DNA of 64,000 nucleotides from Limnohabitans sp. Jir61 (lineage in GTDB: Bacteria > Pseudomonadota > Gammaproteobacteria > Burkholderiales > Burkholderiaceae_C), in assembly GCF_003063545.1 (NCBI RefSeq), contig NZ_NESD01000001.1:434001-498000 (forward strand). Reading direction: 5' to 3'. The notes beneath the pieces are model-generated. The model saw only the letters and a program-made list of their open reading frames with translations, was not told where the DNA came from and searched no databases. A program made the translations under genes and the position numbers. Shown one piece after another: positions 1-64,000 of the stretch (positions are counted from its first letter, which is position 1; each line of letters starts with the position of its first letter).

Positions 1-2362
1 CGCCTTCGTCGTCTTGTGCGAAGTTGGTCTTGGCTTTTTTCTCCACCGCAAACGAGCCTGCAAACGGCACAAACACCAACGGGTATTGCAAGCCCTTGCT
101 CTTGTGATACGTGATGACTTTCACGCACAAGGCATCGGTTTCTAAGCGTGCTTGCTGTGCATCGCTGTCGTGGTGTTGGCTTTGAATTTGTTCGCCCAGG
201 TGGCGCACCAGCGCGTGCTCGCCTTGCAGACTTTGTTCGGCGTGTTGCAGCAACTCGCCTAAGTGCAGCAGGTTACTCAAGCGGCGTTCACCATCGGGCT
301 GCGCCAACATGCGCTGCGCTACGTGTTGGCTGTGCAGCCACTGGTGCAGCATGGGCAGCACGCCGTGTTGTTGCCACAGGCCATGCCATTGGTGGAACTG
401 TTCTAGCAGTTGCTCCCACTGCGCCTCGTCTTGCGTGGTGGCCAGCACCTCGTGCAAGTCCAGTGCCCATAGACGGCTGCCTACTGCAGCACGCACCCAG
501 CCTGTTTGGCGGGGCGAAGCCACCGCACGCAACAAGCGCCACAAGTCTGTGGCCTCGGTCGATTGGTACACGCTGGTGTGGTCCGACAAATACACACTAG
601 GTATGAGTCGCGCACGCAGGCCGTGACGCACCGCATCGGCTTGCTTTTGGCTACGCACCAGCACGGCCATATCGCCGGGGGTGGCTGCACCTTTGTTCAG
701 CAGGTCTGCCATTTGGTCGGCAAACACTTGTGCTGTGTGGTTCAAGTAGCTGGTGCTGCTCACTACTTCGCTATCACCTTGCGGGTGCATTTGCCACACG
801 GTGAAGGGTGGGCACTCTTCGCCGTTCACCACCAGCGCAGGCTCTTTGCCTTGGGCTGACACTTCCACAAACTCAATCTCGCCTTGTGTCGATGCAAATG
901 GTTGCTCGGTTTGCATGAACACATGGTTCACCGCTTGCACCAAGCCCACGCTGGAGCGGTGGTTGCCGGTGAGGGTGTGCAGCGCGTCGGTATTTGTGGC
1001 TTGTGCGTCGTTGCGCGCTTGCAAGTATGTGCCCAAGTCTGCGCCACGGAAGCTGTAGATGGCTTGCTTGGGGTCGCCAATCATCACCAGCGCGTTGGCT
1101 TCGTTGCAGGCGTCTGGCGCATAGATTCGGTTGAGCGTACCGTACTGCCAAGGGTCGGTGTCTTGAAACTCGTCCACCAAAGCCACGGGGTATTGCTGGC
1201 GAATGGCGGTGGCCAATCGGCCATCGTCGGCCATCACCGCGTGATGCAGGTTTTGCAACAGGTCCGAAAAATCAAACGCGGCGCGTTGTGTCTTGGCAGC
1301 TTTGTAGGCTTCGCCCACTGCGTGTGCTGCGTGCAGGGCAATGTGTTTGTCAGTGCTTGGCTTGGCGCTAAATAAATCAACATAGTTTTGCATCGCTGCA
1401 AAGAAAGCAAATCCTTCAGCCTCGGTCCAGCCTTTGTCTTGCAGGGCTTGGGTGGTGAAGCGCTCCAGCGCTTTGAATTCTTCTTTGCTGACTTGTGCCT
1501 TCGCGCTTTGCGTGGCCCACGCTTGCAGCGCTTTGAGCCAGTTGGCAAAGTAGTCGGCACGCAAGCCTTTGATCTTTTTCTGCGCGCCCGCTTCTTGCAG
1601 TGCTTGCAACACTGCATCACTCCATGCCTCACGCGCAGCTTGTACCGCAGCTTCCACCTGTGCTTGCCACCCCATGTGCGTGTCAATGGCTTGTGTGGGT
1701 GTGATGTCGGGTGCAACCACTTCGCGTGGTTTGCGCTCTTGTTCCTTCCACATCTCGCTCAAGGTTTTCAGCAGCTTGGCTGGGTCTTGGCCGATGAGGG
1801 GTGTGATGTGTTGCAGCGTGTCGCCGCTGAGTGGGTAAAACCATTCGCGCCAATAGTCTTGCACCAGCGTGAGTTTGAGTTGGTCGGCGTTCTCAAGCCG
1901 CGTTTGCTCAAACAGGTTGTGGCTCTCTAGCGCGTGCTGCGTGAGCATGCGGCGTGACCAACCATGAATGGTGTAGATGGCCGCATCGTCCATCCACTCG
2001 GCCGCGCAGTTGAGCTGCAGCGCACAGCGTGGCCACTGCACTTCGTCAAAACTGTCGCGCAGTGTTTCTAAAAATGCATCCACCTTCAACGATGCAGGGT
2101 AGTCGCGGCCTTGCGCGCTCAAGTCAAAGTAAGTGGCGGCTTGGCTTAGGCGTGTGCGAATGCGTTCGCGCAGCTCGGCGGTGGCGGCGTCGGTGAACGT
2201 CATCACCAAAATTTGTGGGGGCAGCAAAGCCTCGGTGCGTTCGTGGCCCAGCACCAGGCGCAAGTACAGCGCAGCGAGTGTCCATGTCTTGCCTGTGCCT
2301 GCGCTGGCCTCTATGACTTGGCGGCCGTGCAGCGGCAGTGTGTGTGCGTTGAGGGCTTTCAT
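1..2362 (-). CDS. recB: RecBCD exonuclease V beta subunit, 5' part only
   Basis: RecB is the 3'-5' helicase plus nuclease subunit of RecBCD, acting in the cytoplasm on double-strand DNA ends. Translating back from the ATG at 2362 gives an N-terminus with the Walker A motif ASAGTGKTWTL at about residues 19-29, then VMTFTDAATAELRERIR (motif Ia region), typical of RecB-type UvrD helicases. The frame is still open at base 1, so about 787 residues are seen; the C-terminal nuclease domain lies outside the window. The ATG overlaps the recC stop by 4 bases (ATGA), so the two are translationally coupled. The recB family call is firm; the missing part cannot be judged. Confidence 0.93.
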   Translation of the reverse strand, partial: MKALNAHTLPLHGRQVIEASAGTGKTWTLAALYLRLVLGHERTEALLPPQILVMTFTDAATAELRERIRTRLSQAATYFDLSAQGRDYPASLKVDAFLETLRDSFDEVQWPRCALQLNCAAEWMDDAAIYTIHGWSRRMLTQHALESHNLFEQTRLENADQLKLTLVQDYWREWFYPLSGDTLQHITPLIGQDPAKLLKTLSEMWKEQERKPREVVAPDITPTQAIDTHMGWQAQVEAAVQAAREAWSDAVLQALQEAGAQKKIKGLRADYFANWLKALQAWATQSAKAQVSKEEFKALERFTTQALQDKGWTEAEGFAFFAAMQNYVDLFSAKPSTDKHIALHAAHAVGEAYKAAKTQRAAFDFSDLLQNLHHAVMADDGRLATAIRQQYPVALVDEFQDTDPWQYGTLNRIYAPDACNEANALVMIGDPKQAIYSFRGADLGTYLQARNDAQATNTDALHTLTGNHRSSVGLVQAVNHVFMQTEQPFASTQGEIEFVEVSAQGKEPALVVNGEECPPFTVWQMHPQGDSEVVSSTSYLNHTAQVFADQMADLLNKGAATPGDMAVLVRSQKQADAVRHGLRARLIPSVYLSDHTSVYQSTEATDLWRLLRAVASPRQTGWVRAAVGSRLWALDLHEVLATTQDEAQWEQLLEQFHQWHGLWQQHGVLPMLHQWLHSQHVAQRMLAQPDGERRLSNLLHLGELLQHAEQSLQGEHALVRHLGEQIQSQHHDSDAQQARLETDALCVKVITYHKSKGLQYPLVFVPFAGSFAVEKKAKTNFAQDDEG

Positions 2363-5300
2363 GCGTCAGCCTCCTCGGCGTGGTCAGCACTCAGGTGAAT
2401 CACCTTGGCGGCTTTGAACATGGGTTCGTACAAGCGAGTGGCCCAATGGTTCAGGCCAGCCTCCACATCTTCAAAACTCGTGAACACACGTTGCAAGGCG
2501 GGCGAGCCTGTGTATTCGCCGCTCTTGCCAAAGCCGCCTTCAAACGCAGCTTGCGCTTTGCCCATTGCATCTTTGCTGCCGCCGTACACGCCCATCACAA
2601 ACGCGCAGGCAGTTTTGGCGGCCACGGGCAGGGGCTGCGCCCATGCTTCTAAATAGGCATCGCACAGGTCTTGCAAATGTTCTTGCGCTTGTTCTGTTTT
2701 GATGGGATTGAGTTCGATGGCCGCATCAAAACCAATTTGCACACTGGTGGTGGGTGTGCCACTGGCGCACGCGGCCAAGTGGTGCAGCCACAGTTGGCTG
2801 AGTGTGTCGATGCGGATGACTTGGTTTTCTTTTTTGCCCTCAGTCACCGCGCCTGGGCGCAGCGCCACTTGCAGCCAATGCTGCCCAGCGTCATGCGCTT
2901 TGCCGTTCGTGTGCCACATGGTTTGGCCATTGGCCCACTCGGCACTCAGGTGCGTGTGGCCCAGTTGCCAGTGGGCAGATTGCACGCTTAAGTGCTGGGG
3001 CCACTTGGGCAACAACACATCCAGTTGCTCGCGTAGTTTTTCGCGGTCGTTCTCAAAAAGGTGTTGCTGCGCTTCGCCAAAACCGGCCATGGCCAGTTGG
3101 CCACTTAGGCGCAGTTGGTCTATGGCTTGCTGCGCATCTTCGGCCTGTGCAATGCGTTGGTTGAGTTTGTATTTTTCTAAACCGTCCAGCGAGAAAGGCT
3201 CTTCTTCCTCGGCAGCTTCTTCGGGTTGGTCTAGGCGCAAGCGCAAGCGGTCTACCAAAAACACTTCCACGGGTTGGCGCAACAAGCGCTGCAAATGTTG
3301 CAGCGTCAGCTCGGTGGGTGCTGTTTCGCTTTGCGTTGCTTCGTTTGATGCCGTTGGCGCAGACGAAGCAGGCGACGACAACAACGCACGCTGCCAATCA
3401 TCCGCATAGGTTTGGAATGTGGAGCCTTGCGTGAAGTACTTGGGCGAAAACGCTTGCAGCGGCTGCAACGGCGCAACGCACGCCAATCCACCATCGTGCG
3501 TCCACACCGCATTGAGGTAGTCCATCAGCTGCGCCACCAATACCGACGGTGGTTTGATTTCGTGGTCCGTCGTGCGTCGCCCTTGCCAGCTGATGTAGAG
3601 CTTGTCGCGTGCGGATAGCAACGCCTCTAAAAACAAATAGCGGTCGTCCTCGCGGCGCGAGCGGTCGCCTGCGCGCCAGTGTGATTGGGTGCTGCCCGCG
3701 TGTGCGGCGTCACTCATCAAATCAAAGTCGCGTGGGGTTTGGCTGCGTGGGTAGTCGCCATCGTTCATGCCCAACAAGCACACGCACTTGAAGGGGATTG
3801 AGCGCATGGGCATCAGCGTGGCGAACTGCACACCACCACCAAAGAAGCGGCGTTGCATGGCGGGCTGTTGCAGTTGGGCCATCCAGTGTTCGCGCACCAC
3901 CACCAGTGGCAGCGGGCTGTCGAGGCGGGCCAGTTGGCATTCGGCCAGCCATGTTTCTAGCGGGGCCATCACGCGCTCGATCAAACGCTCATCCGCTTCG
4001 TCGCTGGGCTTGAAGAACAAACTCACCAACTGCTGCAACACCGCCACCCATTCGGTAGGTGTGTGTTCTTGGCGCAGTTTGATTAGCGCAATTTGTGTGT
4101 GGCGCAGCCACTGCAATAGGCCATCGACCACGCGTGCGTCTAGCCCGCCCACGCCTGCTTGCGGCAGTGTGTCGGCCCACGGTGTGGCGAGGTCGTCGCT
4201 TGCGCCTGTGGCGTAGCCCAGCAGCAAACGCTCGATGCCAAACAGCCAACTGTTTTGGTTGGCGTCGGCCATGTCGGGTGCAATGCCCCACGGCTTGCGG
4301 TGTGGTGCGTCTAGGCCCCAGCGCACGCCGGCGTCGGCCAGCCAAGTGTCGAGTTGGGCCACGTCGTGTTCTTCTAGGCCAAAGCGTTCGCGCACAGCGG
4401 CCACTTCAAACAGGCTTTGCCACTCCACGCGTGTCACGCGCAGTTGGGGCAGTTGCAGCAGGGTGTCAAGGGCCTGCACCAGTGGCTCGGTGCGCGGTGT
4501 GGTGTCGGCCACGGTGTAGGGCAGGTGGCGAGCGTCATTGCTGGCAAAGCGGCCAAACACCGCATGGATGTGCGGCGCAAAGTTGGCCATGTCAGGCACC
4601 ATCACCATGATGTCGGCAGGCTTGAGCGTGGGGTCAGCATCCAGCCACGCCAGCAGTCGGTCGTGCAGCACCTCTACCTCGCGCTGGGCCGAGTGCGTTT
4701 GCACAAAGCGCACGCTGGTGTCGTCTGCGGGCACGTCGGTTAAGTGGTCGGGCAGTGGCGCAAGGTTGAGCAGGGACGACTGCAAGTGCTCCAGCATCGT
4801 GGGCTCGCGGCCTTCGTCGGCGGCTGTGTCTGCGGGGTCGACAAACACATCCACGCGGTTGAACTGGCCTTTGTATTGGTCCACATCGTCAAAGCCATCC
4901 AGCAAGTGCAAATAGTCGCGGCCATGTTTGCCCCATGCGGCTAGCAGGGGGTGCGTGTCGGTGTGCAGGGTGTATTGGTCGGCCTCACTCAATGAACCAT
5001 CGTCTTGCGGCACGGGCAAACCGGCTTTGTGCGCTTGACGTTGCTTAGACAACTTAGCCAATGGCACACGGCTTTCCACCACATGGCCCCAGTAGTGCTG
5101 ACAGGGGTTTTGCACCAGCATGAGCACTTGGCACACGCGGCCCAAAGCGGCCAGCGCCTGCACGGTTTGCATGGGCAGCGACGTCACGCCAAACACCATG
5201 ATGCGATGCGGCACACCCGCAGGGCGTTGGCCTTCGGGGAGTGATGCCATCTTGGCCATGAAGGCCTCGTGCACTTTGGCGCGTGAGCTGTAGCTGTGTT

Positions 5301-5922
5301 GTAGCTCTGCTTTGACTTCGGCGTCAGCCGCTAGGTCGTCCAGCAAATCACGCCACAGCTCGGGCTGCCAGCTTTGTGCGGCGGGCAGCGGTGTGGCCAT
5401 GCCCGTTTGCGTACGCAGTGTGTCTTTGTGATTGGCCCAGTCTTCTAGCCAATCGGCGCGGTAGTTTTGGTAGCCGTCCAGCACGTCGGCCAGCTGCGCG
5501 GCCAACTGATACGCGCGGCGGTTCATGGGCGACGCGTCAGCTTCGGCTTGGCCTAGGTAGTTTTTCAGTGGCGCAAAGCTGGGCTTGGCCAACAAACTGG
5601 GGAGCAAACGCATGATGCGCCACACCAGTGGCGACTTGTCCAGCGGCATGTGCGCGGGCACATTGCTGGGTCCCAGCACGGCACGGTAAATCTGCCACAG
5701 CTTGGCAGACGGCAGCTCGACCTGCGTGGCCGCGCAAATGCCAAGGTCTTTGGCCAAAGCCAGCTCTAGCCAATGCTTCATGCCGTTGCTTTGCACCAGC
5801 AACACCTCGGGCGCGAGCACGGGCAGCGGGTGGTTGCGGATGAACTGCACCGCCAACTCGCGCAGGCCCTCTAGCTGGTTGCTATGAAGCACCATAAAAC
5901 CGGTGGCGTGGGGGCTAGACAT
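2359..5922 (-). CDS. recC: RecBCD exonuclease V gamma subunit
   Basis: RecC is the Chi-recognising scaffold subunit of RecBCD. The 1187-residue product has the usual RecC length and an N-terminus of the expected type (MVLHSNQLEGLRELAVQFI near residues 10-28), followed by FLVDRLRLRLDQPEEA and other RecC-like stretches in the last third. The family is an inactivated helicase, so the absence of a Walker A site is expected. Start is the ATG at 5922; the ribosome site before it is weak. recB follows with a 4-base overlap. recD is not seen here and would be expected beyond recB. No sign of damage. Confidence 0.93.
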   Translation of the reverse strand: MSSPHATGFMVLHSNQLEGLRELAVQFIRNHPLPVLAPEVLLVQSNGMKHWLELALAKDLGICAATQVELPSAKLWQIYRAVLGPSNVPAHMPLDKSPLVWRIMRLLPSLLAKPSFAPLKNYLGQAEADASPMNRRAYQLAAQLADVLDGYQNYRADWLEDWANHKDTLRTQTGMATPLPAAQSWQPELWRDLLDDLAADAEVKAELQHSYSSRAKVHEAFMAKMASLPEGQRPAGVPHRIMVFGVTSLPMQTVQALAALGRVCQVLMLVQNPCQHYWGHVVESRVPLAKLSKQRQAHKAGLPVPQDDGSLSEADQYTLHTDTHPLLAAWGKHGRDYLHLLDGFDDVDQYKGQFNRVDVFVDPADTAADEGREPTMLEHLQSSLLNLAPLPDHLTDVPADDTSVRFVQTHSAQREVEVLHDRLLAWLDADPTLKPADIMVMVPDMANFAPHIHAVFGRFASNDARHLPYTVADTTPRTEPLVQALDTLLQLPQLRVTRVEWQSLFEVAAVRERFGLEEHDVAQLDTWLADAGVRWGLDAPHRKPWGIAPDMADANQNSWLFGIERLLLGYATGASDDLATPWADTLPQAGVGGLDARVVDGLLQWLRHTQIALIKLRQEHTPTEWVAVLQQLVSLFFKPSDEADERLIERVMAPLETWLAECQLARLDSPLPLVVVREHWMAQLQQPAMQRRFFGGGVQFATLMPMRSIPFKCVCLLGMNDGDYPRSQTPRDFDLMSDAAHAGSTQSHWRAGDRSRREDDRYLFLEALLSARDKLYISWQGRRTTDHEIKPPSVLVAQLMDYLNAVWTHDGGLACVAPLQPLQAFSPKYFTQGSTFQTYADDWQRALLSSPASSAPTASNEATQSETAPTELTLQHLQRLLRQPVEVFLVDRLRLRLDQPEEAAEEEEPFSLDGLEKYKLNQRIAQAEDAQQAIDQLRLSGQLAMAGFGEAQQHLFENDREKLREQLDVLLPKWPQHLSVQSAHWQLGHTHLSAEWANGQTMWHTNGKAHDAGQHWLQVALRPGAVTEGKKENQVIRIDTLSQLWLHHLAACASGTPTTSVQIGFDAAIELNPIKTEQAQEHLQDLCDAYLEAWAQPLPVAAKTACAFVMGVYGGSKDAMGKAQAAFEGGFGKSGEYTGSPALQRVFTSFEDVEAGLNHWATRLYEPMFKAAKVIHLSADHAEEADA

Positions 5923-6078
5923 GTGGGGCAGAACGGGCGAAAAAAGGGGCTAAATATTTGCGTGAGCCAGTGAGCATACTGGATGGCTGGGTGCAAACCA
6001 TGAGCCTGTGAAGTGTCAAAAAATTAACACAATAGAATTGTTTCCAGTTTAAAAATAGAAACATGACGGTTAATTGAC

Positions 6079-6330
6079 ATGCATCCAGTGCAAATTGCCA
6101 CCCTATTCACCACCGCTATCGCCATCGCCCTAGCCACCAGCGCCTGCACCCCGTCTGAACCAGCCACCAAGCCCGCTACTGAAATGGCCAACCCCGCGTC
6201 GGTGCACTGCATCAACGCAGGCGGCAAGCTGACCATCCAACGCACGCCGCAAGGCGAATTTGGGATGTGCAAATTGCCCTCGGGCAAGGTGTGTGAGGAG
6301 TGGGCTTTGTTTCGGGGGGAGTGTTCTTGA
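6079..6330 (+). CDS. DUF333 family putative lipoprotein
   Basis: The 83-residue product starts with a hydrophobic signal segment (about residues 7-21) ending TSAC, which resembles a lipobox although the -3 residue is Thr rather than Leu. The mature part carries the DUF333 pattern: NPASVHC, GGKL, GMCKLPSGKVCEEWALFRGEC, with four mature-part cysteines. DUF333 proteins are small envelope proteins, sometimes labelled putative hemolysin or linked to HslJ/heat-shock lipoproteins; the biochemical role is not established. It stands alone between recC (divergent) and the AT-rich gene that follows. Function unknown. Confidence 0.8.
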   Translation: MHPVQIATLFTTAIAIALATSACTPSEPATKPATEMANPASVHCINAGGKLTIQRTPQGEFGMCKLPSGKVCEEWALFRGECS

Positions 6331-6370
6331 AGCTAGTGTTGATTGATATGAATAAAGACAAGGTTTTTCT

Positions 6371-8230
6371 ATGGCATTAATCGAATTTTTTTTTGTTCCG
6401 CTAGATGAGTTAAGAGGTACTGGACTAGCTGAGATAAATATGAAACGGCTTGGTCGTTTCGTTGCATTAGCTGGAAAAAATGGGGCTGGTAAAAGCAGGC
6501 TATTAGCATCTCTTAGAAATTTTGTTTCGGTTCGTGCTGGGAACTTCCCGCTTCTTCATGAGATAGAGCAATCAATTGTTCAACTTGAGATCGCGTTGAC
6601 CTCCACTCCTACGAGTCATGCGGCAAATAGATGGAAAGCTGATCTTGAAACACACAAAAAATCTAAAGCATTAGCGCTCGACAGAGTTGTTACTTCGTCA
6701 TTAATTGCTGAGATCAAGGCCATCAACTTTGTTCCAAAAAATTTGAACTTGCATGATCCTCGTCAGTCTGCTATTCGCGAAATAGTTAATCGGTCAAGGC
6801 AGGCCCAAGTTCCAGGGGTAGATGGGTATGAATCAAGTTGCCTTTTCTACATTCAAAGCCTTCAAGATAGATGGTGGAATGCAAGTCATCAGCTATCTAG
6901 TGTTTCAGATCATGAGAAAAATGAAGCTTTAACTAATTACGAGAGTTTCTGTAAATTAGTTAAAGCTTTGCTAGGCGAGCCACTAGTTAGAGACTTAAAT
7001 GGTGATCCCATCCTTTTCGAAAAACCGATTTCAGATGCTTTCCTTTCAGATGGCCAAAAAGTTATCCTTCAGCTCTGTGTTGCGCTGCATGCCCAGAAAA
7101 GCGAATTAAAAAATACTGTGTTCCTTCTCGATGAGCCAGAGAACCACTTACATCCCTCGGCTGTTATTGATTTGTTGAAGAAGCTTTATGACGTAGCCGA
7201 ATCAACCCAGATTTGGGTTGCCACACATTCAATCCCATTGCTTGCTTATATTGCTAGCGTTGAGCCGATGTCTATTTGGTATGTCAACGATGGAAAGGTT
7301 GCTAATGCAGGGCGTAATCCAAAAATTGTTTTGGATAGTTTGTTAGGTGATGAGGATCGAATCGCTCAACTCTATGCTTTCACGGGACTACCCGCCCAAC
7401 TTGCGGCTGTTAATTACGCTTCTGAAAGTTTATTGCCGCCCCAAGTTATTGCTACGGGTGCCAATGACCCTCAAGTAAATCAGATTGAAAAACTTATACG
7501 AAAGGTTGCTACGTCGGATATCGTTAATCTCCTAGATTACGGGGCTGGTAAAGGACGACTATTGCAAGGGCTTGCAGCGCCCTTAGAGGAAGCTAGCAAA
7601 ACAGTCGCTACGAGCATTAGTTATTTTGCATTTGATGTGTATGCAGACGATAAAAATGAATGTCTCAAAACAATTTCTGAAAGCTACCAAGATTCAGAAT
7701 CTAGGTATTTCAACGATGACAACGAGTTTTTTTCGAGTAAAGATGAAAAGAGCATTGATGTAGTTGTCATGTGTAACGTCCTGCATGAAATTCCACCTCA
7801 AAAATGGCTTCCGATTTTTTCTATTGATGGCTTAATTAGTAGAGCACTGAAAGATGATGGGTACCTATTGATCGTTGAAGATCAGAGGATTCCTGTTGGA
7901 GAAAAAGCTCACGATTATGGATTTTTAGTCCTCGATACAAGTCAAATAAAAACATTGTTCTGCATAACTGAAGCGGAGATGAAGTCTGATTTGTTTTGTG
8001 TGGATGATCGGCGAGGAGATGGGCGGTTGAAGGCTCATTTAATTAGTAAGTCATTGCTGAATCGGATTACGTCCGATAGCCGTAAGGCTGCGCTTACTCA
8101 ATTGTGTCAATCAGCAAAGCAAAATATTCAGAAGCTAATGGTCAGTGAGCCAAGTTACGCGAACGGGCAAATTTATGCTTTCTGGCTTCAACAGTTCGCG
8201 AATTCTTCATTGTTCCTGACTGAAAACTAA
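6371..8230 (+). CDS. ABC/AAA-type ATPase fused to a methyltransferase-like domain
   Basis: The 619-residue protein joins two domains. The N-terminal half is an SMC/OLD-like ATPase: Walker A GKNGAGKS (35-42), a helical insert (about 60-200), signature-like LSDGQK (225-230), Walker B FLLDEPE (251-257) and H-loop ATHS (284-287). The C-terminal part looks like a class I SAM-dependent methyltransferase: NLLDYGAGKGRLL (386-398) matches motif I, FAFDVYADD (419-427) the acidic motif II, and VVVMCNVLHEIPP (464-476) motifs IV-V. Codon use and base composition are much AT-richer than the neighbouring genes, which indicates transfer. No TOPRIM domain is seen. A phage-defence or DNA/RNA-modifying role is inference; no known partner gene is adjacent. 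Confidence 0.8.
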   Translation: MALIEFFFVPLDELRGTGLAEINMKRLGRFVALAGKNGAGKSRLLASLRNFVSVRAGNFPLLHEIEQSIVQLEIALTSTPTSHAANRWKADLETHKKSKALALDRVVTSSLIAEIKAINFVPKNLNLHDPRQSAIREIVNRSRQAQVPGVDGYESSCLFYIQSLQDRWWNASHQLSSVSDHEKNEALTNYESFCKLVKALLGEPLVRDLNGDPILFEKPISDAFLSDGQKVILQLCVALHAQKSELKNTVFLLDEPENHLHPSAVIDLLKKLYDVAESTQIWVATHSIPLLAYIASVEPMSIWYVNDGKVANAGRNPKIVLDSLLGDEDRIAQLYAFTGLPAQLAAVNYASESLLPPQVIATGANDPQVNQIEKLIRKVATSDIVNLLDYGAGKGRLLQGLAAPLEEASKTVATSISYFAFDVYADDKNECLKTISESYQDSESRYFNDDNEFFSSKDEKSIDVVVMCNVLHEIPPQKWLPIFSIDGLISRALKDDGYLLIVEDQRIPVGEKAHDYGFLVLDTSQIKTLFCITEAEMKSDLFCVDDRRGDGRLKAHLISKSLLNRITSDSRKAALTQLCQSAKQNIQKLMVSEPSYANGQIYAFWLQQFANSSLFLTEN

Positions 8231-8367
8231 TTTAGTTGTTGTTTCTTTCCTCAACTAATATAGGTACTCTCACCCGCCCCCGCCGGTGACCAACCTGCCT
8301 TCGAGGCATTGAAGCCCAGCTTCTCGTATGCGCCGACAGGTTTCCTTTCACATTCACGGAGTCCTTT

Positions 8368-9702
8368 ATGACCACCGCACGTCGCACCCTCATCAAGGGC
8401 GCGGCAGCATTGGGCGCGCTGTCTGCTGCGTCTAGTTCTGTCATCGCTCAGCCTTTTCTTTTTTCGCCTTCCACCGAGTTGTTGCCTAAGGGCAAAAAGC
8501 GCCGCGTGGTGGTGTTGGGTGGTGGTTGGGGTGGCCTAGCCACTGCGCGCCATTTGCGCGAAGATGCACCCGACCTTGAAGTGGTGTTGCTAGAGAAGAA
8601 CCCCATCTTCTGGTCTTGCCCTTTGAGCAACAAGTGGTTGGTGGATGTGGTGGACACCTCGTTCCTCGTGCACTCGTACACCGCCGCTGCCGAGCGCATG
8701 GGCTACACGTTTGTGCAAACCGAAATCACCGACATTGACCGCGACAAAAAGCGCGTGCACACGGCGCAGGGCTTTGTGGACTACGACTGGTTGGTGGTGT
8801 CTGCCGGTATTCGCGTGACGTACGAGCCTTGGTTTGGCAACGACCGCGCCGCAGCGGCGTACACACAGAAGCATTTCTCTAGCGCGTATGTGCCCAGCTC
8901 TGAGCATTTGGCGTTGAAGCAAAAAATCAAAGGCTTCAAAGGTGGCACGTTTGTCATGACGCTGCCACCACCGCCTCACCGCTGCCCACCGTCGCCCTAC
9001 GAGCGTGCGTGTTTGATGGCCGACTATTTCAAGCGCAACAAAATTGCCGCGAAGATTTTGATTCTCGACCCCAAGCCGCGCATCATGCCCATTGGCGGCG
9101 GCTATCGCATGGCGTTTGACGAGCTGTACGAAGACATCATCACCTACGTGCCCAACGCTGGCGTGAAAGAGCTAGACCCGTACAACAAAGTGGTGAAGAC
9201 GATGGCGGGCGACTTTAAGTTTGACGACGCCATCTTCATGGGCCACCACCAAGCGGCCGACCTCGTGTGGAAGATGGGTGCGATTGGCAAGAACGCCGAA
9301 GGCAAGCCCACCACATGGGCGGCGGTGCATCCTGAGTTTTACAACTTGAAGGACGACCCCAATGTGTTTGTGATTGGTGACAGCGTGGGCGCTGTGTCAC
9401 CGCAGTTTGGCCACTACCCCAAGAGCGGCCACGTGGCCAACCGCATGGGGCGCAGTGTGTCGACCTACATCGCGCAGCAGTCCAAAGGCAAAGAGATGAA
9501 GCCCGTCATCATCGACAACCTTTGTTACATGTTGGTCAACACCGAACCACTCGAAGCCATCAGTGTGAAGTTTGATTACAAGATGGGTCCAGAGGGCCAC
9601 ATCTTGCAAACCGTCACCGACGACAACTTCCGCCGCCAAGGCCTGTGGCAAGAAGACTTGCAGTGGTACGGCAATATGGTGAAAGACTTCACGGGCGATT
9701 AA
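8368..9702 (+). CDS. FAD-dependent sulfide dehydrogenase flavoprotein (FccB/SoxF type)
   Basis: Flavocytochrome c sulfide dehydrogenase flavoproteins oxidise sulfide in the periplasm. The N-terminus has a twin-arginine signal (ARRTLIKG, then a hydrophobic stretch), and the FAD site VVVLGGGWGGLATA (about 47-60). Cys84 in WSCPLSN lies where FccB attaches FAD covalently. RCPPSPYERAC (205-215) and NLCYMLVN near the C-terminus match the segments that carry the redox disulfide in FccB. A ribosome site (GGAG) lies 8 bases before the ATG. The cytochrome subunit FccA is not adjacent, so the electron acceptor is unknown. SoxF is the alternative name for this family. Confidence 0.85.
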   Translation: MTTARRTLIKGAAALGALSAASSSVIAQPFLFSPSTELLPKGKKRRVVVLGGGWGGLATARHLREDAPDLEVVLLEKNPIFWSCPLSNKWLVDVVDTSFLVHSYTAAAERMGYTFVQTEITDIDRDKKRVHTAQGFVDYDWLVVSAGIRVTYEPWFGNDRAAAAYTQKHFSSAYVPSSEHLALKQKIKGFKGGTFVMTLPPPPHRCPPSPYERACLMADYFKRNKIAAKILILDPKPRIMPIGGGYRMAFDELYEDIITYVPNAGVKELDPYNKVVKTMAGDFKFDDAIFMGHHQAADLVWKMGAIGKNAEGKPTTWAAVHPEFYNLKDDPNVFVIGDSVGAVSPQFGHYPKSGHVANRMGRSVSTYIAQQSKGKEMKPVIIDNLCYMLVNTEPLEAISVKFDYKMGPEGHILQTVTDDNFRRQGLWQEDLQWYGNMVKDFTGD

Positions 9703-10697
9703 ATACCCTCGGGCTTGATCTGAGCCCGAGCAATGACAGGCTTCCAACGCGCTTGTTCGAGTTTGATGAAGGCTTCAAACTCGGCACGCGTGTTGCCAAT
9801 GGCCAGCGCGGTGTCTTGGCTGAGTTTGTCGTGCACCACTTTGCCACGCGCGGCAGCGATGGCTTCTTTCTCTAGTTTGTCGATGTGGGCCTTGGGCATT
9901 TTGCTGGGGGCCATCAGGCCGTACCACTGCGTCATCTCAAACCCTTTGAAGCCTTGCTCGGCCACGGTGGGCACATCGGGCAACAAAGGCAAGCGCGCGC
10001 TGCTGCCAGTGGCAATGCAACGCAGCTTGCCTGCTTTGATGAACTGCAACAGCGCAGGTGCGCCTGCGGCGGCTGCATCCAATCGGCCAGCCATGAGGTC
10101 GGTCAGCATCGCGCCTGTACCACGGTAGGGCACGTGGAGCATGAAGGTGTCGGTGGCCATCTTCAAATATTCAAACGCCAAGTGGCCCGCGCTGCCGTTG
10201 CCAGCCGAGCCGTAGCTGAGCTTGCCTGGATTGGCTTTGGCGTAGGCCACAAATTCTTTGAGGTTCTTCACGGGCAAGTCAGGGTGCACCACATACAAGC
10301 TGGGCACTTTAGAGATGAGGGTGATGGGTGTGAAGTCTTTGTTGGGGTCGTAAGGCAGCTTGGGGAAGATGTATTGGTTCACCGCCAGCGTGCCGATGTG
10401 GCCCAAGATGAGGGTGTGGTCGTCGGTGGCGTTGGCCACTTCTTGCATGGCGATGTTGCCTGCGCCGCCGGGCTTGTTGTCCACAAACACGTTTTGGCCA
10501 ATGGTTTTGGCCATCTCGCCCGCCAAGGCGCGCGCCACAATTTCACTGCTACCACCGGGGGCAAAGGGCACGACCAAACGCAAAGGCTTGGTGGGCCATG
10601 CGGCTTCGGCATTTGCGAAGGCAGGTGACAGAGCCAATGCAGAGGCTGCGGTGTTGGCTAGTAGTTGGCGGCGTGTGATGTGGAGATGCTGAGTCAA
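9699..10697 (-). CDS. Bug-family tripartite tricarboxylate transporter receptor
   Basis: Periplasmic solute receptor of the TctC/Bug family, common in Burkholderiales. The protein has a signal peptide (ITRRQLLANTAASALALS) and the family start of the mature part, WPTKPLRLVVPFAPGGSSEIVAR, followed by the YGSAGNGSAGHLAFE and VPYRGTGAMLTDLM segments. I choose a TTG start at 10697 because AGAGG lies 8 bases upstream and the longer ATG form (10754) would overlap the divergent gene at 10729. That gives 332 residues. No TctA/TctB membrane genes are beside it, which is usual for orphan Bug receptors; the ligand is unknown. The stop overlaps the end of the FccB-type gene by 4 bases. Confidence 0.9.
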   Translation of the reverse strand: MTQHLHITRRQLLANTAASALALSPAFANAEAAWPTKPLRLVVPFAPGGSSEIVARALAGEMAKTIGQNVFVDNKPGGAGNIAMQEVANATDDHTLILGHIGTLAVNQYIFPKLPYDPNKDFTPITLISKVPSLYVVHPDLPVKNLKEFVAYAKANPGKLSYGSAGNGSAGHLAFEYLKMATDTFMLHVPYRGTGAMLTDLMAGRLDAAAAGAPALLQFIKAGKLRCIATGSSARLPLLPDVPTVAEQGFKGFEMTQWYGLMAPSKMPKAHIDKLEKEAIAAARGKVVHDKLSQDTALAIGNTRAEFEAFIKLEQARWKPVIARAQIKPEGI

Positions 10698-10728
10698 AAT
10701 AAAGACCTCTGTATTTGAAAGACGCGCG

Positions 10729-11523
10729 ATGAGCTTAACCCGAATGCCCGCCATGTATTTGCCTCACGGTGGTGGCCCCTCATTTTTTATGACGGGTGAG
10801 CGCAAATCGCGTTATCAAGATACAGAAAATTTTTTGCGTGGCATTCACAACATCTTGCCTGCAACACCCAAGGCAATTTTGATCGTCACGGCGCATTGGG
10901 AAACACACATCCCCACGTTCACGGGCGGCGCGGCACCATCTTTGATTTACGACTATTACGGTTTCCCGCCCGAGACTTACGAGATTCAATACCCTGCACC
11001 CGGCCAACCAGAGGTGGCCAAGCGCGCTGCCGAGTTGCTGCAGCAAGCAGGCTACCCCGTGCAAGTGGATGACGACTATGGTTGGGACCACGGTGTATTT
11101 ATCCCGCTGAAAGTGATGTTCCCCGAGGCGAATGTGCCAGTGGTGGCCATGTCAATTCACCCCAGCTTAGACCCTGTGCTGCATTGCAAACTGGGCCAAG
11201 CGCTGAGCAGCTTGCGAGATGAGGGTGTGTTGGTGATTGGGAGTGGCATGAGCTTTCATAACCTACGCAATTTTGCGCAAGGCGGGCCTGCATCAGAGCA
11301 GTTTCATGCGTGGCTGGACCTCGCGCTCAGTGGCAACCAAACCGAGCGCACCGAGCGCTTGATGCACTGGAGCACCGCACCCGGCGGTGCAGAGTCGCAC
11401 CCACGTGAAGAGCACCTGATTCCCCTGATGGTGGCCAGCGGTGCTGGCAGCGATGCACCGGGGCGAAGGATGTGGGCGGGCATGGTGGGCCCAACGCATT
11501 TGGGTGGTTGGATATTTGAATAA
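10729..11523 (+). CDS. DODA-type extradiol aromatic ring-opening dioxygenase
   Basis: The 264-residue protein belongs to the LigB/4,5-DOPA dioxygenase (YgiD-like) family, cytoplasmic non-haem metal enzymes. Histidines that would bind the metal are seen in YLPHGGGPSFF (near residue 13), ILIVTAHWETH (around 50), GWDHGVFIPL (around 124) and GSGMSFHNLR (around 175). Length fits the family. In-frame ATGs at 10744 and 10753 are possible alternative starts; the ribosome site is weak for all. It is divergent from the Bug receptor. The natural substrate of most members is unknown, so only the family is claimed. Confidence 0.87.
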   Translation: MSLTRMPAMYLPHGGGPSFFMTGERKSRYQDTENFLRGIHNILPATPKAILIVTAHWETHIPTFTGGAAPSLIYDYYGFPPETYEIQYPAPGQPEVAKRAAELLQQAGYPVQVDDDYGWDHGVFIPLKVMFPEANVPVVAMSIHPSLDPVLHCKLGQALSSLRDEGVLVIGSGMSFHNLRNFAQGGPASEQFHAWLDLALSGNQTERTERLMHWSTAPGGAESHPREEHLIPLMVASGAGSDAPGRRMWAGMVGPTHLGGWIFE

Positions 11524-11652
11524 GTAGCTAGGGTTTGCCCGAGGTGTCAATCACGACACGCCTGGGACATTGGCATCTGTTTGTCGTGATTTGCAGGCAG
11601 AATGCAGGTTCATTTTCCAAAGTCCACAGAGATTCTTTTACAGGAGACAAAG

Positions 11653-12789
11653 ATGAAATTATTCAAGCAACTTGTGTTGTCGTCATTGATTGGCGTTGCG
11701 TCGATCGCGAGTGCGCAAAACGTGAAGATCATTGGTTTGGTCGAACTCACAGGCACCGGCACAACATCGGGCACCAACTTTGACAACGGCATCAAGCTGG
11801 CCGTGAAAGAGATTAACGCCGCAGGCGGTATCTTGGGCAAGAAGATTGACTATGTGTCTTACGACACGCAGTCCAACCCAGGCGTGGCCAAAGGCCTGAC
11901 CGACAAAGCGGTGGACGAGGGCGCTTACGTGGTGATGGGCCCCGTGTTTTCTGGCTCCATCATGGTGAGCATGGCCTCGACCAAGCGCGCTGAAATTCCA
12001 AATTTCACAGGCGGTGAAGCTGCTGCGATCACGCAGCAAGGTAACCCCTATATCTTCCGAACCTCGTTCACGCAATCCACAGCGATGCCCAAGATTGCCA
12101 ACTACATCCGTGACAAGGTGAAAGCCAAGACTGTCGACGTGGTGTACGTGAACAACGACTTTGGTAAGGGCGGCCGTGACTTGATCATCAAGTCACTCGA
12201 AGCGCGCGGCATCAAGATTGGCGCAGACATTTCGTCTGAGCCAGGTCAAGTCGACTTCAGTAGCGTTGTGGTGAAGGCCAAGCAGTCCAATGCCGATGCC
12301 TTGTTTGCCTACACCAACGAAGAAGAGTCCGCACGTTTGCTGCGCGAGTTGAAAAAGCAAGGCTATAAAAAACCAGTCATTGGCGAGACGGTGTTGACCA
12401 GCCAAAAAGTGATCGAGCTCGCAGGCGATGCAGCCAACGGCGCGATTGCCCACGTGGGTTTGACTGCGGATGCGCCACAAGCTGGTGTGAAAAAGTTTGA
12501 TGCAGCGTTTCAAAAAGAATACAGCTCACGCTCTGACCACAATGGCTTGAAGGGCTACATCGGCATGTACACCATCAAAGCGGTGACAGAGAAAATTGGC
12601 AAGTTCGATTCCAAGGCGTTTGCAGCTGCGATGAAAAACATCAGCTTGTCTGCTAAAGCCAACCCAGGTTTGTTGCTGGATATTTCCTACGACGAAAATG
12701 GTGACTTGGACCGCGAAAGCTACTTGACCACGGTGGTCAATGGCAAGCAAGTGGTGAGCGAGATCTTGCCACCGGTGAACAAAAAGTAA
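11653..12789 (+). CDS. LivK-type branched-chain amino acid ABC receptor
   Basis: Periplasmic substrate-binding protein of the type I (leucine/isoleucine/valine-like) class. Signal peptide MKLFKQLVLSSLIGVASIASA is followed by a mature start NVKIIGLVELTGTGTTSGTNFDNGIKLAVKEINAAGG split over the first 40 residues, the usual fold signature. The ATG at 11653 is chosen because GGAGACAAAG precedes it and the signal peptide begins there. It heads a run of same-strand genes (AroE-like, amidohydrolase, DUF1993), with 15 bases to the next start. No permease or ATPase genes are adjacent. Such receptors often bind aromatic or organic acids in Burkholderiales, which would fit its neighbours; the ligand is not shown. 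Confidence 0.88.
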   Translation: MKLFKQLVLSSLIGVASIASAQNVKIIGLVELTGTGTTSGTNFDNGIKLAVKEINAAGGILGKKIDYVSYDTQSNPGVAKGLTDKAVDEGAYVVMGPVFSGSIMVSMASTKRAEIPNFTGGEAAAITQQGNPYIFRTSFTQSTAMPKIANYIRDKVKAKTVDVVYVNNDFGKGGRDLIIKSLEARGIKIGADISSEPGQVDFSSVVVKAKQSNADALFAYTNEEESARLLRELKKQGYKKPVIGETVLTSQKVIELAGDAANGAIAHVGLTADAPQAGVKKFDAAFQKEYSSRSDHNGLKGYIGMYTIKAVTEKIGKFDSKAFAAAMKNISLSAKANPGLLLDISYDENGDLDRESYLTTVVNGKQVVSEILPPVNKK

Positions 12790-12804
12790 AACAAGGTTTG
12801 AAGA

Positions 12805-13647
12805 ATGTCAGATAGCAATCAATTCAAGTTAGTAGGCATCATGGGGATGCCCGTGTTTCAATCACGCTCCCCAGTTATGCACAACTACTGGATTAAAAAG
12901 TACAACTTGAAAGGTGCCTACGGGCACTTTCCAGTGCAGATTGAAAACGTAGAAGCGGCAGTTAGAGGTCTGTCGGCTTTGGGTATTACGGGTTGTAATA
13001 TCACGCAGCCGCACAAGTTGATGGCTATGAAGCTGATGGATCAACTTAGTCCTATGGCGCAACGCATCGGCGCGATCAACTGCATCGTGGTACAGCCGGA
13101 TGGCAGTCTTCATGGCTTTAACAACGATGGCTTTGGCTACATTCAAAGTTTGAAAGATGTTAAACCCACTTGGCGTGCAGACGATGGCCCCATTGTGGTG
13201 TTGGGCTCGGGTGGTGCAGCGCGTGCTGTGGTGATCAGTTTGCTCGATCAAGGGGCGAAAGAAATTCGCCTCATCAACCGCACACGCGCCAAAGCCGATG
13301 AGTTGGCCTCTGTCGATACATCTGTGGTGAAGACCTACAACTGGGACGAACGCCATGCAGCACTCGAAGGTGCCGCCCTGTTGGTCAACACCACCAACCA
13401 AGGCATGTATGGTCAACCACCTTTAGAAATCAAGTTAGATGCCTTGCCTAAAACAGCGATGGTGTCTGACCTGATTTACATTCCACTCGAAACGCCGTTG
13501 TTGGCGGCAGCTCGGGAACGTGGCAATTTGACGGTGAACGGCTTGGGGATGTTGCTGAATCAAGGCATTCCAGCGTTTGAAGCATGGTTTGGTGTGAAGC
13601 CTGAAATTACCGAAGATTTGCGCAATGCAATTTTGGCTACGTTTTAA
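12805..13647 (+). CDS. Shikimate dehydrogenase family protein (AroE/YdiB-like)
   Basis: NAD(P)-dependent reduction of 3-dehydroshikimate, or oxidation of quinate/shikimate in catabolic members. The 280-residue protein shows the substrate-binding start (GMPVFQSRSPVMHNYW), the catalytic lysine in GCNITQPHKLMAMK (standard NVTIPHK has I where this has Q), GAINCIV, GFNNDGFGY and the nucleotide site VLGSGGAARAVV. Its position between a periplasmic receptor and an amidohydrolase suggests a catabolic paralogue rather than the biosynthetic AroE. Stop codon is immediately followed by the next gene's start. Confidence 0.85.
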   Translation: MSDSNQFKLVGIMGMPVFQSRSPVMHNYWIKKYNLKGAYGHFPVQIENVEAAVRGLSALGITGCNITQPHKLMAMKLMDQLSPMAQRIGAINCIVVQPDGSLHGFNNDGFGYIQSLKDVKPTWRADDGPIVVLGSGGAARAVVISLLDQGAKEIRLINRTRAKADELASVDTSVVKTYNWDERHAALEGAALLVNTTNQGMYGQPPLEIKLDALPKTAMVSDLIYIPLETPLLAAARERGNLTVNGLGMLLNQGIPAFEAWFGVKPEITEDLRNAILATF

Positions 13648-13650
13648 TTG

Positions 13651-14472
13651 ATGAGCGTCCTCACAGAACCAAAGATTGATTCGCACTGCCATGTGCTGGA
13701 GCCGAGTCGATTCCCCTATGGTGAAAACACATCGTATCGACCTGCAGGGCAGGAGATGGGCAGTGCCAAATACTTCCAAGAAGTGATGGCCTGTTACGAG
13801 GTGAAGCACGCCTTGCTGGTGGGGCCAAATTCTGGCTACGCCACAGACAACCGATGTTTGCTAGACGCCATTGCATGCGCGCCTGATGTTTTTAAAGGCA
13901 TTGCGGTGGTGCCCAATGACATCAGCCTAGAAGAGCTACAACAGTTCAAAGCGCAGGGCGTGATTGGCGTGGCCTTCAACCCTTCGCTGATGGGATTTGA
14001 TTTTTATTCCAACATCGAGCCGTTGTTGCAGCGTTTGAAGCAGCTCGATATGTGGGCGCAGTTTCAAGTGGAGCACGACGGTTTGCTGGACTTCTTGCCC
14101 ATGCTCTCGCGTGTGGATGTGAAGATGATGGTCGACCACTGTGGCCGTCCCAATGCGCATGCCGGTCTGTCGCAAAAAGGTTTTGAAGCTTTGTTGGCCC
14201 TTGGGCGCGAAGGTCGCGCCGTGGTGAAGATTTCGGGTTTTGCCAAGTTCTCACAAGTGGGTTATCCATTTGCAGACACGCGACCATTCACCGAGGCGTT
14301 GGTGCGTGAATTTGGCTTAGGCCATTGTGTTTGGGCGTCTGACTGGCCCTACCTCAAAGCACCCTATCGCTTGGATTACGGTCCCATGTTGAAGGTGTAC
14401 GAAAACACATTTAGCGTTTCAGAACGTCACGCCATGATGTGGGAGGCTCCCCAAAAATTGTTCAACTTTTAA
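13651..14472 (+). CDS. TIM-barrel amidohydrolase (LigI / PDC-hydrolase-like family)
   Basis: Amidohydrolase_2 family protein of 273 residues. Metal and active-site motifs: IDSHCHVLEP at the N-terminus, VDHCGRPNAH in the middle, and WASDWPYL near the C-terminus, as in 2-pyrone-4,6-dicarboxylate lactonase and related lactone hydrolases. Start is the ATG at 13651, three bases after the previous stop; a TTG lies just before it. The pairing with a shikimate dehydrogenase homologue and a receptor points to breakdown of a cyclic or aromatic-derived acid. The substrate is inference. Confidence 0.82.
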   Translation: MSVLTEPKIDSHCHVLEPSRFPYGENTSYRPAGQEMGSAKYFQEVMACYEVKHALLVGPNSGYATDNRCLLDAIACAPDVFKGIAVVPNDISLEELQQFKAQGVIGVAFNPSLMGFDFYSNIEPLLQRLKQLDMWAQFQVEHDGLLDFLPMLSRVDVKMMVDHCGRPNAHAGLSQKGFEALLALGREGRAVVKISGFAKFSQVGYPFADTRPFTEALVREFGLGHCVWASDWPYLKAPYRLDYGPMLKVYENTFSVSERHAMMWEAPQKLFNF

Positions 14473-14484
14473 TAAAGACGATCC

Positions 14485-14994
14485 ATGATTGCGCAAGCTA
14501 TTCCCGATTTCATTCGCACCCTCAATGCCCTGAGCGGCATTCTAGAAAAAGGCGCAGCCTCTGCCCAAGCCCGCAAGATTGACCCACTGGTGCTCACCAG
14601 TGCACGCTTGGCGCCTGATATGTTTGCATTGAGCAAGCAAGTGCAAATTGCGTGTGATGTGGGTAAATTGGGGTTTGCGCGTTTGAGCGGCATCGAAGCG
14701 CCTAAATTTGCAGATACCGAAACCACCTTTGAAGAACTGCAAGCACGCATTGCGAAAACGATCGACTACTTGCGTACGGTCACTGCCGAGAGCTTGGCAG
14801 GCATGGAAGACAAAGTGGTGTCGTTTCCTGCAGGCCCTGATCGCGTGTTGAAGTTGAAAGGCCGCGACTTTTTGTACCAGTGGATGCTGCCTAACGTGTA
14901 TTTCCACACAGTCACGGCTTATGCCATCTTGCGCCACAACGGTGTGGATGTGGGCAAGATGGATTACCTCAAAGGCGCAGATCTGCTGCCTTGA
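14485..14994 (+). CDS. DUF1993 family protein
   Basis: The 169-residue protein matches DUF1993: IPDFIRTLNALSGILEKG at the start, RLAPDMFALSKQVQIACD, then a C-terminal YFHTVTAYAILRHNGVDVGKMDYL. The predicted fold is a DinB-like four-helix bundle; the function of the family is unknown. It follows the amidohydrolase by 12 bases and may share its transcript. It converges with the czcA gene, whose stop lies a few bases away. Confidence 0.85.
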   Translation: MIAQAIPDFIRTLNALSGILEKGAASAQARKIDPLVLTSARLAPDMFALSKQVQIACDVGKLGFARLSGIEAPKFADTETTFEELQARIAKTIDYLRTVTAESLAGMEDKVVSFPAGPDRVLKLKGRDFLYQWMLPNVYFHTVTAYAILRHNGVDVGKMDYLKGADLLP

Positions 14995-14997
14995 GGT

Positions 14998-17900
14998 TTA
15001 GGCTTTGGCTGGGTTGGTGGACTTAGAAAACCAAGACACATACAGCGCAGGCAACACCACAAGCGTCAGCAGTGTGGCGGTGACCAAGCCACCAATCACC
15101 ACGATGGCCAAGGGGCGTTGGGTCTCAGACCCAATGTCGTGGCTCAAGGCCATTGGCAATAGGCCCAAGGCTGCGAGCATGGCAGTCATTAGCACGGTGC
15201 GTAAGCGTTGCAGCGCCCCTTCTTTGACCGCATCAATCACGGTATAGCCTGCATTGCGAAGTTGTTGGAACACCGACAACATCACCACACCGTTGAGCAC
15301 GGCTTGACCCGACAGCGCAATAAAGCCAATCGCTGCAGACACCGATAGCGGAATGCTGAAAATCCACAAGGCAACAAAGCCGCCAATCAAAGCCAATGGC
15401 ACGTTGAGCAAAATCAAGCCGGCCGTTTTGAAAGAGCCAAAGGCATCAAACAACAGCACAAAAATCAGCAGCAATGAAATAGGCACCACCACGCCTAAGC
15501 GTTTCATGGCACGTTCTTGGTTTTCAAATTCGCCCGACCATGTGACGGCATAGCCTTCGCTGATCGTCACGTTCTTTTCAACGCGCGCTTGCATGTCAGC
15601 CACCACTGAGCCCATGTCACGGCCCTTAACAAAGATACCAATGGCCATGGTGCGTCGGCCTGCTTCACGGGCAATGTTCATTGCGCCGCTGCCTTGGCGA
15701 ATGGTGGCCACGTTCTCAAGGGTGGCGTATCCGCCACCAGGCAGAGCGATTTGGGTGGCTGGTAGGTTGATGACTGAGCGGCGGTCGCTGGCCAAACGCA
15801 GCACCACAGAGAACTTGCGTTCGCCTTCCCAAATTTCGGTGGTAGCACGGCCAGCCAAGGCGGATTCGATGACGTCTTGAATGTCACCCACATTGAGGCC
15901 CAAACGCGCAGCGCGGTCGCGATCGATGTCCACAATGAGTTGTGGCACTTCGCCTAAGCGGTCAATCTCGGCACGCTGGACGCCCACGACTTGCTTGAAC
16001 TCGCGCTGCATGGCTTCGGTGGTTTTGCGAAGCACATCAAGGTCGTCACCCGACACCTTGACCACGATTTGCCCTTTGATCTGAGAAATCGATTCGAGCA
16101 CGTTGTCACGAATGGGCATGGAGAACGCCGGATCAACACCGGGGATGATGGCCAGCTTTTGGTCCATCTCTTCAATCAGCAGATCACGCGTCATGCCTTT
16201 GCGCCATTCTTCAACAGGCTTCACATCCACAAACACCTCAGCCATGCTGAGGGTTTTGGGGTCCGTGCCGTCTTCGGGTTGGCCAGCTTTAGAAACCACG
16301 GTGCGAACTTCAGGAATGGTCATCAGCTGCAAGCGTGCTTTGCGCAACACTTTGGCGGCTTCTTCTTGCGAGACGCTGGCAGGCATGTCCCAGTTGACCC
16401 AGAACGTGCCTTCGTTCAACTCAGGTAAAAATTCTGAGCCTAGGCTGGCTGCTGCAACGATGGATGCAGCAAAACAGGCGAGTGCAATCTTCACCACTTT
16501 GGCAGGTTGTTCGAGCGCCCAGTTCAGCACCGGCTCATACACACGCTTGGCCCAAGACACCAAACCGTTGTCGCCATGCGGTACACCTTTACGCAACAAC
16601 CAATAGGCCAACAAAGGCACCAAGGTGAGAGAGAAGATGAGCGAGCCAATGAGCGCAGTCGTGACTGATAAAGCCATGGGCTGGAAGATGCGACCCTCGT
16701 GGCGTTGCAGCGCAAAGATAGGGATGTGTGCCGCAATGATGATGAGCATTGAGAACAAAGTGGGGCGACCCACTTCGTTGGCCGCGTTGGTGATGAGGGT
16801 GCGACGCTCTTTCTCGTTCATGCCTTCGCCGCGTTCGGCCAAGCGATGCATGATGTTTTCAATCACGATCACTGCCCCGTCCACGATGATGCCGAAGTCC
16901 ATCGCGCCCAAGCTCAGCAAGTTGGCAGGCACGCCCATGATCTTGAGGCCCAAGAAGGTGGACAACAAGGCCAATGGAATGACCACCACCACAGCCAATG
17001 AGGCGCGCATATTGGACAAGAAGAGGTACAACACCAATGACACCAGCAACGCACCTTCGACCAAGTTTTTAAACACGGTGGTGAGGGTTTTGCCCATCAA
17101 CCAAGTGCGGTCATAGAACGGCACGATTTGCACGCCCTTGGGCAGCACACGGTCGTTGAGGTCGGCAACTTTCTCTTTGATGCCTTTCAACACCACGCTT
17201 GGGTTTTCGCCCTTGCGCATGATGACAATGCCGGTGACCACATCGTCGTCCATGTCTTGACCAACTGTGCCCAAACGTGGCACAGCACCAATGACCACAG
17301 TGGCGACGTCTTTGACCAGCACGGGTGTGTTGCCGCGTGCAGTGACCACGATGTTGCCAATGTCTTGCGGCGAGTGCAGCAAACCAATGCCACGAATGGC
17401 GAACTGTTGTACGCCTTGAGCTACGTAGCTACCACCCGCGTTGGAGTTGCCTCGCGCCATGGCGTTTTGGAGGTCTTGAAGTGTGAGCTTGTAGGCACGC
17501 AGCTTTTGCATGTCGGGCTGCACTTCGTATTGTTTGATGTAGCCGCCCATGCCCACCACGTCGGCCACGCCGGGGATTTGGCGCAGCGCACGCTCCACAG
17601 TCCAGTCTTGGATGGTGCGCAGATCAGTGGATGTTTTGCCATCGCCCTTGAGGCGGTAGCGCATGACTTCGCCTACTGGGGTGGCGTTGGGCATGACGTT
17701 GGCTTGTACGCCCGGCGGTAGGTCAACGCCATTCAAACGCTCGTTGACTTGTTGGCGTGCGAGGTTGACTTCGGCTTTGTCGTCATACGTCACCACAGTG
17801 AATGACAAACCAAACTGGGTGTGTGAAAACACACGGATGGAGTTAGGCAAGCCAGACAGTGCCACTTCGATGGGCAAAGAGACTTCTTTTTCTACCTCTT

Positions 17901-18072
17901 CAGCAGCACGGCCGGGGTAAAGGGCAATCACCGTCACTTGGGTGTCGGTGACATCGGGAAAAGCTTCAACAGAAAGGTTTTTAAAGGCGAATACGCCTGC
18001 CATTACAAACAGCAGGGTGCCCAGCAGAATGAACAGCGGCTGGTTCAGCGCATAGTCAATGAGACGCTTCAT
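14998..18072 (-). CDS. czcA: CzcA-type heavy-metal efflux RND transporter
   Basis: Inner-membrane proton antiporter of a tripartite efflux pump. The 1024-residue protein has RND features: first helix at 10-30, large periplasmic loops, and the helix-IV motif AMDFGIIVDGAVIVIEN, whose DFG...D...EN pattern is that of HME1 (Co/Zn/Cd) pumps rather than monovalent Cu/Ag pumps. Its start overlaps the czcB stop by 4 bases (ATGA). No outer-membrane czcC gene is seen in this operon, so the third component is presumably elsewhere. A divergent two-component system is the likely regulator. Confidence 0.93.
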   Translation of the reverse strand: MKRLIDYALNQPLFILLGTLLFVMAGVFAFKNLSVEAFPDVTDTQVTVIALYPGRAAEEVEKEVSLPIEVALSGLPNSIRVFSHTQFGLSFTVVTYDDKAEVNLARQQVNERLNGVDLPPGVQANVMPNATPVGEVMRYRLKGDGKTSTDLRTIQDWTVERALRQIPGVADVVGMGGYIKQYEVQPDMQKLRAYKLTLQDLQNAMARGNSNAGGSYVAQGVQQFAIRGIGLLHSPQDIGNIVVTARGNTPVLVKDVATVVIGAVPRLGTVGQDMDDDVVTGIVIMRKGENPSVVLKGIKEKVADLNDRVLPKGVQIVPFYDRTWLMGKTLTTVFKNLVEGALLVSLVLYLFLSNMRASLAVVVVIPLALLSTFLGLKIMGVPANLLSLGAMDFGIIVDGAVIVIENIMHRLAERGEGMNEKERRTLITNAANEVGRPTLFSMLIIIAAHIPIFALQRHEGRIFQPMALSVTTALIGSLIFSLTLVPLLAYWLLRKGVPHGDNGLVSWAKRVYEPVLNWALEQPAKVVKIALACFAASIVAAASLGSEFLPELNEGTFWVNWDMPASVSQEEAAKVLRKARLQLMTIPEVRTVVSKAGQPEDGTDPKTLSMAEVFVDVKPVEEWRKGMTRDLLIEEMDQKLAIIPGVDPAFSMPIRDNVLESISQIKGQIVVKVSGDDLDVLRKTTEAMQREFKQVVGVQRAEIDRLGEVPQLIVDIDRDRAARLGLNVGDIQDVIESALAGRATTEIWEGERKFSVVLRLASDRRSVINLPATQIALPGGGYATLENVATIRQGSGAMNIAREAGRRTMAIGIFVKGRDMGSVVADMQARVEKNVTISEGYAVTWSGEFENQERAMKRLGVVVPISLLLIFVLLFDAFGSFKTAGLILLNVPLALIGGFVALWIFSIPLSVSAAIGFIALSGQAVLNGVVMLSVFQQLRNAGYTVIDAVKEGALQRLRTVLMTAMLAALGLLPMALSHDIGSETQRPLAIVVIGGLVTATLLTLVVLPALYVSWFSKSTNPAKA

Positions 18073-19340
18073 TTTTTGCCTGCGCTGCTAGCGGGGGTAT
18101 CAGAGCCGGGGGCTGGGGTGTGTTGCATGGCTTCATCTTGGGCGTTGCGGAACTCACGTGCCAAGAGCAAGCTGTTTTCTTTCACCACCAGTTCGTTTGC
18201 TTGCACGCCTTCGACGATGAGGACTTCTTGCAAGCCTTCATAGCCCAGCTTGACGCGGCGTGGTTCAAACACGCCTGGCTCGGTTTGCACATAGGCCCAG
18301 TGCTCAGTGCCGCGCAACTGCACAGCACTCGCAGGTACCAATACACCTGCGCCGAGTTTGCGTTCGATACGGGCGGTACCCAGCATTTCGGCCTTGAGGA
18401 TGCGGTCTGCATTGTTGATGGTGGCGCGCACTTTGATGGCGCGGGTGGTGCTATCGATGAAGTCACCGGCAGCAGTGATCTTGGCTTCAAAGGTTTGGCC
18501 AGGCAAGTTGGGCAAGGTCAATGAAACTTTGGTGCCTGTTTTGAGTGCCGCAGTGTCTGATTCGCGCGCATCGATTTGTACCCACAGCACACTGGGGTCG
18601 CTCACAACAAATAGCGCTTGGTTGCCAGGGCCGCCTTGGTCGGGGCGTACTTCTTGGCCTGCACTGAGGTTACGTTCGACCACCACACCCTTGACGGTGG
18701 CGGCGAGGCCGAGTTGCTGGTTCACGTTGTTGGTGCTGCTGCCGTACATGCGTGTGCGGGCTTGGGCGCGCGACAGCTCGGCGCGGGCGCGCATGGTGTC
18801 TGCTTCAGTCAGGTCGAGTTCTTTGCGCGAGATGACGTCGGCTTCAAACAAAGTTTGGTGACGAGCCAAGGCACGCTCGGCCACTTGGGCGTCCGCTAGG
18901 GCTTTGGCGGTGTCGGCTTGGGCAGCGCCAAATTCGGGTGAGGCCAAGGTGGCCAGCACTTGACCGGCATTCACGCTTTGGCCAATGTCGGCATTGAGGC
19001 TCAGCACACGTCCGGCAAATGCAGGGTAGATGCGCTGGGTGCGTTCTTCGTTCCACACCAAGCGCGCTGGCAGCTCGATGGTCACACTTTCAGCAGACTT
19101 GGCTTCGACAGTGCTGAGCAATGCGAGCTGAGGATGGTCTGCTGGAAAACGCAGCTGTTGGCCTTGCACGATCGGCAGTGGCACTGGGGGTTTGTGCGGT
19201 GCTTCTTGGTTCAGCAGGGTGTAGACCAGCACAGCGATGGCTAAAGCTGTACCACCAGCAACGTAGCGCTTGGTAGGTGTGTTCAGCAGTTGTTGGGTGG
19301 TTTCGCGGAGGCGATCTTGCAGGTTATGTCGTATGCTCAT
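18069..19340 (-). CDS. czcB: Efflux RND periplasmic adaptor (CzcB/HlyD family)
   Basis: Membrane-fusion protein linking CzcA to an outer-membrane channel. It has one N-terminal anchor (AGGTALAIAVLVYTLL), a biotinyl-lipoyl-like segment (YPAFAGRVLSLNADIGQSV), an alpha-helical hairpin (AQADTAKALADAQVAERAL onward) and beta-barrel region to the C-terminus. I use the ATG at 19340; a GTG at 19358 would add six residues and neither has a clear ribosome site. It is the first gene of the czcBA unit and is divergent from the response regulator 63 bases away. Confidence 0.88.
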   Translation of the reverse strand: MSIRHNLQDRLRETTQQLLNTPTKRYVAGGTALAIAVLVYTLLNQEAPHKPPVPLPIVQGQQLRFPADHPQLALLSTVEAKSAESVTIELPARLVWNEERTQRIYPAFAGRVLSLNADIGQSVNAGQVLATLASPEFGAAQADTAKALADAQVAERALARHQTLFEADVISRKELDLTEADTMRARAELSRAQARTRMYGSSTNNVNQQLGLAATVKGVVVERNLSAGQEVRPDQGGPGNQALFVVSDPSVLWVQIDARESDTAALKTGTKVSLTLPNLPGQTFEAKITAAGDFIDSTTRAIKVRATINNADRILKAEMLGTARIERKLGAGVLVPASAVQLRGTEHWAYVQTEPGVFEPRRVKLGYEGLQEVLIVEGVQANELVVKENSLLLAREFRNAQDEAMQHTPAPGSDTPASSAGKK

Positions 19341-19403
19341 GCCACGTTTATCGTTCACAGTGGCTGACCAGTCCCTGACTTAACTTTTATTTGAGTCCTT
19401 CCT

Positions 19404-20093
19404 GTGCGAATTTTGCTGATTGAAGACGACGCCGTGCTGCAAGCGGTGATGCTGCGTAGCCTGACTGATGCAGGTCATCGCGTGGACGCGGCCAGCCATT
19501 TGGAAGAAGGCGCACACTTTTGGCAGGTGCAGGCTTATGACGCCGTGCTGCTGGACCTGAACTTGCCGCTTAACGGCCAGCTTCACGCTGCCCAAGGCAG
19601 TGGTTTGCAGCTGCTGCGCGAAGCGCGCGCGCGAGGTGACCGCACGCCCGTGCTGGTGCTGACCGCGCGTAACCGCACAGATGAACGCATTGCCGGCCTA
19701 GATGCTGGTGCAGATGACTATTTGGGCAAGCCCTTTGATTTGGAAGAAGTTGAGGCGCGCTTGCGTGCATTGGTGCGCCGCACCCAAGGTGTGAGTGACG
19801 AGGTGCAGGTGGGGCGCTTGCGCCTGAACCGCAAGCTGCGCCGCATTTTTGTGGGCGATGCTGATCTGGCTTTGCCCGCGCGCGAGTTTGAAGTGCTGTG
19901 CGAGTTGATGACGCCACCGGGCCGTGCGGTGAGTAAACGTGTGTTGTCTGACAAGCTTTCTGATTTTGATGAGGCTTTGGGCGACAACGCACTTGAAGCG
20001 TTCATTTCGCGCTTACGTAAAAAATTGGCCGAGAGCGGGGCGAAGATTCGCACCTTGCGCGGCATTGGTTATGTTTTAGAGGAGCAGGTATGA
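19404..20093 (+). CDS. OmpR-family response regulator (CzcR/QseB-like)
   Basis: Receiver plus winged-helix DNA-binding protein, 229 residues, GTG start. Phosphorylation-site residues are visible: acidic pair in IEDD, Asp in VLLDLNLP, Thr in VLTAR and Lys in YLGKPFD. The C-terminal half carries the OmpR-type winged helix ending ISRLRKKL and RGIGYVLE. Odd point: between NLP and the following GL the receiver has about 11 residues (LNGQLHAAQGS) where this family normally has about four. It overlaps the kinase gene by 4 bases and is divergent from czcBA, which it probably controls. Confidence 0.9.
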   Translation: MRILLIEDDAVLQAVMLRSLTDAGHRVDAASHLEEGAHFWQVQAYDAVLLDLNLPLNGQLHAAQGSGLQLLREARARGDRTPVLVLTARNRTDERIAGLDAGADDYLGKPFDLEEVEARLRALVRRTQGVSDEVQVGRLRLNRKLRRIFVGDADLALPAREFEVLCELMTPPGRAVSKRVLSDKLSDFDEALGDNALEAFISRLRKKLAESGAKIRTLRGIGYVLEEQV

Positions 20094-21514
20094 CCGACGC
20101 ACCACGCAAGCCTTCGCTGCGCAACCGATTGATGCGCCATGTGCTGATGCCTCTGGCCGTGACTTGGCTGGTGGGGTCAGCTTTGGTGGTGGGCATTGCG
20201 TCGTATTTCGCGCAGCAGGCATTTGACCGCTCGTTGTTGGACGATGCGTATTTGGTTGCCAGCCATGTGCGACGTGCCCCAGACGATACGGGCACTTTGG
20301 ACTTGAGCCTCTCGGCACAAGAAATGAGCACGGTGTTGTTTGACCAAAGCGAGTCGCTGTACTTTGCTGTGCTGAGCCCCTCGGGTAATTTATTGGCAGG
20401 TCATGCAGGCTTGAGACCCGATCAGTTTGGATCGACGGTGAAGCCTCAGTTTGCAGCCATGGAATACCAAGGACGCATGTTGCGCACGGTGACGATTCAC
20501 CGCCAACAGCCTGGTGACTTTTATGTGGTGATGGCGCAAACCACCGTGAGCCGAGACCGATTGCTGCAACGCTTGTTCACTTTCTCCATCGTGCCGCAGT
20601 TGTTGTTGCTGGTGTTGTTGGCGGCATGGTTGCAACGCGCAATTGAAGACGACTTGACGCCCTTGGCCGACCTTGAAGACGCCGTGGGTCAACGCGATGC
20701 GCGCGACCTCACTCCCGTGCCTGTGACGGCCACCACGCGTGATGTGCAACGCTTGGGTCAAGCCATCAATGCGCTCTTGGGGCGCATTGCGTACAGCGTG
20801 CAAGCGCAACGCGAGTTCTCGGGCAATGTGGCGCACGAGTTGCGTACACCACTTGCAGGTATTCGCGCATTGGCCGATTACGGCTTGCGTCAAAACGACC
20901 CGCAGGTGTGGCGTGAGCAATTGCAAGGCATTGCACAAAGCCAAGAGCGAGCCAGCCATTTGGTGGACCAACTGCTGGCTTTGGCCTTGGCCGATGAGGC
21001 TAAGCAAACCTTAGAAAACGTACCTGTGGCTTTAGATAGCTTGGTGGGTGAGGCTGTGTTGCGCTTCTTGTCGCGTGCCGATGCGACCGGTGTGGACCTA
21101 GGCGCCAAAGGCATTGACCATGCTGTGATGGTCCAGGGCAATGCAGCATTGATTGAAGGCATTTTGAATAACCTGATTGACAACGCCTTGCGCTATGGAC
21201 GCGCACAAGAGGGCGAGAGCCACATCACGGTATCACTCGAGCAAACCTACCAACACGTGACCTTATCTGTCACTGATAACGGTGCAGGTGTGCCACCTGA
21301 CAAGCTCAAGCAAATCAGCCAGCGCTGGGTGCAGGGCTCAGCAGGCGAGGCGCTCAAAGCAGGTATGGGCTTGGGTCTTGCCATCGTTGGCAGCTATGCC
21401 AAGCTGCTGAGTGCTCGGGTGGCGTTTAAATCTGTTGAGCCACACGGATTTAGTGTGAGTGTGGCGTTTCCTCAACCCTCAGCCTCGATTAAGCCTGAGG
21501 ACGCCACATCTTGA
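20090..21514 (+). CDS. Two-component sensor histidine kinase
   Basis: Inner-membrane kinase of 474 residues. Helix 1 is at about 20-40, a periplasmic sensor part follows, helix 2 is at about 165-185, then a HAMP-like linker. The HisKA box is EFSGNVAHELRTPLAG with the phosphoacceptor His, followed by the N box GILNNLIDNALRYG, G1 VTDNGAGVPP and G2 GMGLGLAIVGS. It overlaps the response regulator by 4 bases and lies divergent to czcBA, which suggests metal sensing; the periplasmic domain itself gives no direct hint. Its 3' end overlaps the convergent flavin-reductase gene by 26 bases. Confidence 0.9.
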   Translation: MTDAPRKPSLRNRLMRHVLMPLAVTWLVGSALVVGIASYFAQQAFDRSLLDDAYLVASHVRRAPDDTGTLDLSLSAQEMSTVLFDQSESLYFAVLSPSGNLLAGHAGLRPDQFGSTVKPQFAAMEYQGRMLRTVTIHRQQPGDFYVVMAQTTVSRDRLLQRLFTFSIVPQLLLLVLLAAWLQRAIEDDLTPLADLEDAVGQRDARDLTPVPVTATTRDVQRLGQAINALLGRIAYSVQAQREFSGNVAHELRTPLAGIRALADYGLRQNDPQVWREQLQGIAQSQERASHLVDQLLALALADEAKQTLENVPVALDSLVGEAVLRFLSRADATGVDLGAKGIDHAVMVQGNAALIEGILNNLIDNALRYGRAQEGESHITVSLEQTYQHVTLSVTDNGAGVPPDKLKQISQRWVQGSAGEALKAGMGLGLAIVGSYAKLLSARVAFKSVEPHGFSVSVAFPQPSASIKPEDATS

Positions 21515-22103
21515 AGAGTTGCTCTGGCCCAATGCTGAAGTAGTCGGCTGGGCCGCCACCACGCAAGATGTGACCTGCATTGGCCGTGTCATAGATGCCG
21601 TCTTTGAGCAAATGGCTGGCAATGTGCACACCCACCACTTCGCCCAGCACCAACCATGTGGGCACCTTTTGCTTGTCTAAGCCTTCGAGCTGAATGATTT
21701 GCGTGCTGCGGCACTCAAACGACACAGGGCTCTCGGCCACGCGCGGCACATCGACCACGCGTGAAGGGGCGGTGGCTAAGCCGGCCAACTCAAACTCATT
21801 CACCTCAGGGCCCACAGGTGCGCAAGTTTGGTTCATGGCTTCTGCCAAGGGGCGAGTGACGAGGTTCCACACAAACATGCCGTTTTCTTGCACGTTGCGC
21901 AGCGAGTCTTTGGGGCCGGTGCTAGAGAAGCCCACGATGGGCGGGATGTAGTTGAAGGCGGTGAAAAAGCTGTAGGGCGCGAGGTTCAACACGCCATCGT
22001 TGCTGCGGGTGGACACCCAGCCAATGGGGCGAGGGCCAACAATGGCGTTGAAGGGGTCGTGTGGCAGGCCGTGGCCGTTTTTAGGTTCGTAAAAATGTGT
22101 CAT
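21489..22103 (-). CDS. Flavin reductase family protein (FMN-binding split barrel)
   Basis: Flavoredoxin-like FMN-binding protein of about 204 residues. It shows DPFNAIVGPRPIGWVSTRS at the N-terminus and NLAPYSFFTAFNYIPPIVGFSS, the usual flavin-binding start of this family. The start could also be the ATG at 22109, two residues upstream; no ribosome site separates them. It stands between the histidine kinase (convergent overlap) and the first ion-channel gene. Family members reduce flavins or form part of two-component oxygenases; the partner is not seen. Confidence 0.83.
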   Translation of the reverse strand: MTHFYEPKNGHGLPHDPFNAIVGPRPIGWVSTRSNDGVLNLAPYSFFTAFNYIPPIVGFSSTGPKDSLRNVQENGMFVWNLVTRPLAEAMNQTCAPVGPEVNEFELAGLATAPSRVVDVPRVAESPVSFECRSTQIIQLEGLDKQKVPTWLVLGEVVGVHIASHLLKDGIYDTANAGHILRGGGPADYFSIGPEQLFKMWRPQA

Positions 22104-22172
22104 GGCCATACGGTAAACGCAAACGCACAAGCAGGCTGTCGCCTACTTGTAAAACCGCAAGCGCTGTGTGCT

Positions 22173-23765
22173 TTAGAACGTGCGTTTGGCCACGATGGCC
22201 AGCACATCCAATTCCGCTTGGTGGTCGGCTTGGCTGTCTTTCAAACTTTTGCGCAAGGTGTCTTCGCCTGTGGCTTGTGTGATCAAGCTGAGTTGATCTA
22301 CCAAAAGCTTGAACTGGGCAGCGGCGAGGCCGGGGTGCGCTTTGGCGTCGAGCACCAAACCGTTGGCATGGGTGTGATCTTCTGCCTCTTTGGCTTCAAA
22401 CTCGGCACGTGCTTCATCGGTGAGGCGTTTGACTTCGTCGCTTGATAAGTGCAAGCGCTCGGCTTCGGCCACGATGAGTTCTTTTTCGGCATGGTCAAGA
22501 ATGCCATCCTCAAAAGCGAGCATCAAGCGTTGTTTGAAAGCTTCACGGTCAATACGCAGCTGGTCAGTGAAAGCAGATGCCAGCAAACCTGCAGGGATGG
22601 CAAAAATACCAATGCCAATCAAGGCTACGACAACCGTGAGCAATCGTCCCAAAGGTGTGATGGGCGAAATATCCCCGTAGCCCACAGAAGCCAATGTGAT
22701 GATGGCCCAGTAGATGGACTGAGGTATGTTTTCAAATTTGTCGGGCTGTGCGTCATGCTCTAGCAAAAAGCCCAAGCTGGCAGTTAGCACGACCAACAAC
22801 ATCATGACGAACACCGAGGCAAAGATGACTTGCCATTCACGTTGAACGACTTTGTAGAGCGTTTGTAGTGCCGATGTGTAGCGCGTGAGTTTGAGCAAAC
22901 GAATCAAGCGGAAGACGCGCAAGAAACGCAAGTCAATGTGTTGGCTGACCAAGGCCTCGAGGACGAATGGCAAGATGGCCAACAAATCAATGATGGCTGA
23001 ACCCGAGCGAATGTGCGCCCAACGACGCATGCGCAAGTGCTTGTAGTCGGGGTTTTCGGGGGCGGTGTAAACGCGCGCGATGTATTCGATGGTGAAGATC
23101 GTGAATGCCATCAAGTCAATGACATGAAACTCCACCGCAAACAATGCACGGATTGACTCAACGGATTCAAAGATTACGCAGGTGATCGACAGAGCCACCC
23201 AGAACACTACGAAGTTATCGACGTAGGCATGTAGGCGACCCGAGTGTCCTGTGGGTACAAGCAAGGCAAACAACTTGGCGCGGAAGCTTCGATCGGCGTT
23301 GAGCTCTTGAAACTCATGCCAAGCTGGAATGATTTGGCGTGAGAGCTTGAACATTCGCGCCAATCGCATGATTCGCAGAACGCGCAACATTTCCACATCC
23401 ACATCGACAAAGCGAGCAAAGTAGAAGGGTGCGATGGCGATCAAGTCAATCAGCGCATAAAAGCTAAGCGCATAGCGCAGGCGTGGAAAACTTTTACCCG
23501 CGTAATCTGGGTTTAGGTGCGCTGTTGCTATACGCATCACATATTCGGCGGTGAAGATGCCAACGGTGATGACGTCAAACAAATGGAACCAGTGTTTGTA
23601 GTCGTTGTAGATCTCGGGTGTGTTTTCGATGAGAACTGCAATCACACTCGCCACGATCAAGAACGCAATGGTGCGCTCAACTTGGCGTTGAAAGCCATGC
23701 TTGAACTCTGGGTCAAATACCCATTTGTAAAAACTGGCGAGAGGCGAGGTGTGATGTGTGGTCAT
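22173..23765 (-). CDS. Tandem voltage-sensor potassium channel (VSD-VSD-pore)
   Basis: The 530-residue membrane protein has two voltage-sensor domains before one pore. VSD1: S1 about 32-48, S2 62-80, S3 100-117, S4 124-141 with R127/R130/R133/R136/K139 spaced by three. No pore follows; instead comes a linker with EFQELN (150-155). VSD2: S1 183-200, S2 212-232, S3 256-272, S4 277-295 with five arginines and one lysine. Then S5, pore with the K+ filter TLASVGYGD (356-364) and S6. The C-terminus has the helical module also found in three neighbouring channels (DGILDHAEKELIV...LHLSSDEV). It overlaps the BacNav-type gene by 4 bases. The domain order is read directly; gating and selectivity are inference. 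Confidence 0.85.
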   Translation of the reverse strand: MTTHHTSPLASFYKWVFDPEFKHGFQRQVERTIAFLIVASVIAVLIENTPEIYNDYKHWFHLFDVITVGIFTAEYVMRIATAHLNPDYAGKSFPRLRYALSFYALIDLIAIAPFYFARFVDVDVEMLRVLRIMRLARMFKLSRQIIPAWHEFQELNADRSFRAKLFALLVPTGHSGRLHAYVDNFVVFWVALSITCVIFESVESIRALFAVEFHVIDLMAFTIFTIEYIARVYTAPENPDYKHLRMRRWAHIRSGSAIIDLLAILPFVLEALVSQHIDLRFLRVFRLIRLLKLTRYTSALQTLYKVVQREWQVIFASVFVMMLLVVLTASLGFLLEHDAQPDKFENIPQSIYWAIITLASVGYGDISPITPLGRLLTVVVALIGIGIFAIPAGLLASAFTDQLRIDREAFKQRLMLAFEDGILDHAEKELIVAEAERLHLSSDEVKRLTDEARAEFEAKEAEDHTHANGLVLDAKAHPGLAAAQFKLLVDQLSLITQATGEDTLRKSLKDSQADHQAELDVLAIVAKRTF

Positions 23766-24577
23766 CGTTTGTTTTGTTCAATGATGAGTTCACGCAAGGC
23801 GGTCACTTCTTTACGCAACTCTTGCAATTCATCTTGTACGCTGAGTTGGTGGCTGTGATCACGATGGTCTTTCTCTTTGTCAGCGGTGATCGAATCTACG
23901 ATCACAGCAATGAACAAATTGAAAATGATGAACGTGGCGATCAAGATGAAGAAGATGAAAAATACCCAAGAGTAGGGGAACACTTCCATCACAGGACGGG
24001 CAATGCCGTCAGCCCAACTCTCGAGGGTCATCACTTGGAATAAAGTGAAAGCGCTAGTGCTCAAACTGCCAAACCAATCTGGAAAGTCTTTGTGATACAG
24101 ATTGGTGGCAATGACCGAAGCAACGTAGAAGATGATCATGATCAGGCCAAATACAGAGCCCAAGCCTGGCAATGAACTGAGCAAGCCACCCACAACCTTG
24201 CGCATGCTCTCGACCTTGTTGATGAGGCGCAGTACCCGCAATACGCGCAGTGCACGCAACACAGCCAGCGAGCCAGAAGCAGGCACCAAGGCAATGCCGA
24301 CGACGATGAAGTCAAACACGCACCAAGCGTCTTTGAAGAACGAGAAGCCGCGTGCTGCAATGAGCAACACGATTTCTAAAATGAAAATGCCCAAGATGAC
24401 GTGGTCGAGCAAAAACAATTCATGACCCCATGTGTCCATCACCTCATGGTTCGTCTCAATGCCCAGAATGGCAGCGTTGATGACGATGAGAAAAACCAAG
24501 AAATGTTGAATGGCATGGTGTGTGATGAATTGTTCAATTCGTCCGCGCCAAGTGAGCGTATCGGTAGTGCTTTGCAT
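23762..24577 (-). CDS. BacNav-type voltage-gated sodium channel homologue
   Basis: Single-domain 6TM channel of about 271 residues. S4 reads LRALRVLRVLRLINKVESMRK split over 107-128, with arginines every third residue. The pore filter is TLESWAD (184-190), matching the BacNav TLESW signature (NaChBac TLESWAS, NavAb TLESWSM). S6 carries FNLFIAVIVDSI and the C-terminus is a predicted coiled coil (QDELQELRKEVTALRELI), as in BacNav tetramers. The seventh filter residue is Asp, as in the calcium-selective CavAb design, so some Ca2+ permeation is possible. An alternative GTG start at 24622 adds 15 residues. Translationally coupled to the tandem-VSD channel downstream. Confidence 0.88.
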   Translation of the reverse strand: MQSTTDTLTWRGRIEQFITHHAIQHFLVFLIVINAAILGIETNHEVMDTWGHELFLLDHVILGIFILEIVLLIAARGFSFFKDAWCVFDFIVVGIALVPASGSLAVLRALRVLRVLRLINKVESMRKVVGGLLSSLPGLGSVFGLIMIIFYVASVIATNLYHKDFPDWFGSLSTSAFTLFQVMTLESWADGIARPVMEVFPYSWVFFIFFILIATFIIFNLFIAVIVDSITADKEKDHRDHSHQLSVQDELQELRKEVTALRELIIEQNKR

Positions 24578-24916
24578 AACTAAATCAGAGTCAGAAATGT
24601 TGGATGGAAAATAACCGCTCACTCTACCTGATTGCGTTGGGTATGCTTTGATTTGGTGCAGCTAAGGTGTTGTTTTGCGATGTTGTGAGCAACTCAAAAA
24701 CTTTCAAATTTCTCAGAAATATTTACGTTCTGTTTTGTAATCTTTTGAAGTAAAAAATCTCATTGAGACAGTTGTATTTCATTCTCCATATACGGAAATA
24801 AATCCTAATTTGTTATTGCATGAGGGCTTACGCCAAGTTTTCAGCTGGCGAGTGATTCTTAAAATCTCTGCCAGTCCAAATTTTCCGTTTGGTTTACTTA
24901 AAGGAAAGATACACAT
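24578..24916. promoter_or_regulatory. AT-rich divergent promoter region between channel genes
   Basis: This stretch separates the BacNav-type gene (leftward) from the Kv gene (rightward) and must hold both promoters. It is visibly AT-richer than its surroundings. AAGGAA at 24901-24906 is the ribosome site of the Kv gene. I see no clear operator or long hairpin; CGCCA...TGGCG around 24831-24850 is a weak 5-bp inverted repeat only. Confidence 0.45.
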
Positions 24917-25948
24917 ATGCATGCAAATGTGCGTTACGAAGAGAATTCAGACAGCGTGATTCAACGCGTCTTCACAGACCCCACCAGCAAAGCGTTCACA
25001 CGTTGGGTGGCCATGATCAACTTCTGGATTTTGATTTCGTGTTTGTCATTGGCTGGTGAGACCGTAGAGCCTTATGCCACCGTTCATGCGAGCTTGTTCA
25101 ATTACATTGAATATGCCGCAGTGTTGTTCTTCACGATCGACTACCTCGGCAATTTGTACTTCGCCAAAGACCGCGTGAAGTACTTCTTCAGTTTCTGGGG
25201 CTTGGTTGACTTGATTTCGATCTTGCCAACTTACTTGAGCATCATGAATTTGACCGCCTTGCAAGGCTCTAAAGTTCTCCGTGTGTTACGCGTGGTTCGA
25301 GTGCTCCGAGTGTTGAAGATGGCACGTATTGCCTTGCAGCAGTTGGAAAAGAAGTTGGAAAGCTCCAACCCTATTCTGACCAACCTCAAGATCTATTTCA
25401 TCGCTTTGTTCTCCGTGGTGATGATCTCCAGCACCTTGATGTACTACGTGGAAGGTGACTTGTACTCTGCAGATGCCATCACTTTGGGTCAAGCCAAATT
25501 GGATGCAGAAATCAAGGCCAACCCATTACCTGCTGACGCGCCTCCAGAAGCTGCCAAGTTCATGCCTGTGGACCCCATCAGTGGCAACCCAATCCCAGAA
25601 GATAAGCGTTTCTTTACATCTATCCCTGCAGCGATGTGGTGGTGTATGGTGACTTTGACCACCACTGGCTATGGCGACATGTTCCCACTCACCTTTGGTG
25701 GACGTGTGATTGCAGCGGTCACCATGTTGATGGGCTTGGTACTGTTTGGTATTTTGTTGAACATCGTGGGTAAAACCATCATGGTGTTGTTGTTCGGTGA
25801 ACAACTCACAGAAGACAACACAGCACCTGCCACACGCGAAACGATTTTGCGCATGATGGTGAGCCGCAAATGGATTTCAGAGCACCGCGCTTATGAGTTG
25901 GAATTGATGTCTGAAGAAGAGATCAAGAACCACGCTAAGAACCTGTAA
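24917..25948 (+). CDS. Voltage-gated potassium channel with long extracellular turret
   Basis: The 343-residue 6TM channel has S1 about 29-48, S2 60-82, S3 90-110, S4 118-136 with K119/R122/R125/R128/R131/K134, S5 156-177, pore with the canonical K+ filter TTTGYGD (248-254), and S6 261-290. Between S5 and the pore helix there is an extracellular insert of about 50 residues (178-232) rich in Pro, Ala and acidic residues, much longer than in KvAP-type channels. The C-terminal tail ends SEEEIKNHAKNL. It is transcribed alone, with a strong terminator after it, and converges with the DUF4337 gene. Confidence 0.9.
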   Translation: MHANVRYEENSDSVIQRVFTDPTSKAFTRWVAMINFWILISCLSLAGETVEPYATVHASLFNYIEYAAVLFFTIDYLGNLYFAKDRVKYFFSFWGLVDLISILPTYLSIMNLTALQGSKVLRVLRVVRVLRVLKMARIALQQLEKKLESSNPILTNLKIYFIALFSVVMISSTLMYYVEGDLYSADAITLGQAKLDAEIKANPLPADAPPEAAKFMPVDPISGNPIPEDKRFFTSIPAAMWWCMVTLTTTGYGDMFPLTFGGRVIAAVTMLMGLVLFGILLNIVGKTIMVLLFGEQLTEDNTAPATRETILRMMVSRKWISEHRAYELELMSEEEIKNHAKNL

Positions 25949-25961
25949 AGGTTTTGCCAAC

Positions 25962-25992
25962 AAAAAGGCCGCTCTTAGAGCGGCCTTTTTTT
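25962..25992. terminator. Bidirectional rho-independent terminator
   Basis: Perfect stem AAAAAGGCCGCTC / GAGCGGCCTTTTT with loop TTA, followed by more T residues on the plus strand and A/T-rich sequence on the other side. It lies between the convergent Kv gene and DUF4337 gene and can serve both. Confidence 0.92.
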
Positions 25993-26006
25993 TATGTCTG
26001 TTTAAT

Positions 26007-26579
26007 TTATATGAACAACATAAATCCATTGATGGTGGAGAAGATGCCCATCAAGCCCAAAATGCAGGGCACCCAGAACAGCGCAGTGGTCCCAGTCAAA
26101 ATGGCCACCGAGGTCAACACAATGGCTATTTGAAGCAGAGCTTCTGCGTAATCAAACCATGGGTCTTGGCGCAGGGCGATGTCACGCTCATGCTCGTGCT
26201 CTTTGGCTTTTTCCATCAGCTCTTTTTTGCCGTCACCGGTTTCAGGCTCAGACTCGTAGCGAGCAATGTTCTTCTCATAAGCTTCCAGCTTTTTCTCAGC
26301 CATTTGTTTGGCAGCAGGCGAAAGCTTGTCGCTGGCGAGTTGAATGCGTAGTTCATCCGCTGCGATTTTGTAATCGGTCTGACGAATGTTCTTGGCTTGG
26401 TAGAACGAGTAGGCGTTCGCAGCCAAGATGTTGTTGCTCATGCTTTCTTTAGAGGCATTGTTGCCGCCTAGGCTGGCAATGGCCAAACACATGGCCAAAC
26501 TCGACACCAACATGGCGCAACGGGTGCGGAATGGATCGTTGCCGTGCTCTGGCAATTCGGTTTCTGGAGCTTCACTCAT
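26007..26579 (-). CDS. DUF4337 family membrane protein
   Basis: The 190-residue protein has an N-terminal membrane helix (MLVSSLAMCLAIASLGG), the DUF4337 hallmark of an alpha-helical middle (NAYSFYQAKNIRQTDYKI, then a charged coiled-coil-like segment 60-125), and two C-terminal membrane helices (about 145-188). DUF4337 has no known biochemical role. Here it is the last gene of a channel operon: it overlaps the 75-residue gene by 4 bases (ATGA) and is followed by a terminator. An auxiliary role in the channel locus is inference from position only. Confidence 0.85.
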   Translation of the reverse strand: MSEAPETELPEHGNDPFRTRCAMLVSSLAMCLAIASLGGNNASKESMSNNILAANAYSFYQAKNIRQTDYKIAADELRIQLASDKLSPAAKQMAEKKLEAYEKNIARYESEPETGDGKKELMEKAKEHEHERDIALRQDPWFDYAEALLQIAIVLTSVAILTGTTALFWVPCILGLMGIFSTINGFMLFI

Positions 26580-26803
26580 AGGTCTTCCTTTTTAGGGTTA
26601 GTCTGTTCTTCTGAGGATTTATTTTTGCGTTTGACAAAAATCTTATAGATAGCAAATACAGCCAATAGCACTGCCAAAACGCAAATCACCAGTTCGGCTG
26701 TGGTGAGTTGGTCTACAAACTGGTCGACATAGTCATACGTCGATAAGGGTGTGTAAACGTCTGGATTTTCTTGCTTGTATTTCTCGTAGGCGCGGTGGTC
26801 CAT
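26576..26803 (-). CDS. Small single-span membrane protein, unknown
   Basis: The 75-residue protein has an acidic, tyrosine-rich N-terminus (HRAYEKYKQENPDVYTPLS), one membrane helix at about 36-54 (AELVICVLAVLLAVFAIYK) and a basic-then-acidic cytoplasmic tail (KRKNKSSEEQ). I do not recognise the family. Its coupling to DUF4337 (4-base overlap) and 18-base spacing from the atypical-filter channel argue that it is real and cotranscribed. Size and topology resemble small channel auxiliary subunits, but nothing in the sequence proves this. Confidence 0.7.
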   Translation of the reverse strand: MDHRAYEKYKQENPDVYTPLSTYDYVDQFVDQLTTAELVICVLAVLLAVFAIYKIFVKRKNKSSEEQTNPKKEDL

Positions 26804-26821
26804 GGTGGCTCTCGCTTCGTT

Positions 26822-27793
26822 TTATTTAGATTGCTTATTGGCGTCAGAGATTTGTTTCTCTTCTTCCATTTGGTGTTTGATGGCTTCCACTTGCTCATCA
26901 GACATGCCCAGTTTGGCTTGCATGATTTTAAGTTGGGCTTGTTCTTCTTCTGTGACAACGCCGTCGGAAAGTACGTTTCTCACTTCCATTTCGTACAAAG
27001 CTTGACGTCGCTCAACTTGTGCGGTGTAGGCGGTGGCCACCACACCCGTCAAGATAGCCGCTAAGGCGATGGACAAGATTTGCGTGAAGATCACCAAGAT
27101 CGTGCCAAAGAAGGTGACAGGGTCAACGTTGCCCCAGCCCGACACAATGGTGATGACAAACCAATGCATGGCTGCTGGAATGGAGGGGAAGACTTCAGGT
27201 TGTTCGTGACCTTCGATGATGTAGATCAGCGAGGAGAAAAGCAAGCAGCTGATGAACAGCAAGAACACGGCTGATGAGAAAGAGTCTTTCTCGGCTTTGA
27301 CAGCAGCCACCATGTCTTCAAACGCGCTGTTGTAGCGAGAGAGTTTGAAAATTCGCATCAAACGGAACATCCGCAGCACGCGCAAGTCAGCGCCTGGGAA
27401 GAGCAGTTGCAAATAGAAGGGCACTGTACTTACAAAGTCGATGATGCCGTAGAAGCTGAATACGTATTCTTTGCGGCCATCCCATTGCGTGCCACCTGTA
27501 CGCAGGTATTTTTCGCCGTAAGACCAGACGCGCATGACGAATTCGACCGAGAACACGGCCACGCTGAACATGTCGAATAGGTGAAACTCGTGCTCGAAGG
27601 CTTCATGGATTTCGGGGACCGATTCCAAGATGATGCCAATCACGTTGGCTACTACCAGCAAGGCAATGAAAATTTCAACGAAATGGCTGTACTTGTCAGG
27701 CACTTCGCCTTCCATGATTTCGTAGGTGCGGCGCTTGATGCGTTGATAAGTCGAGGGGATAGGAACTGCTGTGGTCATGGTGCGCTCATTCAT
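26822..27793 (-). CDS. Voltage-gated-like ion channel with atypical filter VSGWGN
   Basis: The 323-residue 6TM channel has S1 about 38-58, S2 70-90, S3 110-131, S4 136-152 with R138/R141/R144/R147/K150, S5 172-192, pore and S6 228-255. The pore reads VITIVSGWGNVDP (212-224): aligned to the K+ filter TVGYGD, Thr becomes Val, Val becomes Ser, Tyr becomes Trp and Asp becomes Asn. The C-terminal module DGVVTEEEQAQ...LGMSDEQVEAI is shared with other channels here. It overlaps the paralogous gene upstream by 8 bases. Selectivity cannot be predicted; it may be a non-selective cation channel. Confidence 0.83.
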   Translation of the reverse strand: MNERTMTTAVPIPSTYQRIKRRTYEIMEGEVPDKYSHFVEIFIALLVVANVIGIILESVPEIHEAFEHEFHLFDMFSVAVFSVEFVMRVWSYGEKYLRTGGTQWDGRKEYVFSFYGIIDFVSTVPFYLQLLFPGADLRVLRMFRLMRIFKLSRYNSAFEDMVAAVKAEKDSFSSAVFLLFISCLLFSSLIYIIEGHEQPEVFPSIPAAMHWFVITIVSGWGNVDPVTFFGTILVIFTQILSIALAAILTGVVATAYTAQVERRQALYEMEVRNVLSDGVVTEEEQAQLKIMQAKLGMSDEQVEAIKHQMEEEKQISDANKQSK

Positions 27794-28697
27794 TGGCGGA
27801 CGATTTGTTTTTGGCGCGGAGCATCATGGCTTCGACTTGCTCATCGGTCAGGCGGTAGTGGGCTTGCAGTCGTTGCAGCGTTTCTTGCTCTTCTTCAGAC
27901 ATATTGCCATCTTTGAAAACTTCACGCAGCTGAGCTTCAAATGCTGCCTTCTTGCGTGCCACTTGGTTTGAGAAGGCCGAGGCCACGATACCCGTCATGA
28001 TCGCGGCCATACACACGCCCAAAAAGCCGGTGATGAGCGCAATGGCTTCACCTGCCTTGGTCATGGGTTCAACGTTACCGTAGCCTGAGGTGATAGTGAC
28101 GATAGACCAATAGATCGAGTGGGGGATCGTGCCGAAGAACTCAGGTTGCTGATGGCCTTCAGCGAAATGCATCAACGAGGCCGACACGATGGTGGCGATG
28201 GTCAACAAGAACACCGCAGAGCCAAACGCTTGGCGTTCTGAATGAATGGCATGAAACAAATCTTGCAGGGCCGTGTTGTACTTAGACAGCTTCAAGATTC
28301 GCAGCAAACGTAAGACGCGCAAAATGCGCAAGTCCAAGCCTGGCAAGAACATGTGCATGTAGTAGGGCATGGTGGCAAAGAAGTCAACCAAACCGAATGC
28401 GCTGAACATGTATTCAAAGCGACCTTTCCAAGCGCCGCCGTTTTCGCGGCTGTACTTGGCGCCCAATGACCAGACGCGAGAGATGTATTCACCCGTGAAG
28501 AACATCACGCTCCAAAATTCCAACTCATGGAAGAACTCTTTGAATTCAGCGTGAATTTCTGGGACGGAATCAAGGATCACAGCCGAGCAGTTGACGAGCA
28601 CCACAAGGGTGATCATCCACTCAACGTAGCGGCTGGCCGTGTGCTTGGGCGAGCCGTCCAAGATTTCCATCAGGGAGGTTTTAAATCCTGTAGTCAT
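27786..28697 (-). CDS. Voltage-gated-like ion channel with atypical filter TSGYGN
   Basis: Paralogue of the adjacent 323-residue channel, 303 residues. S1 about 25-45, S2 57-77, S3 96-118, S4 121-139 (R124/R127/R130/R133/K136), S5 159-178, pore 190-211 and S6 214-243. The filter reads VTITSGYGNVEP: relative to TVGYGD, Val is replaced by Ser and Asp by Asn, while Thr, Tyr and both glycines remain. The C-terminal tail has the shared module DGNMSEEEQET...YRLTDEQVEAMM. A terminator hairpin lies just upstream, so this gene probably has its own promoter and heads the run down to DUF4337. Confidence 0.83.
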   Translation of the reverse strand: MTTGFKTSLMEILDGSPKHTASRYVEWMITLVVLVNCSAVILDSVPEIHAEFKEFFHELEFWSVMFFTGEYISRVWSLGAKYSRENGGAWKGRFEYMFSAFGLVDFFATMPYYMHMFLPGLDLRILRVLRLLRILKLSKYNTALQDLFHAIHSERQAFGSAVFLLTIATIVSASLMHFAEGHQQPEFFGTIPHSIYWSIVTITSGYGNVEPMTKAGEAIALITGFLGVCMAAIMTGIVASAFSNQVARKKAAFEAQLREVFKDGNMSEEEQETLQRLQAHYRLTDEQVEAMMLRAKNKSSANE

Positions 28698-28740
28698 GGC
28701 GAGGGTCTAACGAGTTTGATGTATGTCGTGTTGGAATAGA

Positions 28741-28772
28741 AAAGCGGCCACACATTGAAGCGTGGCCGCTTT
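28741..28772 (-). terminator. Terminator after the 546-residue channel gene
   Basis: Eleven-base stem AAAGCGGCCAC / GTGGCCGCTTT with a 10-base loop. Read on the minus strand it ends in TTTTCTATT, a moderate U-tract. It separates the two-gene unit 195-aa protein/tandem-VSD channel from the downstream atypical-filter channels. Confidence 0.82.
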
Positions 28773-28781
28773 GTTTGTGGC

Positions 28782-30422
28782 TTAAGCCTTACCTTGAATT
28801 TTTTGCCACAAGGCAAATTCGTTGGCAGTCAGGCGCTCGCCTTGCTGAGCCGCTTGGTCAAACTGCGTCGCATCCACTTGCACGCCCAGTTGTCGGATCT
28901 GGCCCAGCAACACTTTGTAGTGTTCCACGGCCAAGGCTGGGTTTTCGGCAATCTTGTGAATCGGCAGTGGGTTGCGCTCTTCGAGCTCGTGCTCTTTGAT
29001 CACCACTTCAATCAGCTTGTTCACTTCTTCCACGGTCAAGTGCAAGCGTTTGGCTTCAGCACGGATGATGGCGGCTTCCGATTCGCTGATGTGGCCATCT
29101 TTCAGGATGGCGAACAAGTTGGCTTTCAACTGATCACGTTCTTTGACCAACTCATCGCTGAAGGCCGAGGCCAACAACGCAGCGGGGATCGCGAAGATAC
29201 CAATACCCAACAGCGCCAAGACGCTGGTCATGGCACGGCCCATCGGTGTGACAGGTGAAATATCGCCATAGCCCACAGAGGCCAAAGTAATGACCGCCCA
29301 GTAGATAGAGGTAGGGATGTTCTCGAACTTCTCTGGCTGAGCGTCGTACTCAAACAAGTAGCCCAAGCTGGCGGTCAAGACCAACAGCAACATCATGATG
29401 AAGGTGGCAGCGCCCATAACTGGCCACTCGCGGACCACCACTTTGACCAATACCGCTGTGGCATCGCTGCCGCGGGTGAGTTTGAGCAATCGTGCCAAAC
29501 GGAAGACTCGCAAGAAACGCAAGTCGATCAGGTGGTGCAAGAACACTTCTAAGAAGAAGGGCAAGATGGCCAAGAAGTCGATGAAGGTGGATGGGTTCTT
29601 GGCTTGTTTGAAGCGACCCAAGAAGGCGCCTTTGTAGCCAGGCTCTTCCACGCAAGCGTACATGCGCATGAAGTATTCCACCGTGAAGATGGCGACAGCC
29701 ACTGCGTCCAGGATGACGAATTGCAGATGTAAAACGTAGTTGATGCTCTTGACCGATTCCAAGATCACGGCCATCACAGACAAGATCACCCACACACCGA
29801 TGAACACTTCAAAGATGTGTTGCATGGTGCCGCCGTAGTTGCTGGGGAAAACCAATGCATGTACTTTTTGGCGGAAGGTGCGGCCTTTGTTGAGTTCTTG
29901 GAATTCAGCAATGGCTGGAATCAAGACACGGAACAACTTCAAAATCCGCAAGAGTCGCAGGAATCGGAGCACGCGCAAATCGATTGGGATGAAGGCCTTC
30001 AAGTAGAACGGCGCAACAGCCAAGAAGTCGATGATCGCAAATGGGCTGGTGACGAAACTGAAGCGCGCATTTTTGCGGTTCTTAAACTCTTCGTCTTCGG
30101 GGGCCAAGTACAGACGCAAGGCGTATTCAATGGTGAACACAGCCACAGAGAAGATGTCGAACAGCTCAAACCATGTGCGGTAGGGCTCGTACACCGCTGG
30201 CACGTGTTCAAACATCAAGCTGAACAAGTTACCGATGATCAGATAGCTGATCCACTTGTCGAGTTCTTTTTGGAAATTGCCAGGGATGTTTGGATCCAGC
30301 AACCACGAGTAGAGCCACTTGCGCATGGGCAAGTTGCGGTCAATGTTGGCTTCCTCGTCTTGACCCAGAATGGAATGGACGTCGAGGTCTTCTAGGAATT
30401 TGTCTTGTTTAGGGGTGTGCAT
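28782..30422 (-). CDS. Tandem voltage-sensor potassium channel (VSD-VSD-pore), second copy
   Basis: Paralogue of the 530-residue channel, 546 residues. VSD1: S1 57-78, S2 84-105, S3 126-144, S4 148-166 with R150/R153/R156/R159/K162/R165. A linker without pore follows, with the same signature IPA..EFQELN..R.FR.K (168-186). VSD2: S1 204-222, S2 234-256, S3 278-294, S4 300-317. Then S5 333-356, pore with TLASVGYGD (379-387) and S6 394-422. The 120-residue C-terminal part contains DGHISESEAAI...LHLTVEEVNKL. The N-terminal 50 residues are acidic and cytoplasmic. It lies 8 bases after the 195-residue gene, so the two are cotranscribed. Confidence 0.86.
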   Translation of the reverse strand: MHTPKQDKFLEDLDVHSILGQDEEANIDRNLPMRKWLYSWLLDPNIPGNFQKELDKWISYLIIGNLFSLMFEHVPAVYEPYRTWFELFDIFSVAVFTIEYALRLYLAPEDEEFKNRKNARFSFVTSPFAIIDFLAVAPFYLKAFIPIDLRVLRFLRLLRILKLFRVLIPAIAEFQELNKGRTFRQKVHALVFPSNYGGTMQHIFEVFIGVWVILSVMAVILESVKSINYVLHLQFVILDAVAVAIFTVEYFMRMYACVEEPGYKGAFLGRFKQAKNPSTFIDFLAILPFFLEVFLHHLIDLRFLRVFRLARLLKLTRGSDATAVLVKVVVREWPVMGAATFIMMLLLVLTASLGYLFEYDAQPEKFENIPTSIYWAVITLASVGYGDISPVTPMGRAMTSVLALLGIGIFAIPAALLASAFSDELVKERDQLKANLFAILKDGHISESEAAIIRAEAKRLHLTVEEVNKLIEVVIKEHELEERNPLPIHKIAENPALAVEHYKVLLGQIRQLGVQVDATQFDQAAQQGERLTANEFALWQKIQGKA

Positions 30423-30430
30423 GTCAGACC

Positions 30431-31018
30431 TCAGAATTCAAATTCAGCAACTTTGATGGCGTAGCCACCTTTATCGCAAACGGACAAGCGCAATTGCATC
30501 TTGTAGTCAATGGGATCGGCGTCGATTAACTGAGAAGCCACGAAAGGGGTGGCTGAGCCGGGAGGCGTAGGCATCAAGTCTTCCAACAGAATCGCGCCCA
30601 TCAAGGTGCGGTCTTTGGGGTCACAAGCCGCCACAAAGTGTGGCGCCACGTTGAAGAATGGGTTGATCTGGTCTTTCAGCTCGGTGGTTTCCATGATGTG
30701 AGCCAAGCAAGCGCCCCATGTACCAGGCGTGCCAGGTTTAGCGTCTGCCGCTGGTTTGACGCCGCCCTTGCAAGCAGGGTGCTGTGTATTGGCTTCAAAG
30801 CGTGTGGTGCCGGTTTCGGTCAGCCAGGCGACCCAAGCTTCACCATTGCTTTTGGAGGTTTCAACCTTGATGGCTTCCTTGTAGTTGACGACTCCGAGCA
30901 GGGTGACTGCTACAACGACGAGAACTAAAAAGGCCAAAAAGAGCTTGTCTGCGGTGGTTGTGCCGAGGTTTTGATGCTCGGACGTGTGATCTGCGGAAGA
31001 TGCCATGGATATCGCCAT
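30431..31018 (-). CDS. Membrane-anchored extracytoplasmic protein, unknown
   Basis: The 195-residue protein has a short cytoplasmic N-terminus, one hydrophobic helix at about 26-45 (LFLAFLVLVVVAVTLLGVV) and a periplasmic domain with four cysteines (in HPACKGG, WGACLAHI, VAACDPKD and LSVCDKGG) that could form two disulfides. I do not recognise the fold. It may start at the second ATG (31006). It is the first gene of a unit with the 546-residue tandem-VSD channel (8-base gap), which makes a channel-associated sensor or auxiliary subunit a reasonable guess, nothing more. Confidence 0.72.
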   Translation of the reverse strand: MAISMASSADHTSEHQNLGTTTADKLFLAFLVLVVVAVTLLGVVNYKEAIKVETSKSNGEAWVAWLTETGTTRFEANTQHPACKGGVKPAADAKPGTPGTWGACLAHIMETTELKDQINPFFNVAPHFVAACDPKDRTLMGAILLEDLMPTPPGSATPFVASQLIDADPIDYKMQLRLSVCDKGGYAIKVAEFEF

Positions 31019-31162
31019 TGAAATGGTTGAAATCCGGCGGTTTTACTAGGTTTGAACAGCCGGGCGAAAGTGGCTTTGATGATATTCGCAAATGTTATGA
31101 ATTTATCGAATTAACACTAGATATTCGGCGAACTTGCTGTTTTTAATGAATATTAAAGATGT

Positions 31163-31193
31163 AAAAAAAGCCGCTTTTGAAGCGGCTTTTTTA
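31163..31193 (-). terminator. Rho-independent terminator
   Basis: Stem AAAAAAGCCGCTT / AAGCGGCTTTTTT with loop TTG. It follows the ABC permease gene on the minus strand and insulates the transporter operon from the ion-channel region. The 31019-31162 stretch between it and the 195-residue gene is AT-rich and should hold that gene's promoter. Confidence 0.9.
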
Positions 31194-31203
31194 TTTATCA
31201 AGA

Positions 31204-31980
31204 TCAATGGTTTTGTGAGCCTCGATGCGCCCAACCTGTGGTGTGTTTTTCAATCATGCTGAACAACTCGTACATGATCATGGCCATTGCGCCCACCACG
31301 ACTAAACCTGCAAAGGCCAAGCCCATTTGCATGGCTGAGCCTGCAGAAATCAGCAAGTAGCCAATGCCTTCGTTGGCGGCGGTCATCTCAGACACAGTGG
31401 TGCCTACAAACGCCAAGGTGATGGCGACTTTGAGCGAGCCGTAGAAGTAAGGCATGGAGCGGGGCAGGCCCACTTTGATCAACACGTCCCAGCGCTTGGC
31501 GCCCAGCACGCGCAACACGTCTTCGAGCTCGGGCTCAAGCGTGGCCAAGCCGGTGGCGATGTTCACCATGATGGGGAAGAAACTGATCAAGAAAGCTGTG
31601 AGGATGGCAGGGCCCACGCCAATGCCAAACCACACGACCAAGATCGGCACAAACGCAGCTTTGGGCAAAGCATTAAAGCCGGTCATGAGCGGGTAGACGG
31701 CGGCATAGGCCAAGGGCGAGCTGCCAATGACAAAGCCGAGCAAGACGCCCACCACGATGGCAATGCCAAAGCCCACCATGGTCACCCAGAAGGTGCGCCA
31801 AGCGTGGCCCGCAATGACGTCGCGGTATTCGACCATTTGTTCCCAAATGCGCAGTGGCGAAGGGAACACAAATTCGGACACGTTAAAGAGCGAACAGGCG
31901 GCTTGCCAAATCAGCAAGGTGGCCACGAGCAAGCCCCATGGGGCCCAAGTTTCAAGTTGTTTTTGATTCATGGTGTTCAC
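31204..31980 (-). CDS. ABC transporter permease (SsuC/TauC/ThiX type)
   Basis: Inner-membrane permease of 258 residues with about six helices and the EAA-like loop DVLIKVGLPRSMPYFYGSLK (about 165-185), typical of the nitrate/sulfonate/taurine family. Its start overlaps the ATPase stop by 4 bases, and a terminator follows. It completes an importer with the ATPase and the NMT1/THI5-like receptor upstream. The substrate is not specified by sequence, but the operon carries the purine-regulon operator. Confidence 0.9.
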   Translation of the reverse strand: MNTMNQKQLETWAPWGLLVATLLIWQAACSLFNVSEFVFPSPLRIWEQMVEYRDVIAGHAWRTFWVTMVGFGIAIVVGVLLGFVIGSSPLAYAAVYPLMTGFNALPKAAFVPILVVWFGIGVGPAILTAFLISFFPIMVNIATGLATLEPELEDVLRVLGAKRWDVLIKVGLPRSMPYFYGSLKVAITLAFVGTTVSEMTAANEGIGYLLISAGSAMQMGLAFAGLVVVGAMAMIMYELFSMIEKHTTGWAHRGSQNH

Positions 31981-32801
31981 TGCCCGAGGTTGGTGCCGTC
32001 TTTACGCATCGCGCCAATGTGGCCTCGCAGCTCGTGGACGATGTTGGTGAACTCGGGGGTGTAGGTCACCTCCAAGTCGCGGGGGCGAGGTAAATCAATG
32101 TCGCGCTTGACCACAAAGCGGCCTGGGCTCTTGCTCATGACATACACGGTGTCGGCTAAAAAGACGGACTCGCGCAAATCGTGGGTGACCAAGATGACGT
32201 TGAACTTTTGCATGGCGTGCAAATCACGCAAGATGCACCACAGCTCTTCGCGGGTGAAGGCATCAAGCGCACCAAACGGCTCGTCGAGCAACAACATCTT
32301 GGGCTCGTGAATCAAGGCGCGGCAAATGCTGGCGCGTTGTTGCATGCCGCCTGAGAGCTCCCACGGAAACTTGCGCTCATAGCCACTCAAACCCACGGTT
32401 TGGAGCAACTGAATGGCGCGGGCTTCGTACTCAGCCTTCTTCTCTTTGAAGTTGGAGCGGTAAGGCTCCACGATTTCCAAGGGCAGCAACACGTTGTCGA
32501 GCGTGGTGCGCCAAGGCAAGAGCGATGGGGACTGAAACGCCATGCCACTGATTTTGAGCGGGCCGTTGACGGGCTGGCCATCCACATAAATCTCGCCACG
32601 GCTGGGTTTCTTCAAACCCGTGGTGAGTTTCATGAAGGTGGATTTGCCGCAACCCGAAGGGCCAACAATGGCGATGAACTCGCCTTGTTTGACCTGCAGG
32701 TTGATGTCTTCCACCGCAAAGTGGTTTTGCGCCAACAACTCATCGTTGTAGGCAAGCCAGACGTTTTGAAAATCGACGAAGTGTTCGGGAGATGCGGTCA
32801 T
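31977..32801 (-). CDS. ABC transporter ATP-binding protein (SsuB/TauB type)
   Basis: Cytoplasmic ATPase of 274 residues with Walker A GPSGCGKSTFMK, Q-loop MAFQSPSLLPWRTT, signature LSGGMQQRASICRAL, Walker B MLLLDEPFGALD and H-loop VTHDLRE. It pairs with the permease (4-base overlap) and the receptor 15 bases upstream. All catalytic motifs are intact. Confidence 0.92.
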   Translation of the reverse strand: MTASPEHFVDFQNVWLAYNDELLAQNHFAVEDINLQVKQGEFIAIVGPSGCGKSTFMKLTTGLKKPSRGEIYVDGQPVNGPLKISGMAFQSPSLLPWRTTLDNVLLPLEIVEPYRSNFKEKKAEYEARAIQLLQTVGLSGYERKFPWELSGGMQQRASICRALIHEPKMLLLDEPFGALDAFTREELWCILRDLHAMQKFNVILVTHDLRESVFLADTVYVMSKSPGRFVVKRDIDLPRPRDLEVTYTPEFTNIVHELRGHIGAMRKDGTNLGQ

Positions 32802-32816
32802 GCAGCAGGGCCTAGA

Positions 32817-33851
32817 TTACTTCTTACCCTTGGGCAACACGTCGAGTTCTTTGGCGGTTGGCAAGAAAGAACCGTTCCACACATCGTCTGCTTTGACGCG
32901 GGTTTTGGTGTTGAACGCGTCAGACACTTGAGAAGCCATCAAGCTCAGGCGTGGGCCTTTGACTTGACCAAAGCCTTCAGCGCGTGCGTCTGGGCTGTTG
33001 ATGACGGTGTCGATGGCCAGCTTCAAGCGGCGTGTTTCGAGTTCGCTGTTGATGATGCCGTCGCGGGCTTTGACTGTTTCGATGGCTTTGGCTGGATCAG
33101 CGATCACGTCCTTTGCACCTTTGGCAAATGCTGCCAAGAAGGCTTTGAGGGCGGCTGGGTTTTCTTTGATCAGCTTAGGCGAAGCGATGATGGCGTTGCC
33201 ATACAGCTTCACGCCGAAGTCTGGGTATTGCATGACGACCACATCGTCAGCTTTGACGCCGCGGGCTTCGATGTTGAGCAATGACGTGAATGTGAAGCCA
33301 GTGATGGCGTCCACATCGCCACGGACCAACATGGTTTCGCGCAAAGGTGGGTCCATCGACACCCAATTCACAGCGCCGATGCTGTTGGCTTTGGCGAAGA
33401 TGGGGAATGCGCGACGGCCAGCGTCGAACACGGGCGCACCGAGCTTTTTGCCTGCCAAGTCGGCAGTGGTTTTGATACCAGATTTTTTCAACGCCATCAC
33501 CGAAGCTGGTGTGTTGTTGTAAACCATCATCACGGCTACAGGCTTGTTAGGTGCGTCTGGGTTGTTGGCGTGGAATTCCATCAAGGCTGCCAAGTCAGCA
33601 AAGCCAATGTCATAAGCACCTGAGGCCACGCGGTTGACCGCGCCGCCAGAGCCGTTGCCTGCATCGACGGTCACGTCGAGCTTGGCGTCTTTGAAATAGC
33701 CTTTGGCCACAGGCACCAAGAAGAAAGCGGCAGGGCCTTCAAATCGCCAGTCGAGTTGAAATTTCAATGGGGTGGTTTGTGCAGAAGCGCCTGCAAAACT
33801 GGCGGCCAGTGCCAAGCCGAGGGTGGTTTTGATGAAGGTGCGTTTGATCAT
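32817..33851 (-). CDS. ABC transporter receptor (NMT1/THI5-like)
   Basis: Periplasmic receptor of 344 residues. The signal peptide (RTFIKTTLGLALAASFAGASA) and mature start LKFQLDWRFEGPAAFFLVPVAKG place it in the NMT1/THI5/SsuA group, which binds pyrimidine precursors, riboflavin, nitrate, sulfonates and other small compounds. ATG at 33851 is supported by AGAGG six bases upstream; open frame extends further upstream but without signal peptide. A TTGTATACAA palindrome 117 bases upstream places the operon in the presumed purine regulon, so a purine-derived ligand is likely but unproven. Confidence 0.88.
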   Translation of the reverse strand: MIKRTFIKTTLGLALAASFAGASAQTTPLKFQLDWRFEGPAAFFLVPVAKGYFKDAKLDVTVDAGNGSGGAVNRVASGAYDIGFADLAALMEFHANNPDAPNKPVAVMMVYNNTPASVMALKKSGIKTTADLAGKKLGAPVFDAGRRAFPIFAKANSIGAVNWVSMDPPLRETMLVRGDVDAITGFTFTSLLNIEARGVKADDVVVMQYPDFGVKLYGNAIIASPKLIKENPAALKAFLAAFAKGAKDVIADPAKAIETVKARDGIINSELETRRLKLAIDTVINSPDARAEGFGQVKGPRLSLMASQVSDAFNTKTRVKADDVWNGSFLPTAKELDVLPKGKK

Positions 33852-33967
33852 GTGTGCCTCTGAAAAACAAAATAAAGAAAGGTGATTGCGTCCTACCTTG
33901 CAATAAAGGTGCCCATTGGAAAGCGCCTTTTTGCTCTTGCTGGGCGCGAATTGTGCGCGACTTTGGT

Positions 33968-33977
33968 TTGTATACAA
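33968..33977. promoter_or_regulatory. TTGTATACAA operator upstream of the ABC receptor
   Basis: A perfect 10-bp palindrome. The same core TGTATAC recurs upstream of the permease, GntR/uraH, xdhA and puuD. GntR/FCD-family regulators bind short palindromes of this kind, and one is encoded at 40874-41542. Confidence 0.72.
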
Positions 33978-34044
33978 GCTGACGACGCACCAACACGGTG
34001 AGGTGCACATCCGTGGTGCGCATCTCTGCTTTTGTTTGCACATG

Positions 34045-34071
34045 AAAAAAGCCAGCGCAGTGGCTGGCTTT
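34045..34071 (-). terminator. Terminator after the TerC gene
   Basis: Stem AAAGCCAGC / GCTGGCTTT with a six-base loop, followed on the minus strand by a run of six T residues. It ends the TerC transcript before the ABC receptor promoter. Confidence 0.88.
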
Positions 34072-34095
34072 GGAAGGGTTGAACAGCTGGGCGGC

Positions 34096-34785
34096 TTATT
34101 CAGTGTCCACAGTTTTGTGGTGCTGCGCTGATTTGAGTTTGCCCCAAGCCAAGACAATCACGGCACCAGCAGCCGCGCAAGCAAAGTGGAACCACTGGTT
34201 GGCTTGGCCGAATTCGCGAAGCACCACGTCGTTGGCCACAGTCTCGCCACCCACCCAACCGATCAAGCATGCACCCAAGGTGATGATGACGGGGTAACGC
34301 TCCATGAGTTTGATCATCAAGGTGCTGCCAAAGATCACCAGTGGGATGCTAATGGCCAAGCCGATGATCAACAGCACTTCATCGCCTTTTGCGGCAGCGG
34401 CCACGCCAATGACGTTGTCCAAGCTCATCACCAAGTCTGCGATCAGGATGGTGCGAATGGCAGAGAACAAATTACTGTGCTCGCTGGCTTCTTCTTCGTT
34501 TTCTTCTTCTGCTTCCAACAGTTGTGCACCAATCCACAGCAGAAGCAAGCCGCCGATGATTTGCAGGTATTCCAAAGCCATCAACTTGGCGGCAATCACG
34601 GTCAAGCCAATACGCAGCACTACAGCTGCGCCTGAACCGAACATGATGGCTTTCTTTTGTTGCTCAGGTGGCAGGCCGCGCGCAGCTAAGGCGATCACCA
34701 CAGCGTTGTCGCCAGACAAAAGGATGTTGATCCAAGTGATCAGCAGCAAGCCTAGCCAAAAGTCAGTGCTTTGCAGGTATTCCAT
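34096..34785 (-). CDS. TerC family membrane protein (YjbE/YceF-like)
   Basis: Integral membrane protein of 229 residues with about seven helices. Two family motifs with acidic residues inside helices are seen: LLSGDNAVVIALAARGLP near the start and LVMSLDNVIGVAAAAKGDE in the middle, separated by an acidic cytoplasmic loop (EAEEENEEEASE). TerC-family proteins are linked to metal, often Mn2+, export. Start at 34785 is supported by GGAG nine bases upstream. It is flanked by terminators and transcribed alone. I looked for a yybP-ykoY Mn riboswitch upstream and could not make one. Confidence 0.88.
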   Translation of the reverse strand: MEYLQSTDFWLGLLLITWINILLSGDNAVVIALAARGLPPEQQKKAIMFGSGAAVVLRIGLTVIAAKLMALEYLQIIGGLLLLWIGAQLLEAEEENEEEASEHSNLFSAIRTILIADLVMSLDNVIGVAAAAKGDEVLLIIGLAISIPLVIFGSTLMIKLMERYPVIITLGACLIGWVGGETVANDVVLREFGQANQWFHFACAAAGAVIVLAWGKLKSAQHHKTVDTE

Positions 34786-34943
34786 GTGTAATTTGCTCCA
34801 AGGGGGAATTTTTGTAACGGCAGGCCTCATGGGCTGCTCTTAATGAGTGATAAGTGTAACGGCGCTGTTTTGCAAGCATCGTTGGTATTACTGCTTATGC
34901 GACAGACCGTGGAAACACTAGGTACACAAAGGCTTTGGCCAAA

Positions 34944-34973
34944 TAAAAAGCCCGCTGCAAACAGCGGGCTTTT
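34944..34973 (-). terminator. Terminator after the xanthine/uracil permease
   Basis: Twelve-base stem AAAAGCCCGCTG / CAGCGGGCTTTT with loop CAAA, followed on the minus strand by T-rich sequence. Confidence 0.92.
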
Positions 34974-34995
34974 GACAAGCAAGTGCTTGAGGGGT

Positions 34996-36483
34996 TTAGT
35001 GGCTGTCGGCTTGACGCGCTGCTGCTACTGCAGCTGAGTCGTCTTCGGATGCACCGTTGAAGAACAGGTTCAACAAGACGGCAGAGATAGACGCCAACAA
35101 GATGCCCGACTCAATCAGTGGGTGCAAGTTGTGTGGCATCCATTGCTTGAAGTTAGGGGCGATCAGCGGAATCATGCCGATGCCAATGGAGATCGCCACC
35201 ACCAAGCTGTTAAAGCGGTTGGTCTTGAAGTCCACGCCGCCCAAGATGCGAATGCCGGTGGCGGCCACCATGCCAAACATCACCAAGCCAGCGCCGCCCA
35301 ACACCACAGTGGGCAAGGACTCAACCAAAGCAGCCATCTTAGGAATGACACCCAAGATGATGAGGATGATGCCGCCGGCCACGCACACAAAGCGGCTCTT
35401 CACGCCAGTGACGGCGACGAGACCAACGTTTTGCGAGAAGCTGGTGTAGGGGAAGGTGTTGAAGATGCCGCCAATTAGCGTGCCCAAACCATCGGTTCGC
35501 AAACCGCGGGTGAGTGCGGCGCGGTCCACATGACGGTCGGTCATCTCGCCCAAAGCCAAGAACATGCCGGTGGATTCGATCATCACCACGATCATGACCA
35601 AAGTCATGGTGAGGATGAGCACGGGGTCAAACACAGGCATACCAAACTGGAATGGAGTGACGATGCCAAACCATTCAGCCTTGCCCACTTTGTCAAAGTT
35701 CATCAAGCCCATGCTGGTAGCCACGACGCCACCAATGACGATGCCCAAGAGGACGGAGATGTTGGCAATGAAGCCTTTGGCGAACTTAGAAATCATCAAG
35801 ATAGACACCAGTACCAAGGAAGCAATGCCCACGCCAGTGAGGTCGGCGTATTTGGGATTAGGCATCTTGGCCATCAGGGCCAAATCTTTGGGCACGGCTG
35901 GCAAAGTTGAGCCAGGCGCAGAGGCTGCGGCTGCAGCGTCGGCCAGCCACTTGGCGTGCTCTGGGTTGACGATGGAAGGCGCTGTGGGGCCGAAGGGGTT
36001 GCCGAAAATCCAGTTGATGCCAATGCGCATCAAGCTGATACCGATGACGGCAATGATGGTGCCCGTCACAACGGGCGGGAAGAAGCGCAACATGCGGCTC
36101 ACCAGCGGCGCGATGAGGATGGATATAGCACCCGCGCCCATGATGGCGCCGAAGATCATTTGTGCACCTGTGTCGCCAGGGTTAGCACCGGCCATGGCCA
36201 CCATTGGGGCGACGGCAGCAAAGGTGACGCCCATCATGACGGGCAAGCGAATGCCAAACCATTGGGTCGCACCCCAAGACTGAATGAGCGTGACCAAGCC
36301 ACACACAAACAAGTCAGCAGAAATGAGCATGGCCACTTGTTCAGGGCTGAGCTTCAAAGCGCGGCCCACGATGAGTGGCACAGCCACAGCGCCTGCGTAC
36401 ATGACGAGCACGTGTTGCAAGCCTAAAGCGGCGAGCTTGCCAGTGGGCAAGTGTTCGTCGACGGGATGGGCGGATTGGGTCAT
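34996..36483 (-). CDS. Nucleobase:cation symporter-2 family permease (xanthine/uracil)
   Basis: Inner-membrane permease of 495 residues with the NCS2 signatures LGLQHVLVMYAGAVAVPLIVG split near residues 20-40 and NVGLVAVTGVKSRFVC after the pore, plus IESTGMFLALGE. Length and helix number fit UraA/XanQ. ATG at 36483 has AAGGA seven bases upstream. Neighbouring urate/allantoin genes and the GTATAC operator favour a purine (xanthine or urate) substrate over uracil. A terminator follows the gene. Confidence 0.9.
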   Translation of the reverse strand: MTQSAHPVDEHLPTGKLAALGLQHVLVMYAGAVAVPLIVGRALKLSPEQVAMLISADLFVCGLVTLIQSWGATQWFGIRLPVMMGVTFAAVAPMVAMAGANPGDTGAQMIFGAIMGAGAISILIAPLVSRMLRFFPPVVTGTIIAVIGISLMRIGINWIFGNPFGPTAPSIVNPEHAKWLADAAAAASAPGSTLPAVPKDLALMAKMPNPKYADLTGVGIASLVLVSILMISKFAKGFIANISVLLGIVIGGVVATSMGLMNFDKVGKAEWFGIVTPFQFGMPVFDPVLILTMTLVMIVVMIESTGMFLALGEMTDRHVDRAALTRGLRTDGLGTLIGGIFNTFPYTSFSQNVGLVAVTGVKSRFVCVAGGIILIILGVIPKMAALVESLPTVVLGGAGLVMFGMVAATGIRILGGVDFKTNRFNSLVVAISIGIGMIPLIAPNFKQWMPHNLHPLIESGILLASISAVLLNLFFNGASEDDSAAVAAARQADSH

Positions 36484-36505
36484 CGTTTTTCCTTTGGAAT
36501 TTTTC

Positions 36506-36525
36506 GCATACAAAACTGTATACAA
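36506..36525. promoter_or_regulatory. Double GntR-type operator upstream of the purine permease
   Basis: A full site TGTATACA (36517-36524) and a variant GCATAC (36506-36511) have centres 12 bases apart, about one helical turn. The same full-plus-variant pair with 12-base spacing occurs upstream of xdhA. It lies 23-42 bases upstream of the permease ATG, a good position for repression. Confidence 0.72.
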
Positions 36526-36583
36526 AATATGCTCGGGTTGTTTTACGGAGAAACCCTATTTTTTGGTTTCTTTGCTGTGCTCG

Positions 36584-36661
36584 CTGTAGGCGAAGGCAGT
36601 GGGCAGGTTCCTCATGCTGGGGTACCAGAAATCGTCACCTGCCCACTGCCTTCACCTACAG
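36584..36661. repeat. Large hairpin 1 (25-bp stem, 28-nt loop)
   Basis: Left arm 36584-36608 pairs with right arm 36637-36661 over 25 positions with a single mismatch (a G-U wobble if read on the minus strand). The 28-base loop 36609-36636 is the reverse complement of the loop of hairpin 2 over 26 positions with one mismatch. No T-run follows, so it is not a simple terminator. Confidence 0.9.
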
Positions 36662-36691
36662 ACTGCGGTGAGCAGTTTTTCGGATGAAACA

Positions 36692-36769
36692 GTTGAGCCG
36701 CTTGGGTGCGGCGGCCAACGATTTCTGGTACTCCAGCATGAGGCGGCCGCCGCACCCAAGTGGCTCAAC
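36692..36769. repeat. Large hairpin 2 (25-bp stem, 28-nt loop)
   Basis: Left arm 36692-36716 pairs with right arm 36745-36769 over 25 positions with one mismatch (a G-U wobble on the plus strand). The stem sequence is unrelated to that of hairpin 1, but its length and the loop length are identical, and the loop 36717-36744 is the same sequence in opposite orientation. It may be a structured RNA or a recombination/mobile-element site. Confidence 0.9.
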
Positions 36770-36800
36770 GCTCTCCGGAGAGAGCCCTCACGAGTTAAAT

Positions 36801-38051
36801 TTAGTTCAACAAATCCAAGAGAGTGCGCGCCACCACCTTGGTCGCCCGACGCACATCTTCCAACATCACGCGCTCATCGTTGCGCTTGGCGTGGCTCTCC
36901 AGCACGGTGCGAGGTCCCGCGCCGTAGATGACGCCAGGAATGCCTTGCGCCACATACAAGCGCACATCTGTATAAAGCGGTGTGCCCACAGCGGGGATGG
37001 GTTCGCCAAACATGTGTTCGCCGTGTTTTTGGATGGCATCTACCAAGGGCTTGTTGCCAGCCAGTGGGACCATGGCCTTGGCAAGCAACAGGCGTTTGAT
37101 GTCGACCTTGAGTTGTTTGCCGCCACGGGGCGGGTTGAACGAAGCGGCTGCGTCTTCGATGGTTTTGCGAATGGACGCTTCCACTTCAACGGGGTTCTCT
37201 TCTGGAATCATGCGGCGGTCGAGTTTGAACACGACCTTGCCGGGCACGACGTTGGTGTTGGTACCGCCGGTGATTTGGCCCACGTTGAGGTAGGGGTGGG
37301 TGATGCCTTCGATCTTCGATGTGGTTTGTTTGTACCCCTCATTGAGCGCGTGCAGGGCGTTCAAGATGTGCACCGCACCTTGCAATGCATCTGTGCCGCT
37401 ATCGGGAATGGCGGCGTGGGCCATTTCGCCTTGCACGGTGACTTCCATTTGCAAGCAGCCGTTGTGGGCGGTGACCACTTGGTAGCTAAAGCCTGCGGCA
37501 ATCATCAAGTCGGGTTTGGTCAGGCCGTGTGACAGCAACCAGCCTGGACCTTTTTCGCCGCCAAACTCTTCGTCGTAGGTGAAGTGCAGCTCGACGCCGC
37601 CTTTCAACGGCAAGCCCAAAGATTCGAGTGCGCGTGTGGCAAAGGTGAAGGTAGAAAAATCGCTCTTGCTCACCGCCGTGGCTCGGCCGTACATTGCGCC
37701 GTTTTCGATTTCAGCGCCGTAGGGCTTGTGCGTCCAGCCTTCGCCCGGAGGGACCACATCGCCATGTGCATTGAGCGCAATGGTTTTGCCGCCCTCTGCA
37801 AACTTGCGGCGCACGATCAGGTTGGTGATGCTTTCCAAACCATAGGCTTTCACTTCGTCAGCAGGCACGGCGTGCTTTTCGGCTTCGTACCCAAAGCTGT
37901 GCAGCAACTCGGCGGTGCGCTCGGCGTGCGGGGCGTTGTTGCCGGGCGGGGTGTCGGTGGGGACTTGCACCAAGGCTTGCAAGAACTTCACTTGCTCGTC
38001 AAAGTGCGCGTCGATCCAAGCGTCGAGTTGGGCGTATTGGGTTTGGCTCAT
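36801..38051 (-). CDS. M20 family deacylase (ArgE/DapE type)
   Basis: Zinc-dependent amidohydrolase of 416 residues. Metal-ligand motifs are visible: ALNAHGDVVPPGEGW (H-x-D), TYDEEFGGEKG (E-E), and the later VGTPLYTDVRLY. ATG at 38051 is chosen for AAGAG upstream and the fit to the family start; the open frame upstream overlaps the UraD-AllC gene. It lies 10 bases after that gene in the allantoin-degradation cluster, so it probably hydrolyses a ureido or N-acyl intermediate, but the exact substrate is unknown. Confidence 0.85.
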   Translation of the reverse strand: MSQTQYAQLDAWIDAHFDEQVKFLQALVQVPTDTPPGNNAPHAERTAELLHSFGYEAEKHAVPADEVKAYGLESITNLIVRRKFAEGGKTIALNAHGDVVPPGEGWTHKPYGAEIENGAMYGRATAVSKSDFSTFTFATRALESLGLPLKGGVELHFTYDEEFGGEKGPGWLLSHGLTKPDLMIAAGFSYQVVTAHNGCLQMEVTVQGEMAHAAIPDSGTDALQGAVHILNALHALNEGYKQTTSKIEGITHPYLNVGQITGGTNTNVVPGKVVFKLDRRMIPEENPVEVEASIRKTIEDAAASFNPPRGGKQLKVDIKRLLLAKAMVPLAGNKPLVDAIQKHGEHMFGEPIPAVGTPLYTDVRLYVAQGIPGVIYGAGPRTVLESHAKRNDERVMLEDVRRATKVVARTLLDLLN

Positions 38052-38061
38052 GGTGTGTCTC

Positions 38062-39852
38062 TTATAAGTTGTGCAGCAAGTGCATGAAGGCGTCGACGCA
38101 CAGTTGCATGTCATCGCTCGTTGTCGATTCAAGCGGGTTGTGGCTGATGCCAGCGTTTTGGCCGCGCACAAACAACATGGCTTGGGGCATCACCTCATGC
38201 AGCTTCATCGCGTCGTGGCCAGCGCCGCTGGGTAGGTGGAACACAGGCACGCCCAAGCTTTGCACGGCGTTTTCCCATGCGGCTTGTAGCTTGGCGTCGC
38301 TCGGTGCGGCGCTGGCGCGCATGGTTTCTTCGAGGGTGTAGTGCAGGCCACGGCGTTCGCAAATGGCTTTGAGTTCGGCCAGCACATCGTGCATCAGGCT
38401 GTCACGCAGTTCATTCGTAGTGGCACGTAGATCGAGGCTGAATTGGCAGCGGCCGGGCACCACGTTGATGGAGCCATTGGGCACAGTCAGCATGCCGATG
38501 GTGCCTACCAAGTTTGGTACTTGGGCGGCGCGCTTTTCAACGTACAACGCAAGTTCGGATACAGCGGTGGCAGCATCGCGGCGGCGGTCCATCGGCGTGG
38601 TGCCTGCATGGCTGGCCATGCCCACCACTTCGCCCACAAAACGCACGCTGCCGTTGATGGAGGTGACCACGCCCAGTGGAATATCCAGCTCGTTGAGCAC
38701 AGGGCCTTGTTCGATGTGAACTTCCACAAAGCCCACATACTCGGCTGCATTGCGGGTGAGCTTGGGAATGTCGTTGATGTTCAAACCTGCGTGCTTCATG
38801 GCTTGGCGCATCGTGATGCCATCTGCATCTTTTTGGTCCAGCCACTCGTTTTTAAAGTCGCCCACCAAAGCGCCAGAGCCGAGGAAGGTGGCTTTGTAGC
38901 GTTGGCCTTCTTCTTCGGCAAAGGCCACGACTTCGAGGTTGAAGGGCAAACGCTTGCCCGCACGTGCCAGTTCGCGCACACAGGCCATGGGCACAAAGAT
39001 GCCTAGGCGGCCGTCGTACTTGCCGCCGTTGCGCACGGTGTCGTAGTGCGAGCCGGTCATCAGGATTTTGGCGTTGTGTGACGCTGCTTTGTAAACACCC
39101 ACCACGTTGCCCACGGCGTCGATGTGCACCTCGTCAAAGCCACAGGCCTTCATGCCCAGCTTAATCGTGCGGGCGCATTTCAGGTGTGCGTCGGTCAGGT
39201 AAGTCACGGTCAGTTCTTCGCGTGCGGCGTGCGGTGCTTGTTTGTTCATCGCACCGACATCGCTGAATTGGGCCAGCCATTCGTGCCAGTCCCACACCTC
39301 GTGTCCCAGCGCGGGTTCGTAGCCCAGCTTGTCGTTGAGGCGAATCTCCACGATGCGGTGGATGTTGCGCAAGCACTCGGCCAGCTCGTAGTCGGGGTGG
39401 TTGTGCAGGCGGCGCTCGAAGGTGCTGATGATTTGCTGTTTGTTGAGGCCAGAGCCACGCGGGCCGCGCACGGCCAAGATGAACGGGAAACCAAACTTGG
39501 CGTTGTAGCTGGCGTTGAGTTGCTGGATGTGCGCGAACTCTTCAGGGGTGCAGTGGGTCAGGCCCGCTTTGGTCTGTTCGTTGGTCGATTCAGCAGTGAG
39601 GCTTTTGGTCACCATCGCTTTGCCAGCCAACTCAGGGTGGGCACGCACCAAGGCGAGCTGGGGTGCGCGGCCTGCGTGTTCGAGCACTTTGACCATCGCG
39701 TGCTTGAGCGCAGCGGCTGAGGCAAAAGGGCGCTCGTCTAGGGCTTGGGCTGCAATCCAGTCGGAGTGTTCGTACAAGCCTGTCAGCAGGGCTGCAGCCT
39801 CAGCATGGGGGAGGGTGTTGATTTGGTTCAGCGTGATGTGCGAGTGGCTCAT
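38062..39852 (-). CDS. OHCU decarboxylase - allantoate amidohydrolase fusion
   Basis: One 596-residue protein with two purine-pathway enzymes. Residues about 1-170 are OHCU decarboxylase (UraD): HPELAGKAMV carries the catalytic His region, followed by FGFPFILAVRG. Residues about 190-596 are an M20 allantoate amidohydrolase/hydantoinase type: MTGSHYDTVRNGGKYDG, FAEEEGQRY, HIEQGPVL and SGAGHDAMKL are the metal and substrate sites. The fusion joins two non-consecutive steps: UraD makes S-allantoin, PuuE opens it to allantoate, and the AllC half deaminates it. PuuE is encoded 16 bases upstream. AGGA lies 8 bases before the ATG. Confidence 0.9.
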   Translation of the reverse strand: MSHSHITLNQINTLPHAEAAALLTGLYEHSDWIAAQALDERPFASAAALKHAMVKVLEHAGRAPQLALVRAHPELAGKAMVTKSLTAESTNEQTKAGLTHCTPEEFAHIQQLNASYNAKFGFPFILAVRGPRGSGLNKQQIISTFERRLHNHPDYELAECLRNIHRIVEIRLNDKLGYEPALGHEVWDWHEWLAQFSDVGAMNKQAPHAAREELTVTYLTDAHLKCARTIKLGMKACGFDEVHIDAVGNVVGVYKAASHNAKILMTGSHYDTVRNGGKYDGRLGIFVPMACVRELARAGKRLPFNLEVVAFAEEEGQRYKATFLGSGALVGDFKNEWLDQKDADGITMRQAMKHAGLNINDIPKLTRNAAEYVGFVEVHIEQGPVLNELDIPLGVVTSINGSVRFVGEVVGMASHAGTTPMDRRRDAATAVSELALYVEKRAAQVPNLVGTIGMLTVPNGSINVVPGRCQFSLDLRATTNELRDSLMHDVLAELKAICERRGLHYTLEETMRASAAPSDAKLQAAWENAVQSLGVPVFHLPSGAGHDAMKLHEVMPQAMLFVRGQNAGISHNPLESTTSDDMQLCVDAFMHLLHNL

Positions 39853-39868
39853 GTGTTTGTCCTGCTAA

Positions 39869-40840
39869 TTAGTTGCCGCTGTACGGATGCACTTGCTTCC
39901 AGTGGCGCGCGATGTCGATGCGGCGGGCCACCCACACGCGGTCGTGCTTGGCGATGTGGTCTAAGAACTTTTGCAGTGCCACGATGCGGCCGGGTTTGCC
40001 CAGCAAGCGGCAGTGCATGCCGATGCTCATCATCTTGGGGGCTTCATCACCCTCGGCATACAGCGCATCAAAGCTGTCGCGCAAATACACAAAGAAGTCT
40101 TCCGCTTGGCTAAAGCCTTGGGGCAGGGCAAAGCGCATGTCGTTGCAGTCAAGGGTGTAAGGCACGACGAGTTGGGGCACGACGTCGCCATTGGTTTTTT
40201 TGACCTTCATCCAAAAGGGCAGGTCTTCGCCGTAGTAGTCGCTGTCGTATTCAAAGCCGCCGTGGTCGGCCACAAGGCGGCGGGTGTTGGGGCTGTCGCG
40301 GCCGGTGTACCAGCCTGCGCCATGAATGCTGTTGCCGTGCGTGGTGTGGGTCAGGCGTTCGATGATTTCGATGCCTTTGTTCATGTGTGCACGCTCGGTG
40401 GTTTCGTCGGTGGTTTGGTAGTTGATCCAGCGGTAGCCGTGGCAGGCAATTTCGTGGCCCAGTTCTACAAACGCAGCGGTGAGTTCAGGGTGGCGCTCCA
40501 GCGCCATGCTCACGCCAAACACGGTGAGTGGCAGGCCACGTTTTTCAAACTCGCGCAAGATGCGCCACACGCCCACGCGTGAGCCGTATTCGTAAATGCC
40601 TTCCATGCTCAGGTGGCGGTCGGGAAAGCTGGGTGGGTTGAACATCTCGCTCAAAAACATCTCGCTGCCGGCGTCGCCGTGCACCGTGGCGTTCTCGCCG
40701 CCTTCTTCGTAGTTCAGCACAAACTGCACCGCAATGCGGGCTTGGTTGGGCCATTGCGCGTGAGGCACTTCGCGACCGTAGCCCACGAGGTCACGAGGGT
40801 AGGCGGCGGTGCTGTCGTAGGTGGCGTTGGGGTTTGACAT
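39869..40840 (-). CDS. puuE: Allantoinase PuuE (polysaccharide-deacetylase fold)
   Basis: Metal-independent allantoinase opening the allantoin ring to allantoate. The 323-residue protein shows PuuE signatures: YPRDLVGYGREVPHAQWP, FVLNYEEGGENATVHGD, GHEIACHGYRWINYQ and GWYTGRDSPNTRRL, all typical of this NodB-related family. GGAG lies before the ATG. It sits between the GntR regulator and the UraD-AllC fusion on the same strand, forming one operon. Confidence 0.93.
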   Translation of the reverse strand: MSNPNATYDSTAAYPRDLVGYGREVPHAQWPNQARIAVQFVLNYEEGGENATVHGDAGSEMFLSEMFNPPSFPDRHLSMEGIYEYGSRVGVWRILREFEKRGLPLTVFGVSMALERHPELTAAFVELGHEIACHGYRWINYQTTDETTERAHMNKGIEIIERLTHTTHGNSIHGAGWYTGRDSPNTRRLVADHGGFEYDSDYYGEDLPFWMKVKKTNGDVVPQLVVPYTLDCNDMRFALPQGFSQAEDFFVYLRDSFDALYAEGDEAPKMMSIGMHCRLLGKPGRIVALQKFLDHIAKHDRVWVARRIDIARHWKQVHPYSGN

Positions 40841-40873
40841 GCAATAACTCCGTATTTGAATAAGCGCAAGCGC

Positions 40874-41542
40874 TTAGGCCAACGCCATAGCGATGTCGTT
40901 GCTAGGCACTTTGCGGTCGAGGGCCAAGCCTTCTTCCACGTTGCGCAAGTGGTCGTCCATCAGCTTGACGGCCAAGGCTTCGTCTTTGGCGATGATGGCT
41001 TTCAAAATGTCTGAATGCTCTTCGGCCGAGTGCTCAGCGGCATTGGCGCTTTGGTACATCAGCGTGATCAGGGCGCAACGTGAAATCAACTCGCCCAAAA
41101 TTTGCGCAAGCACTTGGTTGCCCATCAGCTCGGCCATGCGCACATGGAAGTCACCCAGCAAGTCGGTACGACCGGCCACGTCGCCGCGGCTGACGGCGGC
41201 TTTTTCTTCGGCCACGTGGTCTTTGAGGGCTTTGATTTGTGTGGGCGTGACGTTGCGCACAAAGCTGCGTGTCATTTCTATTTCGATCATGCGACGCACG
41301 GCAAACACTTGGCGGGCTTCATCCGAGGAAGGGGTGGCCACAAACGCGCCGCGAGCGGGCTCCATGCGGATGAGGCGTTTTTGCACCAGTTGAAACAGCG
41401 CTTGGCGAATGAGCGTGCGCGACACGCCAAAGTGGTCGGCCAGTTTTTGTTCAGCCAGTTTGGTGCCGGGGTGCAGGCGATGCTCCACAATGGCTTTGGT
41501 GAGGGCGTCCACAATGCTGCGGGTGGCGGTTGAGCTGTCCAT
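40874..41542 (-). CDS. GntR family regulator, FCD subfamily
   Basis: DNA-binding protein of 222 residues. The N-terminal winged helix includes SRTLIRQALFQLVQKRLI and the wing ARGAFVATPS; the C-terminal FCD domain carries the expected Asp/His ligand positions (FHVRMAELMGN, YQSANAAEHSAEEHSDI). It is divergent from uraH and first in the operon with puuE. A TTGTATACAC site 54-64 bases upstream of its start suggests autoregulation, and matching sites elsewhere make it the likely regulator of the whole purine set. Confidence 0.9.
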   Translation of the reverse strand: MDSSTATRSIVDALTKAIVEHRLHPGTKLAEQKLADHFGVSRTLIRQALFQLVQKRLIRMEPARGAFVATPSSDEARQVFAVRRMIEIEMTRSFVRNVTPTQIKALKDHVAEEKAAVSRGDVAGRTDLLGDFHVRMAELMGNQVLAQILGELISRCALITLMYQSANAAEHSAEEHSDILKAIIAKDEALAVKLMDDHLRNVEEGLALDRKVPSNDIAMALA

Positions 41543-41595
41543 TTGGAATCTCCGGCAAATTCACTAGAGTCTGATGATAGACCCAAATGGAAAAA

Positions 41596-41605
41596 TTGTA
41601 TACAC
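41596..41605. promoter_or_regulatory. GntR-type operator between the regulator and uraH
   Basis: TTGTATACAC, with the core palindrome TGTATACA, in the divergent promoter region of the GntR gene and uraH. It is one base off the perfect copy at 33968. Confidence 0.72.
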
Positions 41606-41650
41606 TTTCGGTCGACCAAGCCGGTCGCTAACCAATTTTCGGAGCATTTC

Positions 41651-42007
41651 ATGGGATTGAGCACACACGTTTTAGACACCATGCATGGCGGCCCCGCAGC
41701 CGGTATGAAAGTGTCCCTGTTCACCACCACCGATGACGGCCAAGCCACTCTGGTCAAGTCGTTCACCCTGAACCACGATGGCCGCAACCCCGATGGCCCG
41801 CTGTACGACAACGACAGTTTGAAAAAAGGCACTTACCGCTTGGTGTTTGACGTGAAGGGCTACTTCGCTTCAAAGAACGTGCAGTTGCCTGAGCCCAATT
41901 TCTTGAACCAAGTCAGCCTTGACTTTGGCGTGGCCCACACCGACCAGCACTACCACGTGCCTTTGTTGGTGAGTCCTTGGAGCTACTCCACCTATCGTGG
42001 TTCGTAA
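41651..42007 (+). CDS. uraH: 5-hydroxyisourate hydrolase
   Basis: Transthyretin-like enzyme hydrolysing 5-hydroxyisourate to OHCU, the step between PuuD and UraD. The 118-residue protein begins MGLSTHVLDTMHGGPAAGMKV with the catalytic His, has KKGTYRLVFD, and ends with the YRGS signature (WSYSTYRGS). ATG at 41651 has GGAG seven bases upstream. It is divergent from the GntR regulator. Confidence 0.94.
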   Translation: MGLSTHVLDTMHGGPAAGMKVSLFTTTDDGQATLVKSFTLNHDGRNPDGPLYDNDSLKKGTYRLVFDVKGYFASKNVQLPEPNFLNQVSLDFGVAHTDQHYHVPLLVSPWSYSTYRGS

Positions 42008-42060
42008 GTCGCACTTACGGGTAACTCCCGTCAAACTTTCATCTAAAGACAACAACTTCA

Positions 42061-42097
42061 CCAATAATGACGAATTAATCAATTTCGTCGTTATTGG
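42061..42097 (+). promoter_or_regulatory. Hairpin covering the ribosome site of the next gene
   Basis: Arms CCAATAATGACGAA (42061-42074) and TTCGTCGTTATTGG (42084-42097) pair over 14 bases with one G-U. The right arm runs into the GGAG ribosome site of the TTG-started flavoprotein gene at 42107. It could attenuate translation, act as the uraH terminator (weak, no T-run) or be a protein-binding palindrome. Confidence 0.6.
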
Positions 42098-42106
42098 AGA
42101 TTTGCC

Positions 42107-43582
42107 TTGGAGAAGTTTGACCTCTGCGTGATCGGCTCTGGCCCATCTGGTTTTGCGGCCGCGATGCGCGCCATCGACTTTGGCAAACGCGTCGCCCTGA
42201 TCGAGCGCGGCAAGGTGGGCGGGGCGGGTATTTTTGACGGCGCACTGTCATCCAAAACGCTGTGGGAGCTGTCGGAGAGCTACAAGCTCACCCACAACAC
42301 CAACCTTGGCTACACGGTGTACGACTCAGAGGTGCACTTTGGCAGCGTGATGCAGCAAGCGCACCGCGCGGTGGCTGAGAAGCATGTGCAACTCAAGCAG
42401 CAAATTGCGTATTTTCAAAAAAGTGGGCAGCTCAAGTTTTTCAATGGCCACGCCAAGTTCGCGTCTAAAAACGAAGTCAACATCATCGACGCCGAAGGCA
42501 AGATCCAAACCATTTGGGCCGACAACACGGTGATGGCTGTGGGCAGCCGCCCACGGTATTTGCCCAACATTCCGATCGACGAAAAAATCATCATGACCAG
42601 CGACGGTGTGTCGTCGTTGCCGGATTTCCCGAAGAGCATCGTGATCTTGGGTGCGGGTGTGATTGGTTGTGAATTCGCCACCATCTTCTCGAACTTTGGC
42701 AAAACCAAGGTGTACTTGATCGACAAAGAAGAGCGCATCTTGCCCTTCGAAGACGAAGACATTTCTCGCGCCGTGGCTGCCAACATGGAAGGCAATGGCG
42801 CGGTCATTCACCACGGTGCATCGCTCGAAAAAATGAGCGTGGTCAATGGCAAGGTCGAGTACGTGCTCAACTTCAAAGATGGACGCAAAGAGACCCACAC
42901 CGTTGAGAAAGCTTTGATTTCTGTGGGCCGCGTGTCCAACAGCGAAAACCTTGGCCTCGAAGCCGCAGGCGTGGTCTTGAACGACCGAGGTTGCATTGAC
43001 GACGAGCACACCCGCTCGAATGTGCCCAATATTTATGCCGTGGGCGACTTCACGGCCGACATCTCGTTGGTCAACGTGGGCGAGTTGGAAGGCCGCCATG
43101 CGGTGGAGCGCATGTTTGGCCAGCCAGCCAGAGAACTGGTGTACGAAAACATTTCCACCATCATGTTCTTGAACCCCGAGGTGGCGGCAGTGGGCTTGAA
43201 CGAAACCCAAGCCCGTAAAAAGAAGATCCCTTATCGCGTGGCGCAGATGAACTACCGCTATGTCAACCGCGCCATTGCGATGAGTAAGGTCGATGGGTTC
43301 TTCAAAATTTTGGTGTCAGATGACGCAGACATGAAGATTCTGGGCTTGCGTGTGATGGGCAACCACGCGTCCAGCACCATCATGGCCGTGGCTTTGATGA
43401 TTTCGATGGACATTGGCATCGAGCATTTGGCCGAGCTGATCTTCCCGCACCCGTCTATACCCGAAGGTATTCAAGAGTGCGCGCGCATGCTGATGGGCAA
43501 TTCGATCGTCAAACCAGAGGTGTTTAACCTAGACGTGCGCTGCTACCGCGTGGACGCGGAAGGTCGCGTCGAAGACCTGTGA
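42107..43582 (+). CDS. Dihydrolipoyl dehydrogenase-like flavoprotein without redox cysteines
   Basis: NAD(P)/FAD oxidoreductase of 491 residues, TTG start with GGAG eight bases upstream. FAD site GSGPSGFAAAMRA (10-22), NAD site ILGAGVIGCEFATIF, second FAD motif NIYAVGDF, and C-terminal FPHPSIPEGIQE with the His-Glu pair. The place of the active CxxxxC disulfide reads GGAGIFDGALSSK: both cysteines are absent. It therefore cannot be a normal lipoamide dehydrogenase; soluble transhydrogenase-like or ferredoxin/quinone reductase chemistry is possible. Not clearly linked to purine breakdown. Confidence 0.85.
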   Translation: MEKFDLCVIGSGPSGFAAAMRAIDFGKRVALIERGKVGGAGIFDGALSSKTLWELSESYKLTHNTNLGYTVYDSEVHFGSVMQQAHRAVAEKHVQLKQQIAYFQKSGQLKFFNGHAKFASKNEVNIIDAEGKIQTIWADNTVMAVGSRPRYLPNIPIDEKIIMTSDGVSSLPDFPKSIVILGAGVIGCEFATIFSNFGKTKVYLIDKEERILPFEDEDISRAVAANMEGNGAVIHHGASLEKMSVVNGKVEYVLNFKDGRKETHTVEKALISVGRVSNSENLGLEAAGVVLNDRGCIDDEHTRSNVPNIYAVGDFTADISLVNVGELEGRHAVERMFGQPARELVYENISTIMFLNPEVAAVGLNETQARKKKIPYRVAQMNYRYVNRAIAMSKVDGFFKILVSDDADMKILGLRVMGNHASSTIMAVALMISMDIGIEHLAELIFPHPSIPEGIQECARMLMGNSIVKPEVFNLDVRCYRVDAEGRVEDL

Positions 43583-43588
43583 TCGTGC

Positions 43589-44407
43589 TCAGTCGAGTTT
43601 GACCTTGGAGAGGTCAAACAACGGCTTGGGCATTTCCAGCTTCATGCCTTCCAAGGTTTGCACCAACAGCTCGGCTACAAACAAATCGCGGTAGGGTTTG
43701 GAGTCGGCGGGCACGATGTACCAAGGCGAATCGGTGGTGCTGGTCGCTGCAAGTGCGTCTTCGTAGGCCTCGGCAAACTTGGGCCAGAGTTGACGGTCTT
43801 CAAAGTCGGAGGGCTGGAGTTTCCAGTGCTTTTGCGGGTCGTCTAAGCGTGATTGCAAACGTTTCTTTTGCTCGGCTTTCGAAATGTGCAAATAGCACTT
43901 GACCACGGTGATGCCCGCGTCGTGCATTAGGGCCTCAAAGTGTTTGATGTTTTCGTAGCGTTTTTCGCAGGTGTCTTTTTTGACCCAGCCCCGCACACGG
44001 GTGACCAGCACGTCTTCGTAATGGCTGCGGTTGAAGATGACCATTTCGCCCAGAGTTGGCGTTTTTTGGTGGATGCGCCACAAAAAGTCGTGGCTTTTCT
44101 CTAAGTCGCTGGGGGCGCCAAAAGCTTCGGCCCGCACGCCCAAGGGGCTGATGTGGGTAAACACACTGCGGATTACGCCGTCTTTGCCGGCTGTATCCAT
44201 GCCCTGAAACACCACCAACAAGCCTTGTTGCTTGCCTGCATGCAGGGTGCCTTGCAACTTGTTGAGCTTGTCGCCAAGCTTGCGCATGCTGCTTTGCCAC
44301 GCCTCGTCTGTGGGCAAATCTTTGGCTTTGGGCAAGGTGTCAAAGTCGTGGAGCTTGAAGCTGCCTTTGGGTTTGACACGCCAGTGGGAAAAGTCTTTGT
44401 GTTCCAT
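43589..44407 (-). CDS. Polyphosphate kinase 2 family protein
   Basis: PPK2 enzymes phosphorylate nucleotides with polyphosphate. The 272-residue protein has Walker A QGMDTAGKDGVIRSVF, the FNRSHYEDVLVTRV segment and the lid-region sequence KKRLQSRLDDPQKHWKL. Length and motifs fit the one-domain PPK2 group (ADP/AMP-phosphorylating members). It converges with the flavoprotein gene (6-base gap) and is divergent from xdhA. Confidence 0.92.
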   Translation of the reverse strand: MEHKDFSHWRVKPKGSFKLHDFDTLPKAKDLPTDEAWQSSMRKLGDKLNKLQGTLHAGKQQGLLVVFQGMDTAGKDGVIRSVFTHISPLGVRAEAFGAPSDLEKSHDFLWRIHQKTPTLGEMVIFNRSHYEDVLVTRVRGWVKKDTCEKRYENIKHFEALMHDAGITVVKCYLHISKAEQKKRLQSRLDDPQKHWKLQPSDFEDRQLWPKFAEAYEDALAATSTTDSPWYIVPADSKPYRDLFVAELLVQTLEGMKLEMPKPLFDLSKVKLD

Positions 44408-44462
44408 AGGCTCAGTGTAGGGACTTTGATTTAGCTATTTAGTCCGCTGAACTCCTAAATAT

Positions 44463-44482
44463 TTGTATACCAAGCGGCATAC
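44463..44482. promoter_or_regulatory. Double GntR-type operator upstream of xdhA
   Basis: TTGTATACCA (44463-44472) followed by a variant GCATAC (44477-44482) with centres 12 bases apart, the same arrangement as upstream of the purine permease. It lies 70-90 bases before the xdhA ATG. Confidence 0.68.
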
Positions 44483-44551
44483 CTGGTGCGGATTTGGGGT
44501 GCTTGTCACTAAAATTAGGGGTTCTTTCCCCAGATTCCCACACCCCACACC

Positions 44552-46024
44552 ATGACCCAAGTCACCAACACCGTGCGTTTTGTGCTCGACGGCAAAATTG
44601 TCGAAGCCCAAGGCGCCCGTCGCACCACCACCGTTCTCGATTACCTGCGTGAGCAGCTCCACCGCACTGGCACCAAAGAAGGTTGTGCCGAGGGCGACTG
44701 CGGCGCTTGCGTGGTGATGGTGGGTGAACTCAATGCCGCTGGCACGGGCGTGGACTATGTGGCCACCAACGCGTGTATCCAGTTGTTGCCTTCGCTCGAT
44801 GGCAAATCCATCAAAACCGTAGAGAGCTTGAAGAAGGCCGACGGCACGCTGCACCCCGTGCAAGACGAGATGGTCAAGTGCCACGGCTCGCAGTGCGGCT
44901 TTTGCACTCCGGGCATCGTGATGAGCTTGGTGAACTTGGTGCAAACCAACACCTCGCCCGTGCGCCAAGAAATCACCGACGCCCTGAGTGGCAACTTGTG
45001 CCGTTGCACAGGCTACGCGCCCATCATCGACGCGACAGCCAAAGCTTGCGAGAAAAAGTCGGCTTTGAAAGTAGACGACAGCGCCGACTTGCCATTGCTC
45101 AAAGAAATCAAGCGTGCCAGCACACCGACCATGAGTTTGGACGGCGAGATCATCGTCCAGCCCGTGGTGCGTACCCGCAAGGGCAACGAGTTTGTGTCAC
45201 CCGCCACCTTGGCCGAAGTGGCTGACTATTTGGTCAAGCACCCCACCACCACTTTGTTGGCAGGCAGCACCGAAATCGGTTTGCAAGTGAACAAGCAGTT
45301 CGCACGCCCTGACCACATCATGTACTTGGGCAACGTCAAAGAGCTGCGCCAAGTGGCAGAGACTGACAAGGTTTGGCGCATTGGCGCAGCGGTGTCGCTG
45401 GCCAAAGTGGAAGAGCTGGTCGCCAAGGCTTACCCCGACTTCGCCGAAGTGCTGCGCCGCTTTGGCTCGCCCCCCATCCGCTCCACGGCGACGCTGGCAG
45501 GCAACATTGCCAACGGCTCGCCCATCGGTGACTCCATGCCTTGCTTGCTGGCGCTGGGTGCTAACTTGGTGTTGCGCCGTGGCGAGAAGACCCGCAACGT
45601 GTTGCTGGAAAACTTCTACACCGGCATGAAGAAAAGCGTGCTCGAAGCCGGTGAGTTCATCGAAGCGGTCGAGCTGCCCAAGCCAGTGGCTGGCCAAGTG
45701 TTCCGCGCCCACAAGGTGAGCAAGCGTTTTGAGCAAGACATTTCGGCCACGTGTGCCGCCATTAGCTACACGCTCAAAGGCGACAAGCTGTCTGGTGTGA
45801 AGCTGGCCTACAACGGCCTGAGCCCATTCCCAGCGCGTGCGCCAAAACTCGAAGCCGTGCTGGAAGGCAAATCACCAGCCGACGTGAAAGCCGCTGATTT
45901 GGATGCCGTGATTGCATCCAGCTTCACCGCTCGCGACGGCTTGCGTGCCACATGGGCATACCGCGCATTGGTGGCTCGCAACTTGGCTTTGGAATTCATC
46001 GAAGAACAGAAAGAGGTGGCTTGA
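44552..46024 (+). CDS. xdhA: Xanthine dehydrogenase small subunit (2Fe-2S, FAD)
   Basis: Electron-transfer subunit of 490 residues. Two [2Fe-2S] clusters: GCAEGDCGACVVMVGEL (first) and CHGSQCGFCTPGIV plus GNLCRCTGYAPII (second). The FAD-binding part carries LLAGSTEIGLQVNKQF and GSPPIRSTATLAGNIANG. Adjacent to xdhB with no gap. Needs XdhC and molybdate uptake (ModABC downstream in the window). Confidence 0.95.
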   Translation: MTQVTNTVRFVLDGKIVEAQGARRTTTVLDYLREQLHRTGTKEGCAEGDCGACVVMVGELNAAGTGVDYVATNACIQLLPSLDGKSIKTVESLKKADGTLHPVQDEMVKCHGSQCGFCTPGIVMSLVNLVQTNTSPVRQEITDALSGNLCRCTGYAPIIDATAKACEKKSALKVDDSADLPLLKEIKRASTPTMSLDGEIIVQPVVRTRKGNEFVSPATLAEVADYLVKHPTTTLLAGSTEIGLQVNKQFARPDHIMYLGNVKELRQVAETDKVWRIGAAVSLAKVEELVAKAYPDFAEVLRRFGSPPIRSTATLAGNIANGSPIGDSMPCLLALGANLVLRRGEKTRNVLLENFYTGMKKSVLEAGEFIEAVELPKPVAGQVFRAHKVSKRFEQDISATCAAISYTLKGDKLSGVKLAYNGLSPFPARAPKLEAVLEGKSPADVKAADLDAVIASSFTARDGLRATWAYRALVARNLALEFIEEQKEVA

Positions 46025-48385
46025 ATGAACGCTCCTACCGCACTCAAAAACCTGCAGCCTGTTTCAGGCGTTCAGCAAGGCACCGACGTGGTCCACGAGT
46101 CTGCCCACTTGCACGTGACTGGCTCTGCCACTTACATCGACGACATCCCTGAGCACGCGGGCACTTTGTATGCCGCGCTCATCTTGTCGCCCGTGGCGCA
46201 TGGTGAGTTGATTGGCGACGGCATTGACCGCGAAGCCATCCTCAAAGAGCACGGCGTCGTAGCCGTCTACACCGCCAAAGACATCCCCGGCGAAAACAAC
46301 TGCGGCCCCATCGTGCATGACGACCCCTTCCTCGCCGCTGGCAAGGTCGAGTTCGTCGGCCAAGCCGTGGCCGTGGTGGTGGCGCGCGACATGCTCTATG
46401 CACGTGAAGCCGCTAAAAAAGCTAAGGTGTTGGTGAAAGAACTCAAGCCCATCTTGACGGTGGAAGAGGCGATGGAAGCTAGCAGCTTCATCATGCCGCC
46501 CAAAGGCATCACACGCGGTGATGCCGCCGCTGCCATTGCGAATGCACCTCACAAAATCAAAGGCACAACCCGCACCGGCCAGCAAGAGCAGTTCTATCTG
46601 GAATGCCAAATCACCTATGCGGTGCCTAAGGAAGACGGCCAGCTCACGTTGTACGTGTCAACCCAGCACCCCGACGGCAACCAACGCGAAGCCGCACATG
46701 CATTGAACCTGCACACCAACGACGTCGAAGTGATTTGCCGTCGCATGGGTGGTGGTTTCGGTGGCAAAGAGGGCAACGCCAGCATCTTCAGCCAAAGCGC
46801 CGCCTTGGCTGCGTTCAAACTCAACAAGCCCGTCAAGCTGCGCATCAACCGTGATGACGACATGACCATCACCGGCAAGCGTCACGATTTCCGCATCGAC
46901 TACGAAGTGGGCTTTGACGACAACGGCCGCGTCTTGGGCGCAGACATCACGCTCATGTCACGTTGCGGTTACAGCACCGACTACTCAGGCCCTGTGAACG
47001 ACCGCGCTTGCTTGCACATCGACAACAGCTATCACATCCCCGCGTTGAAGTTGGTGAGCCACCGCTGCAAAACCAACACGCAAAGCGCCACCGCTTTCCG
47101 TGGTTTCGGCGGCCCACAAGGCATGTTCGGCATCGAAACAGTGATGGACGAGATTGCGATGACTTTGGGCAAAGACCCATTGGAAGTGCGCAAGCTCAAC
47201 CTCTACAAAGACCCCGCCATCAGCGGCACGCCTGACACCATGACCACCCAATACAACCAGCTCATCGAAGACTGGGTGGGTGACAAGGTGATCGCGCAAG
47301 TCGAAGACGAGTCTAAATACGCCGAGCGCCGCGCAGCGGTGCAAGCCTTCAACGCCAAGAGCAAAACACGCAAGCGTGGTTTGTCGCTCGTGCCTTTGAA
47401 GTTCGGTATCAGCTTTACCGCCACACACTTGAACCAAGGCGGCGCGCTGCTGGTGGTGTACATGGACGGCTCGGTGAGCTGTAACCACGGTGGCACCGAA
47501 ATGGGCCAAGGCCTGAACACCAAGATGGCGCAGGTGTGTGCCGATGGTTTGGGCATCAGCGTGGACCATGTGCGCATCACTGCCACCGATTCACAAAAAG
47601 TGCCCAACGCTTCTGCCACTTCCGCTTCAAGCGGTGCTGACATCAACGGCGCGGCCATTATGAACGCCACCATGCAAATGCGTGAGCGCTTGAAGCCTGT
47701 GGCGGCCCGCATGTTGGGTTGCGCCGAAGGCGATGTGACCTTCGCCAACAACGAAGTCCATGGCGGCGGCAAAGCTGTGAAGTGGGCTGACGTGACCAAG
47801 CAAGCGTACATGGAACGTGTGGGCTTGTCGGTGACTGGCTTCTACATGACGCCCGAAATCAAATACGACTTCGCGACCCTGAATGGCCGCGCTTTCTATT
47901 ACTACTGCTACGGCGCTGCCGTGAGCGAAGTGGAGATCGACACGCGCACCGGCGAGTGGTGGCTCAAGGCTGTGGACATCGTGCACGACGTGGGCCGCAG
48001 CATCAATCCCGCATTGGACAAAGGCCAAATCGAAGGCGCTTACGTGCAAGGCATGGGTTGGCTCACGATGGAAGAGTGCATTTGGGACAAGAAGGGCAAG
48101 CTGCTCACGCACGGCCCAAGCACCTACAAAATCCCAGTGGCTGGCGACATTCCTGAACACTTCAATGTGTCTTTGTTCGACAACGCCAACTTGAAGCCCA
48201 CGCCTTTCAACAGCAAGGCCACGGGCGAACCACCTTTGATGTTGGGCCTGTCTGCCTTCTTCGCCTTGCGCGATGCGGTGGCCGCCAGTGCCGACCACAA
48301 AGCTGTGGTGTACATGGACGCACCCGCCACGCCTGAGCGCATCTTGATGGCGTGCGAAGCCGTCAAGGCCAAGGCCGCGGCTTAA
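46025..48385 (+). CDS. xdhB: Xanthine dehydrogenase large subunit (molybdenum)
   Basis: Molybdopterin-binding catalytic subunit, 786 residues, oxidising hypoxanthine and xanthine to urate. Seen: RRMGGGFGGKEGNASI, TAFRGFGGPQGMFGIE, GTEMGQGLNTKMAQV, ATSASSGADINGAAI, and TGEPPLMLGLSAFFALRDA, the conserved segment with the catalytic glutamate GE-P-P region. It follows xdhA directly and precedes xdhC by 7 bases. Confidence 0.95.
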   Translation: MNAPTALKNLQPVSGVQQGTDVVHESAHLHVTGSATYIDDIPEHAGTLYAALILSPVAHGELIGDGIDREAILKEHGVVAVYTAKDIPGENNCGPIVHDDPFLAAGKVEFVGQAVAVVVARDMLYAREAAKKAKVLVKELKPILTVEEAMEASSFIMPPKGITRGDAAAAIANAPHKIKGTTRTGQQEQFYLECQITYAVPKEDGQLTLYVSTQHPDGNQREAAHALNLHTNDVEVICRRMGGGFGGKEGNASIFSQSAALAAFKLNKPVKLRINRDDDMTITGKRHDFRIDYEVGFDDNGRVLGADITLMSRCGYSTDYSGPVNDRACLHIDNSYHIPALKLVSHRCKTNTQSATAFRGFGGPQGMFGIETVMDEIAMTLGKDPLEVRKLNLYKDPAISGTPDTMTTQYNQLIEDWVGDKVIAQVEDESKYAERRAAVQAFNAKSKTRKRGLSLVPLKFGISFTATHLNQGGALLVVYMDGSVSCNHGGTEMGQGLNTKMAQVCADGLGISVDHVRITATDSQKVPNASATSASSGADINGAAIMNATMQMRERLKPVAARMLGCAEGDVTFANNEVHGGGKAVKWADVTKQAYMERVGLSVTGFYMTPEIKYDFATLNGRAFYYYCYGAAVSEVEIDTRTGEWWLKAVDIVHDVGRSINPALDKGQIEGAYVQGMGWLTMEECIWDKKGKLLTHGPSTYKIPVAGDIPEHFNVSLFDNANLKPTPFNSKATGEPPLMLGLSAFFALRDAVAASADHKAVVYMDAPATPERILMACEAVKAKAAA

Positions 48386-48392
48386 ACCCTTC

Positions 48393-49229
48393 GTGCCACG
48401 CCACACCGCTGAGCTATTGAACCAACTCCAACATGCCGACGGCGTGTTGGTGTCGGTCGACAGCGTGCAGGGCTCTGGCCCACGCGAGGTGGGGGCTTGG
48501 ATGGCGGTGTTTCCGCAGACCTTGGTCAACACCATTGGTGGTGGGCACTTGGAGTTTCAGGCGATCGCAGAAGCGCGTGCTTTGATGGCACGTCCCGTTT
48601 CTGAAAATGCCGCAAGCACAGCGACCCACGAAGACAACGCACTCACAACCCGCTACGCCCTAGGCCCCGCCTTGGGCCAATGCTGCGGCGGCGTGGTGCA
48701 TTTGAAGTTCGAGCGCATCAGGGCCGCTGATGCACCCGCACTCAAACAACGACTCTTGGCCAACGGTCAACCTCTCGCACTCTTTGGCGGCGGCCATGTG
48801 GGCCGCGCTTTGGTCAACGTGCTCAGCACCTTGCCCTACAACGTGCAGTGGATCGACAGCCGAGACGAAATCTTCCCCGCTCAGCTGCCTCCCAACGTGG
48901 TGTGCGAACACTCCGACCCCGTGCATGCCGCCGTAGCCGATTTGCCCAGCGGCGCGAGCGTGTTGGTCATGAGCTTTAGCCATGCAGAAGATTTAGATGT
49001 GGTGGCCGCTTGCTTGAAGCGCCAACGCTTGCACGGCGATTTGAAATTTGTGGGCCTCATTGGCAGCAAAACCAAGTGGGCGACGTTTCAGCACCGCCTC
49101 GAAGCCAAAGGCTTTACTGCCAAAGAGTTGGCTTTCATCACTTGCCCCATTGGTGTGAGCGGCATCACGGGCAAAGAGCCTGAGGTGATTGCGTTGTCGG
49201 TGGCGGCACAACTGCTGCAACTTCGCTAG
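48393..49229 (+). CDS. xdhC: Xanthine dehydrogenase accessory protein
   Basis: XdhC binds molybdenum cofactor and inserts the sulfurated form into XdhB. The 278-residue protein has VQGSGPREVGAWMAVF, NTIGGGHLEFQAI, LGQCCGGVVHL and the C-terminal Rossmann part (LFGGGHVGRAL, GLIGSKTKW, GVSGITGKEPEVIA). The start is GTG at 48393. It ends the xdhABC run. Confidence 0.92.
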   Translation: MPRHTAELLNQLQHADGVLVSVDSVQGSGPREVGAWMAVFPQTLVNTIGGGHLEFQAIAEARALMARPVSENAASTATHEDNALTTRYALGPALGQCCGGVVHLKFERIRAADAPALKQRLLANGQPLALFGGGHVGRALVNVLSTLPYNVQWIDSRDEIFPAQLPPNVVCEHSDPVHAAVADLPSGASVLVMSFSHAEDLDVVAACLKRQRLHGDLKFVGLIGSKTKWATFQHRLEAKGFTAKELAFITCPIGVSGITGKEPEVIALSVAAQLLQLR

Positions 49230-49232
49230 TTT

Positions 49233-49242
49233 TTGTATGCAA
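49233..49242. promoter_or_regulatory. Variant operator-like site upstream of the DadA-like gene
   Basis: TTGTATGCAA differs from the perfect TTGTATACAA by one base. It lies 91-100 bases upstream of the ATG at 49333. Whether the GntR protein uses it is uncertain; it could also be chance. Confidence 0.4.
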
Positions 49243-49332
49243 GAGGCCAAGGCCTCTTCCTAGAATGAATTGAACAAGGCATGCGTATTGCATGGTCTAT
49301 TTCAGTTGCCACGTTCTAGAGGAGGCATGCAT

Positions 49333-50547
49333 ATGAAAACAATCGCCATCATCGGCGGTGGCATCACCGGTGTGACCACCGCTTATGCCTTGGCCAAACG
49401 CGGCTTTGCTGTGACCTTGTTTGAACGTCACCGCTACGCCGCCATGGAAACTTCGTTTGCCAATGGTGGCCAGCTCTCGGCCTCGAACGCAGAGGTGTGG
49501 AACAACGGGGCCACCATTCTCAAAGGTCTCAAGTGGATGCTCAAAAACGATGCACCGTTGTTGGTCAACCCTGCACCGACTTGGCACAAATTGTCTTGGT
49601 TCGCCGAGTTCATTGCGGCCATGCCCCATTACGAGCGCAACACGATTGAGACCGCGCGCATGGCTGTGGCCGCGCGTGAGCATCTGTTTGCTTGGGCGGC
49701 GGAAGAAGGTATTGACTTTGACCACAAGCGCGAAGGCATTCTGCATATTTACCGAGACAAAAAAGGCTTTGACCATGCTGGCAAGGTGTCGGTCATGTTG
49801 GCCAAGGGAGGCTTACCACGCCGCGCGGTGACGCCTGCTGAGATGAAAGCGATTGAGCCCACGTTGGCGGGCACGTATTACGGTGGTTACTTCACAGAGA
49901 GTGACTCGACGGGCGACATTCACAAGTTCACCCACGGTTTGTCGTTGGCAGCTGTGCGTTTGGGCGTGCACACGTTGTACGAGCAAGACGTCACACAGGT
50001 CAACAGCGATGGCCAGAAAGCTGTGGTCATAGTGGGTGAGGGCGCTGCGCAAACCGTGCACACCTTTGATGGGTTGGTGGTGTGCGCCGGTGTGGCCAGC
50101 CGCAACTTTGCCGCACAGCTGGGTGACCGCGTGAACATTTACCCTGTTAAGGGCTATTCCATCACCGTGAACTTGCGAGACGAAGCCAGCCAAGTGGGTG
50201 CGCCGAATGTGAGCCTGCTCGATGATGAAACCAAATTGGTGACCAGCCGCCTAGGCGTAGATCGTTTTCGCGTGGCGGGCACAGCCGAGTTCAACGGCAT
50301 TGACCGCGACATTCGCGACGACCGCATTCAACCCCTCATCAAGTGGGTTGCAGAGTGCTTCCCCAACATCAACACCCGCTCGGTCATTCCATGGGCGGGT
50401 TTACGGCCCATGATGCCCAACATGATGCCTCGCGTAGGCAAGGGCTTAGCACCCAATGTGTTCTACAACACAGGTCATGGACACTTGGGTTGGACGCTTT
50501 CTGCGGTGACTGCCGAGATGATTGGCAATGTGGTTGCAAGCAATTAA
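49333..50547 (+). CDS. D-amino acid dehydrogenase family (DadA-like)
   Basis: FAD-dependent membrane-associated dehydrogenase of 404 residues. FAD site IAIIGGGITGVTTAYALA at the N-terminus, MGLS-type substrate segment ETSFANGGQLSASNAEVW, and C-terminal PWAGLRPMMPNMMPRVG and TGHGHLGWTLS, which are DadA signatures. ATG at 49333 has AGGAGG seven bases upstream. It follows xdhC and converges with an outer-membrane protein gene (4-base overlap). The amino-acid substrate is not shown. Confidence 0.88.
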   Translation: MKTIAIIGGGITGVTTAYALAKRGFAVTLFERHRYAAMETSFANGGQLSASNAEVWNNGATILKGLKWMLKNDAPLLVNPAPTWHKLSWFAEFIAAMPHYERNTIETARMAVAAREHLFAWAAEEGIDFDHKREGILHIYRDKKGFDHAGKVSVMLAKGGLPRRAVTPAEMKAIEPTLAGTYYGGYFTESDSTGDIHKFTHGLSLAAVRLGVHTLYEQDVTQVNSDGQKAVVIVGEGAAQTVHTFDGLVVCAGVASRNFAAQLGDRVNIYPVKGYSITVNLRDEASQVGAPNVSLLDDETKLVTSRLGVDRFRVAGTAEFNGIDRDIRDDRIQPLIKWVAECFPNINTRSVIPWAGLRPMMPNMMPRVGKGLAPNVFYNTGHGHLGWTLSAVTAEMIGNVVASN

Positions 50548-51791
50548 TAGCGGTAGCCTAAACGTAAGCCAATAGCTTTTCCAGAGGATGGAAGTGGCGC
50601 TTCTCCGTAATACCCCATCGTTTGGTTGACGTAGCTGTACTGCAGAGTTGTAAATACCGCATTGTTCCAATTCCGTCGCCATGCCATAGCGCTTTGTCGA
50701 TGGCTTTGAGCAAAGAAATTGTCGTACGTTCCATAGTCTGAAGTTTCAGTTGGGTATCCAGTCAATGTGGATTGGATGTTGTATTTTGTTTTTGCGAAGG
50801 CAAAAGTGTCTTTAGGGGTGACTTGATAAAGCATCTCTAAAGTTTTGACGGTCCGCTTGTCGTTGATTTGATCCAGACATTCAAAGTGTTCGCCAATTGA
50901 CGATATGCAGGTATTACCCATCTTGAACAGCGAATAGGTTCCACGCAAGCTCAACTTCTCCGTTAAGTAGTAGTTGGCAGCTGCGTAATAAAGATCGGTT
51001 TTTTGTTTTGTGACCCCTAAGACTTGAGGTTCAGGGCTAAATGCAGACTGCTGGGTATGTATCCAACTAAGGCGAATTTCATTGCCTGTGCTCATTTGCA
51101 TTGCATTGAATGAGATGCCTGCCTTGTGGTTTGACGTGACGTAATAGTTTGGCGTTGGATCCCAATTTGAGAACTCGCGCGGGGCGTAATTAAATGCCTT
51201 TGGCCAATAGGCACCAGTAAGCGCTTGATATCGAAAATCACCACGTTCTAAATTGACGTAGCTTTGAATGCCTGGCGCACCACCGCGAAGATCTTTGCGA
51301 GTAGATGTACTACAGAAAAAGTCAGGTTCTCGCATCCATGGTGAATCAGTTTCATAAGTTCTGCACCAGGTGGTTTTGTAATTTACAAGCCCGGCTCTGA
51401 TGCCTAGCAATGGTGAGATCGACCAGTCAAAATTCAACTCATCAAGTCGTGCTCCGACTGATTGATCGGCTAGATATTTAAAGTTGAGTAGTGTATTTTG
51501 TGTAACTTTTAAGTCCCCAGAAATCACGATCCAAGGAGAGACGCTGCGATAAGTCCATTTTGAATAGGCATTAGGTAAAAACAAAAAAGTGTTTGCCCTT
51601 CGGTTCAGTGTTGGGTTGCTATCGTTTGCTACCGAAGGCATTAATTTCCAAGCATCTATCCCCATTTGCATTGATAGATTGGCATTGTTTGTAACGGACT
51701 CATCCCATTCAATCGTTTTAGATAAATTCGCAGATGCTTGGCTAGTGACGAAACACAGAGCGACAAGCAGTGTGCTGCGAATTAGAAGCAT
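50544..51791 (-). CDS. Predicted outer-membrane beta-barrel protein
   Basis: The 415-residue protein has a signal peptide (LLIRSTLLVALCFVTSQASA) and a mature part of alternating hydrophobic strands ending in an aromatic residue (GLRLGYRY), as in outer-membrane barrels. I do not recognise a named porin family. Codon use is AT-richer than the neighbours. It overlaps the upstream small periplasmic gene by 10 bases, so the two form a unit, probably a receptor/barrel pair for an unknown solute or surface function. Confidence 0.72.
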   Translation of the reverse strand: MLLIRSTLLVALCFVTSQASANLSKTIEWDESVTNNANLSMQMGIDAWKLMPSVANDSNPTLNRRANTFLFLPNAYSKWTYRSVSPWIVISGDLKVTQNTLLNFKYLADQSVGARLDELNFDWSISPLLGIRAGLVNYKTTWCRTYETDSPWMREPDFFCSTSTRKDLRGGAPGIQSYVNLERGDFRYQALTGAYWPKAFNYAPREFSNWDPTPNYYVTSNHKAGISFNAMQMSTGNEIRLSWIHTQQSAFSPEPQVLGVTKQKTDLYYAAANYYLTEKLSLRGTYSLFKMGNTCISSIGEHFECLDQINDKRTVKTLEMLYQVTPKDTFAFAKTKYNIQSTLTGYPTETSDYGTYDNFFAQSHRQSAMAWRRNWNNAVFTTLQYSYVNQTMGYYGEAPLPSSGKAIGLRLGYRY

Positions 51792-52240
51792 GGTGCAACT
51801 TGCGCAGTCTCTGTTGACTGAGATAGGTAACCTACAGCTGGAAAGTGTCGTTGAATGCATTGCAGCATTTGTCTTTCGTCGACAACGGAATACAAATTGC
51901 TTTGAACAATGGTGCTTTTTCTTGAGAGCGATTGAATCGCTGCAGGCTGCATGCCGAGTGATTTCAACGCAGATGACGTCATGGACTCATTGCCCAACAC
52001 AAAGCATGCCGATAACTTTTCTCCGCCCAATTGCACGGGTGCGCCGCTGTAGATGTCTATCAAATCACGGATAGACACACTGATCACATCGCTTGCATAA
52101 CCTACCGCAGCAATGGAAAAACTATCTTCTTTTGCCGCGACCTGTGCGGCTGGCATATCCTGGTTGCGCGAGCAATGCCAGACAGGGTCTGCCCAGCTAT
52201 TGCTTGAGAAGCAAATAACGAAGATCAAGATGGCTTTCAT
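51782..52240 (-). CDS. Small secreted protein, PstS/PBP-like
   Basis: The 152-residue protein has a signal peptide (ILIFVICFSSNSWA) and a short periplasmic domain with SIRDLIDIYSGAPVQLGGEKL and the end QIRHFP-type segment, which resembles short phosphate-binding-type PBP domains that sit beside outer-membrane proteins. Four mature cysteines could form disulfides. AAGGA lies 8 bases before the ATG. It is AT-rich and cotranscribed with the barrel gene. Ligand unknown; the PBP relation is a weak call. Confidence 0.62.
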   Translation of the reverse strand: MKAILIFVICFSSNSWADPVWHCSRNQDMPAAQVAAKEDSFSIAAVGYASDVISVSIRDLIDIYSGAPVQLGGEKLSACFVLGNESMTSSALKSLGMQPAAIQSLSRKSTIVQSNLYSVVDERQMLQCIQRHFPAVGYLSQSTETAQVAPCF

Positions 52241-52393
52241 GCTGTGGGTCCTTGCGTGAATTGGTGTATTTTTCGCAATACTTGCCCTATATATAACTAG
52301 TTAATAGTTTAATGTTAAATAATTAGTATTTATTGAGTGCGGAGTTGAGAGTTTTTGCATAGGTGAATGCCTCTTTGCAGTGGCGACCAAAAC

Positions 52394-52401
52394 TGTATAC
52401 A
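52394..52401. promoter_or_regulatory. GntR-type operator upstream of puuD
   Basis: TGTATACA core, here as CTGTATACAC, 122-129 bases upstream of the puuD ATG. The same core marks four other purine units. The rest of the 52241-52522 gap is AT-rich on its left side and shows no gene. Confidence 0.68.
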
Positions 52402-52522
52402 CTTGCTGTAACCTGTCGCAGCGGAGCAGGGCAGTCATCAGCCCTTGTTCGCGACCCTCGTGTCATTCACAGCGCCCGCAGTGGTGAATGGCAACTTTGA
52501 CTAAAAAGACTGAGGTCTCGAC

Positions 52523-53734
52523 ATGGACACCTATTTCTTAGACTGGGCCAACCTGCTGTTGCGTTGGGTGCACGTCATCACCGCCATCGCTTGGATTGGC
52601 TCCTCGTTTTACTTTGTCTTCTTAGACAACAACCTCATCAAACCCAATTCACCCGACCTGCTGGAAAAAGGCGTGGACGGCGCGATGTGGGCGGTGCACG
52701 GCGGTGGTTTTTATAACCCGCAAAAGTACATGGTGGCGCCGAAGAAGATCCACACCAAGCTGCACTGGTTCTATTGGGAAAGCTATTCCACTTGGCTCAC
52801 AGGCTTTGGTTTGTTTACCGTGCTGTACCTGTGGAACGCGGGCACGTTCTTGATTGACAAGTCGCTCATGGACTGGTCGCCTGCTGCGGCCATCACGGCA
52901 GCATTGAGCTTTTTGGTTGCGTTTTGGTTCATCTACGACGCGGTGTGTCGCGTGTTTGGCTTCCGTGAAAACGGCGAGCGCATTGTGGCCCTCACCATGA
53001 TCGTGGTGGTGGCGTTTGCATCGTGGTTGTCGTGCCAGTTGTTTGCAGGCCGCGCAGCCTTCTTGCTGGTGGGCGCGATGATCGCCACCTCCATGAGTGC
53101 CAACGTGTTCTTCTGGATCATCCCAGGCCAACGCAAGGTGGTGGCCGCCATGACATCAGGCGTGGCGATGGCCCCCAAAGAGCTGGCCACGCACGGCAAG
53201 CGCGGTAAGCAGCGCAGCGTCCACAACACCTACTTCACGCTGCCCGTCATCTTTGCGATGCTGAGCAACCACTACAGCTTTCTCTACACCTACGAAAACA
53301 ACTGGGTCATCTTGGTGATGATGATGTTGGCGGGCGCTTTGATTCGCCAGTTCTTCGTGCAACGCCACGGCTACCACTTGGGCCGCGCCAAGAACCCATT
53401 GCCGTTTGCTATTGCAGGTGTGGTGATTTTGCTCAGCGTCATTGTGTGGATGCGCCCTGCGCCATCAGCCACAGCGGCGGTGAGTGATGCGCCTGTGACG
53501 TTTGCAGAAGTCAATGCCATCTTCGTGCAACGCTGCCAAAGCTGCCACGGCGAACAAGTGCAAATGAAGAACGTGCGCTTTGACACAGCCGAAGGCATCA
53601 AGCAACACGCCTTGGGTATTTACCAACAAGCCGTGGTCACACGCCAAATGCCGATGAACAACGCCACGGGCATCACCGAGGCAGAGCGCACGACCATCAA
53701 GCGTTGGTATGAAGCAGGAGCCGCGCTGAGATAA
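52523..53734 (+). CDS. puuD: Urate hydroxylase PuuD with C-terminal cytochrome c
   Basis: Membrane urate oxidase making 5-hydroxyisourate without H2O2, 403 residues. The N-terminal eight-helix membrane part begins LLLRWVHVITAIAWIGSSFYF, the PuuD hallmark, with WAVHGGGFYNPQKY. The C-terminal domain has a haem c motif CQSCH and the distal Met region RQMPMNNATGIT. Product is used by UraH. modA follows after 9 bases, so molybdate uptake is likely cotranscribed. Confidence 0.94.
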   Translation: MDTYFLDWANLLLRWVHVITAIAWIGSSFYFVFLDNNLIKPNSPDLLEKGVDGAMWAVHGGGFYNPQKYMVAPKKIHTKLHWFYWESYSTWLTGFGLFTVLYLWNAGTFLIDKSLMDWSPAAAITAALSFLVAFWFIYDAVCRVFGFRENGERIVALTMIVVVAFASWLSCQLFAGRAAFLLVGAMIATSMSANVFFWIIPGQRKVVAAMTSGVAMAPKELATHGKRGKQRSVHNTYFTLPVIFAMLSNHYSFLYTYENNWVILVMMMLAGALIRQFFVQRHGYHLGRAKNPLPFAIAGVVILLSVIVWMRPAPSATAAVSDAPVTFAEVNAIFVQRCQSCHGEQVQMKNVRFDTAEGIKQHALGIYQQAVVTRQMPMNNATGITEAERTTIKRWYEAGAALR

Positions 53735-54490
<756 letters not shown>

Positions 54491-54499
54491 AGTGTGGGC

Positions 54500-55192
54500 A
54501 TGAATTTAAGCGCCGAAGATTTCCAAGCCATTGCGTTGACGCTGCAACTTGCTAGCGTGGCTACGGTGTTGCTGTTGTTGCTCGCCACGCCAGTGGCGTG
54601 GTGGTTGGCGCACACGCGGTCGGCTTGGCGTGCGCCTGTTGCCTCGCTTGTCGCGCTGCCTTTGGTGTTGCCGCCTACGGTGTTGGGCTTTTATTTGTTG
54701 GTGGCGCTTGGGCCCAATGGCCCGATCGGCCAGTTCACGCAATGGGCGGGCTGGGGCACGTTGGCCTTTAGCTTTTGGGGCTTGGTGTTGGGCTCAATCG
54801 TGTATTCGTTGCCGTTTGCTGTGCAGCCTCTGGTTAATGCTTTTGAGGCGATGGGCCCACGCCCGATGGAAGTGGCCGCCACCTTACGAGCCAGCAAGCG
54901 GGATGCCTTCTTCACGGTGGCAGTGCCTTTGGCCAAGCCTGGTTTTGTGATGGCTGCCATGCTGAGCTTTGCCCACACCGTGGGCGAGTTTGGTGTGGTG
55001 CTGATGATTGGCGGCAACATCCCCGACAAAACGCGCGTGGTGTCCACCCAAATTTACGGTCATGTGGAAGCGATGGAATACAGCCAAGCACATGGTTTGG
55101 CGGGTGTGATGCTGGTGTTTTCGTTTGTGGTGTTGTTGGGTTTGTCGTGGTTTAACCGTCGTACCACTCGTCATCAAAAGGTGGGCGCATGA
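54500..55192 (+). CDS. modB: Molybdate ABC transporter permease
   Basis: Inner-membrane permease of 230 residues with five helices and the EAA loop [21 protein letters not shown] (first 20 residues of the loop are diagnostic). ATG at 54500 fits the family start better than the GTG at 54494. The stop overlaps the modC ATG by 4 bases. Confidence 0.92.
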
Positions 55193-56289
55193 ACATCCAC
55201 CTAAAGCTAGACATCGCGCGTGCCGACTTTGATGTGTCGGTCGATGTGCAGTTGCCCGCGCACGGCATCACCGTCATCTTTGGCCCATCGGGTTGTGGCA
55301 AAACCACTTTGTTGCGTTGTGTCGCAGGGCTAGAGCCCTCAGCGCGTGGCGTGGTGCAACTGGGCCACGAAGTTTGGCAAGACGACGGTCTTCATGGCGG
55401 AAAAGGCGTGCGCCTGCCTACGCACCAACGTGCCTTGGGCTATGTGTTTCAAGAGGCGTCGTTGTTTGACCACTTGGACGTGGCGGGCAACTTGGCCTAT
55501 GGCCACCAACGCGCTGAAAAGCAGAGTCGCAACGCGATGAGCCAAGCCGTGGTGCAACAAACCATCGAGCTGCTGGACATTGGCCACTTGCTCAAACGCC
55601 GCAGCCACGAGCTGTCGGGTGGCGAGCGCCAACGCGTGGCCATTGCCCGCGCCTTGGTCACGCAGCCACGCTTGCTGTTGCTCGACGAACCCTTGGCCGC
55701 GCTCGACCACGCACGCCGACAAGAAGTGCTGCCGTGGTTAGAAAAACTGCGAGACGACTTGAACATCCCCATGCTCTACGTCACCCACGCGGTAGACGAA
55801 GTGACCCGCTTGGCCGACACACTGGTGGTGATGAACGAAGGCCGCGTACAAGCCAACGGTCCTGTGGCCGATGTGCTGACCCAAGCCAACTTACCGGTGG
55901 TGGTGGGCGAGGATGCTGGCGCCTTACTCACTGGCATCGTGCTGGCCATCGACACCCAATGGCACTTGGCTCAAGTCGGCTTTGCCGGTGGTGCGCTGTG
56001 GGTGCGCGACAGCGGCTTAGTCGTAGGCCAAACCGTGCGCCTGCGCGTGCTGGCCCGCGACGTGAGCGTGACCTTGCACGAAGCCACACACACCAGCATT
56101 CAAAACCACGTGCCCTGCGTGGTGGACGCCATCACGCCAGAGGCACATCCGTCACAAATGCTGCTGCGTTTGCGTTGCGGCGATACCGTGCTGCTGGCCC
56201 GTGTCACTGCGCGTGGCGTGCATGAGCTGGGGTTGCAGGTGGGCATGCCTGCGTGGGCGCAGGTGAAGTCGGTGGCGCTGGTGAAATAA
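55189..56289 (+). CDS. modC: Molybdate ABC transporter ATPase with C-terminal Mop domain
   Basis: ATPase of 366 residues with Walker [13 protein letters not shown], signature [15 protein letters not shown], Walker [13 protein letters not shown] and H-loop VTHAVDE, then a TOBE/Mop-type molybdate-binding tail (about 290-366). It completes ModABC. Molybdenum is needed by the XdhB encoded in the same regulon, which explains the position behind puuD. Confidence 0.94.
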
Positions 56290-56302
56290 GGCGATGGCAT
56301 AA

Positions 56303-56623
56303 ATGGTTCAACCTTTGACGACTAAGAAAGCAGTGTTAGAGCGCTTGCAAGCTGATACATCGTTTGCACACGCCTTGCTCGACGAAGCCGCTACTTTGTT
56401 TTTGAATGGGGAGCCAGAAACCGCACGCCTCATCTTGCGCGACCTCGTCAACGCAACGATTGGGTTTGAGCAACTCGCCACGATGACGCATAAACCTAGC
56501 AAGAGCTTGCACCGCATGTTGTCGCCCACGGGGAACCCGAGCATGGACAACTTGGCAGCTATCTTTTTGGCGATGCGCGAGAAACTGCAAGTGAGCTTGT
56601 CTGCCCACTCAGTGGCGGTTTAA
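56303..56623 (+). CDS. HigA-like HTH protein (addiction-module antidote family)
   Basis: The 106-residue protein has a C-terminal helix-turn-helix of the HigA/antidote type: FEQLATMTHKPSKSLHRMLS followed by GNPSMDNLAAIFLAMREKL. In typical modules a HigB toxin gene lies beside it; none is seen here. It follows modC by 13 bases on the same strand and converges with lrgB. It may be an orphan regulator or the remnant of a toxin-antitoxin pair. Confidence 0.78.
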   Translation: MVQPLTTKKAVLERLQADTSFAHALLDEAATLFLNGEPETARLILRDLVNATIGFEQLATMTHKPSKSLHRMLSPTGNPSMDNLAAIFLAMREKLQVSLSAHSVAV

Positions 56624-57360
56624 AACCACCAAGCCACCGCATAAGGAATCACCACCGCACCCACAATGCCGTGCAGGCCCATGCCTAGGCTGGCGTAGGC
56701 GCCGGCTTCGGGGTGCACGCTGAAGGCGCGTGAAGTGCCTATGCCGTGTGCGGCCACGCCGAGGGCAAAGCCGCGTTGCCACCATGGCGTGACGCGCAGG
56801 GCGTCAAGCACGTAGCGACCAAGAATGGCGCCCAAGATGCCGGTGCTCACCGCAAAGATGGCGGTCAAAGTGGGCGAGGCTTGCACGCGTTCGGCAATGC
56901 CCATCGCAATCGGTGCGGTGACCGACTTGGCCACCAAGCCGCGCACCAAGGATTCGTCCACACCCAACCAACGCGCCATGCCTACGGCGGTGAACACCGA
57001 TGTCACGCCACCCGCCACCAGCGACAGCAGCAACACGCCCATGCGGCCCTTGAGCGACGCAAAACCTTTGTAAATCGGAATGGCCAGCGACACCGTGGCT
57101 GTGCCCAGCAAGAAGTGCACAAACTGCGCGCCTTCGAAATACTTGGCATACGGCATGTCGAGCACGCTGATGCTGAGCGTGACCACCACCACCGCAATCA
57201 ACACAGGGTTGGCCAGCGGGTTGCGCTGGCTGCGCTCGTACAGCGTGAGGCCCAGCAAATACGCGCTCAGCGTTAGCACCAAGGCCAACAGCGGACTGCC
57301 CGAGAGGTACACCCAAATGTCAGAGATGGGCGGCAAGTGTGTTTGGAACTCGTCACTCAT
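56620..57360 (-). CDS. LrgB/CidB family membrane protein
   Basis: Inner-membrane protein of 246 residues with about seven helices and the LrgB signatures NPLANPVLIAVVVV, KSVTAPIAMGIAERVQ and AAHGIGTSRAF. LrgAB/CidAB pairs modulate murein hydrolase activity or export organic acids such as glycolate. Its start overlaps the LrgA-like stop by 8 bases. Confidence 0.9.
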   Translation of the reverse strand: MSDEFQTHLPPISDIWVYLSGSPLLALVLTLSAYLLGLTLYERSQRNPLANPVLIAVVVVTLSISVLDMPYAKYFEGAQFVHFLLGTATVSLAIPIYKGFASLKGRMGVLLLSLVAGGVTSVFTAVGMARWLGVDESLVRGLVAKSVTAPIAMGIAERVQASPTLTAIFAVSTGILGAILGRYVLDALRVTPWWQRGFALGVAAHGIGTSRAFSVHPEAGAYASLGMGLHGIVGAVVIPYAVAWWF

Positions 57361-57703
57361 CGGTCGGCTCCTTCTTGGCCAACACTTTGAGCAAGCCCGC
57401 CGTCACCGCCACCGTGGCCACGACGCTCACCACCAGCGCCGCGCTGATGGCCCACGCGTTGGCCTGCAACACGGGTAAGTAAAGCACCACGCCCACCGAC
57501 GCTGGGATGAACAGCAACCCCAAGTGCTGCAAAACGCTGCCACCCACCAAATCAATTGCCGCAGGCACGTGGCCGCGAACGCTGAGATACGCCAGCAACA
57601 ACACCAAGCCCAACACGGGTCCTGGGATGAAGGGCAGGGCGAACTTAGAGACGAGTTCGCCGAGGGCTTGGAAGATGAAGAGTTGGACGAGGCCTTGGAT
57701 CAT
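57353..57703 (-). CDS. LrgA/CidA family membrane protein
   Basis: The 116-residue protein has four helices and the CidA/LrgA pattern FQALGELVSKFALPFIPGPVLGLV split over residues 11-34, then LHLGLLFIPASVGVV-type sequence. It is upstream of and coupled to the LrgB-like gene (8-base overlap). Confidence 0.9.
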   Translation of the reverse strand: MIQGLVQLFIFQALGELVSKFALPFIPGPVLGLVLLLAYLSVRGHVPAAIDLVGGSVLQHLGLLFIPASVGVVLYLPVLQANAWAISAALVVSVVATVAVTAGLLKVLAKKEPTDE

Positions 57704-57770
57704 GGGACCAGTGTAGACAAGACATCCCTAGATGACTTGTCAAAACACTTGTGATGAAAACAAAGACGAT

Positions 57771-59174
57771 TTAGTGCGCAGCTAACGCCAACTGCATAGC
57801 CAGTTGGTTATGCCTCTCAATCAACGGCCCCATATCTACCGTTGCAATCTCACCTTTACGCACCACCACACGGCCATTCACGATGGTGTAGTCCGCGTTG
57901 TCGCTGGCGCACAGCAGCAGCGCGCCCACAGGGTCGTGCACTGCGCCGCCGGCCATGCTGAGTGTGTCGGTGCGGAACATGGCGATGTCGGCGCAATAGC
58001 CCTCTTTGATTTGCCCCAGCTCGTGGGCGCGGCCCAGCACTTCTGCGCCGCCGCGTGTGGCTAGGCGTAGGGCGTCGCGAGGTGTCATCTCGGCAGGGCC
58101 GTGGTTGCAGCCAAAGTCATCTAGTGCTCGTCCCACGCGTGCCAGCAGCATGGCTTGGCGTGCTTCGTTCAGCAGGTGGGCGGCGTCGTTGCTGGCGCTG
58201 CCGTCTACGCCCAAACCAATGGGCACACCGGCGTCTAGCATTTTGCGCAGGGGCAAGATGCCGCTGGCCAATCGCATATTGCTGCACGGGCAGTGGGCAA
58301 TGCCCGTGCGCGTACGTGCAAACAAATACGTGCCTTCGTCGTCCAGCTTCACGCAGTGGGCGTGCCACACGTCGCTACCCACCCAGCCTAGGTCTTCGGC
58401 GTATTGCGCGGGCGTGCAGTTGAATTTTTCTTTGGTATACGCAATGTCGTGGTCGTTCTCGGCCAAGTGCGTGTGCAGGCGCACTTTGTGTGCGCGGGCC
58501 AGTTTGGCTGCTTCGCGCATGAGGTCTTGGCTCACGCTAAAAGGCGAGCAGGGGGCCACGGCCACATGCGTCATCGCGCCAAAGCTGGCGTCGTGATACG
58601 TCTCAATCAAGCGTTGCGTTTCTTTGAGGATGAAGGCTTCTTTTTCCACCACGCGGTCGGGCGGCAAGCCGCCTTGGCTTTCGCCCACGCTCATGCTGCC
58701 GCGTGTAGCCGTAAAGCGCATGCCAATCGTGTGCGCGGCTTCAATGCTGTCGTCCAGTCGCACGCCATTGGGGTAGATGTACAGGTGGTCGCTGCTGGTG
58801 GTGCAGCCGCTCAGCAGCAGCTCGGCCATGGCCACCTGGTTAGACACCAACACCATCTCGGGCGTGAGTCCCGCCCAAATCGGGTACAGCCCTTTAAGCC
58901 AGCTAAACAGCTCGGCGTTTTGCACCTGCGGCACGGCACGCGTGAGGCTTTGCACCATGTGGTGGTGTGTGTTGATGAGGCCAGGCACCACCACGTGGCG
59001 GCGGGCGTCAATCACCTCATCCACTTGCTTCAGCAGTTCGTCGATGTTTTCGTCGGCGGGAATGATGCGTTCAATGCGGCCACCCTTTAGCAGCAGCGAG
59101 GCGTCGTTGAGTTCTGTATTCGCATCGTCTTGCGTGGCGATGCAGCGGGCGCGGTGGATGAGCAAAGTGGTCAT
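57771..59174 (-). CDS. 8-oxoguanine deaminase / guanine deaminase-type amidohydrolase
   Basis: TIM-barrel amidohydrolase of 467 residues. Metal motifs: LINTHHHMVQSLTRAVP near the N-terminus, HTHLAENDHD, HAHCVKLDD and GLGVDGSASNDAAHLL. The segments VPQVQNAELFSWLKGLYPIW and NTHHHMVQ match 8-oxoguanine deaminases, which share the fold with guanine deaminase. The product would feed the urate branch (8-oxoguanine to urate) or xanthine. ATG at 59174 is chosen because the open frame upstream lacks family sequence. Divergent from ttuC. Confidence 0.85.
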   Translation of the reverse strand: MTTLLIHRARCIATQDDANTELNDASLLLKGGRIERIIPADENIDELLKQVDEVIDARRHVVVPGLINTHHHMVQSLTRAVPQVQNAELFSWLKGLYPIWAGLTPEMVLVSNQVAMAELLLSGCTTSSDHLYIYPNGVRLDDSIEAAHTIGMRFTATRGSMSVGESQGGLPPDRVVEKEAFILKETQRLIETYHDASFGAMTHVAVAPCSPFSVSQDLMREAAKLARAHKVRLHTHLAENDHDIAYTKEKFNCTPAQYAEDLGWVGSDVWHAHCVKLDDEGTYLFARTRTGIAHCPCSNMRLASGILPLRKMLDAGVPIGLGVDGSASNDAAHLLNEARQAMLLARVGRALDDFGCNHGPAEMTPRDALRLATRGGAEVLGRAHELGQIKEGYCADIAMFRTDTLSMAGGAVHDPVGALLLCASDNADYTIVNGRVVVRKGEIATVDMGPLIERHNQLAMQLALAAH

Positions 59175-59275
59175 GAAACATGAGGGTTTATGCGAATGTC
59201 GCCACTTTAACTCTGTCGGCTTGCGTCTTCGCCTCAAACGCTTAAAGTGGCTCAGAACTTTTTGAAAGAGAGCCC

Positions 59276-60340
59276 ATGAAGACCTACAACATCGCATGCA
59301 TCCCCGGAGACGGCATTGGCAAAGAAGTCATCCCCGCTGGTCAGCAAGTGCTGCAAGCATTGGCTGCGGCCAATCATGAATTCAAATTCGAGTTCACAAG
59401 TTTTGGCTGGGGTGGCGATTGGTACCGTGCCCACGGCGAGATGATGCCCAAAGACGGCTTGGATGCGCTGCGCCACATGGACGCGATTTTGTTTGGCTCA
59501 GCGGGTGACCCACACATTCCCGACCACATCACCTTGTGGGGCTTGCGCCTAAAAATTTGCCAAGGCTTTGACCAATACGCCAACGTGCGCCCCACGCGCA
59601 TTTTGCCCGGTATTGATGCACCCTTGAAGCGTTGTGCCCCCAAAGACCTCGATTGGGTCATCGTGCGTGAAAACTCAGAGGGCGAATACTCAGGTGTGGG
59701 TGGCCGTGCGCACCAAGGCCATCCGATTGAGGTGGCCACCGATGTGTCGATGATGACCCGCGCAGGTGTAGAGCGCATCATGCGTTACGCCTTCAAGCTG
59801 GCGCAGTCACGCCCCCGCAAGCTGTTGACTGTGGTGACCAAGTCCAACGCACAGCGTCATGCGATGGTGATGTGGGACGAAATAGCCGTGGAGATCAGCA
59901 AAGAGTTTCCAGATGTGAAGTGGGACAAAGAACTGGTCGACGCCGCCACTGCTCGCATGGTCAACCGTCCCGCCACCCTAGACACGATCGTGGCCACCAA
60001 CTTGCACGCCGACATCTTGAGTGACTTGGCTGCCGCACTGGCTGGCAGCTTAGGCATTGCCCCCACCGGCAACATAGACCCCGAGCGTCGTTACCCCAGC
60101 ATGTTCGAGCCCATCCATGGTTCAGCCTTTGACATCATGGGCAAAGGTCTGGCAAACCCTGTAGGCACATTCTGGAGTTGTGTCATGCTGCTAGAGCATT
60201 TGGGCGAGCACGCTGCTGCGCAAAAACTGATGCATGCCATCGAGCAAGTCACAGCCAACCCCGCGCTGCACACCGGCGACTTGGGCGGCAAAGCCACCAC
60301 CGCGCAAGTCACACAAGCCGTGTGCGCTTTGATGGCTTAA
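59276..60340 (+). CDS. ttuC: Tartrate dehydrogenase/decarboxylase family
   Basis: NAD-dependent beta-decarboxylating dehydrogenase of 354 residues (isocitrate/isopropylmalate family). It has IPGDGIGKEVIPAG, the substrate arginines in NVRPTRILPG and ENSEGEYSGVGGR, and the metal-binding NLHADILSDLAA. Length and motifs fit TtuC-type D-malate/tartrate enzymes. Followed by a Bug receptor and ttuD, which together suggest tartrate or glycerate use. Confidence 0.9.
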   Translation: MKTYNIACIPGDGIGKEVIPAGQQVLQALAAANHEFKFEFTSFGWGGDWYRAHGEMMPKDGLDALRHMDAILFGSAGDPHIPDHITLWGLRLKICQGFDQYANVRPTRILPGIDAPLKRCAPKDLDWVIVRENSEGEYSGVGGRAHQGHPIEVATDVSMMTRAGVERIMRYAFKLAQSRPRKLLTVVTKSNAQRHAMVMWDEIAVEISKEFPDVKWDKELVDAATARMVNRPATLDTIVATNLHADILSDLAAALAGSLGIAPTGNIDPERRYPSMFEPIHGSAFDIMGKGLANPVGTFWSCVMLLEHLGEHAAAQKLMHAIEQVTANPALHTGDLGGKATTAQVTQAVCALMA

Positions 60341-60365
60341 ATCATTCAAAACAGGAGACAAAACC

Positions 60366-61325
60366 ATGCGATTGAATTTTTCTTTACGAGTTTTGATGAC
60401 CGCGTCTGCGTTGCTAAGTGCGGCGGCCTTTGCCCAGCCTTGCCCCGATAAGAACGTGCAGTACTGGCAGGCTTTTCCTCCTGGCGGCGAGTCAGACCTG
60501 TCTGCCCGTCACCAACAAATGGTGTTGAAGAAAAAATGTGCTGCCATTGAAACCGTGGTGCAGTACAAAGCGGGCGCAGGCGGTGCGCTGATGTGGACGC
60601 AGATGAACACCTTGCCTGCCGATGGTGTGAACGTGGTGGGCATCAATTTGCCGCACATCGTGTTTCAGCCTATCGAAGGCCAGGTGCAATACAAAACGTC
60701 AGATGTGACGCCTGTGTATTGGTTTCACTACACACCCGACATCTTGGTGGTCCCTGTGGCCAGCCCCATCAAGACCTTCGCGGAATTCTTGACGGCGGCA
60801 AAGAAAGAGCCAGGCAAGATGTCGTTCGGTGGCTCGGGTTTGAACTCCGCCAACCATGCCGCACACGAACGCCTGAACGCTGCATTCAACGTGAAGACGA
60901 TCTACATCCCCTTCAAAGGCACGGGCGACATGACCACGGCGGTGCTCGGCAGCCAAGTAGATGGCGCTATTACTTATGTGCCCTTTGCCATCACGAACAA
61001 AGCACGCGTTCGCCCACTGGCTGTGGCCATGGAGCAGCGCCACCCGCTCATGCCAGAGGTGCCCACCTTCAAAGAGTTGGGTGTCAACTGGGTGGACGGT
61101 GCTTACCGCGGCATTGGCGTGCCAAAATCTGCCACGCCCGAACAGAAGAAGCGTTTGTCTGACCTGTGGGCCAATTTAAACAACGACCCCGAGATGAAAG
61201 AACTCGCTGCCAAAAATGGCTTTGAGTTGGTCAACGTTGGCGTGGAGCAAATGGACGCGTTCATGAAAGAACGTACCCAGCTCTACACCGAAGGTGCCGC
61301 ACGTTTGGGGTTAGGAAAAAAGTGA
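60366..61325 (+). CDS. Bug-family TTT transporter receptor
   Basis: Periplasmic receptor of 319 residues. Signal peptide LMTASALLSAAAFAQ; mature part NVQYWQAFPPGGESDLSAR is the Bug ligand-binding opening, followed by FGGSGLNSANHAAHE and IPFKGTGDMTTAVLG. AGGAG lies before the ATG. Location between ttuC and ttuD suggests tartrate, glycerate or malate as ligand; not proven. Confidence 0.9.
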   Translation: MRLNFSLRVLMTASALLSAAAFAQPCPDKNVQYWQAFPPGGESDLSARHQQMVLKKKCAAIETVVQYKAGAGGALMWTQMNTLPADGVNVVGINLPHIVFQPIEGQVQYKTSDVTPVYWFHYTPDILVVPVASPIKTFAEFLTAAKKEPGKMSFGGSGLNSANHAAHERLNAAFNVKTIYIPFKGTGDMTTAVLGSQVDGAITYVPFAITNKARVRPLAVAMEQRHPLMPEVPTFKELGVNWVDGAYRGIGVPKSATPEQKKRLSDLWANLNNDPEMKELAAKNGFELVNVGVEQMDAFMKERTQLYTEGAARLGLGKK

Positions 61326-61377
61326 GTTAACTCTGTCTACTTCATCTTCCATGCCGTTTGCTAACCCTGAGGCTGTG

Positions 61378-62673
61378 ATGGCGCAGCCTCAGGGTTTTTT
61401 ACGCCAGCTCTACGACGCAGCTGTGCTGCGCGCCTTGCCCCTGCACAACACCGCCGCCTATTTGCCCACGCCACCCAAAGGCCGCACCATCGTTTTGGGC
61501 GCAGGCAAAGCTGGTGGCGCGATGGCCCAAGCGGTCGAGGCGTTGTGGCCTGCCGACAAACCTTTGTCCGGTCTTGTGGTCACACGCTACGGCCACATGC
61601 CAGAGCGCCCTGCAGGTGTGCCCGAACGCATTGAAGTGGTCGAGGCTTCGCACCCCGTGCCTGATGCAGCGGGCCTTGCGGCGGCTGAGCGCATCTTGGC
61701 GTTGACACAAGGGCTCACCGCTGACGACTTGGTGCTGTGCCTGATTTCTGGCGGGGGCTCTGCTTTGCTCACGTTGCCAGCTGATGGTTTGACGCTGGAA
61801 GACAAGCAGCGCATCAACAAAGACTTGCTCAACAGCGGCGCAGGCATTGGCGAAATGAACTGCGTGCGCAAACACCTCTCACGCATCAAAGGCGGCCGCT
61901 TGGCCGCCGCGTGTGCGCCCGCGCAAGTGGTGACGCTCACCATCAGCGATGTGCCGGGCGACGACCCTTCGGTCATCGCCAGCGGCCCCACCGTGCCCGA
62001 TGTGACGACCTGTGCCGATGCATGGGCCATCCTGCAACGCTACAAAATCGAAGTGCCCGCAGCCATTGAGGCCGCGTTGAAAGCAGGCGCACTCGAAACA
62101 CCCAAGCCCAGCCCCGAGTGGGACAAGAATCCAGTGCACCTAATCGCCACACCCCAACAGTCGCTAGACGCCGCCGCCGAGCTGGCCCGCGCTGCTGGCC
62201 TGAACGCCTATGTGCTGAGCGACGAACTAGAAGGTGAGTCGCGCGAAGTGGGCAAAGTACACGCCGCGCTGGCGCGTGCTGCTGCGCAAGGCAAAGGCCC
62301 GTTTCAAAAGCCTTGCGTCATCTTGAGCGGTGGCGAAACCACGGTGACCATTCGCAAGCAAGCACCGGGCACACCCAAGGGCCGTGGCGGCCGTGCAGGG
62401 GAGTTTTGCCTCGGCCTAGCCGTGGCCTTGCAAGCGCAACCCAACGTGTGGGCCATCGCCGCCGACACCGACGGCATTGACGGCATCGAAGACAACGCAG
62501 GTGCACGCGTGTCGCCCGAAACCTTGGCCCGCGCCGAAGCCGCAGGCGTCAAAGCCGCCGACTGCCTTGACCGCAACGATGCATACGGTTTCTTTGAGGC
62601 CGTGGGCGATTTGGTGGTGACTGGCCCCACGCACACCAATGTGAACGACTTTCGCGCCATGTTGGTGCTTTGA
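61378..62673 (+). CDS. ttuD: Glycerate 2-kinase / TtuD-type (MOFRL family)
   Basis: DUF4147/MOFRL protein of 431 residues, often annotated as hydroxypyruvate reductase TtuD but biochemically a glycerate 2-kinase in most studied members. It shows GAGKAGGAMAQAVEAL, LISGGGSALLTLPADGL, MNCVRKHLSRIKGGRLA, ILSGGETTVTIR and TDGIDG. The ATG at 61378 has GAGG five bases upstream; an ATG at 61351 would add nine residues. Confidence 0.88.
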   Translation: MAQPQGFLRQLYDAAVLRALPLHNTAAYLPTPPKGRTIVLGAGKAGGAMAQAVEALWPADKPLSGLVVTRYGHMPERPAGVPERIEVVEASHPVPDAAGLAAAERILALTQGLTADDLVLCLISGGGSALLTLPADGLTLEDKQRINKDLLNSGAGIGEMNCVRKHLSRIKGGRLAAACAPAQVVTLTISDVPGDDPSVIASGPTVPDVTTCADAWAILQRYKIEVPAAIEAALKAGALETPKPSPEWDKNPVHLIATPQQSLDAAAELARAAGLNAYVLSDELEGESREVGKVHAALARAAAQGKGPFQKPCVILSGGETTVTIRKQAPGTPKGRGGRAGEFCLGLAVALQAQPNVWAIAADTDGIDGIEDNAGARVSPETLARAEAAGVKAADCLDRNDAYGFFEAVGDLVVTGPTHTNVNDFRAMLVL

Positions 62674-62790
62674 TTCAGCTTGAACCTAGGGTAAACGCGG
62701 GCACGTTGTTTGCAAGAAGACATACAGCCAGTGCTGGTAACCTTGCTCCCGTTTTGTAAAACATTGACTTCAATAACGCCCACTCCTGCG

Positions 62791-64000
62791 ATGACCCAAG
62801 CCCGCCTGCAACTTGCCCACATCACCAAGCGCTACCCCGCTGTGGTGGCCAACGATGGCGTGAGCCTGACGGTGCAGCCCGGTGAAATTCACGCCGTGTT
62901 GGGCGAGAACGGCGCGGGCAAATCCACGCTGATGAAAATCATCTACGGCGCAGTCAAGCCCGACGCGGGCGAGATTCGTTTCAACGGCGAGGTGGTGAAC
63001 ATCCGCAACCCGCAAGAGGCGCGGCGCTTAGGCATCAGCATGGTGTTTCAGCACTTCAGCTTGTTCGACACCCTCAGCGTGGCTGAGAACGTGTGGCTCG
63101 GCCTCGACAAGTCGCTCAGCTTGGCTGAGGTGACGCAGCGCATCACTGACACCGCCGCGCAATACGGCCTCGACATTGATCCCGCCCGCCCCGTGCACAC
63201 CCTAGGCGTGGGCGAGATGCAGCGCGTGGAAATCATCCGCGCCTTGCTGACCAACCCGCAGCTGCTCATCTTGGACGAGCCCACCTCGGTGCTCACACCG
63301 CAGGCGGTGGATAAGCTTTTTGTGGTGCTGCGTCAGCTTGCGTCTGAGGGCCGCAGCATTTTGTACATCAGCCATAAGCTGCACGAAATTCGTGCGCTGT
63401 GCACCGCCTGCACCGTGGTGCGTGCCGGCCGCGTGACCGGCGTGTGCGACCCGCGCCAAGAAACCAATGCCTCGCTGAGCCAACTCATGATTGGCAGCTT
63501 GCCGCCCGAGTTACATGTGCGCGAGCACAAGCCAGGCGCTGCCGTGTTGAGCGTGCACGACCTGCGTCTGCAAGCCGACGATCCGTTTGGTGTAGACCTC
63601 AATGGCGTGAACCTGCAAGTGCGCGCAGGCGAGGTGGTGGGCATTGCCGGTGTGTCTGGCAACGGCCAGCGCGAGCTGCTGTTTGCTTTGTCAGGCGAAG
63701 ACATGCGTGCATCGGCTGACAGCATTCAGCTTGAGCGTCAAGCCGTGGGCCACTTCAACCCAGACCAACGCCGCGACCTCGGCCTGCACTTTGTGCCAGA
63801 AGAGCGCCTAGGCCGTGGCGCAGTGCCTAGCCTGAGCCTCGCGCAAAACCTGTTGCTCACCCGTCATGACGCCGTGGCATCCAGCGGCGCAGCCGGTGCT
63901 TTGGGTTGGCTCAACTTGAATACGCTGCACACCCAAGCGGCCAACATCATTGCCAAATACCAAGTGAAAGCGGGCGGCCCTGATGCTGCGGCGCGTTCGC
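62791..64000 (+). CDS. Nucleoside-type ABC transporter ATPase (double domain), partial
   Basis: Sugar/nucleoside import ATPase (YufO/RbsA type), cut by the window end after about 403 residues. First domain: Walker A GENGAGKSTLMK, Q-loop FQHFSLFDTL, signature LGVGEMQRVEIIRAL, Walker B LLILDEPTSVLTP, H-loop ISHKLHE. The second domain has begun (GIAGVSGNGQREL, VPEERLGRG). Such ATPases work with BMP-type receptors and import nucleosides or purines, which fits the surrounding purine genes; the receptor is not in view. Confidence 0.88.
   Translation, partial: MTQARLQLAHITKRYPAVVANDGVSLTVQPGEIHAVLGENGAGKSTLMKIIYGAVKPDAGEIRFNGEVVNIRNPQEARRLGISMVFQHFSLFDTLSVAENVWLGLDKSLSLAEVTQRITDTAAQYGLDIDPARPVHTLGVGEMQRVEIIRALLTNPQLLILDEPTSVLTPQAVDKLFVVLRQLASEGRSILYISHKLHEIRALCTACTVVRAGRVTGVCDPRQETNASLSQLMIGSLPPELHVREHKPGAAVLSVHDLRLQADDPFGVDLNGVNLQVRAGEVVGIAGVSGNGQRELLFALSGEDMRASADSIQLERQAVGHFNPDQRRDLGLHFVPEERLGRGAVPSLSLAQNLLLTRHDAVASSGAAGALGWLNLNTLHTQAANIIAKYQVKAGGPDAAARS

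Follow-up and report, generated by a model that had tools for sequence, protein, structure and literature searches.

A conserved I-H-G-F gene set for predicted voltage-gated channels, including a putative heteromeric pair, in Limnohabitans sp. Jir61

The window analyzed in this work, a stretch of 64,000 nucleotides of Limnohabitans sp. Jir61 (contig NZ_NESD01000001.1, positions 434,001 to 498,000 of the forward strand), contains between its positions 22173 and 31018 six voltage-gated-channel genes (A, B, C, F, G and H) and three genes for small membrane proteins (D, E and I), and the conserved unit is I-H-G-F, smaller than this nine-gene cluster. G and F most likely would join as subunits of a single heteromeric voltage-gated cation channel, and the wider reading that we tentatively favor is that H is the K+ counterpart of this channel and that the set serves cation and voltage homeostasis. 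To our knowledge, an obligate heteromeric voltage-gated channel would be the first in bacteria. The reading starts from what is known from the sequence, i.e. which genes are present, how they are ordered and conserved, the two sensors per subunit in H and A, the sisterhood of G and F with the short filter common to them, and both genomic contexts; the function of the proteins as channels and the cotranscription of I-H-G-F as an operon are predicted from it.

All nine open reading frames of the first-pass annotation were present where it had placed them, and its assignment of six voltage-gated channels to the types listed in Table 1 proved correct. The six channels matched PF00520 far beyond the cut-off, with two PF00520 stretches each in A and H, and the eight matches that make up the genome total all lay within the cluster; a search of the genome with Ion_trans_2 gave four matches inside the cluster and one elsewhere (C1:920200). 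In a PF00520 survey of 61 genomes, in which tandem channels were counted twice, the 37 genomes of the genus, many of them incomplete bins, had a median of 5 and a mean of 5.5 matches, whereas the remaining 24 genomes, one for each of 24 further families of the order, averaged 0.67 matches and never had more than 2. The gene overlaps described earlier (4 bp in B/A and E/D, 8 bp in G/F) were confirmed, as was the organized layout that had been proposed. As to terminators, one site stood out, a hairpin between the convergent genes C and D that is probably a two-way terminator, but terminator-like sites showed no excess across the region (13 found, 12.1 expected). Promoter-like sites were below the level of the shuffles (2 versus 7.6), and no promoter was assigned. 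Among the matches listed from the open-licence literature, nothing concerned the I-H-G-F operon or tandem-sensor bacterial K+ channels, nor such channels in Limnohabitans.

Table 1. Features of the channel cluster (positions in the window)
Feature	Position	Strand	Description	Basis
Gene A	22173..23765	-	second K+ channel with tandem voltage sensors (530 aa), shares 4 bp with B	PF00520 1e-42
Gene B	23762..24622	-	286 aa, BacNav-type Na+ channel (predicted), filter TLESWADG	PF00520 3e-41
Gene C	24917..25948	+	343 aa, Kv-type channel, TTTGYGDMFP	PF00520 3e-29
Hairpin between C and D	25962..25990	. (listed on + strand)	13 pairs, T-flanked	
Gene D	26007..26579	-	190 aa, DUF4337, overlaps E by 4 bp	Pfam 7e-46
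Gene E	26576..26803	-	75 aa, one-span protein	ORF
Gene F	26822..27793	-	sister of G (323 aa) with the shortened filter TIVSGWGN	PF00520 1.5e-25
F filter coding stretch	27114..27139	-	GWGNVDP	pattern match; GWG in 75/75 F
Gene G	27786..28697	-	303 aa, voltage-gated channel, shortened filter TITSGYGN	PF00520 4e-28
G filter coding stretch	28060..28085	-	GYGNVEP	pattern match
Gene H	28782..30422	-	546 aa, K+-type pore (SVGYGD) after two voltage-sensor domains	PF00520 6e-46
H pore S5-P-S6	29103..29426	-	residues 333-440	model helices
H voltage sensor 2	29475..29831	-	residues 198-316	model helices
H voltage sensor 1	29892..30272	-	residues 51-177	model helices
Gene I	30431..31018	-	195 aa, first gene of core operon	ORF, AF2 model

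The synteny search suggested in the first-pass annotation, which had allowed that related genomes might keep no more than one or two of these genes together, was carried out on 80 named loci anchored on G and found I-H upstream of G in 61 of them; the expectation of a conserved cluster thus held for I-H-G-F, which is widespread, but not for the nine-gene set, which was restricted to the close relatives of the window. H was immediately upstream of G in 67/80 loci, and F adjoined G in 73, lay about 7 kb off in three and could not be followed in the remaining four, whose contigs end within about 700 bases. Among 61 congeners, 41 G loci (>540 bits) were found in 40 genomes, with F next to G in 39 loci and a contig edge at the other two, and G was missing from 10 of the 26 high-quality congeners. 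The E-D-C-B-A block was complete in 5 of the 80 loci, which like the window have the full nine-gene set, partial in 11 and unseen in 64, where some contigs end early; homologues of D were present in 10 loci, and those of E in 11, only in the close relatives. This scarcity, together with a closed relative (G1075) that keeps the other eight genes but lacks C in the fetched stretch, would fit a cluster accreted by chance, without joint function past the I-H-G-F core. Such an origin is somewhat unlikely in our view, given that B and A overlap, that B-like and A-like genes are neighbors again at another locus (L076) and that every PF00520 channel of the genome sits in the cluster. E had no Pfam match beyond the cut-off (one sub-threshold match, E 0.004), and none of the open-licence papers listed for DUF4337 was relevant by title.

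G and F behave as a pair. In all 68 measured pairs F overlapped G or started no more than 11 bp away, with a 4-bp overlap in 42, and in the tree G was monophyletic (99/96), F was monophyletic (100/100) and the two were sisters (100/99); the F of locus L131 fell inside the Limnohabitans F sequences, but its G fell outside. The Kv-type S4 string of repeated arginines, R..R..R..R..K..[KR], was present in 77/81 G and 75/75 F. The distance from the pore-helix Trp to GxG was +8 in every G (81/81) and F (75/75), whereas it was +9 throughout H (69/69), A (8/8) and the canonical relatives with a motif (39/39), and neither protein has the Kv-type TxGYGD filter at canonical spacing. The GxG triplet was GYG in 71 of the 81 G, GNG in two and GSG in two, and it was invariably GWG in F; the residue that follows was N or G, never D, where it could be read. 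When 299 genomes were scanned for the G filter pattern GYGNVEP, the sole match was the window's own genome. The S6 motif LTG of F and G also occurred in 8 of 40 canonical relatives, and a TerB-like tail considered for F was rejected (E 0.009, under the TerB cut-off).

Because the sisters G and F travel together and share the shortened filter, they may combine into a mixed channel of an unusual type, and strict K+ selectivity of the SGxGN filter is improbable, although the TSGYG of G could be K+-selective after all if the missing residue belongs to the pore helix. The voltage sensor and GxG filter of both proteins, and the GYG that predominates in G, would also agree with two ordinary homotetrameric K+ channels held together by operon inertia; we regard this as improbable in view of the shortened filter in every G and F, the GNG and GSG variants and the retention of both genes even where they lie about 7 kb apart (L133-L135). 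Still more doubtful is a role of G and F as modifier ("silent") subunits, coassembling with H to tune its K+ channel, as their altered filters and the position of H directly upstream of G in most loci might suggest, since G-F occurred without detected H in two genomes of 85-87% completeness (G311 and G369) and I-H occurred without G-F in the closed genomes G379, for which 5 of 7 candidates were scored, and G405.

The heteromeric reading of G and F assigns to H the part of a K+-type voltage-gated channel. GYGD stood at Trp+9 in every H and A, and the canonical filter [TS]xGYGD was found in H, A and C; residues 384-387 of the H model, which form the filter, had pLDDT <50. Kv channels have one sensor per subunit, whereas H and A have two. 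In all 33 H/A rows the invariant residues were E99, R103, D132, R150, R153, R156, R159 and K162 in sensor 1 and E249, R253, D282, R302, R305, R308, R311, K314 and R317 in sensor 2; a stricter S4 pattern was matched by one sensor alone, sensor 2, in 7/69 H. When an H profile was run against 369 genomes of the class, with at most three candidates scored per genome, only the two genes of the window's own genome matched it over both sensors at E<=1e-50, and A fell inside the clade of H in the tree. The 50 matches listed from the H fold search were Kv-type channels with a top TM by query of 0.34, and there is therefore no tandem-sensor precedent among them.

In 46 of 61 loci, gene I preceded H by 8 bp. 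Its model (AF2 pLDDT 90.9) combines a long N-terminal helix (residues 22-72), which may serve as an anchor, with a four-strand domain, and its four Cys were invariant in 36/36 aligned rows. I would be a membrane-anchored, probably disulfide-bonded periplasmic partner of H. No Pfam family matched I beyond the cut-off, and its model had no fold match in the PDB at E<=0.001. A type IV pilin-like protein, which the helix and sheet of the model invite, was rejected for want of a conserved Gly and of a PDB match: the residue at the prepilin -1 place varied between rows by eye, and a pilin family search of 36 I members gave one weak Arch_flagellin match (E 0.13) and no other pilin family at E<=1.

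A second neighborhood of G-F bears on its possible role. In 10 of the 80 loci G lay behind a gene for a coiled-coil protein of about 243 aa, with DUF1538 in 7 of these loci and a ClC, NhaD or NhaP relative in 8, which points to ion or pH homeostasis rather than to excitability. The coiled-coil protein was found in 4 of 399 genomes of the order, with G-F beside it in two and absent from the other two, and it was not found in the window's own genome; a search of that genome for DUF1538 gave no match either, a weak result because the search was silent in control genomes too. The link to the coiled-coil/DUF1538 unit is accordingly contextual, as neither is found in the window's genome and two genomes of the order keep the unit without G-F.

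The second candidate depolarizing channel is B. Its PDB matches included chains named "Ion transport protein" (E about 1e-70), which we take to be NavMs and NavAb, and a named NavAb fusion (6e-67). B has the six-helix Ion_trans domain, the kinship to bacterial Nav structures and the TLESWxxG filter, which is the BacNav motif in the excerpt of PMC4225499, and it is a predicted Na+ channel.

The voltage-gated conductances would then fall into two pairs, each in an operon of its own, with one Kv gene standing apart, and the B-A operon would echo the I-H-G-F scheme by joining a BacNav-type channel to a second tandem-sensor K+ channel. The most likely role is voltage-controlled cation cycling, in which G+F would act as a depolarizing inlet for cations and supply cation/proton antiporters as well, the K+ outlet would reset the voltage, and a cell in dilute water would thereby keep its ions, pH and membrane potential in balance. 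An inlet for Na+ is made less plausible by the poverty of fresh water in this ion. An alternative in which the inward current (G-F or B) and the outward K+ current (H or A) of each operon generate all-or-none or oscillating spikes for signalling would gain from the recurrence of a non-K+-type and K+-type pairing in two operons of the window, from the abundance of voltage-gated channels in the genus and from a B-like, A-like, B-like triplet in a relative (L076); L221 is the same contig, so the triplet is one case, not two. We nevertheless consider spiking unlikely, because in other genomes G-F lies amid antiporter and ClC genes and because the B-like genes of L076 have the filter TGDGW, not TLESW, which makes the recurrence of the Nav and tandem K+ pairing looser than it appears. 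A bolder reading, that freshwater Burkholderiales carry two-current electrical modules with a depolarizing voltage-gated cation channel and a repolarizing doubled-sensor K+ channel per operon, one depolarizer being an obligate heteromer of sister subunits with the shortened filter, is advanced here as a speculation that we consider unlikely.

The use that bacteria make of voltage-gated channels is largely open, and the I-H-G-F operon of planktonic freshwater bacteria offers a natural test. It bears on how two sensors gate one pore, on conduction through a filter one residue shorter, on heteromeric voltage-gated channels in bacteria and on the choice between homeostasis and electrical signalling.

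Comparison with known systems places the cluster as follows. B resembles the bacterial Nav channels NavAb, NavMs and NaChBac in sequence and in the TLESWxxG filter, whereas the other five channels are outside that family, and B overlaps the gene of a tandem-sensor K+ channel. Kv channels (Kv2, Kv4 and KCNQ by sequence) share the six-helix core in sequence and fold and the canonical filter of H, A and C, but H and A add a second voltage sensor, and G and F are one residue short before GxG; a tail similar to the DG-EE tail of bacterial Kv channels was seen by eye in class-level relatives. NaK has two helices and lacks a voltage sensor, whereas G and F have an Ion_trans domain with S4 and six helices, place the filter closer to the Trp and come as two distinct subunits. 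The nonselective filter of NaK, TVGDGN in the excerpt of PMC9822992, has the same GxGN end as that of G and F, including the G variants GNGN and GSGN. The DUF1538 proteins UmpAB are described in the excerpt of PMC5484666 as a Na+(Li+,K+)/H+ antiporter, and DUF1538 is common to them and to the alternative G-F neighborhood, but the neighbor has two domains in one protein instead of two proteins, and that of L131 scored below the NCBIfam UmpA and UmpB cut-offs (198.6 bits against a cut-off of 490 and 171.3 against 500). NsvBa of alkaliphilic Bacillus, a voltage-gated nonselective cation channel that feeds cation/H+ antiporters according to the excerpt of PMC4225499, is a Nav homologue (TLDSWGSG), whereas G and F are nearest to Kv-type channels, and it may serve as the working model for G-F as a cation inlet feeding antiporters.

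The first-pass annotation had placed nine genes, here called A to I, in one cluster of the window and had counted six voltage-gated channels among them. Both the placement and, by Pfam, the count of six channel proteins were borne out, two of the six containing two Ion_trans stretches each. In the strain's own genome (2.63 Mb) all eight PF00520 matches lie within the cluster, and an Ion_trans_2 search added one pore-type match outside it. A PF00520 census of 61 genomes, 37 of the genus and 24 from other families of the order, gave a median of 5 matches in the former and 16 matches in all in the latter (mean 0.67, maximum 2). The congener G019, with 16 matches, has a pair of consecutive tandem-sensor channel genes, of which one has the filter SSIGYGDMTP, and shows no G-F pair at the threshold used.

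Features of the cluster, its surroundings and related loci (window positions unless a locus is named)
Feature	Position	Length	Strand and arrangement
I, anchored protein		195 aa	minus, read first
H, K+-type channel		546 aa	minus, after I
G, sister channel of F		303 aa	minus, after H
F, sister channel of G		323 aa	minus, after G
E, one-span protein		75 aa	minus, after F
D, DUF4337		190 aa	minus, after E
C, Kv-type channel		343 aa	plus, convergent with D
Hairpin, T-flanked		13 pairs	between convergent C and D
B, BacNav-type channel		286 aa	minus, beyond C
A, K+-type channel		530 aa	minus, after B
NMT1-type ABC system	31204-34157
TerC	34096-34830
Purine-use-like locus	34996-48385
Pyridine-nucleotide oxidoreductase	42107-43582
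CC243, coiled-coil protein	L131:9194-9925	~243 aa	just before G
Voltage-sensor-like protein	L131:13161-14285, L076:13187-14311, L125:7231-8478	374-415 aa	downstream of ClC
Triplet with two B-like genes	L076:16638-19728		near G-F
Tandem-sensor pair of G019	L219:2571-5806		two genes in a row

The conserved unit is smaller than the nine-gene cluster. In a locus set anchored on G (the best 80 of 110 found), F directly adjoins G in 73 loci and lies ~7 kb off in three; it was not seen in four, in which at most ~700 bases of contig remain. On its upstream side G is preceded by I and H in 61 of the 80 loci, by H without visible I in six, where contigs start, and by CC243 in ten, and nothing was seen in three whose contigs begin <300 bases from G. 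The spacing between I and H is 8 bp in 46/61 loci, and G overlaps F by 4 bp in 42/68. All of E-D-C-B-A is present in 5 of the 80 loci and part of it in 11; at >60% identity nothing of this block was seen in 64, some with early contig ends. Four loci (L071-L073, L119) have, immediately after F, the flavin reductase gene found next to A in the window, and the closed relative G1075 has the entire gene set minus C. G scores >540 bits in 40 of the 61 congeners searched, at 41 loci, one of which has an in-frame stop. In 39 of these loci F comes after G; in the remaining two the contig runs out. Left out of this count were G001, with interrupted pieces of both G and F, and G1071, with F at a contig start. 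Because G is present in 16 of 26 genomes with completeness >=90% and contamination <=5% (rows read by eye), the core operon I-H-G-F is common, not universal. The 80-locus and congener sets overlap, so their counts are not independent. Limnohabitans is a freshwater dweller; the relatives are mostly labelled as Comamonadaceae, Burkholderiales or Limnohabitans MAGs, with ponds or lakes in a few titles. The MAG titles of L082 and L097 (Bordetella parapertussis, Rickettsia typhi) clash with their Burkholderiales-like channel genes, and these are probably mislabelled bins.

G and F are set apart by a shortened filter. The distance from the pore-helix Trp to the filter is +8 in all 81 full-length G, of which 77 were scored by pattern and 4 by eye, and in 75/75 F, and +9 in 69/69 H, 8/8 A and the 39/39 canonical relatives with the motif (40 taken, one without it, at least one gene present twice). 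The G filters read GYGN (71), GFGN (4), GWGN (2), GNG (2) and GSG (2), those of F GWGN (73) and GWGG (2), and of 299 genomes in a phylum sample that, as far as shown, contains no other congener, the strain's own was the sole one hit by a degenerate pattern of the filter. Since some G lack an aromatic residue while the Trp of F is invariant, these sequences would favour a mixed G/F pore over a pair of homotetrameric K+ channels. The G variants without an aromatic residue appear to resemble the TVGDGN filter of the nonselective channel NaK (PMC9822992). In a tree of 72 pore-plus-sensor rows (three dropped), G (99/96) and F (100/100) each form one clade, the two are sisters (100/99), and the closest other row is L141 (96/90), with a canonical filter. 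The deep branching of G and F is compatible, that of F being unresolved, except in L131, whose F lies among the Limnohabitans F and whose G does not. H and A jointly form one clade (97/100) in which those of distant genomes intermix, and the labels H and A are therefore not strict orthologues there.

In H and A two voltage sensors precede one pore, and both sensors keep their S2 glutamate, S3 aspartate and S4 charges in 33/33 aligned H/A rows; a stricter S4 pattern was matched by just one sensor in 7/69 H. By our reading of its AF2 model (pLDDT 77, pTM 0.62, filter residues <50), H would have 4+4+2 membrane helices. When 369 genomes of the class were searched with an H profile (E<=1e-50, up to three candidates scored per genome), both sensors were matched only in the strain's own genome (H, A), and the 30 matches listed from 28 other genomes all start at profile position 155 or beyond, thus covering one sensor plus the pore. 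Further tandem-sensor genes occur within the order, for example in G379, G405 and G251. The model of I is confident (pLDDT 90.9), with a 51-residue helix and four strands; its four Cys are invariant in 36/36 rows, and searches matched it to no known fold or family. From its position we propose that I is a periplasm-facing partner of H.

The two halves of the operon also occur separately. I-H is present without G-F in the closed genomes G379 and G405, where I is only 27-28% identical, and G-F without detected H in G311 and G369, which have DUF1538, CC243, G, F and a distant ClC relative. CC243 is conserved (61/244 columns invariant across 8 rows), has no Pfam or NCBIfam match, and was found in 4/399 genomes of the order, two with G-F and two without. 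A DUF1538 gene precedes it in 7/10 CC243 loci, the other three contigs starting too late, and a ClC, NhaD or NhaP relative is present in 8/10, L132 and L137 ending first. These assignments come from Pfam/NCBIfam calls on the proteins of L131, L134, L182 and L217, extended to other loci by BLAST; the NhaD of L131 is over one NCBIfam cut-off (138 vs 80 bits) and under another (402 vs 577). L217, a locus without G-F, encodes a P-II domain, and ORFs judged by eye to resemble it precede CC243 in L082 and L132. The voltage-sensor-like protein of this neighbourhood has no recognised pore, and in L131 it matches PF00520 positions 5-120 only. The L076 triplet (L076 and L221 are one and the same contig) is B-like, tandem-sensor K+ channel, B-like; its B-like proteins are 51-54% identical to B and have the filter TGDGW in place of TLESW.

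Other genes lie near the cluster. TerC and the pyridine-nucleotide oxidoreductase recur next to H and F in MAGs labelled Oxalobacteraceae or Polynucleobacter (L133-L135), with TerC beside F; the oxidoreductase is 74% identical to a gene that neighbours H in L134. Next to the cluster are also the NMT1-type ABC system and a stretch with Xan_ur_permease, OHCU decarboxylase, M20 peptidases and xanthine-dehydrogenase-like subunits, which from its gene content looks like a purine-use locus.

G and F together are predicted to form a voltage-gated cation inlet, and H, with I, a K+ outlet; B with A would be a second inlet/outlet pair, and both pairs jointly would run a voltage-controlled cation cycle for homeostasis. 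Excitability would draw on the same channel parts and is a possible but less likely role. As for known systems, Na+(Li+,K+)/H+ antiport is the activity of UmpAB, which are DUF1538 proteins (PMC5484666). The homeostatic cycle put forward here for the cluster follows the comparable scheme proposed for NsvBa and antiporters in alkaliphiles (PMC4225499).
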